This document shows positions 1 through 64,000 of a stretch of 64,000 nucleotides of DNA, in pieces. Under the pieces are notes generated by a model. The model saw only the letters and a program-made list of their open reading frames with translations. It was not told the origin of the DNA and did no database searches. The stretch's first letter is position 1. Every line of letters begins with the position of its first letter. The stretch comes from Isoetes taiwanensis (taxonomy: Eukaryota; Streptophyta; Lycopodiopsida; Isoetales; Isoetaceae): positions 21,278,487 through 21,342,486 of the forward strand of contig JAJEKV010000008.1 in NCBI GenBank assembly GCA_021234155.1, in the 5' to 3' direction. Made by a program: the position numbers and the translations under genes.

Positions 1-430
1 TTGTTCTGTAAACGCTTGCAAAAGCACACTTCATCGGGTTACAGAATTGGTTTTCAAAAGCATTAGAAAATGCATTATGCATCTGTTTTGGCTGCCCTTG
101 ATGTATTTCATTCCATATGCTTTGTTCTACCTCAGTTGATTCAAGTTGAGTGGAGTGAGAGAGGAAAAGTAAGAGTTTTGTTATCTATTTCTGCTTAATT
201 TGGCATGTGTGAAGCTGTTAAATTCATTTGTACAGATTTGTAAACATAGTATTCATGGATGTTCTTGGTGGTGACAGATGGTGTATATCACATGGAAAAT
301 TTGTCCAGGAAATTTGTCTTAAACGAAGACTTAGTTTCTGTCGTAAAAGAACACCACTGGTGGTTTCATTATGACTTCATATTTGACAAGGCTCTGAATT
401 CATGTGCTGGGATAGCAGAAGATTTAGGTG

Positions 431-672
431 GGGATGATTTACTTATGTTGTTTTTTCTGTCTTGTATTTCAGAGCTATTTCTACGGTGAAGGATGCATAT
501 AGTTTTGCCCAGGATCTTTGCTGGAAGATCCAGTAAAATCGATAGTAAGTGTGCATCAATTCTGTGCACACTTGTTTGATGCATACCTTAATGCATATCC
601 TTATACTTTAGTGGAGATGATTTACTTATGTTGTTTTTTCTGTTCTGTATTTCAGAGTTATTTCTACGGTGC
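431..672. repeat. Two-unit tandem repeat, 182-bp spacing
   Basis: A block of about 60 bp beginning GGGGATGATTTACTTATG at 431 recurs at 613 with only a few differences, so a segment of about 182 bp was duplicated in tandem. Each copy contains a TTTCAG-like stretch that could act as a splice acceptor. No conserved protein is seen in it. Confidence 0.75.
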
Positions 673-700
673 TGCATTAGGTTAGGCCAGTTCGTGCCTT

Positions 701-806
701 GAGGGCTTAATAGGCAAGTATGAGGCTCGGGTGTTAGTGTAAGTAAATTTGCTACCCTTAGTATAGGGTTCAGGCATTAGTGTAAGTAAATTTGCTGGTT
801 TAGATG
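701..806 (+). repeat. 106-bp direct repeat, left copy
   Basis: This segment is nearly identical to 2199-2304 in the same orientation, 1,498 bp downstream. Each copy contains two sub-repeats of GTTAGTGTAAGTAAATTTGC. The pair brackets a decayed PPR fragment. Either a mobile element flanked by direct repeats or a local duplication would give this picture; no primer-binding site or polypurine tract was found to make it an LTR pair. Confidence 0.8.
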
Positions 807-1589
807 TTTGCTCTCCTTTTTTTTACATGTGCAAGGCATTGCTTTTGCAGCTAGCGTTAGGCTGAGAATTTCTTTGACATCATTGGCCCTTATTTCGGAA
901 TAGCAATGTTTAGCTACGGGCCATGGTGGCAGTTGTGATGTCAGATTGGCCCAACACACAGTTCCCGAAATAGCTTACTACATTGGGTTCGTGAACATTT
1001 TCAAGAGTTCCAGAAATGCATTTTAAGGTCCAATGAAGCTATCATTATCTCACTCCAAAGGCCCGAGCTTCTGAGATAATATAACTCCACATATTCCATG
1101 ATGATAATTCCCCCAGAGTAGAGACAAAGTGTCCTTATAATTATATTGAATTGGGGCCGCATCAACCCTCAATCCAGCAAACTAAGATGGAATGCCAGAA
1201 TGCCAGCTAAATGGTGGCAAATGCTAAGTGCTTGGACACTCCTCCCTTACCCCTTATTTCTGCCTCCACAACTGAAAGTTAAGAGTTCTCCATGAACAAG
1301 ATGATCATTGTAAAATCTACATCCTTTTATGGCCACTTTTTTGCAAAATCACAAGTCAAGAACCACTTTCAACATGCGAATTGAACATGGTCATTACTGG
1401 TCATTACGACCCTTGCACCTCTTTATATACATTCTAGCGAGTGCTGCAGTTGCAAATTTTTTACCTGTTTGCTACTTAGATATTTGTAGTCAGATGCTTG
1501 ATCTGTCAATGTAGCTTGTGAATATGCCCAATGTCCTATCGTTGCATAGGCATTTGAAAGCAACACAAATGCTGAAATATTCCAAGGCT
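807..1589. other. Non-coding stretch without recognised features
   Basis: Moderately AT-rich sequence between the left 106-bp direct repeat and the PPR relic. Only short unsupported reading frames are present and no RNA gene or repeat was recognised. Confidence 0.5.
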
Positions 1590-2118
1590 CTAACTTGAGA
1601 ATATGTTGTGTAGTGTGTTATGCCATGGGCACACAACAATATTTGGTTGACAAGGCATTGCAGTAACAAAATCCTCAGTTGTATCCAGGAATCCTGCACA
1701 ACCTAAAAGGTCAACCATGCATGTATACTGGTACATCTTTGGTAGAATGCCATATTCTGAACTAATTATATTGAAATAGTGACAACCTTCATCAATGAAG
1801 CTTGCATCAGTACAAGTAGAGATGATTGAAGATGCTGTAAAGTTATTTGGCTCCATTCCTTCTTTCTGCATTAGGCTGAACAGTATGAGAATCTCATTCC
1901 CATTTGCAGATTGTGCAAAACCAGTGATTAAGGCATGAGGAAACAACATTCCTACTTGCATTTTATTGAACATAGTATGGGCATTCTTTGTGCAGCCATA
2001 TTTTGTATACATGTCGATGAGAATACTTCCAACAAAGATGTCAGTCTCATATACTGCTTCTGCAATATCAGCATGGAACTGCTTTTCCCGCTCCAGAGAT
2101 GTGACTGTAGCATCAGGT
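1590..2118 (-). pseudogene. PPR protein fragment (PLS class), relic
   Basis: Read on the minus strand, the segment encodes the C-terminal half of a plant organelle RNA-binding pentatricopeptide-repeat protein. The frame stays open upstream of the first Met: EKQFHADIAEAVYETDIFVG is followed by SILIDMYTKYGC, the classic sequence at the junction of PPR repeats. Further on are HALITGFAQSANGNE and YTCMVDLLGCAGFLD, the latter typical of the last repeat before the E domain. No gene start, no full repeat array and no E/DYW tail are present, so this is a fragment. It lies between two 106-bp direct repeats, which suggests capture or duplication. Confident as PPR-derived; not expected to be functional. 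Confidence 0.85.
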
Positions 2119-2198
2119 TACAAACATGTTATTATGAATGGATGGATATGTTCCTAAAACTGTATATTGTTTGCTTAACTGGTGGCCCGTATTGTTGT

Positions 2199-2304
2199 GA
2201 GGGCTTAATAGGCAAGTATGAGGCTCGGGTGTTAGTGTAAGTAAATTTGCTACCCTTAATATAGGGTTCAGGCGTTAGTGTAAGTAAATTTGCTGGTTTA
2301 GATG
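2199..2304 (+). repeat. 106-bp direct repeat, right copy
   Basis: Right-hand partner of 701-806 with a handful of mismatches. It directly follows the PPR relic. Confidence 0.8.
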
Positions 2305-2493
2305 TCTTTAGGTGTTAGATCTTAGGATGCGCACTTGATTTGCTTCAAATAAGCTTTCACAAGTAGCAAACAGACAAATGACGTGGGATGCTCTATCTTA
2401 CATTAAAAGCATTATGGTCTTACTTCAAATACAGATATAACTATTATTGTGTCTTTCCAGATTCAAAAGCATGTTTGTCGCAGATGTGTTTTC

Positions 2494-2804
2494 TTGGAGA
2501 GCAAGCAGATAAGGACTACGGCATTGGCTTTGTCTTAATTCCATTATTGAAAAATTCCATTTTCAAATTAAGGATATATTGAATCATATGAGCCATGTGT
2601 ATGGTATGTAGATAGATAGATGGAGGACTCAAAAAGGCATAAACCTTACAATGTATGTCTCTAACATACAACAAAAACTTGAGAGCGTAGATTGTGGCTG
2701 CAGACTTGGAGAGCAAGTAGATAAGGAGCTGGTGGTTGTATTTGATCTTCTACGAGATTGGCTTTGTCTTAATTCCTTTATTGAAAAATTCCATTTTCAA
2801 ATTA
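2494..2804. repeat. Imperfect two-unit tandem repeat
   Basis: A segment starting TTGGAGAGCAAGCAGATAAGG at 2494 recurs at about 2706, both ending near GAAAAATTCCATTTTCAAATT (about 2577 and 2804). The second copy has a small internal insertion. No protein was recognised. Confidence 0.7.
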
Positions 2805-3888
2805 AGCATGACAACATATCAAGGATAGCTAGAGGAAAAGGACCAAAGAACCTGAATGTGAACGTAACCCTAATATTAGTCTACCATTTATGAGTTTTCG
2901 TTATAGCCCAGCAACACTAGGCTCTAGCATTTACAAGTTTTCGATATAGCCCTGCAATTCTAGGCTTGGTTTGCATTGTATGATAACATTAAAATGCATG
3001 CCCATTGAATGCGTTATACAACAAATGCACCATGACACATTTAACAAGACATGGCATTAATAAATAAGAAGCCATTTGCAGGTTTCCAACTTTTTCCTGG
3101 TGAAATTAATAAAATATGATGTCGTAAAGACTGGCTGTTTTCTCCTCTCAGATCTTAAGCAAATGTGGACAAACCATATGTCTTTAGAATCATCATAGAA
3201 CAAGCATTCTAATGATATGCATTGCTCCTAAAACAGAGCTGCAGATCAATAGATATGAAGAAAAGTATATAGTGCTGAAAAATGGAACAATGATAACTTT
3301 TGCCAATAATTTATGTTCACACTTTGATTTAATATAATGGAGTGTTCTATTTTGAAAAGGTCTAATGCATAGAGCTAGCTATTTTTTACGCACACTAATA
3401 TTACAGATGCTAGATTTCCGCCCGGCTAGGACATCACAAAATTTCCGAATTACGCGGGACATTATCAGCCACGCGTGGATATTCACTCAAGATTACATTA
3501 ATTCATTAGAATTGGACTTAGACATTTAAACCACTAGCGGTAACACACACTAGACGTTTATGTTTGACAATAGCGCACACACAGACGTCTGAGGCATTAG
3601 CGGAAACATACAAGGATTTTACTTCTGGCAAGTTTTTACATCCGGCAACACTTATCGCCCGACTCCCCGACATTTGTCTTAGAGCTTAATGGAAGGCTTA
3701 AAAAGTTATAGAGTATATTTCAGTTTTGTTTAATAAAGTATCTATTTCTAATATATTCCAATTTATACAATTTTTTGCATTTTATCCATTTCTAATAGGT
3801 TCTAGCTTATACAGAATTCTGCCCTTTATAGATGTTATAAGGTTATTATGTGTCATTTTTATTAATTTTTAATTATGTCTGACGAAAA

Positions 3889-3916
3889 GCCCAGCAATGC
3901 TGGGCACTTTTTCTAG
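3889..3916 (+). mobile_element. Helitron-like 3' terminus (hairpin plus CTAG)
   Basis: A perfect 17-nt hairpin, GCCCAGCAATGCTGGGC (3889-3905), is followed after 7 nt by CTAG (3913-3916) and then T, the form of a plant Helitron 3' end. The same hairpin with one loop change terminates the validated Helitron at 25648-28474. A possible 5' end, TCTATTTCTAATATA at 3741 preceded by A, would give a very small element of about 176 bp, but there is no unfilled site to prove it. Confidence 0.6.
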
Positions 3917-4127
3917 TTTCTTTATAATCCCCTTTCTTAAACCTGCCTAATTGTATTGATGAGTTGCATGTTCATAATTTTTATCATCATACAAAAGTTT
4001 TTCTTTCCCATTCTAACTCTTTGTCTCAAAGTCTTTCTAATGTGCAACCATTGCATTGCTTTATGTTGTTAAGGAAACACATACATTAATTTGTTTATGT
4101 CTGTCTTGTGCGTGTTTTTCCAAGAGG

Positions 4128-4205
4128 ACATGACTTTGAAGTGTGATTTAAGTCATTTCACTCTCGGGGCATGGAGGGCAACCCTCCGTGCGCAGCACCT
4201 TGTTT
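4128..4205 (+). repeat. Dispersed repeat with GGAGGGCAACCCTCC palindrome
   Basis: This segment matches the reverse complement of about 56166-56240. Both copies share a conserved core around GGAGGGCAACCCTCCGTGCG followed by CAGCACCTTGTTT, and both have a diverged AT-rich flank. The palindrome and the two widely separated copies suggest the end of a transposable element of unknown class. Confidence 0.65.
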
Positions 4206-4778
4206 CAAATAGTTGTCTATAATTTTGTATGCATGAATGTTGCACAATGATATAAGTTTTTGCATCGAAATAATTTGGTAGCTTAGATGAGCTAGATTTC
4301 ATGTTGTATACTTTGTAACTATCTAATAACGATTAGATGCTAACTTCTCTAATTTATAGTGTGTAGGCGGCTTCCCCCTCCAAATACATTTAATATGTTC
4401 CACTTTCATTGTCAGACCTTTTGAATATGTTCCACATTGATATAAATAGATGTGACAGTGGAGCCTGAGCCAATATGAGTGGCTAGTCTCTATATTTTCT
4501 AAACAAGACCTTAAAGAAGGATGATGAAAATAATAAGGAGATCGTTTTAGAGCCCTTTTGCATTGCTGCGCTCCATAAATTTACAGACCAAGTCTAGAAA
4601 GATAGCTACCACACCAGTTTATCACAGAGACCAAGTCTAATAAGATAGCTAAAACTCAAAAAAGGTATCCAACAAATATTAAACTCAAGATCTCTTGTAC
4701 TTGTAGCACATCAACACTAAACTCAGTTTTCTAACAGGTGGTGCATTGTTTGGCACAATTAATATTGAGTGCATTTTT

Positions 4779-5951
4779 CTAAAACGTCAATGTCTGGTTT
4801 GTGCCAGACAAAAAGATACTCTTTGGTTCAGTGATAAACAAAGTATTTAGATCTCCTGGTCGATTCTTTAAAACTTGGAAGCTATTGGTGGAGGCATGAT
4901 AAATTTCTAATCTATTCCCTCTAGTCACTAATAAGTGATCGTCCACAGACAAAAAAGAAACTGCCTGCCATGGATAAAGCGATGTACTAGCACTTGTTGA
5001 GAAGAGCTGTGTGAGAGCATATTCTTCCTTCCTCTCATTAGCAATCCATATACATAATTTATTCGCAACCACTCCAACCAACAAAAGATTGCCCTTACTT
5101 TGTGCTAACATAAAGACTTTGTTGCCCGTTTGTTCTCCGGCATGAAACGTATTTTTGGACCAGAGCGTCTTTTTGGACCAGGAGTCTTCAACAAAGTTAT
5201 ACTTACATATGCATAAGCTCAAATCTACAAAATATATAGAATCTCCAATGCAAGTTTGTTTTCCCACAAAACAACCACCTTCTATATGTTTTCTTCTACT
5301 CCATTTATGAGTGTCCGACTGATAAATAGCAAGATGATAGATATTTGCTTCTAGGACAAGGGTAAGGATGACAACGTAGCTATTAGTGGACAGATCAAAG
5401 TTGAAACACTCATGCACCACATTGCAATTGGGACCTATCACGTCTTTGGGCGGAACCAGAACATCTGTAGGAGCCGAAGCTTTGAATGGATTGAACACGA
5501 GGACTTGGACTTCACCTAAATCTGAGAGCTGTGTGATGCACAACACACCGTGTGAAAATATAGCCGAACCAGAACCACATCGAGTTACATTGAGTTTCCT
5601 CAAGTGTCTCCACAAACAATGTGCATTAGAAGATGTAGGGACATAGGCCCAGCTGAAATTGGAATTACGAAAATCCAAATAACATAGGATGGGATGCGAG
5701 CAGGCAGGTTGCATATTCCAAAAAGCGTTAGAGTGAATAGTTTCGTACCAATATTTGGACACCGTAGAAAATCGAGCAACATCGGCTATGTCATCCAACA
5801 AAAGGATCACTTTGTTCATAACATCTTCTGGCAGCAAAGGGAAATCAGCAAGTTGAGCTATGATTTCATTCTGTTTTCTTCTTCTTCCGCTTTTCGGGAT
5901 TCTGTTGGCGGCCTTCTCGCGCATCGTTATGCTAAGAATCAAAGGTAACAA
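4779..5951 (-). CDS. F-box protein
   Basis: An intact 390-residue reading frame. Residues about 33-82 form an F-box: FPLLPEDVMNKVILLLDDIA, then VARFSTVSKYWYETIHSNAFW. In this family the F-box binds SKP1 and so recruits a substrate to an SCF ubiquitin ligase. The remaining 300 residues have alternating hydrophobic strands and Trp-containing turns (DTHKWSRRKH, VEDSWSKKTLWS) compatible with the beta-propeller or associated domain of plant F-box proteins, but no clear Kelch signature could be assigned. The N-terminus is basic (GRRRKQN). The first Met is used; Met10 is an alternative. It is the only intact-looking host gene in the window. The substrate cannot be inferred. Confidence 0.8.
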   Translation of the reverse strand: MLPLILSITMREKAANRIPKSGRRRKQNEIIAQLADFPLLPEDVMNKVILLLDDIADVARFSTVSKYWYETIHSNAFWNMQPACSHPILCYLDFRNSNFSWAYVPTSSNAHCLWRHLRKLNVTRCGSGSAIFSHGVLCITQLSDLGEVQVLVFNPFKASAPTDVLVPPKDVIGPNCNVVHECFNFDLSTNSYVVILTLVLEANIYHLAIYQSDTHKWSRRKHIEGGCFVGKQTCIGDSIYFVDLSLCICKYNFVEDSWSKKTLWSKNTFHAGEQTGNKVFMLAQSKGNLLLVGVVANKLCIWIANERKEEYALTQLFSTSASTSLYPWQAVSFLSVDDHLLVTRGNRLEIYHASTNSFQVLKNRPGDLNTLFITEPKSIFLSGTNQTLTF

Positions 5952-7790
5952 TCTAAGTTATGTTATACTACAATCTTTGTTAACCTAAGAGAGCGCAGGC
6001 GATCTTACTTTCTGGAAAAAGGCAAAAAAAGGCAAAAGGGCTATGTTCTAGCCTTGCCTAATCGTGAACAATACTGGAAGTTCAGCACTTCTACAGAAAC
6101 TTGAAGCGTGATTGCACTGTGTTGAGGATCAGACTAGCATAAGCGAAGCTTTCAGGTACTCCTCTATTTTTTTCAATTGTTTTTTGCGCATTCTATGCAC
6201 ACACATACATCAAATCCGTTGACAAGGTACTTTGTTTGCCTTCCTGGTATGCTTACTTTTCTGTGAGCAATAGCCATGTAGTAAAGATGTACTAGCATGT
6301 GCTCCATTTAGATGGAGAGAGGTAATACAATGAACATGATATGGATATTTGGTGTTGATATAATGCTTCACTAAGTCCTTATTCATGTCTCTAAACAATG
6401 ACTCTTGTACTGTTCCTATGTTACTATGACTCATAAGGCATGGAAAATTCTGTCATTGTCTCGGATATTCAAAAGGTACAGGGCTAGTTCATCTCAGATA
6501 TTCTTTCAAAAAGCTTGCAAAACAATAGTTATTGCCTTTATAATTTCTAGCATCATAAATAAGTGGCAGTATAGGCGAACTACGTTGTACTTGTGCCTTC
6601 CTTCCTGGCAATGTCTTATATCTTCCTGGATTATTTGCCTGCAAATTCGTCTAGTATAGGCATGCGGCGTCATTGCGATACCAGTGTATGCATAGTGAGG
6701 ATCTTAGCTCTCTTATCTGGATTATTTGTCTGGAAATGCATTCGGTGCAGACATGAGGCATCATTCAAAGTTATGGGATACAGTGTATGCACAGCTAAGA
6801 TGCAGGATAACTCTCAAGTTTAACACGGTTCTGATACTTCTACCCAATAGCTTAGCTTCGTTCTATTATGTTCATTTTACTTCCATTGAACACTCGAAGG
6901 AAATAGTCCCTACTTTATGGTGAATTCAGATAGTTGCTAGAGTTGTGGTAGTTGGAACTATATGAGTTAATTTGCTTAAATGCTCTTTGGTTAGTTTTTA
7001 CTTTCTTGGTACTGCTCTTTGAATCTAATGAGCAGTTGTGACGATCAAATTATGATTAAGAATTTAGTGAGTACACATGTCGAACAACTATAAGACAAAA
7101 ATCTAATTTCTTAAACATCTATACTTGTAGCTATAGCTGCAACTGTAACTTGTAATTGAAAATGTGGTTACATCTATAAATGACACATTGAAACCGCAGT
7201 TGTTGAAGTCAGTAACTACTAACTGAGCTATGCAAAACTATAATCGTCATTGCACCTGCAAGCTCATCTGCACATGCAACTATAGCTACTGAACACAAAT
7301 TGTACCTGTAACTAATAAAAGTAAGTGCATCTGCAACTGGATTTGTAACTATGTTTGCAACCTTGTGGCATGATTTTGTCGACCAATTTGATTCTAAAAT
7401 TTAATCTCTGATATTTGAATCCTCATTGATTGCAATGTTAGATAGCGTTGCATTTGTATGTCGGGCAAAATATTGATTCTGATATTCATTTTTGATTTGA
7501 TTTCGGCATTGATTTTGTTTCAAAGATAAATTGCTCTCGATCTTACAAGGGCTTTCCACATCTAAAATCACGCTTGTTTCAGTTTCAATGTAAAAGACTC
7601 CCTTTTTTTTAAGGCAAGAGTGAAGAAATTGTTCAATGAAGTGAGGTTAATTTAGTCAAAAGAAGATGGTCATGTTTCACTATATAATACCTTCTTGTTC
7701 TTTTGCCTGCTAAGCCCACCAATGAAATTGATCTCCGTCAAAGGTTGATATTGGGACCCGTCATCCACCCATCGAAAGAAAAAGTAAAGG
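5952..7790. other. Intergenic DNA without genes
   Basis: Upstream side of the F-box gene, so its promoter should lie in the first part, but no convincing TATA or initiator was picked out. Around 7120-7360 there is a degenerate run of short units resembling TGCAACTGTAACT. No conserved protein is visible in either strand. Confidence 0.5.
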
Positions 7791-8545
7791 GAAATTTACC
7801 AAAATAACCTTAATTATTGACTTAATTCCCCAAAAGCCCTTCGTATTTTTTGAAATTCCAAAAATGCCCCTTAATTCTTAAGTATTTTCCCAAATAGCTC
7901 TTTGTGTTTTAAAAATCACTAAAAGCAGTTTTTATAATAGATGATCAGTTTTTATAGATCTTGGCTTCTTGAAGCTACTGATAAGCATGTCATTCCAATG
8001 CTAGAAATTATTCAAGGGCAAATAGTTGAATGCTTTTACAAGAATCATGTTGTAGGAGAAGCTTTTTGGGCATCTTGTGGACGAGACTCTATAGACACTC
8101 TAGTAAAAGATGCTCAACGACATATTACAAAGGATATATTACAAAGGTCATCAAATGCGCTATAAGATACGTAGTACTTCCTTCTGATGCATTTTTGTTT
8201 GAAGTACAAAGTCCAGAGCGATATGTTGTGGTTAGTATTGAGTCCAAAAATGTTCGTGCTTGGAGTGGCAAATGTTAGGATTGCCTTGTGGTCATGCAGT
8301 TAATGTTACTGTTTTTTTTTCGGCACAACGTCCAGAGCTTTTTCCCCATTCAGGTTGCAGAAATCCGATTTGACATTTCCATTGCATACTTTTGTAATTT
8401 TCCAAATTATTGTTATATGTAAAAAGCACTTTCCCTCTAAAAAATGATCCGTCTATCGTAGAATGTGTTTTTTTAGTGATTTTTAAAATACAAAGGGCTA
8501 TTTGAAAAAATAATAAAGAGTTAAGGGCATTTTGGGAATTTAACA
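7791..8545 (+). mobile_element. Relic of a Mutator-like (MULE) transposon
   Basis: A terminal-inverted-repeat-like pair brackets a transposase fragment. The inner left arm (about 7853-7925, with CAAATAGCTCTTTGTGTTTT and AAAAATCACTAAAA) matches the reverse complement of about 8470-8541. The outer left part (7791-7852) has no partner on the right side, so the right end seems truncated. Inside lies the C-terminal part of a MuDR/FAR1-type transposase. No flanking 9-bp duplication could be confirmed. Confidence 0.7.
7941..8325 (+). pseudogene. MULE/FAR1-type transposase C-terminal fragment with SWIM finger
   Basis: Three consecutive reading frames together give the end of a Mutator-like transposase. 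Frame one encodes KHVIPMLEIIQGQIVECFYK, frame two RYVVLPSDAFLFEVQSPER then YVVVSIESK, and frame three, from 8251, CSCLEWQMLGLPCGHAVNV. The last is a SWIM zinc finger, CxC...CxH, characteristic of MULE transposases and the FAR1/FHY3 proteins derived from them. Two frameshifts within about 300 bp and loss of the catalytic core make it non-functional. It sits inside inverted repeats that read as MULE ends. Confidence 0.85.
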
Positions 8546-8621
8546 AGATGCTAATGCATCAATGGGTTACCCGTTCGAAGGCCCATTGATGCGTCCACTA
8601 CTATGTACCATTATGATCACA

Positions 8622-8770
8622 ATGTAGAATGCTATTGCTTTCTTAATTATAGATCATTTCGATTAAACACAACATAGAATGCTATTGCTTTCTTAATTAT
8701 AGATGTACTAAGTATATTAACAACATAGTTTGCTATTGCTTTCTTAATTATAGATGCACTAAGTATAGAC
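8622..8770. repeat. Three-unit tandem repeat, about 51 bp
   Basis: GCTATTGCTTTCTTAATTAT begins at 8631, 8681 and 8732, each followed by AGAT and a variable tail. It lies just downstream of the MULE relic. No function is evident. Confidence 0.8.
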
Positions 8771-9316
8771 AATTGCTTTCAATGTGCAATTTTTTAATGT
8801 GGTGCAATTTCTTAATGCAACTTTTTGTGTGGTCCATGATGTATTCCTAGAAAATTACGCATTTCATGGCGGTATTGCTAATTTCTCTTTCACAAAAGTG
8901 TGATCCAAAGTTGAAGTTTTGTAGTTGTCTATTTCATTACATCTATGTATATTTGTGGATACATTAGATTATGGGTTGTCTCCGAAAGGTATACCAAATG
9001 ATGCTTTATATTATTTAGTTAGGTGCACAAAATGAAAATGCAAAAACCCATTGCACATATATAAAAGACTTGAAGTGTTACGATGGTCAAAGATATTAGT
9101 TCATCTTTAAGACTAGTCTAATGGGAGTCTATTGGCTCTTTGAGTTAAGACGCAACTAAGCCTTGAGAAGTCTACGATACTAAGAAACTATTGTCTAGGA
9201 CATTGAACTGGACATAACAAAAAGGAAGCTATTTCGGGGGATGACAAAGGGGCATCCACTTTACGGAAATTTGTACATCGTCCCTACCTGAAAATCTTTC
9301 GAAGGTTTATTTTTCG

Positions 9317-9369
9317 GGGATTTACCAAAATAACCTTAATACTTAATTCCCAAAAATCCCTTCGTATTT
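9317..9369 (+). repeat. Isolated MULE terminal-repeat fragment
   Basis: The sequence GATTTACCAAAATAACCTTA and what follows, up to the CCCTTCGTATTT segment, matches the outer left end of the MULE relic (7791-7852) in the same orientation. It is either a second truncated copy or a displaced piece of the same element. Confidence 0.7.
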
Positions 9370-11139
9370 GTTGGGTTGCCCGGCAACCCTTGGGGTGATG
9401 GGCGAGTGACAGATAAAAGGGCCCAGATGTTAGAATAATTTAGAACATTCGTCTTGGACGGTTGTGGACTTTTTGGTTTCTAGTAGTGAGAGTTAGTGAC
9501 GGTTAGACGGTGAAGATTGTATGGGAAGCCAGGTGGAAGGTGGAGATTTCGTTCCTTGGCAGTGCCTGAGGCAGCGAGGCAGCGACTAAGAGCAGGTGCA
9601 CGGGCAAGGGCAGCGGCAGAGAGAAGCACCGGTGGTGAAGCTGAAGATTAGTGAACCTGCTGTGTTGCCTGCTTTGAAGCGCAAGTTCGAAATAAACGCC
9701 GCCTTGATATTTCGGCTTTTTGGCCTTGTTTTTAAAAGATGAAACTTTCTGTCGACGCCTTCTTCATTTTTTTTGTGCCGGAATGTTGCCGGCAAAAAAA
9801 TTGGACAGCCGGAAATATCAAGGCAACGTTTATTTCGTCCAAAAATTCTCGCCGACAAAAAATTTCGGGGCGCGCGCCCAGGCTCGTGGCTGCCGCCGCT
9901 CAGGGCTTTCGCCCCGAAATTTTCTTTCGGCGAGAATTACCTGTTCCGTAAATCCAGCCCTTAATTGTCAAAATTACAGCTTGCCGGCCTCTGCTTCTGT
10001 TCGCCCATGCCTTGTTGCAAATTTGGGCGTTTTAATTTCGTGCTTTTAGTACGTAAAAGAAGTTTCCCTATTCGCTACCCTGTCGGGTATGGTGGAATAG
10101 TTTTCTCTGTGCTCATTTTGTTTCTTATCTAGCCCTCAAAACCTTGGGAGCGAAGAGTGGAAATGTAGGGCTCGAGCATTGCGCTGCTGACGGTAGGATG
10201 CAACTGAAGCTCTTTGGTTGTGTCTGCAGATCACATGAACACTTCGGCTATCCTCTTTTCGACCAGGTAAGCCAAATGTTTGCAGACATCCAGCTTGGTG
10301 CAATTCCAAATTAGAGAAGATGTTGCAGCATGTATTTTTCTATTCTGCCTTTGAAGTTATTCAAATTGAGCTTTGTAGCACGGATTATGGATGTTTTAGA
10401 AACATTTAGCAGTATGGTGGAATATCTGTATGCAGTCAGATCATTGCCTGCAGGTCTCGACATGCAACAATTCTAAGGCATTCTATCCAGCAGGTTCATT
10501 CTTTCCCATTCTTTAGGTCTGCATTGTTTTTCCTTTCTAGGTTCTGTTTCCATGTTGTTTTCCTCCTTTGTCTATGGCAAAGTTTCATTGAAGATTTTCG
10601 AGACGAATATAAGGGATTTTAGATCCAACACAAATGCTTTGGTTTTGTTCCGAAAGGCATCGATTTCCCTTCATTCAATAGAATGTTTTTTGATTCCCCA
10701 AATGCTAAGGCATTATATCCAGCTCGATGCCAAGACATGTTTTTGCAGGTTCGTTCTTTAGCTCCAATATCACTGTTTCCTCTTTCTGGCTTCTGTTTCC
10801 ATCACAAAGCTTCTTTGGAGATTTTCAAGATGGGTATAAGGTTTTTTGGATCTTCACACTTTGATTTTGGCATCACGAGGTGATATGGCAGAGGATAGAG
10901 GATACAGATATATAGAAGAATTGTTATTCAACGCAATTGTTTAGTTGATGAGGTTGTGGAATGGTATTCAAAGGGATTATCCTGTTTATGGAGCTGTGGT
11001 GTTGTACTGATGAAACATTTTATTAACATGGTAGATATGCTCTTATAACTCTTCACTCTTAAGACCCTTTCATACATATATTTCATGATGATATATACCT
11101 GTACAGTTTGATAGCATTCTTATTAATGCCACAATTTTT
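9370..11139. other. Gene-less region with compound palindrome
   Basis: Apart from the inverted repeats at 9688-9938, only short frames without recognisable domains are seen. Composition from about 9540 to 10000 is richer in G and C than the surroundings, which could mark the 5' part of an unrecognised transcript or a GC-rich element. Confidence 0.45.
9688..9938. repeat. Compound inverted repeat (two adjacent hairpins)
   Basis: Two palindromes lie back to back. Arms 9688-9717 and 9807-9837 pair over about 30 bp (left arm includes GCCTTGATATTTCGGCT, right arm AGCCGGAAATATCAAGGC). Arms 9844-9871 and 9911-9938 pair over 28 bp with two mismatches (AATTCTCGCCGA... against ...GGCGAGAATT). The second loop is GC-rich and includes CGCGCGCCC. 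No terminal repeats or target duplication were seen, so MITE identity is unproven; a transcript would fold into two strong stems. Confidence 0.8.
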
Positions 11140-11315
11140 CCCTCGAAAACCCTTCGGGGTGGGGGTTTTTTAAACACGGACAGTAATAAGTTTGTTGCGC
11201 TCCTTCATTGGGTCCCATAGGCCGATTGGTCTCCATGGAATAGGCCGATTGGTCTCCATGGACGATAAAAATCTTTCTTTCTTTCTTTTTTTCTTTCTTT
11301 CTTTCTTTCTTTCTT
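11140..11315 (+). mobile_element. SINE-like 3' end with (CTTT)n tail
   Basis: The segment is shared with about 37606-37735: AACCCTT..., a gap, AATAAGTTTG, then GGGTCCCATAGGCCGATTGG, TCTC, and GGACGATAAAAATC followed by a CTTT-rich tail. Two independent copies ending in a simple pyrimidine repeat fit a SINE family. This copy carries an internal 23-bp duplication (ATAGGCCGATTGGTCTCCAT twice). The tRNA-like head with A and B boxes was not identified, so both copies appear 5'-truncated or of unknown head type. Confidence 0.6.
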
Positions 11316-12699
11316 GCCTTTTAATTCTATGATCTTGTATTTTCCTGTCTTATAATTCTACATGCTTAGTTGACATATTTATTACATGTGCATTATTGGA
11401 TAGGGCCCTAGGTATATCCTCTCCTCCCCTTGTTCTTTGATCTTAGCATAGGTTCGATACTTGCGGAACGTAGTAGATTTAATTTAGGTTCTATTATGTC
11501 CAGGGTCTCTAGTTGATTAATTTCTTCAATAATCAACAACATTTTGAAAACCATGTACTTATATTTCACCATGTATTCTTCGTTCTGCATAAATCCATCT
11601 TTTCACAATATTTCAAATCCATGTACTATATTTTAACAATGTACTAGTTATAGGTCTAAAGAATCGAAATCGAATTTAGTTTAATAAATCATGCATGTAT
11701 TGCTCTAGTATTTGAATACATGATATTGTTTGGTTGCATATGCTTCTAGTTCATTCGCTAAAACATTTAGTTGCCTCTATGGCATGTCCACTTTCAATTT
11801 ACAGAAGCAACCGTGGTTGTCATTGTTGGATTTTGTTCATAAAAAAGTTTTAAAAATACTGGAACCCATCCATTGATACTTGTGTAAAGAAAAACAGATC
11901 TCTATGCAGACTTTGTTCTGCTTATAAAACAATTGTACATCATGCCGTTTTAATTTACACCCTCTTCATATACTGAGATATGTTCTACTCTATATTTATT
12001 ATATCATCAGTGTCGGGCTATTCTTTGCACATGCACATTTACTCATATCTCTGCATTTTTATATTCTCTCATATAAAGTGCAAAACAAAATGCAAATAAA
12101 AAAATACACGATTTTGTAGTTATTCCTTAATTACATAAGATGATCACTTCAAAACGATTTTCTAACGTTATTTAGCCACTTAATATCACTAAATATACTG
12201 GCAAATATTTTTCCAATTTAAACGAGCGATATCAATTCAAATGCTAGGTACCATTTGTTGAAACTAACTGGAGGCCATAGCTGGACACGTAAAATCCTGC
12301 AGAGATTAGTTATGTCATGTAAACAAAATAGAATCGCATCTACTAAACAAAAATGGGCAAGATGTGTCTATATAACCATTTGTATGACTATTCTGGTTGG
12401 AGGAACTGAAACATTAGCAGATTTTCAGCAGGCAGGCTCTAAAGTCTAAAAGTTTTCCCAACACCGCAGGCTGGATTTGCAAAGCGTTATGTAGCCGCAG
12501 CAGAATCTCTATTGGATTAGATGAAGCGAAAGAACCCCGATTGCAGCAGGGAGATGAATAAAGCGGTATAGAGATGAATAAAGCCGTGAAGAATAAAACC
12601 GCTAGATCGGTTTTCCCCTTTAAGTGTGCCCCGAGTAGCAACATTTGTGCATTTGTTCAGCAGTTTTGAAATGGCTTTAGGGATGGTTAGCGTCCTCCA
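11316..12699. other. AT-rich intergenic DNA upstream of the PPR gene
   Basis: No gene or RNA recognised. Near 12545-12600 short related units (GATGAATAAAGC) repeat. The segment immediately before 12700 should hold the PPR gene promoter but no clear element was seen. Confidence 0.45.
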
Positions 12700-14538
12700 T
12701 TGGGTCATCACAATGGTCATGTCGTGCCATTACAGTGGAGATGGTGGCTGAAATCATGTAAGCTGATGCCTTCATCCCCCAGGATTCCTTTTGGAAAGTA
12801 CAAAGGCCAGTTGCTGAGTTCTATTCCTCATGCATATCTTGCATGGATTCAGATCCATCTTCCATCATTCTGGATGGAATATGCCAAAGAAGAAGATAGT
12901 GATCAGTATGGGAAACCCAGGAATGTTACCAGATTGGATTTATTAATACGGAGCCATGGCAATGCCCAAGCTTTATCAGGAGGTAAGTGGGTTCATGCTC
13001 GGATTCTTAAGTTTGGGCATGGGCAGAATGGATTTTTAAGTAATCTTGTTATAGAAATGTATGGTAAATGTGGGGCGTTTGAGAATGCCTGGTAGGTATT
13101 TGACAGAATGGATATGCCTAATGTATACTCTTGGAATATCATTATGGCTTCCCTTGTGAGTTCAAACAAGGTGGAAGATGCACAAAAAATTTTCGATGAA
13201 ATGCCAAACCGGGATGTGGTGTCATGGAATGAGATGATCACAACTTATGCTCATGTTGGAAGAATGGAAGAGGCAAAAGAAATGTTTAAGAGAATGCCTA
13301 TGCAAGATGTAATCTCGTGGAATGCTCTGATTGCAGCATATGGCATACATGGGAGTTTGCCAGATGCTCTGGTTTTATTTAATAGAATGCCCCTAAAGAA
13401 TATTGTGTCTTGGAACAGTATAATTACAGCTTATGCACAGCAAGGATGTATAGAAGCAGCACTAGACTTTTATAGACAGTTGTATGTGGATGTTATGAAT
13501 CCAAATAAGGTTACATTTATCTGCATACTAGATGTTTGCAGCAATCAGGCAGCATTGACCATTGGCAAATGGCTGCATGCCAAGGTTATCTGTTGTGGAT
13601 TCGAATTAGATGCCACCTTAGGGAGTGCTCTGATTGATATGTATGGAAAGTGTGTTAGCCTCAAGGATGCATGCACTACATTTGGCATTCTGTCTCATAG
13701 AAATATTGTCTCATGGACCATAATGCTGTCAGCATATGCACAACAAGGGAATGGAAGGGAGACTTTTACACTTTTCCAACAAATGTTGCTAGAAGGTGTA
13801 AAACCAGATGAAGTCACTTTTCCATCCATTTTAGCTGCCTGCGCTTGTGAAGCTACCCTAGCTGAAGGCAAATGGATGCATATTTGCATCATAGGTAGCG
13901 GGTTTGAGCCTGATGTTGTTGTTGGAAGTTCCCTTATAGATATGTATGGCAAGTGTGGAAGTCTGGAAGATGCACAATATGTCTTTGATAACATGCCTGA
14001 GCGTAATCTTGTTTCTTGGACTGCTATTCTTGCAGCATATGCTCAGCACGGACATGGGAGAGAGGCATATCAAATATCAAAATATCTTCACGCTGAAGGT
14101 CACCTGCCAGATCAAGTTCTGTTCATCATTCTGCTTTCAGGATGTAGCCGTGCCGGTTTTATTGATGAAGGCATTCATTGCTTCACTAATATACGCGATC
14201 ATTTTATCACGGTAACTGCTAACCATTATACTTGTATAATTGATCTCCTTGGCCGAGTTGGATGGCTGGTGGAGGCAGAGGATCTGCTGAATGCCATGAC
14301 ATTGGAAAGTACGGCCACATTATGGACAAGTCTACTTGGAGCATGCAAAATTTATGGTGATGTAAAGAGAGGGATACAAACTTCACAATGTGTTTTTGCC
14401 TTGGACCCAAATGATGATGCACCTTATTTATTGCTATCAAACATCTATGCTGCAGCGGGCATGTGGGCAGAAACAGCACGGATAAGAAAAGTCACTTATA
14501 ATAATGGTTTGCATAACTGGATTCATAATATGGACTGA
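12700..14538 (+). pseudogene. PLS-class PPR protein with one in-frame stop
   Basis: One continuous frame encodes an organelle RNA-binding pentatricopeptide-repeat protein, interrupted only by TAG at 13093-13095. Upstream residues end MYGKCGAFENAW, then the stop, then VFDRMDMPNVYSWN; the family expects Gln there, so CAG to TAG explains the break. Repeats follow in PLS order (NVYSWNIIMASL, DVVSWNEMITTYAHVGRMEE, NIVSWTIMLSAYAQQGNGRE, NLVSWTAILAAYAQHGHGRE) and end in an E-type region (YTCIIDLLGRVG, WTSLLGACKIYGDVKRG, YLLLSNIYAAAGMWAETARI). The typical E+/DYW tail is replaced by NNGLHNWIHNMD, so no deaminase domain is present. Translation from the Met at 13108 would still give 476 residues. The first 60 residues carry a different motif, described separately. 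Intronless, as is usual for this class. Confidence 0.9.
12766..12890 (+). other. DUF3820-like (FGKYKG) segment in frame with the PPR gene
   Basis: The N-terminal part of the PPR frame reads PRIPFGKYKGQLLSSIP followed by HAYLAWIQIHLPSFWMEYA. The pattern PFGKYKG-x-x-L-x-x-(I/V)-P-x-x-YLxW matches the short domain known as DUF3820 or exonuclease-X C-terminal-like, found in bacterial and plant proteins. PPR proteins do not normally start this way. Either the PPR gene acquired this exon-like fragment or the Met at 12766 lies in an older, unrelated gene remnant that happens to be in frame. Recognition is from memory of the motif. Confidence 0.5.
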
Positions 14539-16980
14539 GATGCTAACTATTGTTGTGAACTATGTCTGTCTCAGAATTTTCAAGCTCAGGTATATGTTTT
14601 TCTTCATGGCCCATTAATCAAATAGAAAAGGATGGACAGTGGCAGTGGCCTTATTGCTTGTAAAGAATATAGCTGCCAAATATGTTTGACACCATTATGG
14701 CCTGCTAAAGCATGATGTAAAAGCTGGAATGCTATCATATTGCTTATCAGAACATATAAGCAGTCTTCTAAGTGCACTTTGAATGGAAGATTGTTCATAT
14801 TGTATATACATGAGTTGCTTGGTCAGAAATGCACAACAAATGTGGGGTTCTTGAGGATGCTGAAGTCATCTGACAGATTGCTTATTTTCTAATTGAAATT
14901 GTTGCGCCATTGTTTTCTGACCACCATCATTCAATTGACATACCAGCAGCATTGTAACTTCAAGCCCGTTTGGTGAAGCAAAATGTAGATGCCGCCAGTG
15001 GCCGTGCTCTGGATAATGACTTTATCGAAGCTCTTCCGTCTGTGCCCTGCCTTTGCTGGAACAAAATCAAAGACAATTGGTCAATGAGTTGTTGTTGTTG
15101 TACAAATTCTATGAACATATAAGATTGGATCTTTGAACGTATCATGTATGTAATGAGAGGGCAAAGGCATCATAACATCAGCACATTTTCTTGTGTAATC
15201 GTATAGTTATCTAAGTAGGGAGGTTGATGTATCCCCAAGTTCTTCGATCCAGATGCTTACACACAAGACTTGAAGACTAGGAGACCAACTCACACTCTTT
15301 CAGGGCTTCTTTTGCAAGTTACGCTCAGCCCAACATGACACAGAGATTAACACGCTTAAAAAAGCAGCAAGTGTTTGAGGGATTCGGCATGCAAACACAT
15401 CAATCATGATAGATTCACGAATTTAAAATGTGAGGCATTGATAGATTCACGAATTGAAAGTGCTAATCCTATGCTCTTTCTCATAACTTTTGATACTTGT
15501 TTTATTATATTTTTTGAAAAAACGGAGCTGCAATTTTAAACAATCAGATATGGAAAAAGTTATTACATGGAGGATCCCATAGGGCTCATAACAAGAAATA
15601 TTTCTATGAATACAATTGAAAAATCAGTTCTAATTAAGCTCTCTCACCTCTCCTCCTTCACAAAAAGGATAATATAGGAGCAAAGTGCCAATTTACCAAA
15701 TCCAATAGCTGTATACCTCACTACCCTCTTATCAAGACAAAAAATAATCAAAGTAAGAAAAAAAGCTGCCGCTACATGAATTTTGCGCTCTCAAATTACA
15801 CATAAAAACTCAACCCATAAACCAATGCATCATATATCTGAACTTAAATGGGGTGTTGCATTGTCGAGGAGTCTTATATAGTCAACTTGAAGTCAGCTAG
15901 AAATAGGACACGCCCAATTGCCAAACTCCTCCCTAAAGCCCGATGCACTTCTCGCATATAGTGATTCAGGTTGGCAATTAGATTCAAGTTCATTCTTATC
16001 AAACTTTGTGCATATAAAACTTAAAAAATGCAAAAGGTCCGATCTTTTCTTTCCTCGACCTTCTCAAACTTTTTTGCTAGCCAAAATGAGCAAGAGGAGA
16101 TGACACAACCAACAACTTAGAGGATGGCATCCCCATTGTTTTATAATGTTTTAAAGAGGGGCAGAAGAAGACATCTCCATTGTTTTATAATGTTTAAAAG
16201 AAGGGAAATGTCTTAGGACTTCCCTTCTTTAGAAACATTATAACATGTCTTCTCGCGCGACTTAATACAAAAACAATCTTAGCTATATTTTGAAGTGATA
16301 TGATAAGTCTTGCGCTACGCACGAGGTGTTTGAGATCTTAAGGCTATGTTCATTATTTCATACATCCAACTTAAAACTTCTGTGTGCAACTCTCAAGAGA
16401 GCACGAGTTACTAAAACCAAGGATAGGATCAAAGTTTTATACGTAAAAAACACAAAAAATACAGAACGTATTAAACTCCTTTTTTTACAAAAATACGCAT
16501 TTTCTACGTGAAAAAAAAGTCTGGCACAAAATTATCAAATATATCAAGAGAAAAAAATACACTTAAGGTGCTCCAGCCTGTGAGGGCCATGTCTTCGTAA
16601 TAAAAGTGGCAAAGATCAAAGATGTCAAGTCCTTACCAGAAGGCTGCTAGTCTATGAAGAAACTTTGAGTTATGAGGGGGGCCATCTCGAAGGAACTCTT
16701 CGAGATGTCAGGAATAACAAACTTATCTGAGCTGGGGATCTTAGACATGATGCACATAAATGACGAAGATCTGCTCAGATATTGAAAGTGGGCCTGTGGA
16801 TTTATTGCTGCATACCAATCCAGAAACAAGAAAAAACCAAACCATCTACCTGATAGAGTCCTTATAAAACTAAAGTGCAAAGTTAGTAGAGACTTGGATA
16901 TTCCAGACAGTCTCTGAAACCTACATGGTGAAGTCATGTCAGGGTTCCTTGGTTGTTGCCACCCAAAGTATTCCAAAGAC
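14539..16980. other. Intergenic DNA downstream of the PPR gene
   Basis: No supported gene. Near 15410-15470 the phrase GATAGATTCACGAATT repeats. A short inverted repeat lies at 16166-16254. Reading frames seen here have no recognisable domain. Confidence 0.5.
16166..16254. repeat. Short inverted repeat
   Basis: Left arm about 16166-16206 (AAGACAT...TTATAATGTTT...GAAGGGA) pairs with right arm about 16220-16254 (TCCCTTCTTT...ACATTATAACATGTCTT). The left arm contains a short insertion. Just upstream, 16130-16165 repeats part of the left arm directly. A small hairpin or MITE relic. Confidence 0.6.
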
Positions 16981-16984
16981 AGGT

Positions 16985-19900
16985 TTCTTGTTTGTAGTGG
17001 ACTGTCAAACATACCACTAGCAAATAGACTATTATATTTCCATGCTATCCAATTGTATCACACCGACCACTAAAGAGTACATGACAATAGTTTTCTTGTC
17101 TGATCCTGTTGTTGAATATCCAAAGATCCTTCAGGCTACCACTCAAGTAGAGACCCATATGAATGTGAGACATGGGGTGCTGATAGATGGGATGCCTAAT
17201 AAAAAAAAGTTATATAAAAATGGCATTCCAATGATCACTTTTGTAATCATGAATAAAGTGGCGGATGCACTCTATGAAGCACACAAGTGTGGTTTCCAAA
17301 AGGTTCCTGAACCCATATACAGATTTACAGAAAAGGAAAGCTTGGATAACTACCACATCAAGGATGAACTTACAGCCAATATGCATGAGGAGGGTTGTGA
17401 AAAGGAATTAAAATATAAGCAGATTGGCCCAAAGGGTGGTGCAGTCAATAAGTACAATTTAGCTCGAACTTGGTCTTTTTTGTCATGGATACATTGGTAC
17501 CCAAAGGAGGCTTAATCTATAATTACTTCATCCATGGGGGGATAGGATGTGAAGCTTTAAAGAATGGAAAGAAGATTCAAAGGTGGGTGGCCACTGAGCA
17601 ACAAAACGAATTCTTAGTGTATTATCTGCATATAAAGAAGCATGATCCAACATACATTGTTCGCAAAGAACACCAGGTGAGAGCATAACAGAAGGAAAAC
17701 AATGCAAAGAAGGAGTCAGAAAAGGAGGAGGAAGACACAAAAGATGAGGCTTCGGACGAGATTCTCTGATGAGACAAATTCTGACTAAGAGAAAAGTGGC
17801 AATGGCCCGATCAAGCGAAAACTCCACCAGGAATGGATCCCAAAACTCAGGAGAAGTTGAAGAAGTTCGTGGCAAAACAAAAGGCAAATCTTGGACAAGA
17901 AATGAAAAGGAACCTGCATTCAGAATTCTTCTATAGTTCCTGAACAATCTGACGTTTATCCTTCACCTATCAAACATGAAGAAGAAGATAGAACCTTCAG
18001 AAGGAAGAAAAGGCTCCAGCACAAGAAGCAAAAGAGTAAGTTGTCTCGCGCACAACGTGAGTTTAGTATCATTTAGATTTCAAATTGGAATTAACTCGAA
18101 CTCATAGGATAATGCAGTTTAAACAGAAAATTAATCATCTTCTATTTAAATGGAGTTTTTCTATAAAGCTTCACCAAAGCATAGCATCGTGCTCCACTGA
18201 GAAACAAATTGAAATGCTAGAGCCAATACAATATTACCATATAGTCCAAAGAAAATAAGGCTTGCTCAGAGGTCCAGGTTTCATTGACTATGCAATCAAC
18301 CTTTTGATTCTGAAGTTCTATGCAACGACAAATCCTAATAAGTAACTAGGCTTCAATTTCTGAGAAAGGTAATAAAAAAAGAATATAATCAAATGTTCAA
18401 ACTGCACCCAATTTAGGCCTTAAGCCACCTGTTGCTTGTATAGAGACGTAACTCTAGTACGTATAATTGAGGCCAATTGTGCGTACCGGAGTTATGCCTT
18501 ACATATGCAATGGGTGGATTAAGTTAGAATAAGATTATGGCTTGAAATTAGAGCATGTTCTCACACTTGAATATCTAGCACACTACACATGTTACTTGAC
18601 CATTGTCCAGTCACCATTCAGACATCACGCAAGATATAGCAGAAAACAAAATGTAGAGAACCACTAAGCTGCAGAAGGCTGGGCTAGAGGTCGAGATGCA
18701 TTGTACATCATGCCATAGAGGGATTGAATAAACAGGTCCCAACCATGAAAATCAATACAATTTTACAAGGAAACATAATATACTATTTTGTACACTATCA
18801 TACACCCTTATGAATATGATATTGACTTTCACAGTCAAGACATGTGATCCAAGTTTGCGATGTAGTGTTTAAGTAAGGTCATTGATGGGTTAGAGCGAAT
18901 ATTCATAAAGCAATCAATTATTAATTTGTTTATTGAATGATTGAGGTAGAGAAATATAAGTTGCTTTAGATAATGATTTAGTCTATTTCTGATCTTCCTA
19001 TTGGAAAGATCAAGAATGCCACCTACAACGAGCCAAGCAAGCTCACAGCATGAGACAATTCAAATCAATCAAATAGGAAAATTAGACATAGAGGAAGCAG
19101 TAAATCAAGCGAGACATTTCATGAAACACTCAATTGTCAATCTGTTTGTTGTAGACAATAAGAGGTTGCTTTAGAAAATAGCTCTGTTTTTGTCTTCCTA
19201 TTTGAAAGGTCTAGAATGCCACCTACAACGGGACAAGCAAGCTCACAGTAGGAGGTGTTTTAGACGAATCAAACAAGAAAGTCAGAAGTAGAAAGAAGCC
19301 TAAAGCAATTGGGACATTTAAAAATTACACGTCTAAATATTGAGCCTCGAGAGTGCATATATAGTTATAACATATAATATTTGCTGATAAGGTTCAGGAT
19401 TTGGAGTCAGACAGGATATGATCAACTGAAAATGTTTCAGTTCCCATTTTCTTCAACTTCTATCAAATCCTTCAGCTGCAAGTCTTTTGTTTGGGAGCTA
19501 CCTAGGATATTTAACCATTTGTCTAAGCGTCAGACATGGGTATCATGCCTGAGTAGAATTTCCTCAAATAAAACACCTCGAGCATCCTCTTTCTATGCCT
19601 TGAGTTTCTGGACTATCGACTTTAATATCGGCTCCCCATGCCATGTCCTTGTGGTTTCGAACATAACTAGGCTGGGTTTGAAATCCCCTAAAAGGTACCC
19701 AGGATCGTCAATTTCTTATCTCAATAAAGGTACATATAGAACTTTCTCCCCATCTCTTTATCTTATCTAAAAATGCTTCCTTTGACTTTTATTTTGGACT
19801 TTTGGATCTTTTAATGAACATAACTAGAAAGTACCCGGTTCAAGTACTAGTGTATGTACTAGAAATCTAAAGTGGCTCAAGTTTTTACCCGTGAGAAATT

Positions 19901-20256
19901 GGCTCAAGTTTTTCGTATGGCTGAACTCACAATTCAACAAGTTCTGTTGAATCTCATTTGCATGGCCCAGCATATGTAGAACAAGATACAATCGCATTTC
20001 AGCAGTAATGCTATTTGCATTGTTCTGAGCTTTTGGAATGCCAAAATCCAAGCTTTCCTCCGAATATTATATCTTATAAAAATTCTAACCCAGGTGACAA
20101 GTTCTACAAGTTTTCCTCTAGCTTACATGTTGTTTGAGTACTTACCGCCATATATTCCAAGCCCTTGTTTACAACTGGACATTTGTATACAGCACCACCG
20201 GAAGCGAGGGCAAGTGCCCTTCTAGCATCATCAAGACGATGTCCATGCACCATAAA
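16985..20256. repeat. Duplicated segment, upstream copy (A)
   Basis: Two blocks are shared with copy B: 16985-17690 matches 21826-22460, and 18236-20256 matches 23398-24109 plus 34381-35458, all in the same orientation. The intervening parts differ in length and sequence. Copy A is uninterrupted across CCTACAACGAGCCAAG at about 19022-19037, the site where copy B carries the 10.3-kb transposon. Near 19010-19230 an internal repeat with 200-bp spacing is present (GAATGCCACCTACAACG at 19014 and 19214). Copies differ by scattered substitutions and indels, so the duplication is old. Confidence 0.85.
17042..17688 (+). pseudogene. Unrecognised repeat-borne protein, copy A (frameshifted)
   Basis: A frame with THMNVRHGVLIDGMPNKKK and GIPMITFVIMNKVADALYEA, then KVPEPIYRFTEKESLDNYH, runs to KYNLARTWSF. 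There a shift is needed to continue in the next frame with VMDTLVPKGGLIYNYFIHGG and IQRWVATEQQNEFLVYYL. A paralogue with the same break lies at 21908-22460, so the frameshift predates the duplication or an intron or alternative start was missed. The residue patterns are not random, which implies former coding function. I do not recognise the family. A transposon-encoded protein is the most likely origin because it is part of a duplicated block. Confidence 0.55.
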
Positions 20257-21825
20257 ACATCACCAGTGCAGTTCACAGTAATGCAAGGCAGCGTGCCGCC
20301 AATCCTAAAGCCACTAACCCTAATCTACTAAGTTGACATGGTTAAGTGACCGAAGCTTAATGGCGCACTGCAATAAATCACAGTGGAGCCAAGCTGGGCT
20401 GTGCAACCTAATGGACAACAGTAATAACAAAAAATAAGAATTTTTTACTTAACATAATAAATGCATCCGCAAACCTTATATAGAAAGTATAGTGGCCGCA
20501 CAACATCAACCACACAGCCGCATGGATTCAATGCGGCAGCATTATGCGAGGTTTGCATTCGCATTGTGCAGTTGCATTCTTTACAGTATGCGGCCACCAG
20601 GATTCTTTTGCGGCCACATCATGAAACCATACAGATATCACGTGATAACAAAGAGCATCTGCATCGACGCAACATGCGTCTGCCTTGGAGTACTAGCAGT
20701 CAGTCGCATTTTATCAATATGCTTTTGCATGTATATTCGGATGCTTACATTTAGATTTATACGCATCTACATGTTGTGAGCTTCATGGCCACGCCGATTT
20801 GTTTTCCAGTCGGTGTATTAAACTGCCAAAAATACGTTTTATACTTCCAAAATATGTTTTTGGGGGAAATTTAGTGCAGAAGTTTTGGGAAAAAATTGTA
20901 CAGAACCTATCTCTGACTAAAATCGGTGCACTATCAGCAAAAAATTAAAGAAGGACCTCCAGTAGAAACAAGTTGAAAGTAAAGATATTGATCAAACTCT
21001 GACTATCAAAATTGTGGATGCCGACAGAATTATCACATGCCGGCTAAGTCAAGAAGTCGTACCAAAGATCATTCTACCAGTGGGCTCTGAATAGTACATG
21101 ACAGTGAGCATGGTGGGTCCAAGTATGATGTTGTCTTGCATTCTAGAGACAACAAAAATAGGGCATTCAAGAAAGTGGATCTGGTCCTGTCATGCAAGGA
21201 GCTGGATGACCAAATTTGTATCTTCATAACAGAAGAATGCGAAGAAAAAACTTAGTATATGCAAGTACACTGCATGGATTGATGGCTTCGGGCCAGATAA
21301 GACAAGGGACGGCATGGCTGGACTCTTCAAGCCTCAGTCCATATAACTGAGTGTCTGTGCGGTGGTCTCTGCACTTTGGAGAAGCTTGCAGAAGAAGCCA
21401 ACATCCAGTTTCTATATATCCGGGTTTGGTAGTAGTGGCGGATCACTTGAGACAAAATCACTTGCTCTTATACTTCTACCACGACAGTGAAAGAAATAAA
21501 TAATGAGAAGAAAATGAGGGTCGAAGCTCTAGATAAGCTGCTAAAGTTTAAGTAATAGTATCCACTTCTTTTAGATGTCATAAGAAGGATAGCCATTGAG
21601 AAATTAATTAGATTGCCTAAAGCATCTTTTATATCTATGATCTTTGACTAGAAACATGATGTCAGAACATAGAAGTCCATATTAGAATATTCCACCACAG
21701 TACCAAATCGTGGATGTTCTACCATGGGATGTAGCTAATGATAAATCCTTCCCATAGAAGACCTGGGATGACCCCAAGAAGAGTAACACAGTTTGTTATA
21801 TTGTTATTAGATGTCTAAGATGGTT
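20257..21825. other. Spacer between duplicated segments, with decayed coding traces
   Basis: Around 20960-21090 a plus-strand frame reads SKDIDQTLTIKIVDADRIIT then CRLSQEVVPKIILPVGSE before a stop, and a shifted frame continues with QKNAKKKL. This looks like decayed coding DNA belonging upstream of the 21908 frame. The stretch 20460-20760 has only short open frames with many GCGGCC-like units. No family recognised. Confidence 0.45.
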
Positions 21826-21907
21826 ATATTGTTTGTAATGGACTGTCAAACATACCACTAGGAAATAGACTATTACATATCCATACTATCCAATTACTAA
21901 AGAGTAC

Positions 21908-22460
21908 ATGACAATAGTTTTTTGTCTGATCCTGCTGTTGAATATTCTAAGATTCTTTAGGCTACCACTCGAGGCCCATATGAATGTGAGACATAGTGTG
22001 CTGATAGATGGGATGCCTGATAAAAACAATTACCTCAATATTGGCATTCCAATTATCACTTTTATAATCATGAATAAAGCAGCGGGTGCACTCTATGAAG
22101 CACACGAGTGTGGTTTAAAGCTTCCTGAACCCATATACAGATTTACAGAAAAGGAAAGCTTGGATAAGTACCACATCACCAATGAACTTACAGCCAACAT
22201 GCCTAAGGAGGGTTGTGAAAAGGAATTAAAATATAAGCATATTGGCCCAAAGGGTGGTGTGGTTAATAAGTACAATTTAGCTCGAACTTGGTCTTTTATG
22301 TCATGGATACATTGGTACCCGAAGGAGGCTTAATCTATAATTACTTCATCCATGGGTTGGGGGATGGGGCGTGAAGCTTTAAAGGATGGAAAAAAGATTT
22401 AAAGCTGGGTGGCCACAAAGCAACAAAAAGAATTTTTAGTGTATTATCCGCACATAGAGA
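21908..22460 (+). pseudogene. Unrecognised repeat-borne protein, copy B
   Basis: Paralogue of 17042-17688: AHMNVRHSVLIDGMPDKN, GIPIITFIIMNKAAGALYEA and KLPEPIYRFTEKESLDKYH align throughout. The frame ends at the same place, after YNLARTWSFMSWIHWYPKEA, where the downstream half continues in another frame. No known domain was identified. Confidence 0.5.
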
Positions 22461-22561
22461 AAAAATGTATATACCAATAACTTGAACTTTATTACCCTTT
22501 CAAATGTTTCTGACTTGTAGTTGGCCCCCAACAATTATGACGATTTGCAATGGCGAACTAA

Positions 22562-23065
22562 GTGAAGATTTTGTATGTATTTTATACAATGGATGAGCTT
22601 CGAAATGAGGAAATTGTGTATTTTCATTTGCTCACAACAAGTGAGATCTCTTATAATCTATGCCATCTTATAATCTATGCCATCGAGAAGAGATATTGTC
22701 ATGACCTACTCGAGCATAAAATAGATGCTCATATGATGGAAATAATGATGATGCTTATTCACAAGCAGTATGCAAATGTGATACTACAAAAGTTCAATAA
22801 GAAACTCACAGATTGGTATAGAGATGGGCTCCAATATGCTGCAGTAGATGCTCGTGAACGAGCATCAAAAATGGCAACGCGCATCATGAGTGAGTCATCT
22901 CACAAAGTACAAGGGCTACTGGCGATAGGTTATCAACATGTTGCCGAATTGCCACCCCACAGTTGTATGCATGTGTCCTGCTATGACTGTATACAACCAA
23001 CCTTGAACTTGAACGCCATGTCATTTAAATGTTCGTCAATTGCCTGTATGCATTCCATGTTCTAG
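22562..23065 (+). CDS. Hypothetical 167-residue protein in repeat copy B
   Basis: An open frame of 167 residues with a helical, coding-like centre (LTDWYRDGLQYAAVDARERA, SKMATRIMSESSHKV) and a Cys-containing C-terminal half. It occurs only in copy B and follows the decayed frame at 21908. No family recognised; it may be a fragment of a larger transposon gene or chance open sequence. Confidence 0.3.
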   Translation: MKILYVFYTMDELRNEEIVYFHLLTTSEISYNLCHLIIYAIEKRYCHDLLEHKIDAHMMEIMMMLIHKQYANVILQKFNKKLTDWYRDGLQYAAVDARERASKMATRIMSESSHKVQGLLAIGYQHVAELPPHSCMHVSCYDCIQPTLNLNAMSFKCSSIACMHSMF

Positions 23066-24105
23066 TCCATATCCAATTGTGAGCAATGCCTGTCCTTATT
23101 CATGATTGTGCATTTCGAAGAGAAATGTCATTGAGTATACAACCAAGCACCACATGTCAAATCGCTTTCACGTCTCTTGGATCATGGAGGTTAAGAAGTA
23201 ACTAAGCTAGAATAATCTAAGGAGTTGGAAATTGTTTTTTGAAAATTCTCACTGCTTTGATTTGAAATATAAGAGTTCCGATGGCTCTTTCGATTGCATG
23301 CACAAGAAAGTGCAGCTGGAAGATGTGGCCCACAACTTCGATGGCCATCTATCCCTCTAACATCACGACCTTCTTTGCAGTTGCCACCACAGTAGTGCCA
23401 TATAGTCCAAAGAAAATAAGGCTTGCTCAGAATCCTAATAAGTGACTAGGCTTCAATTTTTTAGAAAGGTAATAAAAAGATTATAATCAAATGTTCAAAC
23501 TGCACCCAATTTAGGCCTTAAGCCCCATGTTGCTTATATAGAGATATAACTCGAGTATGTATAATTGATGCCAGTTATGCGTATCGGAGTTACGCGTTAC
23601 ATATGCAATGGGTGAATTAAGTTTGAACAAGATTATGGCTTGAAATTAGAGCACGTTCTCACACTTGAAGATCTAGCACACTACACATGTTACTTCACCA
23701 TTGTCCAGTCACCATTCAGACATCACGCAAGAAATAGCAGAAAACAAAATATAGAGAACCACTAATAGAGGTCGAGATGCATTGTACAACATGCCATAGA
23801 GGGATTGAAAACATGTCCCAACCATGAAAATCAATACAATTTTACAAGGATATACATAATATACTATTTTTGTACACTATCGTACACCCTTGTGAATATG
23901 ATATTGACTTTCACAGTCAAGACACGTGATCTAAGTTTACGATGTAGGGTTTAAGGTCATTGATGGGTTAGAGCGAATGTTCATAAAGCAATCAATTGTC
24001 AATTTGTTTATTGAATGATTGAGATAGAGAAGTATAAGTTGCTTTAGATAATGATTTAGCCTTTTTCTCGATCTTCCTATTTGAAAGATCAAGAATGCCA
24101 CCTAC

Positions 24106-24109
24106 ATCG
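24106..24109. other. Target-site duplication (left), ATCG
   Basis: ATCG immediately precedes the left terminal inverted repeat and is repeated immediately after the right one (34377-34380). The unfilled site in copy A reads CCTACAACGAGCC, so one ATCG/AACG tetranucleotide existed before insertion. Confidence 0.8.
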
Positions 24110-24130
24110 GGGTAAAAGCACGTTAGAGTG
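24110..24130 (+). repeat. Left terminal inverted repeat
   Basis: Begins GGGTAAAAGCACGTTAG and continues AGTG. It pairs with the reverse complement of 34356-34376, with one difference (A for G at position 18). Confidence 0.9.
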
Positions 24131-24413
24131 TCATACATTAGACAATTCATGTAAACTTTTGAACGGGTTGCTGAATTTTAAATGTACTTATTTCATGTAT
24201 AAATTTTGTCTTATATATTTAAAAAGGGGCAAAATTCCCGTTTGTTTGTAATTATGACGAGTAGAGGCCGGCGGTTGATGCGAAACTCCTGGAGGAAATT
24301 CCTCCCTCCAATTTCCTCCAGGAAAATTCCCTCCAGAAAAATTTCCTTCCAAAAAAATTCCCAAATCGAACCAAGAAAGTAGAACACAATTTGAATTTTT
24401 TTCCAGGACCAGC

Positions 24414-24534
24414 AAAACATGCAGTCTGGTGATTTCGAAACTGAATGTGGCGATCAGGAAAACATGCAATCTGGTGATTTTGAAACTGAATGTGGCGATC
24501 AGGAAAACATGCAATCTGGTGATTTTGAAACCCG
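24414..24534 (+). repeat. 45-bp coding-type tandem repeat, nearly three units
   Basis: A 45-bp unit encoding NMQSGDFETECGDQE is repeated nearly three times at the start of the transposase-like gene. The third unit has an extra C (GAAACCC instead of GAAACT), which shifts the frame relative to the first two. The perfect 15-codon periodicity suggests it was translated, as an acidic N-terminal extension. Confidence 0.7.
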
Positions 24535-24537
24535 AAT

Positions 24538-25252
24538 GTGGCAAACATCGATGGCATCCGTGAATTCAAAATTGTGAAGAGTAAACAACAGGTGGCATGT
24601 AGTAATTTCGAAAGTGGGAGAGATGAGAAAGGGAAAAAGAAGATGGTAGAGCATGATAGCGAAATTGAAAAGGGTAGTACATCCTCAAGGTATGTTACCA
24701 AAAAAAATAAGAACCAAGCAGTGCAAAATGTCATATCAAGTTATGAGAAAAGAAGCTGGATCTCTGACTTCTAATCAAAGGTACTTATTTGCTTCTAGAT
24801 TCTTGCAAGATCACAGGCTATTGGAGCTTTTTGAACCTGTGATTGGGTTGCCTTCACAAGCAGTGGTCAAGCATGCAATTTTAGAAAACCTTAAAGATGG
24901 ATTGGAAGAGGTAAAATGCTCTAATACTGGTGATAAATTGGCTGCCAAGCACTCCGTTTTATCAATGGTTGTGGGGAAAAATAGTGATTTGAAGCAAATG
25001 AAAATTGCTTGCAAGATGCTCAAATGCCATCCCCGAAATCTTTCATATGCTGCTAGCAGAAGAAAGAGAATGGCAATTGCTGGTTCAAACATTTGGGCAT
25101 TAGCAGGCAAGAAGGCTAGATCTGATCGTTTGGATGAAGAAACCAAGCTAAAAGTCATCCAGTTCTGGCTTAACAACACCAAGGTTTTACCAAAGTACAG
25201 GGATGTGAGGAAAAAAAGAAGCGAGGCAATCCAGTATCTTGACATTCCTCAG
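24538..25252 (+). CDS. Transposase-like gene, exon 1
   Basis: The core frame runs from about 24653 to 25252. A basic or charged N-terminal stretch in the overlapping frame (24538-24774, KSKQQVACSNFESGRDEKGK) probably belongs to the same gene, implying a one-base shift near 24760. Conserved-looking blocks are NQRYLFASRFLQDHRLLELF, NIWALAGKKARSDRLDEETK and LKVIQFWLNNTKVLPKYRDV. The pattern K-V-x-x-F-(W/Y)-x-x-N-(T/S)-x-x-LP...RDV is one I associate with a transposase family widespread in animals and seed-free plants. The exon ends in phase 0 at DIPQ, before GTATTA at 25253. The joined protein would be nuclear and DNA-binding if functional. Confidence 0.6.
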
Positions 25253-25330
25253 GTATTAAAGCTTTTGTCAAAGAAACTATTACATTTCAGTTTCTTTTTA
25301 GTTTTCATGTACATTTTCATGCACATATGT

Positions 25331-25647
25331 GAACTCCTCTACCAATCTTAATTTACTTGCTTTGATGTAGCCTTTTCAGTCTGTTTTGCTTACTGTATTA
25401 TACATGTAAATGAGGTTTATGGGGTCATCTACTTGCTCTTGGAAGCATTTCATGTATATTATGTGATATATATGTACATAGTGTAAGGATGTAAGATTAA
25501 ATGTGCCAGTAGAAGTGAACTCCTTTGCCAATCTTAGTTTACTTGCTTTGATGTAGCCTTTTCGGTCTGTTTTGCTTAATGTATTATACATGTAAATGAG
25601 GTTTATGGGATCATCTACTTGCTCTTGGAAGTATTTCATGTATATTA
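25331..25647 (+). repeat. Intronic 186-bp tandem repeat, second unit split by Helitron
   Basis: Unit 1 begins GAACTCCTCTACCAATCTTA at 25331; unit 2 begins at 25517. Unit 2 continues only to CATGTATATTA at 25647 and resumes with TGTGATATATATG at 28475, on the far side of the Helitron. Unit 1 reads CATGTATATTATGTGATATA without interruption (25451-25470). Confidence 0.9.
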
Positions 25648-28474
25648 TCCTATATTATAAAATTTTAGTGTTTGTCTGTTTTGTTTGTCGCCCTAAATCG
25701 GACGGCCCAGATTTGATCTAATCATGCTGCGGTTTTTTTGTGAAGGCATCCTAGGGTTACGACGCATCTCTATACCACAGGTCCAACCATGGAGGCCATG
25801 GCAAGCCTATTCCGGCATTCCATTGTTATTTCGTAGGGATTTCTCTTAGCTTATTTTAGGGTACGTTTGCAGCTATGGCAGCTCCGGCAAGACTGAGCAG
25901 GGGCGAAAATGTTATCAGGATTTTGAGATCTAACAGGATTTACCTTGCTCTGAGCTTAACCTATTCTGATTTTGGTATTCCTTTTCCTGCTCTGGTTACT
26001 ATAAAGGAAGATGATTGATCCGACACCCTATTTTTAATGGCATATATCGAGAAAAGCTGTTGGAGGTTCTTCCAGCAATCATATTTCAGGGATGTCCATT
26101 TTTACAGTTTAAAGATATAAAAGCTATAGAGATCTGAGAGAGTTTTCATGCCTTGGATGTTTTAGGGCGTCTAGATTAAAAAATAAAAATGCTCTAGAAA
26201 TGCTCTAGAGCAATGACCAGGCTATGATGAAAGCATACTTGCAAAACATGGCTTCAGGAATATGGCAATGAGATGGGTGAATCATATGTTGCAAAATGTG
26301 CAATTTTAGGGACTTTTTAAAGGTAAGGTGTCGAACTATTTGGATTTGCTAATTGAACGAAAGGAAGCATGATATAGTCTTTTGGAATGGTTTCTGAATT
26401 TGAGATTGAAGTTCTGGTTCTTTGTAGCCTGCCAATTAAATCCACATATGCTGCATTGCACTTCGTGACATATGAGCAATATTTGAGGTGGCTAATAGAA
26501 AAACCATCCAGAAACTGGCACTCTGCCTGTTGTTGACCTGCTTGCTTGCTTGCTGCCTCCAGAGGAACAACTGTTCTCTGCATATCAGGTTGTATATCTT
26601 TGCTTTTGTTTTTCTTTTTATCCGATTTATCAGAGCTTGCAAAGTAAAGTGTCTAGAGTCGTCATTCATAGTCCTACTTTGAATTGAAAATAGGTCAGAA
26701 GGAGAAAGGATTTTGTTCTGTAGTACAGTAGGTGCAGTTTTGGAAAGTGTAGTAGGCTTCGCTTCTTCATTATCTAGATATGTAGGAGCTCTGCAATTTT
26801 CCCAGCGAGATTGAAAGTTCTTCCCAGGAGGATGATTGTAGCAGGGAAATGAATTTTGGTTTTTGTCTGCATTCTGATTAAACATGCAAATCCTATGGCT
26901 AGAGCTGGTCTAGCACAAATTCGGGTGGCACTGTGATTTCAACGTCCTGTAAATTTCAATTTTCTGGCAGTCCATTGCTTGCAGGACATATTTATTTATC
27001 CAGCTTTACTTTCTGGGGATTGGACTTGCAAAAGACTTTTTATTCAAGGTGGTTCCTTGATTGTTACAAGGTGTGCCATTTCAATGTTTTGCCATGTTTA
27101 TTCTACTTTTTCTATAAGCACACAAGAGCTCAGTAAATTAAGCACTCCAAAATACTTCGATAACACATGTAAGTTGTTGTCTTTGGTTCCATTCATAACA
27201 GCATAAAAATGATGGTTTAGGCTTTGCTACTTTTCCAGAGTCAATTGTTGCCCTTAGAGAAGGGATCTAAGCCTTGGAAAAGAGCTGCAGAATAAGTAGC
27301 TCAAATAAGTGCTGAATTTAATTCGCTTTTGTAGAGATATCTTAGTACAGTTAAACAGTGGCAACAATGAACCAAACATTTTATTCAAGTTAGTTCTGAT
27401 AAGCTTCAATTATTTTGTTTCGTATTTGGTAACAGTATTTCACGCATGGTTTAGTTTTGATTATATGCCCATTATTATATTATTTCATTGATGTCTAAAT
27501 CAGGATCATCTTATCATTGATATTTACTTAACCTTGGAGACCTATCATAAATATTCTTGGGATTTCTGTGCTATTGCACTTAACAAATATATGGTTTCCT
27601 GTCCAGTTATTGCCTTAATATAATATGTTCACTTGATGTTTGTGCTTATTCAAACCTAGCATGTTTCGAACCATGATATTTAACAATGCTTATCGATGTG
27701 CAAATTTGAAAGAATCAGACAAATATCAACTACACAAATATCAACTACAGTGCAAATTGTATTCAGAAATCTATAATACAATGCAAATCCATAGGCAAAA
27801 GAATACCAAATAATCACTACGACGTAAATCTATAAAGGAAAGATATAATACAATGCAAATCCGTAAGCAAAAGAATACCAAATAATCACGACGACGTAAA
27901 TCTATAAAGGAAAGAATGCAAAACAAAACTATACTTCTTTCATGAAGTAAAACAAACGGATTTTTCTACGTGGACATATATACACATATATTTGCCTGTT
28001 AATCCAAATGAACACTAAACTCAATAATCAATTTGCAAGTTTACCACACATGGCTCTCGAATAAACATACAACCAATTTAACCTCTACTACATGGCTCTC
28101 GAATAAACATACAACCAATTTAACCTCTACTACTTCTCCACGAGAGCAACACTAAACTCAACAATTAATTTGCAAGTTTAGATCACATGGCTCTCTAATA
28201 AACATACAACCAATTTAACCTCTGCCACTTTTCAATGATGCATTGAGTAAATAAATGTAGAAGAAAAAGGAAGAAATAGCTATGAGTGATCTACATTATC
28301 TATTCTAATATAAAGGCAAAAGAATTGTAGGTACGTCAACCATGTTTAAATTGCATCAATGTCTCCATGATATAATATAAAGCATTATACAAAAGTTGAA
28401 GCTCAAATTGCACAGCATTAATGCTGCATGAGATAACTGCCTTATAGCCCAGCAACGCTGGGCACCATTACTAG
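25648..28474 (+). mobile_element. Non-autonomous Helitron, 2,827 bp
   Basis: The 5' end is TCCTATATTATAAAATTTTA and the 3' end has a 17-nt hairpin, GCCCAGCAACGCTGGGC (28447-28463), seven bases and then CTAG. The element sits between A (25647) and T (28475), the expected Helitron target, and the matching unfilled site is present in the neighbouring tandem-repeat unit at 25461/25462. No Rep/helicase gene is visible. Inside are a 72-bp-spaced repeat near 27770-27920, repeats with ACATGGCTCTCGAATAAACA at 28050-28215, and a minus-strand frame of 149 residues at 26436-26885. A Helitron-like TCTATTCTAATATAAA at 28298 may be a nested or alternative 5' end. Confidence 0.92.
26436..26885 (-). CDS. Hypothetical frame inside the Helitron
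   Basis: A 149-residue minus-strand frame with segments such as QSRTMNDDSRHFTLQALINR and IKRKTKAKIYNLICREQLFL. It is not a Helitron replicase. Helitrons often carry host gene pieces, so a captured fragment is possible, but no family was recognised and chance openness cannot be excluded. Confidence 0.25.
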   Translation of the reverse strand: MFNQNADKNQNSFPCYNHPPGKNFQSRWENCRAPTYLDNEEAKPTTLSKTAPTVLQNKILSPSDLFSIQSRTMNDDSRHFTLQALINRIKRKTKAKIYNLICREQLFLWRQQASKQVNNRQSASFWMVFLLATSNIAHMSRSAMQHMWI

Positions 28475-28706
28475 TGTGATATATATGTACATAGTGTAAG
28501 GATGTAGGATTAAATGTGCTATAAATTGATACTATACATAATCTACTGTACATATGTACTGAATATGTATAGATTCAATCAAATCTTTTTACATGTACAA
28601 CTGATATGTACTGGTATACATAGTATTTCTTACTTATGTACTGGATATGTAAGGTATTCAATTCACAGTCTTCTCCAACTTACCTATTTTCTTTTGTAAT
28701 GTGCAG

Positions 28707-29273
28707 GCTAAGCTGTATGAGCACTTTGTGGAGGAGAATCCAGATGCAAATGTTGGTATTAGAATGTTCGAATACCTGAAACCAAGTTGCATAAGGAAAT
28801 TGAAGGAGAGAAACACTTGTTGTTGTGTCAAGCATGAACAAGCAGAGAATTTCAGAAAAGCTTTCAACTCTATGAGGCTGAAGTTTCACATAAATTGCAG
28901 TTGCAATTGTGATGTATGTGCTATTGGTACACATGATGGGGTTTGTCAGGCACAAAAGCTTACATTTTGTAATGTTAGCACCCTTTGGAGAGAAATGGTT
29001 TGCCAAAAAGAGGAAAGGGAAGAGTGGCACAATCTGAAGTGCATAAGGGGGGATTGTGAAAAATGTGGTAAGCAAAAGATTCCCTTATGTCCAAAAGAGA
29101 CTGATCAGAATAATGAAGATGATGTTAAATGGCAGGCTTACTGTTATATAGACGAGAAGTCAAGGAAGGGCACTTCTAGAGCCAAATCCCAATGGTTGGA
29201 ACACCAGTACAACAATGATTTCGACAATGGACGACAAAAGAAGACTCCATCAGGTACTTGGATTGGCACTTGA
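28707..29273 (+). CDS. Transposase-like gene, exon 2 (catalytic part not seen)
   Basis: Starts in phase 0 after the acceptor: AKLYEHFVEENPDANVGIRM, FEYLKPSCIRKLKERNTCCC and VKHEQAENFRKAF, followed by a Cys-rich module (CSCNCDVC) and CIRGDCEKCGKQKIPLC. The order F-x-x-ENPD-x-x-VG-x-x-x-F-x-x-LKP...CCC-x-x-H is the signature by which I link it to a transposase family. The Cys clusters probably form zinc-binding structures. In related proteins a catalytic segment with a HDYSE-like acidic motif follows; here the frame stops at TWIGT after QKKTPSG, possibly past a missed donor (TCAGGTACTT at about 29249). The minus-strand gene ends only 273 bp downstream, leaving no room for it, so the protein looks truncated. 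Confidence 0.6.
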   Translation, partial: AKLYEHFVEENPDANVGIRMFEYLKPSCIRKLKERNTCCCVKHEQAENFRKAFNSMRLKFHINCSCNCDVCAIGTHDGVCQAQKLTFCNVSTLWREMVCQKEEREEWHNLKCIRGDCEKCGKQKIPLCPKETDQNNEDDVKWQAYCYIDEKSRKGTSRAKSQWLEHQYNNDFDNGRQKKTPSGTWIGT

Positions 29274-29545
29274 GTGCCATTATAGTCACTGGGTGCTGAT
29301 TGACAATAGTAATCCAAAATGCCTTGGAGATCAAATATAATAAGCCCTGTAAGTAATCCAGGGCAGTTAGGTTAGCCATACATCTAACCGGACCAAGCCT
29401 AAGGATAAGACAGAAAGTCTAAACTAATTCTAGTTTGTAACCCTTGATAGAAATTAAAGCGTTGCAAACGATTTCTTATTCAAATAAATTTCAAAGTACA
29501 ATAGTCAATTAGCTTTAAATTCCATAAGTTGGAATGAGTTTAACT

Positions 29546-30500
29546 ACCACTCTTCTGCCCAGTGACAACTTGTTTTGTCTCATCTCTTCTTCTCAAACCA
29601 TATTCAATCATGGCTTTTATTAATACATTTCTTCTGCCAAGTGCAAATTCCTTGTTGAACCAGGTTGATGAAAACTGCAACAAACACAAGAATTAAGATC
29701 CGCTACAATAAAACATCCCAAAGGATTTGTGTGAAATATAAGAACAACTCACCATGCTTTTAGAATTCACTTGGGCATCCACAAAAGCTTGCATAAAGGC
29801 CATCACATAAAGACCGCAGCTTACACTATCTATTTGTTGTGGAACCTGCGAATAGTTTCCTTCTTCAATGCATTCTTCACATATAATTCAACTCTCGTGA
29901 GCTAGAGTTGGTTAGATATGTGATGACATCCTATGAAGCCTGCACACAAAATGAGAACATGCAACTAAGATTTAAGCAAGCACGAAGTACACATATCTTT
30001 GAAAGAAAATGCTCACATATTTAGGAGTTTGTCATCCCATTGTTATACCATCCATGGAGTTCAACACAATAATTGCGGAGAAGCCATTGAGGTGGTACCG
30101 CAAATTTTTGCGACTCTAAAACAAAAATCACCAAAACATGATGGGCAGGGGTCCTCAACTTGAACTGGAACCATAATATACTTGGCATTTACTAACAACA
30201 ATGCCTTGTAGCCCTTTCTCAACCGCACACTCTGCCTTTGACCGTCCCCATACTATTAGCATCCGTATTAATCTTTTAAATGCTGCCCGATAAGTCAAAA
30301 AGTTTTCTCAAGGGAAGAAAAAGAAGACATCTCGCCATTTGGATGTCAATGTGCTGCTCACATACCTTCCGAATATGTCTAAATGTCTGTTAGACATGTT
30401 CCTATCTTAAACAATGTCTCCACACAATATTTCGTGACCTTAATCAGAGGTTCAGCTTGGAACGGATAGAATGGAACCATTGTCTGAAGGTTATCCATGT
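29546..30500 (-). pseudogene. Ulp1-like (C48) cysteine peptidase domain, 3' exons of minus-strand gene
   Basis: Separate exon-like blocks on the minus strand give the end of a SUMO-protease-like domain. About 30100-30200: KGYKALLLVNAKYIMVPVQV, then after a one-base shift AHHVLVIFVLES, carrying the expected catalytic His region. About 29753-29870: CEECIEEGNYSQVPQQ, then IDSVSCGLYVMAFMQAF, where Gln and the Cys-Gly of the active site are intact. The last exon, after TTGCAG, reads STWFNKEFALGRRNVLIKAM and ends with TAA at 29546-29548. Further upstream, about 30370-30500, DMDNLQTMVPFYPFQAEPL belongs to the same gene. At least two frameshifts are needed. In active relatives this domain cleaves ubiquitin-like modifiers in the nucleus. 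Confidence 0.75.
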
Positions 30501-30569
30501 CACTGCAAACCAAGCATCAATGGTAACTAGCATAGAACACATATTTACTAATCCAATTACACTTACAGT

Positions 30570-31095
30570 TGCTCAACTGATGTCTGGCTTCTAGTTCTCT
30601 TAGCTGGCCGCGACACCTTTGTATCTTTTCTTTTTCTTGACTCTTTCTCGTTCACACCACTATCTGTATCTGTTCTATCCTCAGATTCCTCCTTCTCTTG
30701 CTTCACCACAACCACCTGCTTCATATATGTAGCCACATTCTCCACTAAAATTTCTTCAGTATTAGTTGTATATGTTCCTGTCTTACATGATTCTTCAATC
30801 TTCTCGATTGTAGTTTCAATTAAGGCCATAGATCCACTAGTTTCCTCTGTTTCTGCGAATAATAAAATGTATGAACATGCAATAAATAAATGCAATAAGT
30901 AGTTTTTGACTTACCATTTGAAAACAACATTTCAAGTTCGGTCTGATGATGTGGCATTGGCTTTAGAATTGGTACCTTCTGCACCTTGTCTACAACTGTT
31001 TTCTTTGGAGTGTCGAAGACCTCTACAATAATATCTTTTTTTTTTTTAGAGTGTCGAGACGGCTTCATTGTTCTCCTCAGCCATTTGGTTCCAGT
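30570..31095 (-). pseudogene. Middle exons of the RING/Ulp1 gene, with basic nuclear-localisation-like stretch
   Basis: Two exons with good splice sites. Exon about 31095-30916 reads KKKKDIIVEVFDTPKKTVVD and KVPILKPMPHHQTELEMLF and ends before GTAAGT. Exon about 30855-30570 follows TATTATTCGCAG, reads ETEETSGSMALIETTIEKIE and ends with RKRKDTKVSRPAKRTRSQTS before GTAAGTG. The last basic run resembles a bipartite nuclear localisation signal. These low-complexity segments link the RING-bearing N-terminal half to the Ulp1-like C-terminal domain; the linkage is inferred from strand, splice sites and spacing. Confidence 0.55.
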
Positions 31096-31317
31096 ACTAC
31101 AAGATAACTCATTGTCAACAGCAGCATAAACATCAAGAAAATATAGAAATTAAACTAATATGGACACACACCTGTGTTGCCACATTCAGCCCTTTGCTTC
31201 AGGAGCTCAATTTGTTATGCATATGAAGTTACAATTGTAGCTTTGCTTGTGACAACTGTATCTGTTATTAAAATAATGAGCTCAATTTGCTTCCTTTTAA
31301 AATCCAGTAAATTCATT

Positions 31318-31375
31318 AAATCCAGTAAAATCCAGTAAATCCAGTAAAATCCAGTAAAATCCAGTAAGGACGCTT
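31318..31375 (+). repeat. Short tandem repeat of AAATCCAGTA units
   Basis: Five or six units of AATCCAGTA(A) in a row, directly left of the TRIM-like element. The repeat sits in an intron of the minus-strand gene. Confidence 0.85.
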
Positions 31376-31401
31376 GAGTTCGAATTCGTGTGCTAATAAA
31401 T

Positions 31402-31819
31402 TGGTAGACCGCTCGAGTATTCGAACCTTGAATGTGCCTGTGGGGCGTTCCCGAGACACCGGCATAAATGGGTAGAAGCGACTACTCATAAACGTCTAGA
31501 CGGTTTTGCCCGTTGGTTAAGGGCATGTCGGTTAGGAACGCTATGCTTGGTATCGAGCAGGTCTCGAGTTCGAGTCTCCATGGGTGCCTATATGCATGGG
31601 TAATTTGCAAAGACTTGGTAATCATTCTGACATGGTATAGCTTGGATGCTCGAGGACGAGCATAGTTCTAGTGGGAGATACTGTAACGGGCCCATGGTAG
31701 ACCGCTCGAGTATTCGAACCTTGAATGTGCCTGTGGGGCATTCCCGAGACACCGGCATAAATGCGTAGAAGCGACTACTCATAAACGTCTAGACGGTCAT
31801 GTCGGTTAGGAACGTCACA
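31402..31819 (+). mobile_element. TRIM-like miniature LTR retroelement
   Basis: Two direct repeats (31402 to about 31546, and 31682-31819) share GGTAGACCGCTCGAGTATTC and AAACGTCTAGACGGT. The right copy begins TGTAACGGGCC and ends AACGTCACA, giving canonical TG...CA termini; the left copy lacks the first 18 or so bases. After the left repeat comes TTGGTATCGAGCAGG (31547), a near match to the initiator-Met tRNA primer site TGGTATCAGAGC. Before the right repeat is the purine run AGTGGGAGA (31671-31679). The internal region is about 135 bp and cannot code for proteins. All the minimal parts of a TRIM are therefore present. It occupies an intron of the RING/Ulp1 gene. Confidence 0.8.
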
Positions 31820-31832
31820 GTACTAACTACTT

Positions 31833-32093
31833 ACTTGATGTTCCTTTTCCTCCTCTCTCATGCTCTGCTACAAATGTGTTCAGAGGTGACCTAGATGTGG
31901 ACGGGGTTGACTTATCATGCTTCCCTCCATAATAATCATCTACACAACTTGAAAAATCAAGTGTCTTTGCAGGAGGATCTACTCTGTTCTTGCCGGCATC
32001 TGCATACGAGGTGAAATTGAAATACATATGAAGAGACCATAACCACATATCACATACCTTTCTCTGGCTTCTTTATACTACCCATGTCACCTG
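31833..32093 (-). pseudogene. Short internal exons of the RING/Ulp1 gene
   Basis: Exon 32093-32061 (GDMGSIKKPEK) follows TTCTTGCAG and precedes GTATGTG. Exon about 32002-31834 reads DAGKNRVDPPAKTLDFSSC, VDDYYGGKHDKSTPSTSRSP and LNTFVAEHERGGKG, and ends before GTAAGTAG. The TRIM-like element begins 14 bp beyond this donor. Assignment to the same gene rests on splice-site quality and strand. Confidence 0.5.
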
Positions 32094-32751
32094 CAAGAAT
32101 GAAAGCATTACCAATAGTAACTAGATGACTGAAAGAATATTAGTGCCCACTATAAACCAAAACCAGAAAAGCAATGTACAATCCAATTCCAAATGTACTC
32201 CATGTATCTGTATTGCAGAACTATGTTTTATGTACCCACATCCAAATGTAGAAAGCTTCCTAGAAAAAAGAATTCATAAATGCATTCCATGTAGCTGTAT
32301 TAGATATATTAGATATATGTATTTGGAGCCAAGTGTAGAAAAGCTTACTGGAAAATTGTAATTGCATTAAAATGTATCATAGAGTACAGCAGGTATCAAA
32401 ATGTCCCCCCAGTAGAAGACCACATCTTATACAGATGTACACACAGGCAGTTACTTACTTATCCTATTTTCTTAGTACATAAAAGTAACTCCTCAATAAT
32501 ATCTGGCAACACTGTACATCATGCACATTAATAATATGCATGTACTAACATGATGTTTACACCAACCTAGGAAAGCAAAACGATCCAACCCTACAAATCT
32601 TCACTTCAACCTACATTTTAAAACCCAAATGTAATTAATATACTACAGAACAATTAATGCACAACCAATACACAACTTCTAACTAATATCCATCTACCAA
32701 TCTTACACCTGAACTAATCAAGAAAGACATGAAAGAAATCGATTATGCATG

Positions 32752-33969
32752 CTTACCTTTTCCAATCAGCCCCAATGCACGAGGTAGATTCACATCCCAT
32801 GTGCAGCCTGGTACCACGCAGTTGTTCCTTGTGCTAGCAAGATAGGAGATACATAATAGGCAGTAAGGATGTCTGCAAGATGCCAATACCACTGAGGAGG
32901 AACTAAAACACTGCTCGCAATTTGTGCAGGACTGAAAATCAGCATTTGGCTGCTCTGCAACTGAAACCAAAGAAAGAGGAGGAGGCTGCAAGCTAAGGAC
33001 CGAGGAGTGATCTAAGAACTCTCTCAACTCCAAAATCTTTGTGTCCCCCTCCTCAATTGCTTTCTTTTTTGAAGACCTTAAATTAAGTTCAGAATCTAGC
33101 TGCCTCAACTCAGATGCTTTTGCTTCCACTTCCTTGCTAGGCTCAGCTAGATCCTGCCCCCTCTTGCTCTTCTGCGCAATTGCATCCTCCACCTTCCATT
33201 TTATGTGCTCAAACTTCATAGCACTACCGTCACTTTCATCCATCTGCTGTTGAAATTCCTGCAACTCTGATTCAAGTAATTAGTCTCGGCCTCATGGACT
33301 AGCTTAAAATATACTGCCCTTTCCCCTTCCCTATGCTTCAAAGTCTCATATAGCTGCAGTCTTGTCTCCTGTAAATTCTGCATCTCCTTACATATGCTTT
33401 CCTTCAAAGAGGATCTGCTCTCAAGAAATACATTCAAACTGTCCAGATCTTCTTTTTTTGTAGAAATTATCATAGGACTTGTGGCCCTTGGCATTGCTCG
33501 ACTTAACTGTTACAACTTCAGTTAAGACCTCGGATTCTTTGACCTTACTTTTAGCTGTGGCTGTTTTTTTCACATCATCCCAATCAACTGATTCACCTTT
33601 TAAGTGTAAGGCAAATGCTCGAGCAAAATACAATGGAACATAGTGATTTTGTACATCTTTCCTACCGAATGCAAACTCGTACCACTTGAAAAATTCTGCC
33701 TGGTCTTCCAACTTCACCAGCTCATCCTTGTACCCGTACCTGTTAGGTTCCTTAGAGCCCCAAACTTCTGTCACTAAAGAGTTGTATTCTGCAAATTTTT
33801 CCTTGAATTTCATATTTGCCAGATCCCTTGCAGAAAATACTGTGTCCTCATTTCGGTTCTCCTTGCTACAGCCAGGACTTCCAGACTTCAAATGTGTCCC
33901 TGCTTTGGAAGCCCTGGGAGATTTTCGGACTGATGCAGGGGCAGCACTCTTCTTTGGTGTCTTTGCCAT
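32752..33969 (-). pseudogene. RING-finger and coiled-coil N-terminal part of the transposon accessory gene
   Basis: Starts MAKTPKKSAAPASVRKSPRA, a basic Ser/Pro-rich N-terminus. A globular segment follows (KFAEYNSLVTEVWGSKEPN, EFFKWYEFAFGRKDVQNHYV). Then comes a long charged coiled coil (KESICKEMQNLQETRLQLYE; EVEAKASELRQLDSELNLRS), and finally a RING-like finger: CEQC, then SCRHPYCLLC, then NCVVPGC, that is C-x2-C...C-x-H-x2-C-x2-C...C-x4-C, close to C3HC4. The exon ends LIGK before GTAAGC. Frames must be changed twice, once within an A7 run near 33453 and once near 33270, so this copy is damaged. RING fingers usually recruit E2 ubiquitin- or SUMO-conjugating enzymes. Confidence 0.7.
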
Positions 33970-34355
33970 TGTCTATACCTGCAATGCAACAACAAATATC
34001 TTTTAATTGTTCTAAAGGTGCAACAATCTGAGCTTGCACATGTAAACAAAAATCTAAAGTAAAAAATTAAAAGCAGAAAGAAGAAAACTAGGGAAGAAGA
34101 CGATTGTACCTTTGATTTGTTGAGAATGACCAAGCGACTTCGGAAGAGCGTGCTTTAGTCGCTTGCAAGAGATCGAGGTGCTGGATCGCAGGGTAAAAGC
34201 AAAGGGATCAAAGGACCAAAGAAACAAGAACGGGGAAGAAAGAATTGGAGGGAATTTTCCACTGCCTATTTTCGGTCGAAAAAAAAACCGAAATTCACGG
34301 TAATTATTATACATTTCTAAAAATGTATATGTATTAAAATGGCCCAATATTTTAT

Positions 34356-34376
34356 CACCCTAACGTGCTTTTACCC
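34356..34376 (-). repeat. Right terminal inverted repeat
   Basis: Ends CTAACGTGCTTTTACCC, the reverse complement of the left terminus apart from one base. It is followed by the ATCG duplication and then by the continuation of repeat copy B (AGCCAAGTAAGCTCATAGC). Confidence 0.9.
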
Positions 34377-34380
34377 ATCG

Positions 34381-35458
34381 AGCCAAGTAAGCTCATAGCA
34401 TGAGGCAGTTCAAATCAATCAAATTGGAAAAATAGATGTGGAGGAAGCAGTAAATCAAGCGAGACATTTCACGAAACACTCAATTGTCAATTTGTTGTTG
34501 TAGACAATAAGGGATTGCTTTAGAAAATAGCTCAGCCTGTTTTTGTCTTCCTATTTGAAAGGTCTAGAATGCCAAGCAAGCTCATAGTAGGAGGCATTTT
34601 AGACGTATCAAACAAGAAAGTTAGAAGTAGAAAGAACCCTAAACCAATCGGGACATTTAAAAATCATACTCATTTAAAATTGAGCCTCGAGAGTGCATAC
34701 ATAGTTATAACATATAATATTTGCTGATAAGGTTCAGGATTTTGAGTCAGACAGGATAAAAAGAAAGAAATGATCAATTGAGAATGTTTCGGTTCCCATT
34801 TTCTTCAACTTTATCAAATCCTCCAGCTGCAAATCTTTTGTTTGGAAGCTACTTAAGATATTTAACCATTTGTCTAAAGTAGGACATGGGTATCATGCAG
34901 TGAAATTACTCAAATAAAATACCTGAGCATCCTCTTTACGTACCTTGAGTTTTACGGACTATAAACTTTAACGTTGCCGTATACGGCCGGACTTAGCGGC
35001 CTTAGGGTCCCTAGTAGGGATCGTCAATTTCTTCAGGCATATCAGTTTCTCCTCCATCTGGATCTCTAAACATACCTAGCTGCGAGAAATCTAGACTCAA
35101 ATTTTGCGAATTCAGCTTTCCTATGGCTGAACTCACGATTCAACAAGTTCTGTTGAATCTCATTTCCATGGTCCAGCATATGTAGAACAAGATACAATCG
35201 CATTTCGGCAGTAATACTATTTGCATTGTTCTGAGCTTTTAGAATGCCAAATCCAAGCTTTCCTTTGAATATTATATCTTATAAAAATTGTAACCCAGGT
35301 GACAAGTTCTACAAGTTTTCCTCTTGCTTACATATTGTTTGAGTACTTACCGCCATATATTCCAAATCCTTATTTACAACTGGGCATTTGTACATAGTAC
35401 CACCGGAAGCGCGGGCAAGTACTCTTCTAGCATCATCAAGACGATGTCCATGCACCAT
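34381..35458. repeat. Duplicated segment copy B, right part
   Basis: Continues the repeat exactly where it was broken at 24109. It matches 19030-20256, ending together at GACGATGTCCATGCACCATA. It includes the internal repeat seen in copy A. Confidence 0.9.
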
Positions 35459-37605
35459 AGAATGTTATGAACCAAAATTTTAGTACCAAAAATTTTGATT
35501 TGTAATCATCAAACCGCCGAATTACAAGAGAACAAAATCTCTCTCTTTTGCTCAGGGGCGTCACCTTGTGGAACTGTCAAAACCACGTGCATCAATGGGA
35601 GAGAGGCGATTTTTACCATTCTGAAGCTATGTACTAGAAATTCATAAAGGTTTTGGGATATTCTTCTAGTTGTAAATCATCTGGAAGGGGTCATATTTTC
35701 CTCGAAACACGTATACTAGGGTTTTCGGCTACCTATGCATGCAGGTGGCATATCCCACTTATAAAGAAGGTGGATCCCGGTACTACTTCCCGCAAAGGGC
35801 TATATACATGAAAATAACATTACACAAAATAAAGAAAGCGACAACACGGATAATATACTTGTATACTCGCGGTATCAAACTGACTGCACAAGCTTCCATG
35901 TGTTAAGTAAGATGCATGAGAGTTATCTAGTAATGTCAATATAAAGCAATGGCCCTTGTTGCAAGTGCACAAATGGAATCCACCATGCACCATAGCATCG
36001 CCTTAGCGGAACCACCGCCATATCTAGGCAATCGTCATCACATTCCCGTCTTTGGTGGATCCAATCTAAGGAAGAAACTACAAGCATCATAAGGACCGAA
36101 TACTGGGCGTGACTCGTCCATCAACATTCTCTGGTGGATTTCAGCCTCCTAGTACTAGAAGTTCCTATCAAGATAAGCGGCACTACTCCCAATCATATGC
36201 ATAAAACTCCTTGTGATAATTACCCACTACATTGCTTATCTACTACTTGCACGAATGCTCTATAGAGCTTACGACAACAAATCGTGTCTCCCCGAGTATA
36301 AGGCAGACACTCTTGTAACACTAGGCTGATGATGGTCACCTAGTACTCAAGGGATTTTTGAAAGGATCATAAAAGGGCCTTCTAAGGCTATGACTAAGCT
36401 ATATGAACTACGATGAAAGCGAGTACGGTAATCCGATCAATGGCGATTATAACTAACTCCTTTGGATCACATTTTCTAGCATAAGTGTTGATAGAAAGAA
36501 GTCCAAAATGAGCTCTTGTTTTGGTGCAATAGATAGATCTGATTGAGATTTTTCCAACCTTGGGTGGTTTGCATATCTTTAGCCCATTAGGATGGTAAAA
36601 AATGGGTAAAACCATATTTTTTTTGAGTTTTGACAATCATAGTGGTTAAAATGTGCAAAGCATCTAAGAGTTGGAAAGATAATCCTTGAGATCCTCTATT
36701 GCACTAACGGAAGCTCATTTGAACTTTTCTGTCAATAGTTATGCTAAAAAGAAATGATTGATTACTTGATTTTCTTGGCCCAGGCCCAAACTCAAACTCA
36801 CGATTTACGATTGATGGTCGACTATCTTTCATTTAGCTTAGTTGACATGTTTTGAAGGCCGCTTTTAATCTCAAAAAAAGCCTAATGATCCCATATACCA
36901 ACACTTAAGCACCCATCTCACTGGTAACAGGGGGGTCCCCTAATGAAACGAGTTTACACTTGTTTCAATACAAGTGAGAGGGCATTAGAAGAAAAGAGCG
37001 TGACTCCGTTAAAGCACCATAGGCTCTTGACATAGTTTACTCTTGCAACTAGGCGCCCATTGAAAGCCCAGCGTAAGCATCCCAAGCTCTCAGCTTACAC
37101 TCTGAGCTTCGGAAGGAAGAGATTTGGCATTATTGGGTTCTTGGTTTACGGTTTAACTCTAGTTGCAGGGAGCAAGCCCACACTAGTTATCATGAAGCCT
37201 CCAAGTCATGGTAATCCTTAATCACTATGTTCATTACAGTTAACAGGGCCCCAAGGCCACAACCAGATTACATCCAGCTCAAGACTTACCGGAATAAGGC
37301 TTCTCCGCTGCAACTCCAGTTCAGTAGATCGTATCCCACTTCTCCCTGTTGAATTGCTGGCTCCTCCCTTTGTAAATCGACTTCCCTCTCGGTAACCAAA
37401 TCGGCTGCTGTAATCTTCCGGCCTGCCTTCTTCTGCCGCCTCATCCCCACTTGATGGGGACACCTGCCCTGAAAATTCAGCCTCCGCATCCAGTAGCGCC
37501 ATGCCACGTGGTCCATATAGAAAACCACAAGACATTCTTGACTCCTTCGCGTATCGAGACTTCAACGTATAAGCAGTTTAATGACATTCTCTTAATGCTT
37601 TGCCA
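35459..37605. other. Region without recognised genes
   Basis: Mostly unremarkable AT-rich sequence. At 37218-37565 the minus strand has a 115-residue frame with higher GC (FSGQVSPSSGDEAAEEGR) that could be a gene fragment but matches no family I know. An overlapping 80-residue frame occupies the same place, which weakens the case. Confidence 0.4.
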
Positions 37606-37735
37606 CGGTTTTCCCTCGCGAAACCCTTGGTGAGGTTTTCTTAGGAACAATAATAAGTTTGATGTGCTCCTTCTGGGTCCCATAGGCCGATTGGTCTCAG
37701 TGGACGATAAAAATCATTCTTTCTTCTTTCTTTCA
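37606..37735 (+). mobile_element. SINE-like 3' end, second copy
   Basis: Relative of 11140-11315. It shares GGGTCCCATAGGCCGATTGG, TCTC and GGACGATAAAAATC, and a TTCTTTCTTCTTTCTTTC tail. It lacks the 23-bp duplication seen in the other copy. Confidence 0.6.
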
Positions 37736-37739
37736 TATT

Positions 37740-38760
37740 ATGAAAATATTGCTTTAGGAAACATTCTAGGATGTCAATAATGCCTCCGCATTCCAAGATC
37801 CTCGATTTTGTCGCCTAGTTTGCAAGGAGTTGTATTGTATGTGGAGCACATCTCTAGATTTTTTTACAAACATTTTGACCATTTCTACATCGTGCAGGCA
37901 TATACCTTCTTAAAGCAACTCTTTTTGAACGTCATCATTTTTTCTATGCTAAAAAACTCTATATATTTAGGTAAATTTTTGAAATAGCTGGACTTTTTAG
38001 GGTAAAAATGGGTTGAATTAGGCCTAGAATGGGTCGCTTATCTATATCTGACATTCTAAAAAGTGGAGAATTATTTGGTATATAATTAGGGTAGCATAGA
38101 AGGCATGGTTGTCTTCAAGACTTAGTAGACGCATTTGACATGGTTTTGGGATCTCTAAACAATAGGATTTTATCCCATGAAATGTATTAAAAACTTAATA
38201 CACGTATTTGACATGGTCTTGGAATCAATAAACAATAGGGTTTGATCCCGTCAAAAGTTGACATGTGAGGGGATCTAGTTTTAGGGTAGGGGAGGGTCAC
38301 CAATAGTGAACCATGTGCCAATCGTGGACCATGCAAAAATGGATCATATTTATCAATACTTGATCAACACCTAAATTCTTATCTCAGTCATCAGCCATTG
38401 GATAAAATTTATGAGCAAAATCGGATCAATACTACTATGTATGGTCCATTTTTATCCAATTTTTTTCCATAAAAGTTTGTTTGATACGTCACACCAAAAT
38501 TATCTTAGCCATGTAATTTAAATGAAAATTTATTTTATTTGAACTTTTCTTGCCACATCCATCAGCCCAAACTCAATTATGTATTTTATATCTCAATTAT
38601 CATCATCCTTGAGATGAGATACATAAATAAATAAAGTCAAGTCAAGGGAACAATTCATATTTTAAAGAATCTACCAAGTCGGCTTACAATGCCTATATTA
38701 TTTGTTGATGAATGTAGTACTTTTACAACCAAGCCCTCTCCTAGGCCATCCCTAAGTGAT
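37740..38760. other. AT-rich DNA without genes
   Basis: No supported coding region or RNA gene. A short phrase around GGTTTGATCCCGTC resembles one about 80 bp upstream, hinting at a weak tandem duplication near 38140-38250. Confidence 0.45.
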
Positions 38761-38761
38761 G

Positions 38762-39186
38762 TTTTTAGGATAGACTCTCCAGGATCAATGGACATGAACT
38801 TGCAAATGTCTCCTAATATGTAGTCAAATTTTTTTATGTCAAATTCTTCAAGCAAGTTCCTCAATTTAGAGGCCTTTCTAAAATTAGGAATTTCCTTGAA
38901 GATTTTGATATAAAAGGTGGTATCGAGGACCTGCATGATTATTGTAATTTGTGGACTTGCTAGTACTAGCAAGTCTGATGGAAATCCAAGATGTTTGCAG
39001 CAGATCAAAATCTTGAAGTAAATTCCTAATTTTAGGAATATCAAAATCTTCAAGTAAATTCCTAATTTTAGAAAGGCCTCTAAATTGAGGGATTTGCTTG
39101 AAGAATTTGACATAAAAAAATTTGACTACATATTAGGAGACATTTGCAAGTTCATGTCCATTGATCCTGGAGAGTCTATCCTAAAA
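38762..39186. repeat. Large inverted repeat of a coding-like segment
   Basis: Left arm 38762-38910 and right arm 39039-39186 are near-perfect reverse complements over about 148 bp, separated by about 128 bp. Both arms, read outward from the centre, encode LLEEFDIKKFDYILGDICKF then MSIDPGESILK. The right arm is preceded by a 35-40-bp tandem repeat (AATCTTCAAGTAAATTCCTA). Transcription through it would give a long, almost perfect hairpin RNA. The coding origin is unrecognised. Confidence 0.85.
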
Positions 39187-39639
39187 AGTCTTAGGAGACC
39201 TATCATGAAAGGGGCGTTGGAAGAGCTTCATATCCATAATTTTCTTGTTTTTAGAGCAAGTTCTCGCTGCAGAGGGCCTGGGTAATCGATTCTTAGTAGT
39301 TTTGGGTAAGATCATTGCCTGAGACACAAGGCTTTCCTTCTTACTTTAAATCTGCATCCCCATAGCTGCGAGTTGAGCATTCTTGTTGCCTCTGTTAAAA
39401 CACCATGATTTTAGATATACTTGACACCTCCACATTGCTAACTTGGGTGAAGGTTGATTGCTCTGCATCGGATCTTTTATGTAGGAAGGGGAATTAATCT
39501 CACATTGCTTGGTGGCCTTAATAGTGACTCTAGAAGCACTAGCTAAAATGGCTCCAAGGAAGAAGAGGAGAGGAAGCTTATGTGCTACAAAGGAAGGACC
39601 CATGAGTTAGCCATGAGGCAGTTCCTACTTTTTCTAGTC

Positions 39640-40200
39640 ACGGAAATTCCATACGCTTTACCTTGCGTAGAGACCTGCGATCTGGGAAGCTTCTTTTAAT
39701 GAGGAAATACACCAAATTAAGATTCTTTGGCCATAATCAAGGTTAGTTGTAGTTGTTTCTAAACATGTAATATAAAATTTGGATAAACATGCATTTCTTT
39801 GTACTCTACTGTCTGGTGGCATATATTTGAATTAAGAAGGCGGTAGATCTTTCAAGAGAAACATACAAGCAATCAAAATTAGTAGCAGGATGAACATGGG
39901 TACCTTTTGTGGTGGTGCTAAAGGAATTCAGCACAGATATTCTTACGAAGCTTGAAGATGTAAAGAGCAAAGATTACTTTACTTCATTTGTTGTTCAAAA
40001 TTATTTTCAGTAAAGCTAGGTGCTCCGGGGGATTTCAAATCTTTTAGAATTTGTTTAAATTCCTTATCACCTTGAGAAGCTATATAAAGATTTTTTAAAA
40101 GACTTGCATTGCATTCATCGGAGAAAATAAATTTGAGTCCTGCGGTGGTTGCTCTATTACGATATAGACGTCACGAGCTAATTAGCCTACACGAGTCTGC
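39640..40200. repeat. Diverged duplicate, copy 1
   Basis: Shares long collinear stretches with 44995-45870: AAATACACCAAATTAA, CTAAACATGTAATATAAAAT, TAGTAGCAGGATGAACAT, AGATTACTTTACTTCATTTG and GAAAATAAATTTGA. Many one- to three-base indels separate the copies. No coding region recognised. Confidence 0.75.
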
Positions 40201-41529
40201 TTTATTTGCTTCTTTGGTTCTCTAGTATTGGATAAGCGGCAAGTTGCATCTACCATTATGCACCATATTTCAAGGGAAAAGTATTCCTGCCACAATTTGT
40301 GGCCGATTGTTTTATATTGTAAAATAGAATTCATCATCTGATTCATGGTCTATTTTGGTTAGGAAAATTTGGTGTAATATTTAGTCGCTGCTCACGATGA
40401 TTTGAAATCTGGTGGCAGAGGCATCTATCCTTGCCCTAAATTTTGTATTTAATTCAAATATCTGCTTTTTAGTGATGGTTAGATATTGAGCATATTGTCC
40501 TTTTATTTTAAATTATATGAAGATGAATGTATATGAACCCTATCTTGGACAATAGCAACATATCTTTTATATCTTCCAACTTAGTAATTTCTTACTGACA
40601 TGCTAATGTTAACTTACTAGATATTTTTCAGACTAAGGTAATTTTGAAAATCTTTGAAAGTCATTTCTAATTTCTAGATATTTAATATCAATGATCACTC
40701 ATCGTATTACCATTTAAAGCACATTCTTTTTTCTTTGACATTTGTTCGCTAAGGCATTCAATTCTTGCACTAAACTGCATGAAACCAACAAAAGCGCGAA
40801 AGCCATGGACCGTACCTTGATGATCAAGCGCGGGTTTGGTGGCGAGGAAGGAGGCAGATGCAACCTCGGATAATTTATAGTGCGAATTCAAGCATGCTTT
40901 TGAGCAAACTGTTGCACCTTAACTATTATAGAATCCTTGAGAAAAGAATGGACCAAATCAAGCAGGGAAGAGGAGAATGCATGGCTAGTATAACACGAAG
41001 TTTAATCCTTAGGGTCCCAAGTTAGCAATCATAGATAGGCTTCTCATTCATCTCGTGATTTTTCTACAATGGTGGAGCGGTGGATACACTTTTTGTCACG
41101 AGGAACTACCCACGAAAATAAAGGAAAATCCAATTATATCATTTGGACCCCCAAAACAAATACAATGCTGCTAATGGATGAGTGCGTGATGTACTGCGAG
41201 AAACTTATCACCGAGTTAAAAACCCGCCCTTCGGGTTTTCGAGGAAAAACCTAGTGATAAGCAACCGTGAGGCTCTGAACAAGCGTGGAGCATCGTCGCT
41301 CCCAAAACCAGCGCATGGAGAAGTCGAAATGGAGTGGCGGCGCTCGCCAACTGTACACCGCACATCACCAACAACAAGCGAGAAACATACCAAAGAATAA
41401 AGCCTTATCACCGGTGGGTGGAAAAAAGCATCCTGCCGGATGGAAAAACATGATAAAAGCAGGGGCTTGCACAAAATATAATAAACAAAAGAAGGGAGGG
41501 TGGGTTCAAAGAGAAATTAAAGTCTCTTT

Positions 41530-42070
41530 ACTTTGAGAGAAGAGGAAGCGCCGATGAAGCGTCGATGAAAGAACTACGATAAGTAGCAAATACCCAACTT
41601 TGATGGAAGCGACCCAAAGCGCATGCGATGCCTTCTGCATCACGATGCATACAATGCATGCATGCTCGTCTTAAACAGATAGATTCGCTCACAGCGAATC
41701 GGCGACGATATTATGCATTCGCATGACACCAACAAAGCTACGAATACCAAAGGACTTCCTTAACAAACTAGGATGAGGGCCGAAGGTCACGGGGATGAAG
41801 GCTAAAGGCCGGAAAGGCGGCGGAAAGCAAGCCAAATTGGCCAAACCGGTGAAGAGCCCCTCCCTGCAGAAACAAATCAAAGAGAATAAGGTCTCTGTGA
41901 GAGAGAGAAGAGGAAAGCTGGTGACGTCGATGAAGAACTACGCAATAAGTAGCAAATACCCAACTTTGATGAGCGACCCAAAGCATCGATGCATGCATCA
42001 CGATGCATACAATGCATGCATGCCAAATCTTGAGCAAGAATCTGGAGTTAAGCTCTGCGAATCGTGACAT
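41530..42070 (+). repeat. Imperfect tandem duplication, about 360 bp apart
   Basis: GAGAGAAGAGGAA, then GTAGCAAATACCCAACTTTG, CGACCCAAAGC and CACGATGCATACAATGCATG occur near 41537-41670 and again near 41908-42020, with numerous small indels. Short palindromes (ATGCATGCAT) are frequent. No gene seen. Confidence 0.75.
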
Positions 42071-43300
42071 TCTTTAACATTATTTTAGGCCCTTACACCT
42101 TTATATAGAACTCCTAAATGAAGAAAACTATCTTTGTAATTACTATTTAAGTTTTTAATTGCGTTGCATAAAGGGGGTGAGAATTAAGTTATCACATATA
42201 TAGATTAGCATTACTTTGGGCACTTAAGCTTGCTAGCATCTTTACGTCGAGAGTGCTAAATGCCACTGGATATGGCCAAAGTTATTCATTTGAAGTTCAT
42301 TACTCCATTTACTTGAACCCAACTATACAACAACATTTGCCAATAAGCCTTAAGTACCATTTGAGCATGCAATCCCCGGAGGTTCATGAGGCCAATGGGT
42401 GACTAACGATTGGTGTTATGCATAAATCCAACTACACAAACATAGTACCAGAGAAATATTCGTTGCATATAAGCATTTAGCTAAAATAGCAATGGCCAAA
42501 TAACACTTCCTTCTTATAAAATATAAACTTTTTCAAAAACTTTTTAACCCTTATACTGGAAACAACATAATAGCTCGGCATCTGAGTCATACCATAATTT
42601 TTATTAGTCTTGTCCATATCTTTCCAAGTCTGGTCTTGAGAACTCAAATAGTTTAAAATAATTTTATTAACCTTAATATAAAGTTGTAATACTTTTACCC
42701 AGCGTTCAAAATGCTCGAGGTACTAAGACTTGATGTATTCAAAAGGCGTACACACAATTACTTAGGATATGCAATTACTTTAGGAAGGTCTCAGTGAGAA
42801 TCTCTATTCCACCAAATAGAGACTCTTTATGGTGACTAAACTAGGGGCATATTTTTGGAGATTCAAACTCGTATACAGAAGCTACAAATGATATTGGATT
42901 GGACTTTTGACAGGCTCTAGTTTCTAAATAGTAGTTCGTTTGGCTTCTTTGATGTCTTGAGGGCTCTTCTACGAGTGAACAAGTGTTTCAAGAATCATAG
43001 GCCATCTTGTAAATTACACTTATGCATATGCAGCTTCAACTTTATATTTTTTGCCATACTATCATTGACAAAATGATAGATTCTTAACTACTTTGTCATT
43101 GTGTGCGTGCCTTGCCATTTGAAGATCTTCCTTGATATTCTCAACCTATCTCGACCATTTTGTATTTTAGAATTGCTTCAACGGGTTTCCGAATAGCAAG
43201 TTAAAGAAATCAGACGACTTTTTATCTTCTCACAAACAGATTGCAAATAGTTTCCTTTGCTCTGGGTCAAGTTTGATGATACATAATATACAATTATTTG
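42071..43300. other. AT-rich DNA without genes
   Basis: No conserved reading frame, RNA gene or clear repeat recognised in either strand. Confidence 0.45.
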
Positions 43301-43309
43301 ATGGATATT

Positions 43310-44080
43310 ATCCACCGTAGCTTCTAAACAAAGTGCACCCTAGAATACCTGATACGTTGGATTAAATCGATCCTAAGACCAGATCGTATGTTGGGGCCTC
43401 TGAGCACCTCGTTTCTTATCGTCATTCATAATTGGGCGCCTATGATTTTTGAAATATGAAAATACGATTTACGCTGTGGTTTCGGGGAATATCGAACCTC
43501 TATCTGACTTTACTAGAATTTTAGAATATAAAATAAAGGAGCTCGAATCTCTACCAAAATAACAATGTCCTAATAGGACTACTTTATTAATGTACCCAGT
43601 GAGCTATAATGTGATTATTTTTATCTTGAATCTATATTTTTGTTTTATAACAACCCATTGATTGTTTTAGGGATATAGTCTATATGGTTTCGAGATTGTT
43701 AGTTTACATCCATATCAAATCCCCTGGAACCCCATTGTTTGCTACATATTCAGCAGGATGCCTAGACTACCACATTAGGCCGGTTAAATGAGTCCTAAGA
43801 CCCAGATCGTGTCTTGAGGGCCTTTGGGCACCTCTCGTTTCCTTATAATCATCTATGATTGGGCGCCTGATTTTGAAATATATGAAATACAATTTTGCCT
43901 AAAGGTTTTGAGGGAATATAGAGCTCTAAACAAGGTGCAACTGGACTACCTCGGTCGCCGGATCACATCCGTCCTATACCCCGGATCATATGTTGGAGCC
44001 TCAGGGCGCCTTTCGTTCAATGTTAGCCATTATGATGGGCGCCTCTGATTTTGAAATTTGAAATCTGAGGTTACGCCTGC
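43310..44080 (+). repeat. Three diverged tandem units
   Basis: A unit with CAGATCGT...TTGGGGCCTC, GAGCACCTCGTTTC and GGGCGCCT...GATTTTGAAAT recurs at about 43370-43500, 43790-43925 and 43965-44070. Divergence is high. The third unit abuts the GC-rich LINE-derived region. Confidence 0.65.
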
Positions 44081-44089
44081 ATAGCTGCT

Positions 44090-44990
44090 GCCCGCATTCA
44101 AGCCACCCCGCCATCGACCACCACCACTGACGGTGGCCCTCGCCTGCTTGACCCTGTTCTTGAGGAGACTCCAAAGAGCCTGGGAGCGGAGGCCCTGTTT
44201 GGTAGTCGGGGCATGCCCGAGAAGAGGAGGAGAGTCCTAGCCACAACATCCAAGACACACATTTCTCGATCGGATGACATTCCACAGGCCGGTTCACATT
44301 TTCGGCGACGCCATGGGGCTCGGTAGCGGGTCGTGTAGCATTGTCATATTGGCGGTTGCGGATGCGCGGTGCGTGATGCCATGCGCCCGGGGCAAGATCT
44401 TTGAAGGGGCGTCCTGTCGTGGGCCGGGACCTCACCTCCCTTTAGCAGGCCGCGGTGAGGAGCTTGTCAGGGTCGGAGGCATCGCCACCAGTCTGTGAGA
44501 TTAGTTCGAGCGGGATGCACATTTCACTTATTTGCTCTTTTCACTTGCCAAACCCTGCAGCCCAATGGCGGTGAGCATTATTACCTTGCTTCTCCTACCT
44601 GACCCCCCTTCTCTGCTCCCTACTCACCCTTGCTCCCCTCCACGGCCTTGCGCCCTCTCGGCCACATCTTGCCTCTGCTCCATCTACTTCTCCTCGGCCC
44701 TCACCTTCCGTCCTCCCCAGCGACTCGAGTGCATACCACTTCTTCAAACAAATAGGGTGTGCCTCACGGGTGGTCTCATGGAATTATCAGAGGCTTCCAT
44801 AGCGAGAAGAGGGCCGGTCCTCGACTCGTGGCGGTAGATATGGATCTCATCTTTCTCATGGAGACATGCAGGGCATCTTTGGAGCAGCGACCTACTGATC
44901 TGTCGGTTTGCCAACATTTCTCGGTCTTCAATACTGTCTACGAGACGAGAGGGGGCCATGGTGGGGGTTGCTTGCTACTACCTGCGGTCT
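44090..44990 (+). pseudogene. L1-type LINE fragment (ORF1 tail and start of endonuclease)
   Basis: GC-rich island. The first part encodes a Ser/Pro-rich tail with EKRRRVLATTSK, like the region after the zinc knuckle in plant L1 ORF1 proteins. The second part starts an endonuclease: WNYQRL in one frame, then LVAVDMDLIFLMETCRASLE and VYETRGGHGGGCLLL in another. IFLMETC matches the (I/V)-(F/L)-L-x-E-T segment bearing the catalytic Glu of APE-type endonucleases. Stops and frameshifts are frequent. It is unrelated in detail to the LINE at 57-61 kb. Confidence 0.5.
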
Positions 44991-44994
44991 AGAG

Positions 44995-45870
44995 CTTCTT
45001 TTAGTGAAATACACCAAATTAAAGAATTCTTTGTACCATAATCGAGGTTAGTTGTGAGATTTGTTTCCTAAACATGTAATATAAAATTGAATAAAACATA
45101 TGCATTTCTTGTACTCTACTCTGAGTGGCATGTATTGAATTAGAAATGACCGATCTTTTCAAAACTATTACAAGCAATCAAAGTAGTAGCAGGATGAACA
45201 TAGGATACCTTTTTTGTGTGGTGGTGCTAAAAATTCAACTTTGAATGCTCTTGAAGCTTGAGAGATGTAAAGGCAAAGATTACTTTACTTCATTTGTTGT
45301 TCAAGAAATTATTAGGCGAGGAATGTGTACATGTAGGTAAGTTGGCGAGGCAGCTCCTATTTGGAAGGCCCTTGGAAATCGAGAAGTGTGCGGATGAGGA
45401 ATTTTGAAGCACCCAGCAGTGCATGAGTGATATCTGATATGACGAGCTTAGGAGTTGAGCTTGGTATCGATGCTAAAATCATCGCGTGATTCAACTTCTC
45501 ACGGTGGCTTTAAAAGCAGGAGGATGCAAAAGCACATTCCGATTTGTTCAAGCAAGTGCGCCGGTTGTGAAGACACATTCCCGGAGTCCATGATGCATTT
45601 TTGTAGAGGTAGGGAAGAAAATGTTGAGCGTTGGAGGTGATATGGGCGTTTTTTGGCGACCATTAACAGCTCAATATCTATTTCAGTAAGCGATTATCGA
45701 AGTTTCAAATCTTTGGGTACATTTAAGAATTCCTTATCCACCTTGAGAAAATTATATAAAGATTTTAAAGACTTGACCTTCCATTCATCGGAAAATAAAT
45801 TTGATCTGCGTTAGTTACTCTATTGTATGAGCAATCTGGGCTAATTGTCACGAGTGATATATCATAGTTG
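44995..45870. repeat. Diverged duplicate, copy 2
   Basis: Partner of 39640-40200 in the same orientation. A segment at about 45310-45690 is absent from copy 1. The block follows directly on the L1 fragment, so the LINE fragment may have been inserted next to or inside a duplicated unit. Confidence 0.7.
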
Positions 45871-48800
45871 TTTTGTCTTAACTCTTAAGAAAGTTCGAGG
45901 AAAACATTATTGTTAAGAAATGTAAGAATTCAAATTCAAAAAATCATATATTTGGATTAAAAAAATCTCTAATTTTTTTTATATTAAGGATTTTTTAAGA
46001 TTTTAAACATTTTTTATACGACATCTAAGCATATATCAAATAAGCGTTTTTTATCTTGGATTTTTGTGGTATGTATGCAGAACAAATGCAAAAAATAAAT
46101 CCGACATTTTGGCTCAATTATCTAGTCAATGTACTAGACATTATGTCTATGTATTTTATATTAAGACCTTAAATTGTCATCTACGTCCAATCACTAATTA
46201 AGCCCAAAGCATAGAGTCATCCTTCATACATAGCTAGATTTATGTTCCAACAATTTAATACAAATGTTGTCCTTTGTTAAGCGGTGGGTCAACATCATTC
46301 ACCAATACCGAATGATCAAAAAATATTACATCTCATCATAGTCATGCATGCTCTGGTATATTCTACCCGGTCTGTTCTTTTAGGTCACAACCAAATCAAA
46401 TATCATTATTAAGCTACATGTTCCTAATAGACTCCCGTGACTAATGCTTCTTAATACAAGCATCACCAAATGGCCACACGTATTCAAGTTTCTCAAACCT
46501 AATACAACAATTTGAGCACAATACATTTCTTTGAAAATCACGAGTTAAGATAATCGATCAAATAGCGGTGCTAAAATATCATGCTCTTACCATATTTATA
46601 GACATCCTACAAAGCTCCAAAGGCTTTGGTAGGATCCTATCTAATTATAATTCATAGTTGAAATGGAAGTCCGATTGACCTTTCTACCTATTGCTATTGC
46701 ATAACAAAATGTGCATCCAAGTTTTACTGCAGATCCAAGCGGTACATCCTACATTTTAACCAAATGGAAAAACATTTCAAAACTTATAAAACACAGATTG
46801 GCTCGTATTAGTTCTTTATCTTGCTTTTCGTCCCGTTTTTCTGAAGCTCCAAATGGTTATTTCTCCATGGAATGGCCAAGAATAATACCATCTGATTATA
46901 GCTATATTGCGGGGCTTCCACCGCCATGCATTACCACAAATTTAATATAGCTCACACATTCATTATGAAAACAAGAATGTTAAATAATCATCAATGAACA
47001 AAACACGATAAGTATGAATCGGATCTTTCTCCTTGCTAATGCCCTTCATATCTTTAGCAAAACACCAAGATTTGTGCCACTTTGGAACAATTTTCCAATT
47101 CTTTGATGCATTTCATCTTGGCAAAATTCATGTGATCTTGGCGATTTACGCCATAACGGCGCGGTGATCAAAGTATCATAGTGGAGATGCAAAAGCCAAG
47201 CCTTAAATTTATAGCTAGCATGTCGAGCCTAGTCGCGATAGCTAAGGCCCTTGCTAGCGGCAGGTTTAAAGGAAAACCTCTAGTACACGCCTTTATGCTA
47301 AGCCATATAGCCATCGATCTTAGCGTAATTTTTATTCGATGCATCAATGCTCCGGATGTACAGAGGCGATGCAAGCATTTGTTCTTGCCCTAAATTTGCT
47401 TTGAAATAATAATATCACAAATGTAACATTAGCTAGTAAATATTTCAACTTCATTACAACCCAATCAAACAGGTGTGTCCATCAGAGCTTCCTATTGATC
47501 AAAGCCATAAATTCCCTTTTGGCCCATACACTACATATCAACAACTATATTCCTTACATTCAGAAGTTTATATGGTAAAAATAGTCTTAAAATAGACGTT
47601 TGCCATCATATTCCAAAGGGTATGTCATCATCCAACCAGATGTCGCATTTTCCTTTGTTAATACATCCAATGTTACCATATGCACCTTTGTCTCACAAAA
47701 TGCCCAACTTAATGCCCCATTGTCTCAAACTCTGTTTTACAGACTTATCCCATATCCCACCATCATTGGTATCACTGCCATCTCTTTTTGCTCGAATAGC
47801 TCAAGACGTCCATGCAGCATCTTTCTGCCCGAGAATTCTTGTTGTTGCTACTAATGCAGAAGGCCAGCGTTAGCAGCTTGTGGAAAACTTCCAACATCTT
47901 TACCGCCGATTGGGACTATATGTCACCACCACACGAGATCATGCAAATGTAAGTTATGTTATAATGGTTAAAATGTCCATCTGCCCAACATATCCCATAT
48001 GGTACACAATCATCCTAATAGACTTTCAAGCCATATTGCCACGATAAATGATCAAACCATATGCTCAATCTTGCCAGTTCATGTGTTTATTACTGTGTGA
48101 ACCTAGCATAATCCTTTTTGACAATCTGCCATAGTTCATCCCACTTACCTCCATACCTTAGTTCCTTAGATCGTGGTCTCAAAATGCATGAGCCCATTAT
48201 TAACATTAGGAATAATCTTTCCATCATACTTATAATAAAAAAAAAAAAAAAAACACTAGCCTTGACAAAGCCACACTAGCCACTTCTATATACCTTAATC
48301 AATACCTTGGTAGTGTTATCATCCCAATCCAGGATGAGCTATCCCGAATTGACACGTTTGTTCCCATGTTATCAAAATCCGCACTATACTTATGCCCAAT
48401 GGAATAACCACTTACTAGGCTTAATTGCATTTTCAGTACTTAATCATTCACAAATCAATCATCCACAGAAGTCCATGAAATGTACTTATGTTGAATTCTT
48501 GCTTAATTAATGCCAACAAGATCCCAAGCCCTCGGGACTACACCCAATTGCAATTATTAGAATTACTTAATCCCAATTCAGATTCTAAACCCATTTAATG
48601 TCTGACCAATCGAATCATACACGATCTGTAATCTAGGTCAAAATGCACATCTTTCCTAAATTCTTTGGTCTAGAGGCAATCTTTTCCTTGGAAGATCGGC
48701 CATTGTTAATGATCATAAAAGTAATATCAGAAATCTACGCTAAGAATCCATACCTAAGATCCGTGGGAATCGTAAAAGACCCCCTTAATGCATTAGTACG

Positions 48801-49265
48801 GTCCGGCCTTCACCATGCCGATGCCGCTGTAAATCCCTAATCCTTGTATGATTTTTAGTAAGGTAAAAAAAGTCACGATCCATTGATTTTTTTTTTCTTT
48901 TAACATTATTATACAAGGCATAGTTTATGGCCTTGGCATTATTGCCAATCAAAATAAACACAAAGGGTCCAACTTAAAACAAAATCCCTTCCACAATATG
49001 AAAGTTTAAGACATAAACCTCCGTAATCTATGTTTAGATTTCAAAAGGGATACCGTAGATAAACTTAGCATAATGTCAAAATTAAGTTCCACATTTAAAT
49101 TGAATTAACCCATAGTTCTTCGTCCCATTGTTCAACTTATAATATGAGCGGGGAAGATATCATCACGGAGTCTAAAAAGGATCTCTCGTATATTACTAGA
49201 ATTAAGAATACATATATTAAAAGAAGTTATAGTTCCCTATTGGACATCAATATTTCAAAAAAAGA
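45871..49265. other. Long stretch without recognised genes
   Basis: AT-rich and poor in domains. Reading frames at 46711-46950, 47168-47393 and 47600-47873 show no family signature. A poly-A run lies at 48238-48252. Parts of the minus strand around 47620-47820 look coding-like but decayed (LRQWGIKLGIL). I cannot assign it. Confidence 0.4.
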
Positions 49266-49269
49266 AGGA

Positions 49270-50990
49270 AAAAAAAACACGGTCTGAACTAGTATACGCT
49301 AGACCAACGTCTACCTCGGTCAATCCCTTAGCAGTATTTCCATCCTACTATCTAGACTAAGCAAGCCAGCCTAGACTAATACCTCTTTTTTCAAAGCCTA
49401 AGTAATTTAATCTGAAGGTCATTATTTACTCACCAAAGTCTTAAGAAGTAAGACATCTGCTACAACATCAACTTGAATTACATTACCCAAATATTATAAA
49501 CTATGAACTAAATGTCCTAAAGATTAAAAACACTGCCTAAAACTTGGCAATTGTTAAGCCATTCAAATATAAATAGCATGAAAGCAACCCTTATACTTAT
49601 CAATCTAAAGGCATAGTAGCATTTGGTGTTGGACTCCTAAAAACTCCATGGTCCATGACAATAAAATTCCAGAAATATTTATCATTTATCGCTCCAAGAC
49701 TCTTTGGCCAGCATCTCTATTTCCATAATCCATCCCTTTTTATCCTAAAGCAAACCCTGAAAAGCAAAAAAGAGACAATAGGAGGAGAGAACCCGTACCT
49801 GCAGCCAATCAGTACACAGTTAACGTAAGAACGGTAAAAGTGCAAGGGCCAAAAGGTACATTGGGTCTCTCAGTTTATCACTGATCGCCAATTGTATCCA
49901 TTTGCCCCAGGTAAGCTCTAACATATGTACCTATCATCAGACTTTAAGCAATATGCATTATATGTATAAATATGCTAACAAAGAATCTTGAAGTCTTCTT
50001 CAATAATTCATAATGCTACAAAGATACCAGAGTGATGCTGTTGTATAGAAGTAAGAATGATCAGGACCATTGCTAATCATTCGTGTAATCTACCAAGGAC
50101 AATGAGGCTATGAAGAAAGTATCAACAAACCTGGATTGAAGTTCTTGCTTCACAAATGTTGCGTAGAAAATAATGTTGTCATTTTGATAAGGCACATAGG
50201 CCAAGAATAAACTACAGCAACTTGCAATGGCTGAACTATAGCATATCTCTATTGAATAGCTAGAAATAGATCAAAGATGGCTTCACATGCTTTTTGGATC
50301 ATAAAAACATATCAGCAACTTTGCAAATGGATCATAAGACCATAAATCTTCAAGGAAATGGGCTGAAACAAAGTTTTAGATGGATAAAAAAGGCCGATTT
50401 TGCAGCATCTATTATAGACTTTGAAGATGCCATAGCGATTGCAACTAGCCAAAAACATATTGAGGATATATATTTTGACTCACCAAAACATGGAGCTTAA
50501 TAAGCACCTTAAAAATGAGAATCATCTTTGGGAATAAGTCAAAATCCTGAAATTGCAAAGGGAATAAGCCAAAAGCGTGTTGGAATAACCTATCATGCCT
50601 TGCCTCTACCAAGCATCGAGATTTTTCTTCTCTATTCATGGCTCGAGATTTTTCTTCTCTGTTCATGGCCGCTATCAAACAGATGCTGTTAGGGCTTCAT
50701 AAATATTTTTTCTATTAGAATCTTAGGTCAAAAAGCCATCCAAGTAATTATCACTCTTAAACCTTTTCCATAACCCATAGTAAAAGTTGCATGCAAAGCT
50801 CCTTTGCATGTTAACTACCACTTGCCAAGCATGCATTAAAGGAAAATACATGCATAAGTTCTAAGAGATCTATAACCTTTATATGTAATCTATACATCAA
50901 GTATGATATCACCACTTGTAATTATTTGCAGAAGAGATCTATGTATCATAATTGACTGTCCAAGCAAAATTGGTTAATTGAAGCAAAATT
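49270..50990. repeat. Second duplicated segment, copy 1
   Basis: Collinear with 51785-52678, 55045-55909 and 56091-56145 in the same orientation (starts ACGGTCTGAACTAGTATACG). It contains the unfilled site CATAATTGA at 50947-50955. Inside, GGCTCGAGATTTTTCTTCTC near 50580-50670 is locally repeated. No gene recognised. Confidence 0.85.
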
Positions 50991-51039
50991 GCTTAATTAA
51001 TAAAAAAAAACCTACCACCTTCCGTAGAGTATAACAAGA

Positions 51040-51640
51040 CCCCTGTAAATAGAACTGTAATAATATGTATTGCAAGACCCAACCATTACAGTGCTGTAAA
51101 TAGAACTGTAATGATAGGGATGGCAAGACCCCACCATTACTGTGGGGATACCGCCATATCCTATAGCTATATAGCCATGCAGACAGAATATAGTAAATCC
51201 AAATATATACCTTTGTATTATTGCAGCTTATATTTGCAGTAGGAACTTCCTCTCTGCATCAGCCAATTTACGTTTGGGCATTGCCTTACATCATGCAAAA
51301 GAATAAAAACAATATCCTTGTAGTAAGGATTGATAGCCAAGTGGCATTGGAACATGCATAAAATGGCATTTGCCATTGGTGTATAATAGCACCTGTCATT
51401 ATACAAAGTCTTTGATGAATGATTATTCATAATTAGAATACCTTGGTGCACGCCACAATAATGTGCGCATTGACAATTTATTCTGCTTCTTGTATAACTC
51501 TGAATGCCCAACTGCTTGTTCCAAGTAACTTGCATGCCATAATAAGCAACTTGCACGGCACAATAATGTGCCCATTGACATTTTATTCTGCTTCTTGCAT
51601 AACTCGGAGTGCCCAACTCCTTATTCTATGTAACAACTAA
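51040..51640 (+). repeat. Two local tandem repeats between the duplicated segments
   Basis: CTGTAAATAGAACTGTAAT recurs at about 51043 and 51094 with the following GCAAGACCC...ACCATTAC. Further on, CACAATAATGTGC...CATTGACA...TTTATTCTGCTTCTTG recurs at about 51450 and 51558. These are young-looking, low-divergence tandem duplications. Confidence 0.75.
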
Positions 51641-51784
51641 ACTGTCATCAGGCAATTGCCTCACGTGCAACCTGCACAAATATTACCATGTAGCTTAGTA
51701 TTCAAAGGAAAATTCTTACAAGTAATCTTCTAAATTATAGATAAGAGAGAGAGGCATCACTAGGTATCCCTAGTGAAATGTAGT

Positions 51785-52678
51785 ATCTAAAAAAAAACGG
51801 TCTGAACTAGCATACGCTAGACCAACATCTACCTCGATCAATCCCCTGATGGTATTATCATCCTGCTATCTAGGCTGAGCAAGCCAGCCTAGACTAGTAC
51901 CTCTTTTCCCAAAGCCTAAGTAATTTAATCTGAAGATCATTATTACTCACAAAAGTCTACAACATCAACTTGAATTCTGTGCAAATACATAGACTATGAA
52001 CTAAATAAAAAACACTGCCGCAATTGTTAAACCATTTCAATATAAATACAATTGAAAAGATGGGCATGAAAGCAACCCTTGTACTTATCAATCTAAAGGT
52101 ATAGTAGCATCTGGTGTTGGACTACTGAAAACTCCATGGTCCATGACAATAAAATTCCAGAAATATTTATCATTTATCGCTCCAAGACTCTTTGGCCAGC
52201 ATCTCTATTTCCATAATCCATCCTCTTTCTTGAGCAAAAAAAAGACAACAGGAGGAGAGAACCCATACATGCAGCCAATCAGTACACAATTAGCATAAGA
52301 ACAGTAAAACTGTAAGGGTCAAAAGGTACATTGGGTCTCTCGGTTTATCACTGATCACCAATTGTATCCTTTCGCCCTGAGTAAAATTTAACCAGAAAGA
52401 TAGACGAAATTGTGACTTGAAAGTAATTTAACATCTATAACTATCATCAGACTTTAAGCAATATGCATTATACGTATAAATGTGCTAACAATAAACCTTG
52501 AAGTCTTCTTCAATAATTCATTATGCTACAAAGATACCAGTGTGCTGCTGTTGTATAGAAGTAAGAATGATCATAACCATTGCTAACCATAGTCACGAAT
52601 CACAGTCTAGATTTATGTAACCTTGACCAAGGAGAATGAGGTTATGAAGAAAGTATCAACAAACCTGGATTGAAGGCC
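51785..52678. repeat. Second duplicated segment, copy 2 left part
   Basis: Matches 49275-50147 (GGTCTGAACTAGCATACGCT onwards) up to AACCTGGATTGAAG, where copy 1 continues with TTCTTGCTTCAC but this copy changes to unrelated sequence until about 55045. Confidence 0.85.
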
Positions 52679-55044
52679 CTTTATTCCAAGATCTAGACCG
52701 TACATAGCGATCCTCATTTGTGGGGTATGTATATACAAGTTTTTGTATATTGTATATTAAGGTTTGCAAAATACTATAAGGTTTGAGAGGATGTACTTAA
52801 TGGTGTTAATTTTGTACATGTATTGTAAATATATTTTTTAGAGCTCACTGCCCCTCGTAACCCCGTGTGAATATGCACCCAAACCAAAGGGGGTTTAAGG
52901 GGGATTTTAATTTAAATGTATTAAATGCAATGGTTTGTGTTAATAATGTTAATGGTAGTTGTGTGTTGATTGTTATATTAAAAGAAAATTTGGGCCCTTC
53001 GCGCCCTAACTAAAGCAAACATAGGTAAACTTTATGGGCCTAAATATTAATTACTAAAAGGCACAATAACATCAAGACAAACAAATTATTTTCATTGCAA
53101 ACAACTATTGAGTACATTTTATGTAGTCATTATATTCATTATATTCATTATATTCATTATCTGTAATTTCAATATTGCAATACAAGAATCATGTAAATTA
53201 TTCTAAACTGCACATTGTCATGCATATGCTAGTGCATATGGTAACATGTGCTGGTGTCAATGCAAGCCTGTTTTGCCATGGCAAGCATTCATAAGCATAT
53301 GGCATATGTAAAACAAATTTAATTCCACAAAGAGGGAGCATCAATACAAAAGAAATGGCAATCATAACCGGCATTGGCATCCAATATGTAGCATTAAAAC
53401 AAGATATGATTTAAAATCATCCCCGAGCTGCCAAGATTGCAATGCCACATAAAAGAAATAGCCATTATAACTGCATTGAATGCCCAGTTGGCCGTACAAC
53501 TCCAAACACTCACCAAATACCATCTGCTTGCTCCAACATTCTATAATGGCTCCTCCTTTAGTAACCTAGGCATACAAGATAATCAATATAATATTCACCA
53601 CAATATATATCACAATGAACAAGAATGAAATGAATTATCTACAAATGTGAAATAAATTTGATTGTCTTCTTAATATACTATGTGTTGAAATTTTATATCG
53701 TCTCCTCCAGCTTCTGTACTTGCTATACATGTTGAGATTGCTATACATGCTAAGACAGGGACTAGAAACAAGAACATCTCATTGCAACCCAGTAGTAGCA
53801 ATGTAACAATGCATTTGCTTGCCTTCTTCCATTGCAGTGCAGACATTCTATCTGAATTACAATGATGAATTAAAGCAGATCATCTAAATCACAATGATGA
53901 ATTAAGTGCATCCAAACTTACGAATCCAAGCTTATCTATAGAAGAAATTCCCTCCGCTGACGAATTTGGAGATGAGAAATTCTGCAATGATTTGCAATGC
54001 TCTTAGTAGTGCAATGATTTCCGCTTTCTCTTAGTTCGCTTTCTGTTAAGATCTTTCTATTGCACAAGATAGCCACAAGCGTAATGGCAAACTGAGCAAA
54101 CAATGGATCAATGGCAGTATGAACATACCTAATTATGAGCTTGGGTTAACTGATCTATGGTCCATTCATCAAATCCTTCTAACCCTTGTGTTGGCTGCTC
54201 CAAGCATACAGATGCAGTTTTTGTGTGATTTCGGAATGGTCTAAGCAGGTTGATGAATGCTGGTATCACCTGGAAATATATGTGGCTTCTAAAACATCAT
54301 TTCAAAGGGACATGAGCCTGTTTGATTGCTGCTGCAGCTATTGGTCGACCGAAACCTACTGGTAGATGATTGTCGCCGATCTTACCCTTGTAGAATTGAC
54401 TGCCATGGCAAGGTGCATCCGCAATATGCACAATAACTCTGTTCATGGCCTGCCAATTTAATCCGGCTATCAGCTCCAGACCTGTAAAGATATCTTCCGC
54501 TTCATCCCCGCCCCCAATTGCTTTCACAGCGGAGATTGCTTTCACGAATTTGCTATTTGAGCCCCTGAAGCTGCTTGTGAAGTCGCATTTTTCCCAATCC
54601 TTCACATCGTCTTCATAATCCCTATATACAATGAATCACACTCGCAGTATAGATTGCGGATATTGCTGCATGATGTTTTTTAAAATTGGGATGCATCCAA
54701 CAGCTCCCTTTTGGACTCCATTCACTCGTAACCAAATGCATCGAATAGCAAGCCTTACCCTTGAAACTAAGACCTCAATCATGGCCCTAATCCACAGAAC
54801 CCTAAAAAAAATCCTAAAAATAATGGGAGGATATTCACACCCACCACAAAAGAAGCCTCCACCACAGGATTCGAAGCCTCCACCACAGGATTTGCCCCCT
54901 TTTCTAAAATCAACGGCTAACAAAAGGGTGCACTCTAGAAATACTATTTAGTATACCTGGATGAATACGACCATCAAATCATATGAAGACCTTAGAGAAA
55001 ATAGTACAAAAATAAAAAAAAACGCTATTATAATGCTAGATATT
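52679..55044. other. Block of about 2.37 kb interrupting duplicate copy 2
   Basis: Absent from copy 1, which instead has about 37 bp. It is AT-rich in its left part, includes ATTATATTC units repeated near 53127-53160, and holds a vWA gene fragment at 54297-54621. No terminal inverted repeat, Helitron terminus or target duplication was found, so whether it is an insertion or a replacement is open. Confidence 0.6.
54297..54621 (-). pseudogene. vWA-domain protein fragment (one exon)
   Basis: After a splice-acceptor-like TGTATATAG the minus strand reads DYEDDVKDWEKCDFTSSFRG, FVKAISAVKAIGGGDEAEDI and FTGLELIAGLNWQAMNRVIV, followed by HIADAPCHG. The pattern GGGD-x-x-EDI...GL...W...(V/I)-x-HIADAPCHG is that of the von Willebrand A domain in VwkA/alpha-kinase-associated and related eukaryotic proteins. 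In the full domain this lies in the second half, and the GGGD-x-x-ED Asp contributes to the metal site. After DNHLPVG the expected sequence degenerates and stops. Only one exon is present, within a 2.4-kb block missing from the paralogous locus. Confidence 0.7.
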
Positions 55045-56145
55045 CATTTTGATAAGGCACATAGGCCAAGAATAAACCACAACAACTTGCAATGGCTGAA
55101 CTGTAGCATATCTCTACTGAATAGCTAGAAATAGATCAAAGATGGCTTCGCATGGTTTTTGGATCATAAAAAACTCAACAACTTTGCAAATGGATCATAA
55201 GATCATGAATCTTCAAGGAAATAGCTTTAGATGAATTAAAAATGCCAGTATTACAGTGTCTATTATAGACTTTGAAGATGTCATAGCGATTCCACTAGCC
55301 AAAAGCAGATTGGGGATATATATTTTGCCTCACCAGGACATGGAGCTTAATAAGCATGTTTGCAACAGAATCGTGCTAGGAATAAGTCAAAATCATGAAA
55401 TTGCAAAGGAAATAAGCCACAAGCATGTTGGAACAGTCTATCATGCCTTGCCTCTGCCAAAGCATCGAGCTTTTTCTTCTTTGTTCATGGCTCGAGATTT
55501 TTCTTCTCTGTTCATGGCCGCTCCCAAACAGATGCTATTAGAGCTTCTAAAATATTTTTTCTATTAGGATCTTAGGTCAAAAAGCCATCCAAGCATTTAA
55601 CACTCTTAAACCTTTTCTGTATTATTGCAAATAATATGTACCATACTAGCAAATGGTTTTTATATGAATCCAAGTACCATTGGCAAAAAAGCAACGTACC
55701 TTAGATAATATAGAGCCGACATTCCATTAGGCACCTCGTTGGGAGCATAAATCATAGTAAAAGTTGCATGAAAAGCTCCTTTGCATGTATTAAAGGAAAA
55801 CACCTGCATAAGTTCTAAGAGGTCTATAACCCTTATTTGTAATCTATACATCAAGTATGATATTACCACTTGTAACCATGTGCAGAAAAGATCTCTGTAT
55901 CATAATTGAGAGGGCAGCGCCGCTGCTATCAGCAAGCAAAAATCCGGCCAAAAAATGGCCCTAAACTGCGCAGTTTAACTGCGCAGTTAACAGTGGGATC
56001 CTGGCCTCCGGGATCACACGTCCTCCAGGATCCCGTCCTCCGGGATCACACCTCCAGGATCCCCCAATCCAGGGTAAGACTATCCTACGCCATAATTGAC
56101 TATCCAAGCAAAATTGCTTAATTGAAGCAAAATAGCTTAATTAAT
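55045..56145. repeat. Second duplicated segment, copy 2 right part
   Basis: Resumes the match to copy 1 with TCATTTTGATAAGGCACATA and runs past the 181-bp insertion at 55910-56090 to GAAGCAAAATAGCTTAATTA. Copy 2 also carries an extra segment near 55635-55760. Confidence 0.8.
55910..56090. mobile_element. 181-bp GC-rich insertion with 9-bp target duplication
   Basis: CATAATTGA occurs at 55901-55909 and again at 56091-56099, while copy 1 has it once (50947-50955). The inserted DNA is GC-rich with GGGATCCTGG, CCTCCGGGATCACAC and CCTCCAGGATCCC units repeated and a perfect palindrome AACTGCGCAGTT. A 9-bp duplication is typical of MULE elements, but no terminal inverted repeat is evident. Confidence 0.85.
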
Positions 56146-56165
56146 AATAATAATAAAAAAAAAAA

Positions 56166-56240
56166 CAAGGTGCTGCGCACGGAGGGTTGCCCTCCATGGC
56201 TGGAGGGTGAAGTGGCTTAAATCATAGTTTAAAGTCATGT
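56166..56240 (-). repeat. Dispersed repeat with GGAGGGTTGCCCTCC palindrome, second copy
   Basis: Reverse-orientation relative of 4128-4205. Here it follows a run of A/T-rich sequence immediately at the end of duplicate copy 2. Confidence 0.65.
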
Positions 56241-57176
56241 TTTGACAATCAATTCAAATTGCTACTTCTAGACAATAGAATACTTGATACCATGGCTTTA
56301 TGGGAATTGGCCTGAAGAAATCTTTCGTGCTCGGCATGGAAGAAGCATTGAAGAAGTATAAGGATTAGTAGAGCAGAGAATGGAAATACATGTTTTGTTA
56401 GCATAGAAATGAGAGAACTCCTTGAAGACCCCTGATCGATTTTATATTTTTTGTAATGGAGACCTTCAAACATCCGAGGAGCAGGTTTTGTAGAGGAATG
56501 AAACATTGCGATAAGGCATTGTATCAGCCTCGACTTGCTTGGCAAGAACTTATTTTTAATCGGAATACCTTTTCCTACCTCAATAGTCATGAATTCAAAA
56601 GCAAAGAAGATCTAAAGCATCGGTCTAGAAGTAAAGATCGGTCTAGAAGTAGAGGGGCTTCCGTCCAATAAATATGCCTTTAAATGTATTAATGACATAT
56701 AAAGAAGAAAGAATGATTTTGTCGTCCAAAGAAAAATTGGAATCTATCACATTAGAAAGAAATAAAAATATAACATCGGCAGTAAAAGTATTCCATGTAG
56801 TAAACAGTACTAGAGATATGCCCCAGTACAAATAGTAGAAACAGATAGTCTAGGGCTTATTATAGAAAATGTTTGACCAAAGTGAAAGGATTTTGCTTAT
56901 TAGAAACATACAGTCTAGGCCGTCTTATAGAAGATGTTATAATCAAAGCCCTCCAACGCGTGAGTTGCAGAAAGGACTTTCTTATTGTCTCACAACGATA
57001 AATCTTTACGTAAAACTTTTCATTTTATGACGTCTATAGATCCATGTAACAATGTTTTCTTTTTTATTGCTTCAAAGTATTCCAGGAATAATGGTGTGCA
57101 ACAAGATCAAATAAAAATAGTTGGTGCTTCTAAATTGTTGTAGGATTCCAAAATTTCTCTCCTGAAATCGAATCAA
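56241..57176. other. Sequence downstream of the LINE, without genes
   Basis: Only short frames without domains. It forms the 3' flank of the LINE (minus orientation). No target-site duplication matching the far side of the LINE was recognised. Confidence 0.45.
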
Positions 57177-57253
57177 TTTTTTTTTTTTTTTTTTTTTTTT
57201 TGTATTATCACGCCCATATTGGACCTTGAAGGTCATTGAGCGAACAGTTACAA

Positions 57254-60200
57254 TCATGTTTTCAACTTCAATAACAGGGTTCTATGCAAATCAATTTCAC
57301 GAAGAAAGCGTCCAAGCTTAAAGAAATTAGTTCCCATAAGAGAATCAAAGTCCTGTGTATTAATCCCAAATCTCAATCTAATATCATCGTACGCTGGACA
57401 ACGTAATAGTGCATGGACCTCATCCTCAACCTGATTCTGATCACAAAAGGAGCATAATCTGAGCTCCCTTGGGGTACCTGACCATCTGCCTGTCTCACAA
57501 TGTAACCGGTGAGAGCTAGTTCGGAACCTCGCAATTATCTGCTTGAGGTCCTTAGGTATACCAGATTTCAAATAGTCAGCTTCCGCATAAACCAACATTG
57601 GATTTATCAATTCCTTATAAATTGACATTCGCGAACCCTTATCCTCCCATATCTTAGCAATCACCAAAGATTGAACCAGCTCACGTGCACCTAAATCTGT
57701 ATCAGGCCAGTTATTCTCACTGATCCCCCACTTTCCAAACCATATTTTTATATCATTATACCACCCAGAAGATGAAGAATCAATCAAAGCCCTCTTGGAA
57801 AGTCGTGCTTTCTTATTCTATTAACAAAATTGATCGCTTGGTAAAGCGCCTCAACTTCCAAATGAATAAGGCCAGCCTCTGCCAATAAGATAGGATATGG
57901 GATCTGTTTTTTCACAGCAAGCTCCTCTTGTAGGAATGATTTTAGTACTGATTCTATTTCCGCCCATAAACCTGTAGAAATAGATGGGCCCCATATAGGA
58001 GCTCCATATAAAATTACTGATTGCACCAACGTTTTAAACAACACTTTTTTCAAACTCCAATCCAACAACCCAATCTTATGACATTTTCTGAGCATATTAT
58101 ATAAAGCTGATCTACCTCCAGTTACTCTTTTCTTTATGCATTTTTTCCATTTATAGTCACACGAAAACTCTAATCCAAGGTATTTATAACAACTTACCAT
58201 TTCCAAAGGTGCTCCTCTATATGTGAAGGTTGGTCTGACAACGGCGCCCACTACCATTGTTTTAGACTTAGACAAATTGACATTCATCTTCTTTGCATCA
58301 CAAAAGGATTCAAGGTTAACCAAATGCTCCTGTAACCGGTGAGCTGTATCTGCTATGAGGACCACATCATCTGCGTAAAGAAGCAGCTGAACCAAAAGGT
58401 CGCCTATACATGTTCCAGCCAAGCATTTATGTTTAAGCCAATCCTCAAGCTCATCGATATATAATCCAAAAAGCATCGGCGAGAGAGGACAACCTTTCCG
58501 TACTCCGATTGTATTTCTAACCTCAGAACTCGCATCCACAGAGACTTTGGCAATTACCTCTTCATAGAGTCGGGAGCTCCACTGGAACTCCAATATTTTT
58601 CATTCTATCACCCAGGCCATCTCTCGGGACAGTATCAGAAGCCTTAGAAAAATCAACGAAGGCAAGGTACAGAGATTTCCTAGGTTTTTTAGCTTTTTCA
58701 AATAGCACCCGGAGGGATAAAGCATGATCAAGTGTGCTATGATACTTTCGGAATCCCGCCTGGCAAGAAGCTCTTTGCCCATTAACCTCGGCCCATGAAC
58801 TGATCCTGTTTTCCAACAATCCACCTAATAATTTGGTAAAAGTGCTTCCGACCATAATAGTTCTATAATTATGAACATCCTGTTTACTGCCCGATTTATG
58901 TATAGGTACAACTCGATTCCTTCTCCATGAATGTGGCAAACCGTGCTTCACTGCTTCATTTAGCAACTGAGTGACCATATTCACTAACTCATCTCCTCCC
59001 CATTTCAACAACTCCACTGATATACCATCTGGGTCCGCAGCTTTTCCATTCTTCATGATGCTCAACTTATCCTCAACCTCGGTAGGAGAAAATAGGTCAG
59101 CCCCAGTTTCAATAAAGGGCATGCTGGATGCATGTTCTGAGAAATAAAGATCTCTGACCAGCTGCAATAACTCATTCAAGTCAAGATTGGGTAGATTGGC
59201 CCGAGTACCGTTTCCAGAATGCTTTTGGATGATCTTTGAACCAATTATTCAACTCAATTTGCCTTTTCTGGAAAAACAACCGTTTCTTATTCCTTATCAA
59301 TGTTTTGTACCATTTAGGTTTAATTTTGCAGCCCACAGGAAGCTTTGCTCTTGCAATCCGACATTCATCATCCCACCAACTATTATGAGGTTTATTAACT
59401 CTACTTTTGGTAAAACCAAATACCTTTGATGCAGCTTGAAGAAGTAAACTCGATAGCAACTCTGCATCTTGCTCAAGATCCCTCTTCCAATCACCTTGCT
59501 TAATTAGTTCTTCAACAGCATTATGATACTGGCTGCTTTTCCTGTAGTCTAATCTCAACCTTGGATGATGTAAGATATTGGCTTGCTTGTCTGAGGGCCT
59601 CCCCTTGAGCTCAAACCAGAGTCCAGCATGATCAGATTCAAGAGCCTTTTTCACAAATTTTAAAATGTGCAATGGAAGAAGCACCTATATCTGCAAGAAG
59701 ATAATCTACAGTGCTCTCACCTTGTGGCGTGAAGCATGTGGATGCGCATGAATAGGGGTACTTATGAATACCATTCAAGATTCTCAAGCTGCATATGGTG
59801 CCCAATTCTACCAAATGCTCCCCCAACCTGTTCATAACAACATCATTGGTTTGTCTCATGAACTCATCCTCTATATATTCTTCCAATAAAGCATCACCCA
59901 ATTTCTCAAAAGCGATAGATTGTGAACCCTTGGTTCTTGCATTAAAATCGCCCACCAAGATCACTTCACCTGAATCCTGGAATCTTAAAACATCCTAACA
60001 TAGACTATGTAAAGGTAGGTCCCGATCCATCCCTGGTCCAGCATATATTGGCATGGATAATGGTGCAAAATAGCACGATGCTAAGTAAATTAGTTTGTTC
60101 TGCATTTCAATCTTCAACCACATATACTGTTTAAATTTATGAGTCTCAACAATGGATATCCTTTGCTCCAAACCGTCATGGATATATACAGCTAATCCAC

Positions 60201-60399
60201 CAAAACCTCTGCCTGCTCCCGGTTCTTTATGATTCCACACTGATCCAAGTAAGGTAAAACCATTAATACTTGGAAGACTTTGGGATTGATGTTCCCAAGT
60301 CTCTGAAAAAAGCAATACATCTGCCTCTTTCCAAACATTAACAGTGGCATCAATTTTAGCTTGATGGAGTCCGTGTACATTCCAAGCTAAGATCTTCAA
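57254..60399 (-). pseudogene. LINE ORF2: endonuclease and reverse transcriptase, broken
   Basis: In order: APE-type endonuclease from MKILAWNVHGL (Asn), through LLFSETWEH (Glu), VGDFNAR (Asp, Asn), STVDYLLAD and ESDHAGL (Asp-His), all catalytic positions present. The linker has WWDDECR. The reverse transcriptase has KSGSKQDVHNYRTI, QAGFRKYHSTLDHALSL, FVDFSKASDTVPRDG (Ser replaces the usual Phe after Ala), GVRKGCPLSPMLF and LLLYADDVVLIAD with the YADD box. A CCHC motif, CSFC...H...C, lies near the C-terminus. Breaks: TAG at 59995-59997 in place of CAG, and frame changes near 59655, 59210, 58565 and 57790. In active relatives the product nicks and reverse-transcribes at chromosomal targets. Confidence 0.93.
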
Positions 60400-60411
60400 G
60401 GTCCCGAGTCC

Positions 60412-61104
60412 CTAGCTTTTTCTGTGCTTAGTGACCACTGCCTTACCATTCCGATCCAAATATGCTACATATCCATCAGCCCTTGCTTGTTTCACCACTT
60501 CCCATTCTTTCTTCTTTATTTCAATCTGTGCAGGAGAAAGATCAGGATCAATCCAAATCTTATGCCCTTTCAAGGCAGCCCTGTGATGTAAGACTCTATC
60601 CCTGGCTTCTTCACTTCTAAATTTGAGTAAAATTGGCCTGTTGAATCCACCAGGTTTACCCAGGCGTTTAGAATGAACCACCTGAGGATCATGCAGGTGC
60701 ATTGTATCTCTAAAGAAATCTTCAATTACCACGTTAATATTTTCAGACTCTAGTTCTGGAATACCTGAGACTTTCAGATTTTTGGCCCTGGATTGTTGCT
60801 CAGACTGTTCAGACATAACCCTTTCATGGTGCTGGACCATCTGTTCTTTAGTGGTTTCTGCCACTAAATTTGCAAGTTTTGTTTCTAGATTGGCAATGGT
60901 TTCTTGCAAATTGGATGGTTCCTGCTTCTGAAAGGCTGGTATAAGGGCTCTGAGTTCTAAGTTTTGTGTCTTCAGCTCATCATTCTGCAGTTTAAGGTTT
61001 TCCACAGCCACTCGAAGTTTTATCAGTTCATCTTTTAGATCATGCACAAGCTTCAGCAGCGGATCATCTTCATCCAGTTCTCCTCTGGATGGAGAGCCCT
61101 CCAT
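60412..61104 (-). CDS. LINE ORF1: coiled-coil RNA-binding protein
   Basis: An intact 230-residue frame. Residues about 15-110 form a coiled coil with heptads of Leu and Ile (LRVAVENLKLQNDELKTQNL; ETIANLETKLANL). Residues about 120-215 resemble the RRM-like and C-terminal domains of L1 ORF1 proteins: KNLKVSGIPELESENINVVI, FFRDTMH, RPILLKFRSEEARDRVLHHR. The family binds LINE RNA as trimers and acts as a nucleic-acid chaperone. No zinc knuckle of the plant gag-like type is present, so it is closer to animal-like ORF1. It is in better condition than ORF2. Confidence 0.8.
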   Translation of the reverse strand: MEGSPSRGELDEDDPLLKLVHDLKDELIKLRVAVENLKLQNDELKTQNLELRALIPAFQKQEPSNLQETIANLETKLANLVAETTKEQMVQHHERVMSEQSEQQSRAKNLKVSGIPELESENINVVIEDFFRDTMHLHDPQVVHSKRLGKPGGFNRPILLKFRSEEARDRVLHHRAALKGHKIWIDPDLSPAQIEIKKKEWEVVKQARADGYVAYLDRNGKAVVTKHRKS

Positions 61105-61250
61105 ACTCAGAAACCCTAAAGCCGCTGTCAGAAGCCGCTGTTGCCCTCGAAACCTTAATCGATGCCGAGAACCTGTGTTTGCGACCTCTGTGGTTTCGAC
61201 CTGCTGTCACTTGTCCGTCCCTGTTCCTCCCTATAGCGTTGCTGACCCTT

Positions 61251-61847
61251 TATATGCCAAAAAGCGCTTAAAACGCTGAAGCCAACGAACGCCAATAGAG
61301 ATGTAGAAGCCACGTAAATGCAAAATGCCAAAGCGTACAAGAAAACCAAGCACGCTCTGCTTCAATCCCTAGTTTTCGAATGCTGACCATGCAGAAAAAC
61401 TCAGGCTTTTCCAAGCAAGCCAAAGAGAGACGAAAGAAAGCTCCATCAATAGGTCGACCGTGCATGAGCAGAGCTTTTAATTTGCAGCAAAACAATATCT
61501 ATGTAGATTAAATCTCCAGGAAGCCTGCAACTACGATGCATGTGATCTAGTTGACAAGGCAGAGAAATTCTGGCCCTTACATACAAAATAGGTTTAGGTT
61601 AAAATGCTTGCGTCCAAAAGTCAAAGGCAAACATCCTGGTTGGAATGTACATTCCATACCGCTATTAGCTGAACAATTATATAATCCACATTTTCTTACC
61701 AGCTAAACAATTTTACCTTATTCACATTAGTTCTAACATTGTCTGGCTCTGTCATCTAGCACAATTTAGCATTGTCAACTGGTTTGATCCAGTCAAGAAG
61801 AGAAAACAACGTTGTCCAGTTTATTAGATCAATAATTTCATAAGATA
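61251..61847. other. Sequence between LINE and Helitron-like terminus
   Basis: No domain-bearing frame. Contains the 5' flank of the LINE, whose exact end I could not fix. Confidence 0.4.
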
Positions 61848-61875
61848 CTAGTAACGGTGCCCAGCGTTGCTGGGC
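61848..61875 (-). mobile_element. Helitron-like 3' terminus in minus orientation
   Basis: On the plus strand CTAG (61848-61851) is followed by TAACGGT and the hairpin GCCCAGCGTTGCTGGGC (61859-61875). Read on the minus strand this is hairpin, seven bases, CTAG, then T, matching the termini at 28447-28474 and 3889-3916. A minus-strand TCTATATATTTCTAAG about 140 bp further on (near 61990) could be the 5' end of a very small element. Confidence 0.6.
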
Positions 61876-63800
61876 ATAAGTTGGAAGCGTGTAGATATTT
61901 TGGCTGCAATGAAGTATGCAATAATAACGATGCTCAACGTTGAGAGACACGCATGAATTGTTGGGTTTTACTTAGAAATATATAGATAATACACATGCAT
62001 GCATCGACTGTCAACATCGCACACACTTAAAACTGCAACAAATCTAAACCTTAAGCCTAGCGTGGAATCTTGAGCATTTTGCAACATCAAGTTTTGACCA
62101 TTGGATCACTTTCATTGAAGACACGCACAGTCAAACATTTCTTGAAAAAAAAATGAGAAATAAAGAATTCCTTCTTTAAAAATTTGGTCATTCTGAGAAA
62201 ATCCGATATGGAATACGCGGCATGATCGTGTAGGGGATAGCTTGATTTTGCGTTGCGACATACATAGATTGTGTGTCAATATTGATTTTTTATTTATGTA
62301 GGGGCATGTTTCAACGCCTTTGGCCTAATATAGGGCATAGGCAATTGTCTATGTTCAAGACAGAGGGAGTAATTATATATATCAGCCCTATGGATATCTA
62401 TGTTATGTAATAGATATTCCATGGGGCTTTCAAGAGAATAATACGTGTTAGACACCTAATAGTTGTTTGTGTGTGACAAGAGTGAAACCAGTTATATCAT
62501 AGCCTTGAATTATGAGTGAGGAAATTGTAAGAATAGAATAGAATAGAATAGTTTGTAAGAGAAATGTCTCACTTTACTTACTTGGTATTTACTTAGTTGC
62601 TAGTTTCTTATAAATCTAGCTTGGTTGCTAAGCATCACTAAGAACTTTGGATCGGATGCTTCTAGCATTTGAAGCCTCATTGCCAAGAGTCAATCCAGCC
62701 TTAGCCTTATAATGCCTTGCAAACTTATTACCTTGCCAAAAGGTGCAGTAGAATAATGAATGTGCAGCTTTATAATGCCTTGCAAACTTATTACCATGCC
62801 AAATGGTGCTTGCCAAAAGGTGCAGTAGAATAATGAAGGTGCAGTAAGTTGTTATTATATAATACAACCTTTTTTCCTTGGAATAAGTAATGGACATGTC
62901 CCATTTAGCTTCAACTGCCAACTGTACTTGTGTTTTTTAATAACAAATATCATTTGGCACAAATCAGAGATATATTGCCAAACAGAAATTGTTTTCTGTT
63001 ATTGCACCATATATGATATTGCCCAACAGAGTACATGTTTTAAACTTCTTCATATGCAAGGTACATTCAGGCATACATCCATTTCACCACACCACAGTAG
63101 ATCTTTTTAAAATCTTTGTCTTTAAAAATCCATTGAACATGAGAATCTCAACCATTTACAGAGAAAGATCATGTGCCTTATCAGTTCCATATTTTGCAGA
63201 GAGAGGTTATCATGACGACGTCATATTTGTCATATTTCCTGCTCTACAAAACTCAGCTGGAGAATCAAAAGCATGCGGATTGAATCATTGTCATTACAAA
63301 ACCCATAGAACATGCGAACCATATCCTTGCTCAACCATTTACAGAGAAAGATCGTATGCCTTAACAGTTCCATATTTTGCAGAGAGAGTTTATCATGTTG
63401 ATGTCAGAATAAAGTCCAGCTTCAGTGAGAGGCTTAAATGCTTCAAAAACTAACCCTCTTTCTCCTGCTCTACAAAACTCAGCTGGAGAATCAATAACAT
63501 GAGGCTTGAGGCCCTTACTACTTGTTTCATGAATTGCAAGGCAACGTGAAAAGCTAGGTCGGATTCCACAAGAAGATCCCAACAAATTTGAATACATACT
63601 TACTTCCAGAGTTGTGCGATCCATAACTCTACTTTTTTAAATAGATTATAGGACTCTTGTACAGGTCCCTCAGGGCTTTGAAAAAGCATGCCTCATGCCA
63701 GTCTGAAGCCTATAAAGATCAAAAATATATATGAACAATCTCATAAATGTACTCATGTACATTACTTACAAAGAAATTTTAGCCTAAGTTCTGCATCTTA
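61876..63800. other. Region with simple and tandem repeats, possible decayed exons
   Basis: GAATA units repeat at 62527-62553. TTATAATGCCTTGCAAACTTATTACC recurs near 62707 and 62772. A segment with AACCATTTACAGAGAAAGATC recurs at about 63147 and 63334, with TTCCATATTTTGCAGAGAGA and CTCTACAAAACTCAGCTGGA following. The minus-strand frame at 63361-63624 (SRCLAIHETSSKGLKPHVID) looks coding-like, but no family was recognised. Confidence 0.4.
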
Positions 63801-63999
63801 CCTGTGTTGGCTCTGGCACAGGAACAGATCTGGATCCTGTTGATCCGAAGAACATAATAACGATGAACCTGAGCCCCCAAGCAAAACGCATCCTTGCTAG
63901 CTTGGAGACAATTTTTTGCAAAGGAATGGCATTCCGCACTGTTTACAATGATGCTTGGGAGCTTCTGATTTGCCGCTTCATATCTATTGCAACGGAATC
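63801..63999 (-). other. Possible exon at the window edge
   Basis: A minus-strand segment open to the window edge ends before a good donor (ACACAGGTAAGATG). Two frames are open and neither is clearly right: one gives YEAANQKLPSIIVNSAECHS, the other RSVPVPEPTQ after LARMRFAWGLRFIV. No family recognised and the gene would extend beyond the window. Confidence 0.3.
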
Positions 64000-64000
64000 A

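Follow-up and report, generated by a model that had tools for sequence, protein, structure and literature searches.

The window, by which we mean the entire 64,000-nucleotide stretch of Isoetes taiwanensis DNA analysed here, contains at 24110-34376 a damaged member of a DNA transposon family of about 10 kb. Within it, the remains of a transposase gene on the plus strand converge with an eight-exon accessory gene on the minus strand, whose splice sites and frames fit together. Other copies in the genome fall into subfamilies that we named A (L014, L035, L036, L037), B (L010, L011, L012, L038, L039) and C (L040). The features of the window copy are as follows.

24106-24109, no strand: left target site duplication, ATCG
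24110-24130, plus: left terminal inverted repeat GGGTAAAAGCACGTTAGAGTG, 21 nt, 95% complementary to the right end
24650-25351, plus: 5' part of the transposase gene, an open frame resembling the N-region that the transposase has in L036, L037 and L040
25507-28474, no strand: insertion probably nested within the transposase gene, mostly missing from L035, L036 and L037
28653-29180, plus: Cys/His-rich middle part of the transposase
29182-29346, minus: remnant of a NIF (FCP/SCP-like phosphatase) exon, beginning at acceptor TTACAG, frame IIFDLQGILDYY
29540-29674, minus: exon 8, end of the Ulp1 domain and stop TAA, with a weak donor-like G|GTAGT just upstream of the stop
29753-29939, minus: exon 7, containing the Ulp1 active site (SCGLYV), whose Cys is encoded at 29818-29816
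30017-30502, minus: exon 6, containing the Ulp1 segments with His (HHVLVIFVL) and Asn (IIVLNSM); its frame is shifted in the window copy
30567-30852, minus: exon 5, encoding an acidic linker and a basic run (ESRKRKDTKVSRPAKRTRSQ) that resembles a nuclear-localisation signal
30915-31096, minus: exon 4, linker
31321-31821, no strand: probable insertion of 501 bp within intron 3, missing from L014, L035, L036 and L037
31835-31999, minus: exon 3, linker
32058-32090, minus: exon 2, a 33-nt mini-exon (GDMGSIKKPEK), equally long in L010 (subfamily B)
32757-33969, minus: exon 1, encoding the basic N-terminus, the unknown N-domain, a coiled coil and the RING-like finger; its frame is shifted in the window copy
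32803-32928, minus: RING-like C3HC4 finger, C-x2-C-x13-C-x-H-x2-C-x2-C-x10-C-x4-C
34356-34376, minus: right terminal inverted repeat, complementary to the left repeat
34377-34380, no strand: right target site duplication, ATCG

The terminal repeats of the family read GGGTAAAAGCACGTTAG. The first 17 nt of the left repeat match the genome exactly at 98 forward and 100 reverse sites, compared to 0 for the reversed control, and at the right end the similarity of seven other copies stops at 34375-34377. Target duplications of 4 bp flank the window copy and eight of ten other copies (one of the eight reads as 5) and are absent from the other two; their sequences are of mixed composition across copies. 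We read the family as a cut-and-paste-type DNA transposon with 4-bp target duplications. Target duplications measure 8 bp in KDZ, about 9 bp in MULE and 3 bp in CACTA elements, and because this length differs, membership of these three groups was ruled out. Rfam gave zero matches in the window.

The window copy is a pseudogene, with exon 1 of the accessory gene frameshifted into three overlapping open reading frames. Relative to L035, L036 and L037, it has an internal deletion of 2.3-2.8 kb, which brings the NIF remnant and the transposase gene together at 29180/29182. The probable nested insertion amounts to about 2.8-3.0 kb, its left edge being blurred by a repeat of ~134 bp. The DDE-like core, which follows the Cys/His-rich part in other copies, was deleted here, and the transposase and accessory genes converge in copies from all three subfamilies. 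Searches with the transposase yielded no convincing Pfam family and, among PDB sequences, a ribosomal protein as the sole match (E=0.56). The Foldseek rows obtained with its structure model were mostly RNase-H-like (best E 0.0032); because the model has a mean pLDDT of 47, they provide only a hint of such a fold. The motifs SDGCAAQ and HGKGEHDGE look familiar, and none of these searches gave a superfamily name.

Given the terminal repeats, the 4-bp duplications and the convergent transposase, the accessory gene belongs to the transposon, as an earlier note made from the sequence alone had claimed. Its predicted protein comprises, from N- to C-terminus, a basic N-terminus, a conserved but unknown N-domain, a coiled coil (judged by eye), a RING-like finger, a basic run and a Ulp1/C48 domain. 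This architecture, which, the N-domain apart, the earlier note had read from minus-strand exons, is confirmed, with the ATG at 33969, the RING at 32928-32803, the active-site Cys at 29818-29816 and the stop TAA at 29542-29540; the interpretation placed on it is partly supported. The note had also pointed to less damaged copies as a check. We based the gene reading on exon 1 of L035, a 371-aa open frame with the RING at its end, and on L037, where the stretch running from the RING in exon 1 through exon 8 is open except for one in-frame stop in exon 5; none of the copies examined is open over the full length of the gene.

The ligands of the C3HC4 finger are kept in three subfamilies. In 11 aligned rows, chosen as largely in frame (several of 20 copies are frameshifted inside the finger), the eight zinc ligands stand in RING order and six of the eight ligand columns are invariant. 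L048 and L013 lack the third ligand; the eighth is likewise missing from L048 and lies beyond the end of the short L013 row. Compared against PDB sequences, the finger profile retrieved the RAD18 RING (E=3.4e-4) and TRAF2 (0.02), with all others at E>=0.13; 45 sequences came in at E<=10, of which 39 bear the names of RING or U-box-type proteins. The RING assignment in the earlier note fared unevenly: profile and predicted fold resemble solved RINGs, but every bit score listed for Pfam RING models, in the 11-row comparison that of the first row, lay below its curated cut-off, zf-RING_UBOX matching at E<=1 in 10 of 11 rows and the best E of any RING model being 0.001. The structure model has a core pLDDT of 74-83 (mean 66.9); Foldseek listed mostly RING-type rows, the best with E 0.039 and none reaching E<=0.001, and VIA gave Z values of up to 6.3, under 8, a range that the tool calls common. 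RING fingers usually carry a hydrophobic E2-contact residue just before the second ligand. None was found in the aligned copies, which have N, Y, H or S at this position. The finger thus shares the eight-ligand C3HC4 pattern and predicted fold with RAD18, TRAF2 and RNF4-type RINGs, whereas it lacks this hydrophobic residue and has a wider last ligand pair, 3-4 residues apart instead of 2. Because the E2-contact residue is missing, we file the finger as RING-like, by profile, ligand order and predicted fold, and not as an E3.

The Ulp1 assignment withstood the HMM comparison: the exactly spliced domain of L037 scored 41.9 bits with PF02902 (cut-off 20.7). Single exons reached 25.0 bits in L010 and 30.7 bits for exon 7 of L037, and the window's own exon 7/8 piece alone 14.7 bits, under the cut-off. 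At least 52 genome matches exceeded the cut-off (all 52 of those listed, with 150 of 800 candidates scored), not all of them members of this transposon family. Among solved structures, the best relative is the SUMO protease SENP7, with E=0.0032 for the exact L037 sequence and E=6.6e-6 for a profile with hand-joined rows. We inspected the catalytic residues in 11 copies. His, Gln and Cys-Gly are kept in A14, A35, A36, A37, B10 and B39, as well as in the window copy, where frameshifts lie nearby. B38 reads PPRGLY at the Cys position, B12 is frameshifted after HH, the pattern we searched with picked up no His in B11 or C40, and C40 has a stop just before CG. The Ulp1 catalytic triad typically contains Asp, but this position is Asn in all nine readable copies (window, A14, A35, A36, A37, B10, B38, B39 and C40; B11 and B12 are unreadable there). 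The transposon domain thus differs from SENP7 in having Asn for the catalytic Asp and in its fusion to a RING-like finger, and because of the substitution we regard it as C48-like rather than as a proven protease. Since Asn is also the third triad residue of papain, activity is possible.

A NIF phosphatase-like exon, which the earlier note had not mentioned, lies directly behind Ulp1. PF03031 scored 24.9 bits in L010 of subfamily B (cut-off 21.8) and 14.0 bits, under the cut-off, for the L037 exon of subfamily A without its first residues; against PDB, the NIF profile ranked UBLCP1 (E=0.72) behind an unrelated APOBEC3G row (0.68). NIF/FCP-SCP phosphatases carry a DxDx(T/V) nucleophile motif. 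It was not found in this exon, which reads DLQG in subfamily A and EIQG in B, nor was an own start codon of the exon found in these two subfamilies. In the eight copies measured, the acceptor (TTACAG or TTATAG) is located 155-212 nt past the Ulp1 stop; it is lost in L011, and in L038 an extra base follows it. The donor-like G|GTAGT stands directly before the Ulp1 stop in nine of nine copies, in a phase that fits the NIF exon. Splicing at this site would convert the RING-Ulp1 protein to a RING-Ulp1-NIF protein, and it is conceivable, if somewhat doubtful, that one gene yields a tripartite product of RING-like finger, Ulp1-type protease and NIF (CTD-phosphatase-like) domain.

We favour, at a rough probability of 55%, a reading in which the accessory gene encodes one RING-like and Ulp1 protein that acts as a SUMO-pathway helper for expression or movement of the transposon. 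This proposal builds on an architecture, linkage, reading frame and conservation that are apparent at the sequence level. The gene would be transcribed towards the transposase gene and give one, probably nuclear, product, onto which the NIF-type exon may be spliced in some transcripts. Through its coiled coil and RING, the protein could form oligomers and dock onto a partner. Its Ulp1 domain could strip SUMO, or a different ubiquitin-like tag, off the transposase or off host proteins that act in silencing or repair at the element, with more frequent expression or movement of the element as the result. RING E3 ligase activity is possible, though less likely than a docking role, and the suggestion that the protein both attaches and removes modifiers is speculation. 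The mode of action would resemble that of the Ulp1-bearing VANC (KIU) proteins of Arabidopsis VANDAL elements.

Several alternatives have to be weighed against this helper role. The protein might instead be a transposition co-factor acting on the transposase or on DNA repair, not on silencing. Such a role in transposition or repair was suggested, in the portion of the report available to us, for the Ulp1 or OTU domains of the Ginger1 transposases of Hydra, one of which, Ginger1-9_HM, already combines Ulp1 with a PHD finger (PMC2836005). There, however, the domains are fused to a Gypsy-integrase-like transposase, whereas Ulp1 here is encoded by a separate gene, and we consider this reading rather unlikely. 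The similarity to Ginger1 extends to the 4-bp duplications and to the presence, once, of another type of zinc finger beside Ulp1 in one protein; the differences lie in the Ginger1 target sites, mostly CCGG/CCGT, and in the finger, which is PHD and not C3HC4 (PMC2836005, same portion). A non-catalytic adaptor, with a structural or protein-binding zinc finger and a Ulp1 fold (His-Asn-Cys) that binds SUMO without efficient cleavage, would account for the invariable Asn, subfamily C included, for the absent E2-contact residue and for the sub-threshold Pfam scores of the finger. Against it stand the Ulp1 His, Gln and Cys-Gly, kept except in damaged copies, and the papain precedent, and we judge it unlikely.

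RING and Ulp1 could also belong to two neighbouring genes, the first a RING gene that stops within or behind exons 1-3 and the second an independent Ulp1 gene, as would suit the long region between the domains (median 1948 bp in 77 linked rows) and the linker exons, most of which have no match between subfamilies. The L037 exons from RING to Ulp1, however, join in frame at AG/GT sites with compatible phases, bar the exon 5 stop, exon 1 terminates at a splice donor in both L035 and L037, and subfamilies A and B have in common both the 33-nt exon 2 and the acceptor of exon 7. Genome-wide, 77 of 144 RING rows have a Ulp1 within 4 kb downstream (0.025 expected); 67 have none listed, the RING and Ulp1 lists holding the best 150 scored candidates each, and for 4 rows a listed Ulp1 within 4 kb lies on the opposite strand. 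Because the splice phases fit and the domains are linked, we rejected the two-gene reading, which is improbable; the single RING and Ulp1 gene predicted in the earlier note is supported by these sequence comparisons.

N-region, RING and Ulp1 occur in identical order in three subfamilies. Simple Nei-Gojobori counts gave dN/dS of about 0.1-0.3 between subfamilies where dS was finite, ratios that are rough because several dS values were saturated or infinite. Between A and B, we obtained about 0.08 for exon 1 (dS saturated), 0.22 for RING, 0.15-0.16 for Ulp1 exon 7, 0.30 for NIF and 0.19 for the transposase; within B, Ulp1 and NIF gave 0.23-0.32 at dS 0.29-0.44. Natural selection has kept these parts, which makes it probable that the protein serves the transposon in some way. 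That they are functionless passengers, captured fragments of host genes, is very improbable in view of the kept domain order and the low, if rough, dN/dS, even though many copies are broken and plant transposons, in the consulted part of one account (PMC13317346), commonly capture genes.

The proposed SUMO-pathway helper has partial counterparts in other elements. Like KIU/VANC-Ulp1, it would be a plant DNA-transposon accessory protein with Ulp1, encoded beside the transposase; in the sections at hand, VANC proteins are described as countering silencing (PMC13317346, PMC5735166) and KIU/VANC is linked with hypomethylation (PMC13317346). The KIU/VANC host is VANDAL, a non-TIR MULE, in contrast to the element with 4-bp duplications here, and those sections report DUF1985 for VANC (PMC5735166) and mention neither RING nor NIF for KIU/VANC. 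DUF1985 had no Pfam match in the accessory protein, and VANC kinship was rejected by the tests made, given this result and duplications that are not those of MULE. With Sola2, as far as the excerpt seen describes it, the family shares 4-bp target duplications and short inverted repeats of 12-21 bp, but Sola2 duplications are AT-rich and those of this family mixed (PMC3627910). Literature searches on this architecture, mainly outside subscription journals, found no RING-Ulp1 transposon protein.

According to the parts of the reports that we drew on, several transposon groups, MULE and Ginger1 among them, have taken up Ulp1 domains (PMC13317346, PMC2836005), a pattern suggesting that the SUMO pathway is important to these elements. 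A tripartite protein, if true, could read or edit SUMO/ubiquitin tags and, at the element, also work on transcription proteins that are phosphorylated. A RING-like finger, Ulp1 and an adjoining phosphatase-like exon, kept between subfamilies of one genome, provide a compact test system in which it can be asked whether transposons evade silencing, or control their transposase, by editing SUMO/ubiquitin marks.

In the window, the accessory gene lies within a DNA transposon copy and comprises eight minus-strand exons, with a phosphatase-like (FCP/SCP-like) NIF exon nearby.

Features of the transposon copy (window positions unless a copy is named)
24110-34376: DNA transposon copy holding the accessory gene
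33969-32757, minus strand: exon 1
32090-32058, minus strand: exon 2
31999-31835, minus strand: exon 3
31096-30915, minus strand: exon 4
30852-30567, minus strand: exon 5
30502-30017, minus strand: exon 6
29939-29753, minus strand: exon 7
29674-29540, minus strand: exon 8
29182-29346, same strand as the accessory gene: NIF exon (L010:5752-6462 and L037:4586-5407 in two other copies)

The earlier note had placed a RING-like finger and a Ulp1 domain in one gene, and this reading is supported by L037, another copy of the window's subfamily A. Here, exons 2-5 continue the frame of the exon 1 portion that begins at 831 and ends at the donor, with one in-frame stop, located in exon 5. Judged by exon lengths, exon 5 leaves the phase required by exon 6, and exons 6-8 join in frame and are stop-free until the terminal TAA. 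Exon 2 measures 33 nt and is flanked by AG and GT in both L037 and the subfamily B copy L010, and the exon 7 acceptor occupies the same position in the two subfamilies; one extra intron is present within exon 6 in subfamily B. Among the copies examined, no accessory gene was open from start to stop: exon 1 of the window copy is frameshifted, L037 carries stops in the N-region and in exon 5, and L035, also of subfamily A, is shorter than L037 by 7 bases in exon 4 and by 5 in exon 6. A stretch of 501 bp at 31321-31821, positioned in intron 3, is missing from four sister copies.

The two domains also occur together beyond individual gene models. A Ulp1 match was found downstream on the same strand, at most 4 kb away, for 77 of the 144 RING rows used in the count (of 150 listed), at a median distance of 1948 bp and against a chance expectation of 0.025. 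The reverse order was seen 0 times within 4 kb and twice within 10 kb, and for 4 RING rows a Ulp1 match lay no more than 4 kb away on the other strand. Because the two lists represent the best 150 of 1152 and the best 150 of 903 candidates, an unlinked RING row is no proof of a missing Ulp1 domain. Between subfamilies A and B, dN/dS amounted to 0.22 for the RING, 0.15-0.16 for Ulp1 exon 7, 0.30 for the NIF exon and 0.19 for the transposase, and it ranged from 0.23 to 0.32 within subfamily B (Ulp1 and NIF), dS being saturated or infinite in the remaining pairs. Such ratios suggest that the sequences ancestral to these copies were under purifying selection.

Checked against HMMs, the domain assignments of the earlier note fared unevenly. 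The Ulp1 part stood, with the exactly spliced L037 domain reaching 41.9 bits for PF02902 (cut-off 20.7), whereas the Pfam RING models matched 10 of 11 finger rows (best E 0.001) with printed scores that were all below the curated cut-offs. The closest solved protein to the Ulp1 domain was SENP7, at E=0.0032 with the single L037 sequence and 6.6e-6 with a profile whose rows were joined by hand. The His and Cys segments of the Ulp1 domain are kept except in damaged copies. Of 11 copies examined, all 9 readable ones have Asn at the Asp position, and protease activity thus remains putative.

The finger follows the pattern C-x2-C-x13-C-x-H-x2-C-x2-C-x10-C-x3/4-C. An alignment was made of 11 copies spanning subfamilies A, B and C, selected for a largely intact frame; among 20 extra copies, several have frameshifts within the finger. 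The alignment has 16 invariant columns, which include 6 of the 8 zinc-ligand positions, and identity between A and C is 29-30%. The third ligand is missing in the copies L048 and L013; the eighth is missing in L048 and lies beyond the short L013 row. Compared with PDB sequences, the finger profile recovered the RAD18 RING (E=3.4e-4) and TRAF2 (0.02), the remaining rows having E values of at least 0.13, and 39 of the 45 rows were RING or U-box-type by name. An AlphaFold model reached a pLDDT of 74-83 in the core (mean 66.9); the Foldseek matches listed for it were mostly RING-type, none at E 0.001, with a VIA Z of at most 6.3. We take the finger as a genuine RING-like domain of putative activity.

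In subfamilies A and B, the NIF exon comes immediately downstream of the Ulp1 stop and on its strand. Its first motif follows Ulp1 in four A copies (window copy, L035, L036, L037) and five B copies (L010, L011, L012, L038, L039). PF03031 passed in L010 (24.9 vs 21.8 bits) and stayed below the cut-off in L037 (14.0 bits, for an exon without its first residues). The B exon has 48 matches at E<=1e-60, 27 of them stop-free. An acceptor, TTACAG or TTATAG, marks the exon's start 155-212 nt past the Ulp1 stop in 7 of 8 copies measured and is lost in L011; in L038, one extra base stands behind it. Inspection revealed no start codon belonging to the exon itself. Just ahead of the Ulp1 stop, all 9 copies listed have a donor-like G|GTAGT in a phase suiting the NIF acceptor. 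Against the usual consensus, this donor is a weak one. Subfamily A retains the leading Asp of the phosphatase motif (DLQG), and subfamily B does not (EIQG). In L040 (C1033:1029000-1038999), the only copy of subfamily C searched for a NIF exon, none was found. L040 represents a third, strongly diverged subfamily that has kept the RING ligands, Ulp1 pieces and the transposase.

The window copy is bounded by 21-nt terminal inverted repeats beginning GGGTAAAAGCACGTTAG and flanked on both sides by a 4-bp ATCG duplication. On the right-hand side, similarity to the window stops at one point, 34375-34377, in seven other copies (L002-L008). The genome contains 98 forward and 100 reverse matches to the first 17 nt of the terminal repeat, and 0 to a reversed control. 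Among 10 other copies with both ends read, 8 have 4-bp duplications (5 bp by the reading of one of them) and 2 lack a duplication. The 4-bp length fits Sola2 as far as the consulted part of its description goes (PMC3627910). The opposite-strand gene contains DDE-like motifs, namely VVDF.ENY (L035, L036, L038, L040), SDGCAAQ and HGKG.HDGE (both in L010, L037, L038, L040). Pfam returned no family for this transposase, and its predicted fold was poor (pLDDT 47), giving only hints of an RNase H-like fold. The catalytic part is deleted in the window copy. About 2.8-3.0 kb at 25507-28474 are mostly missing from three sister copies, and by this comparison the segment is probably an insertion within the transposase gene.

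Elsewhere in the window, inspection by eye revealed long open frames resembling a pentatricopeptide-repeat gene (12691-14538, plus strand), a 392-aa open frame with the look of an F-box-type protein (4779-5957, minus strand) and broken frames of a LINE-type reverse transcriptase and endonuclease (57254-60411, minus strand). Similar plus-strand open frames at 17021-17515 and 21869-22333, ~4.8 kb apart, apparently stem from direct duplication of one sequence.

Literature searches, in which subscription literature was thinly covered, brought up no publication describing a transposon protein that joins RING and Ulp1. In the parts of the sources consulted, related elements reportedly become hypomethylated through the Ulp1-bearing VANC (KIU) proteins of Arabidopsis VANDAL elements, the share of Ulp1 in this effect being unexplained (PMC13317346), and Ginger1 transposases are described with Ulp1 or OTU domains, one also with a PHD finger (PMC2836005). 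The RING might attach a modifier, a role that its sequence does not support. By analogy to VANC/KIU and Ginger1, the accessory protein would most likely edit or read SUMO-type tags in the nucleus, and thereby help the element to be expressed or moved.
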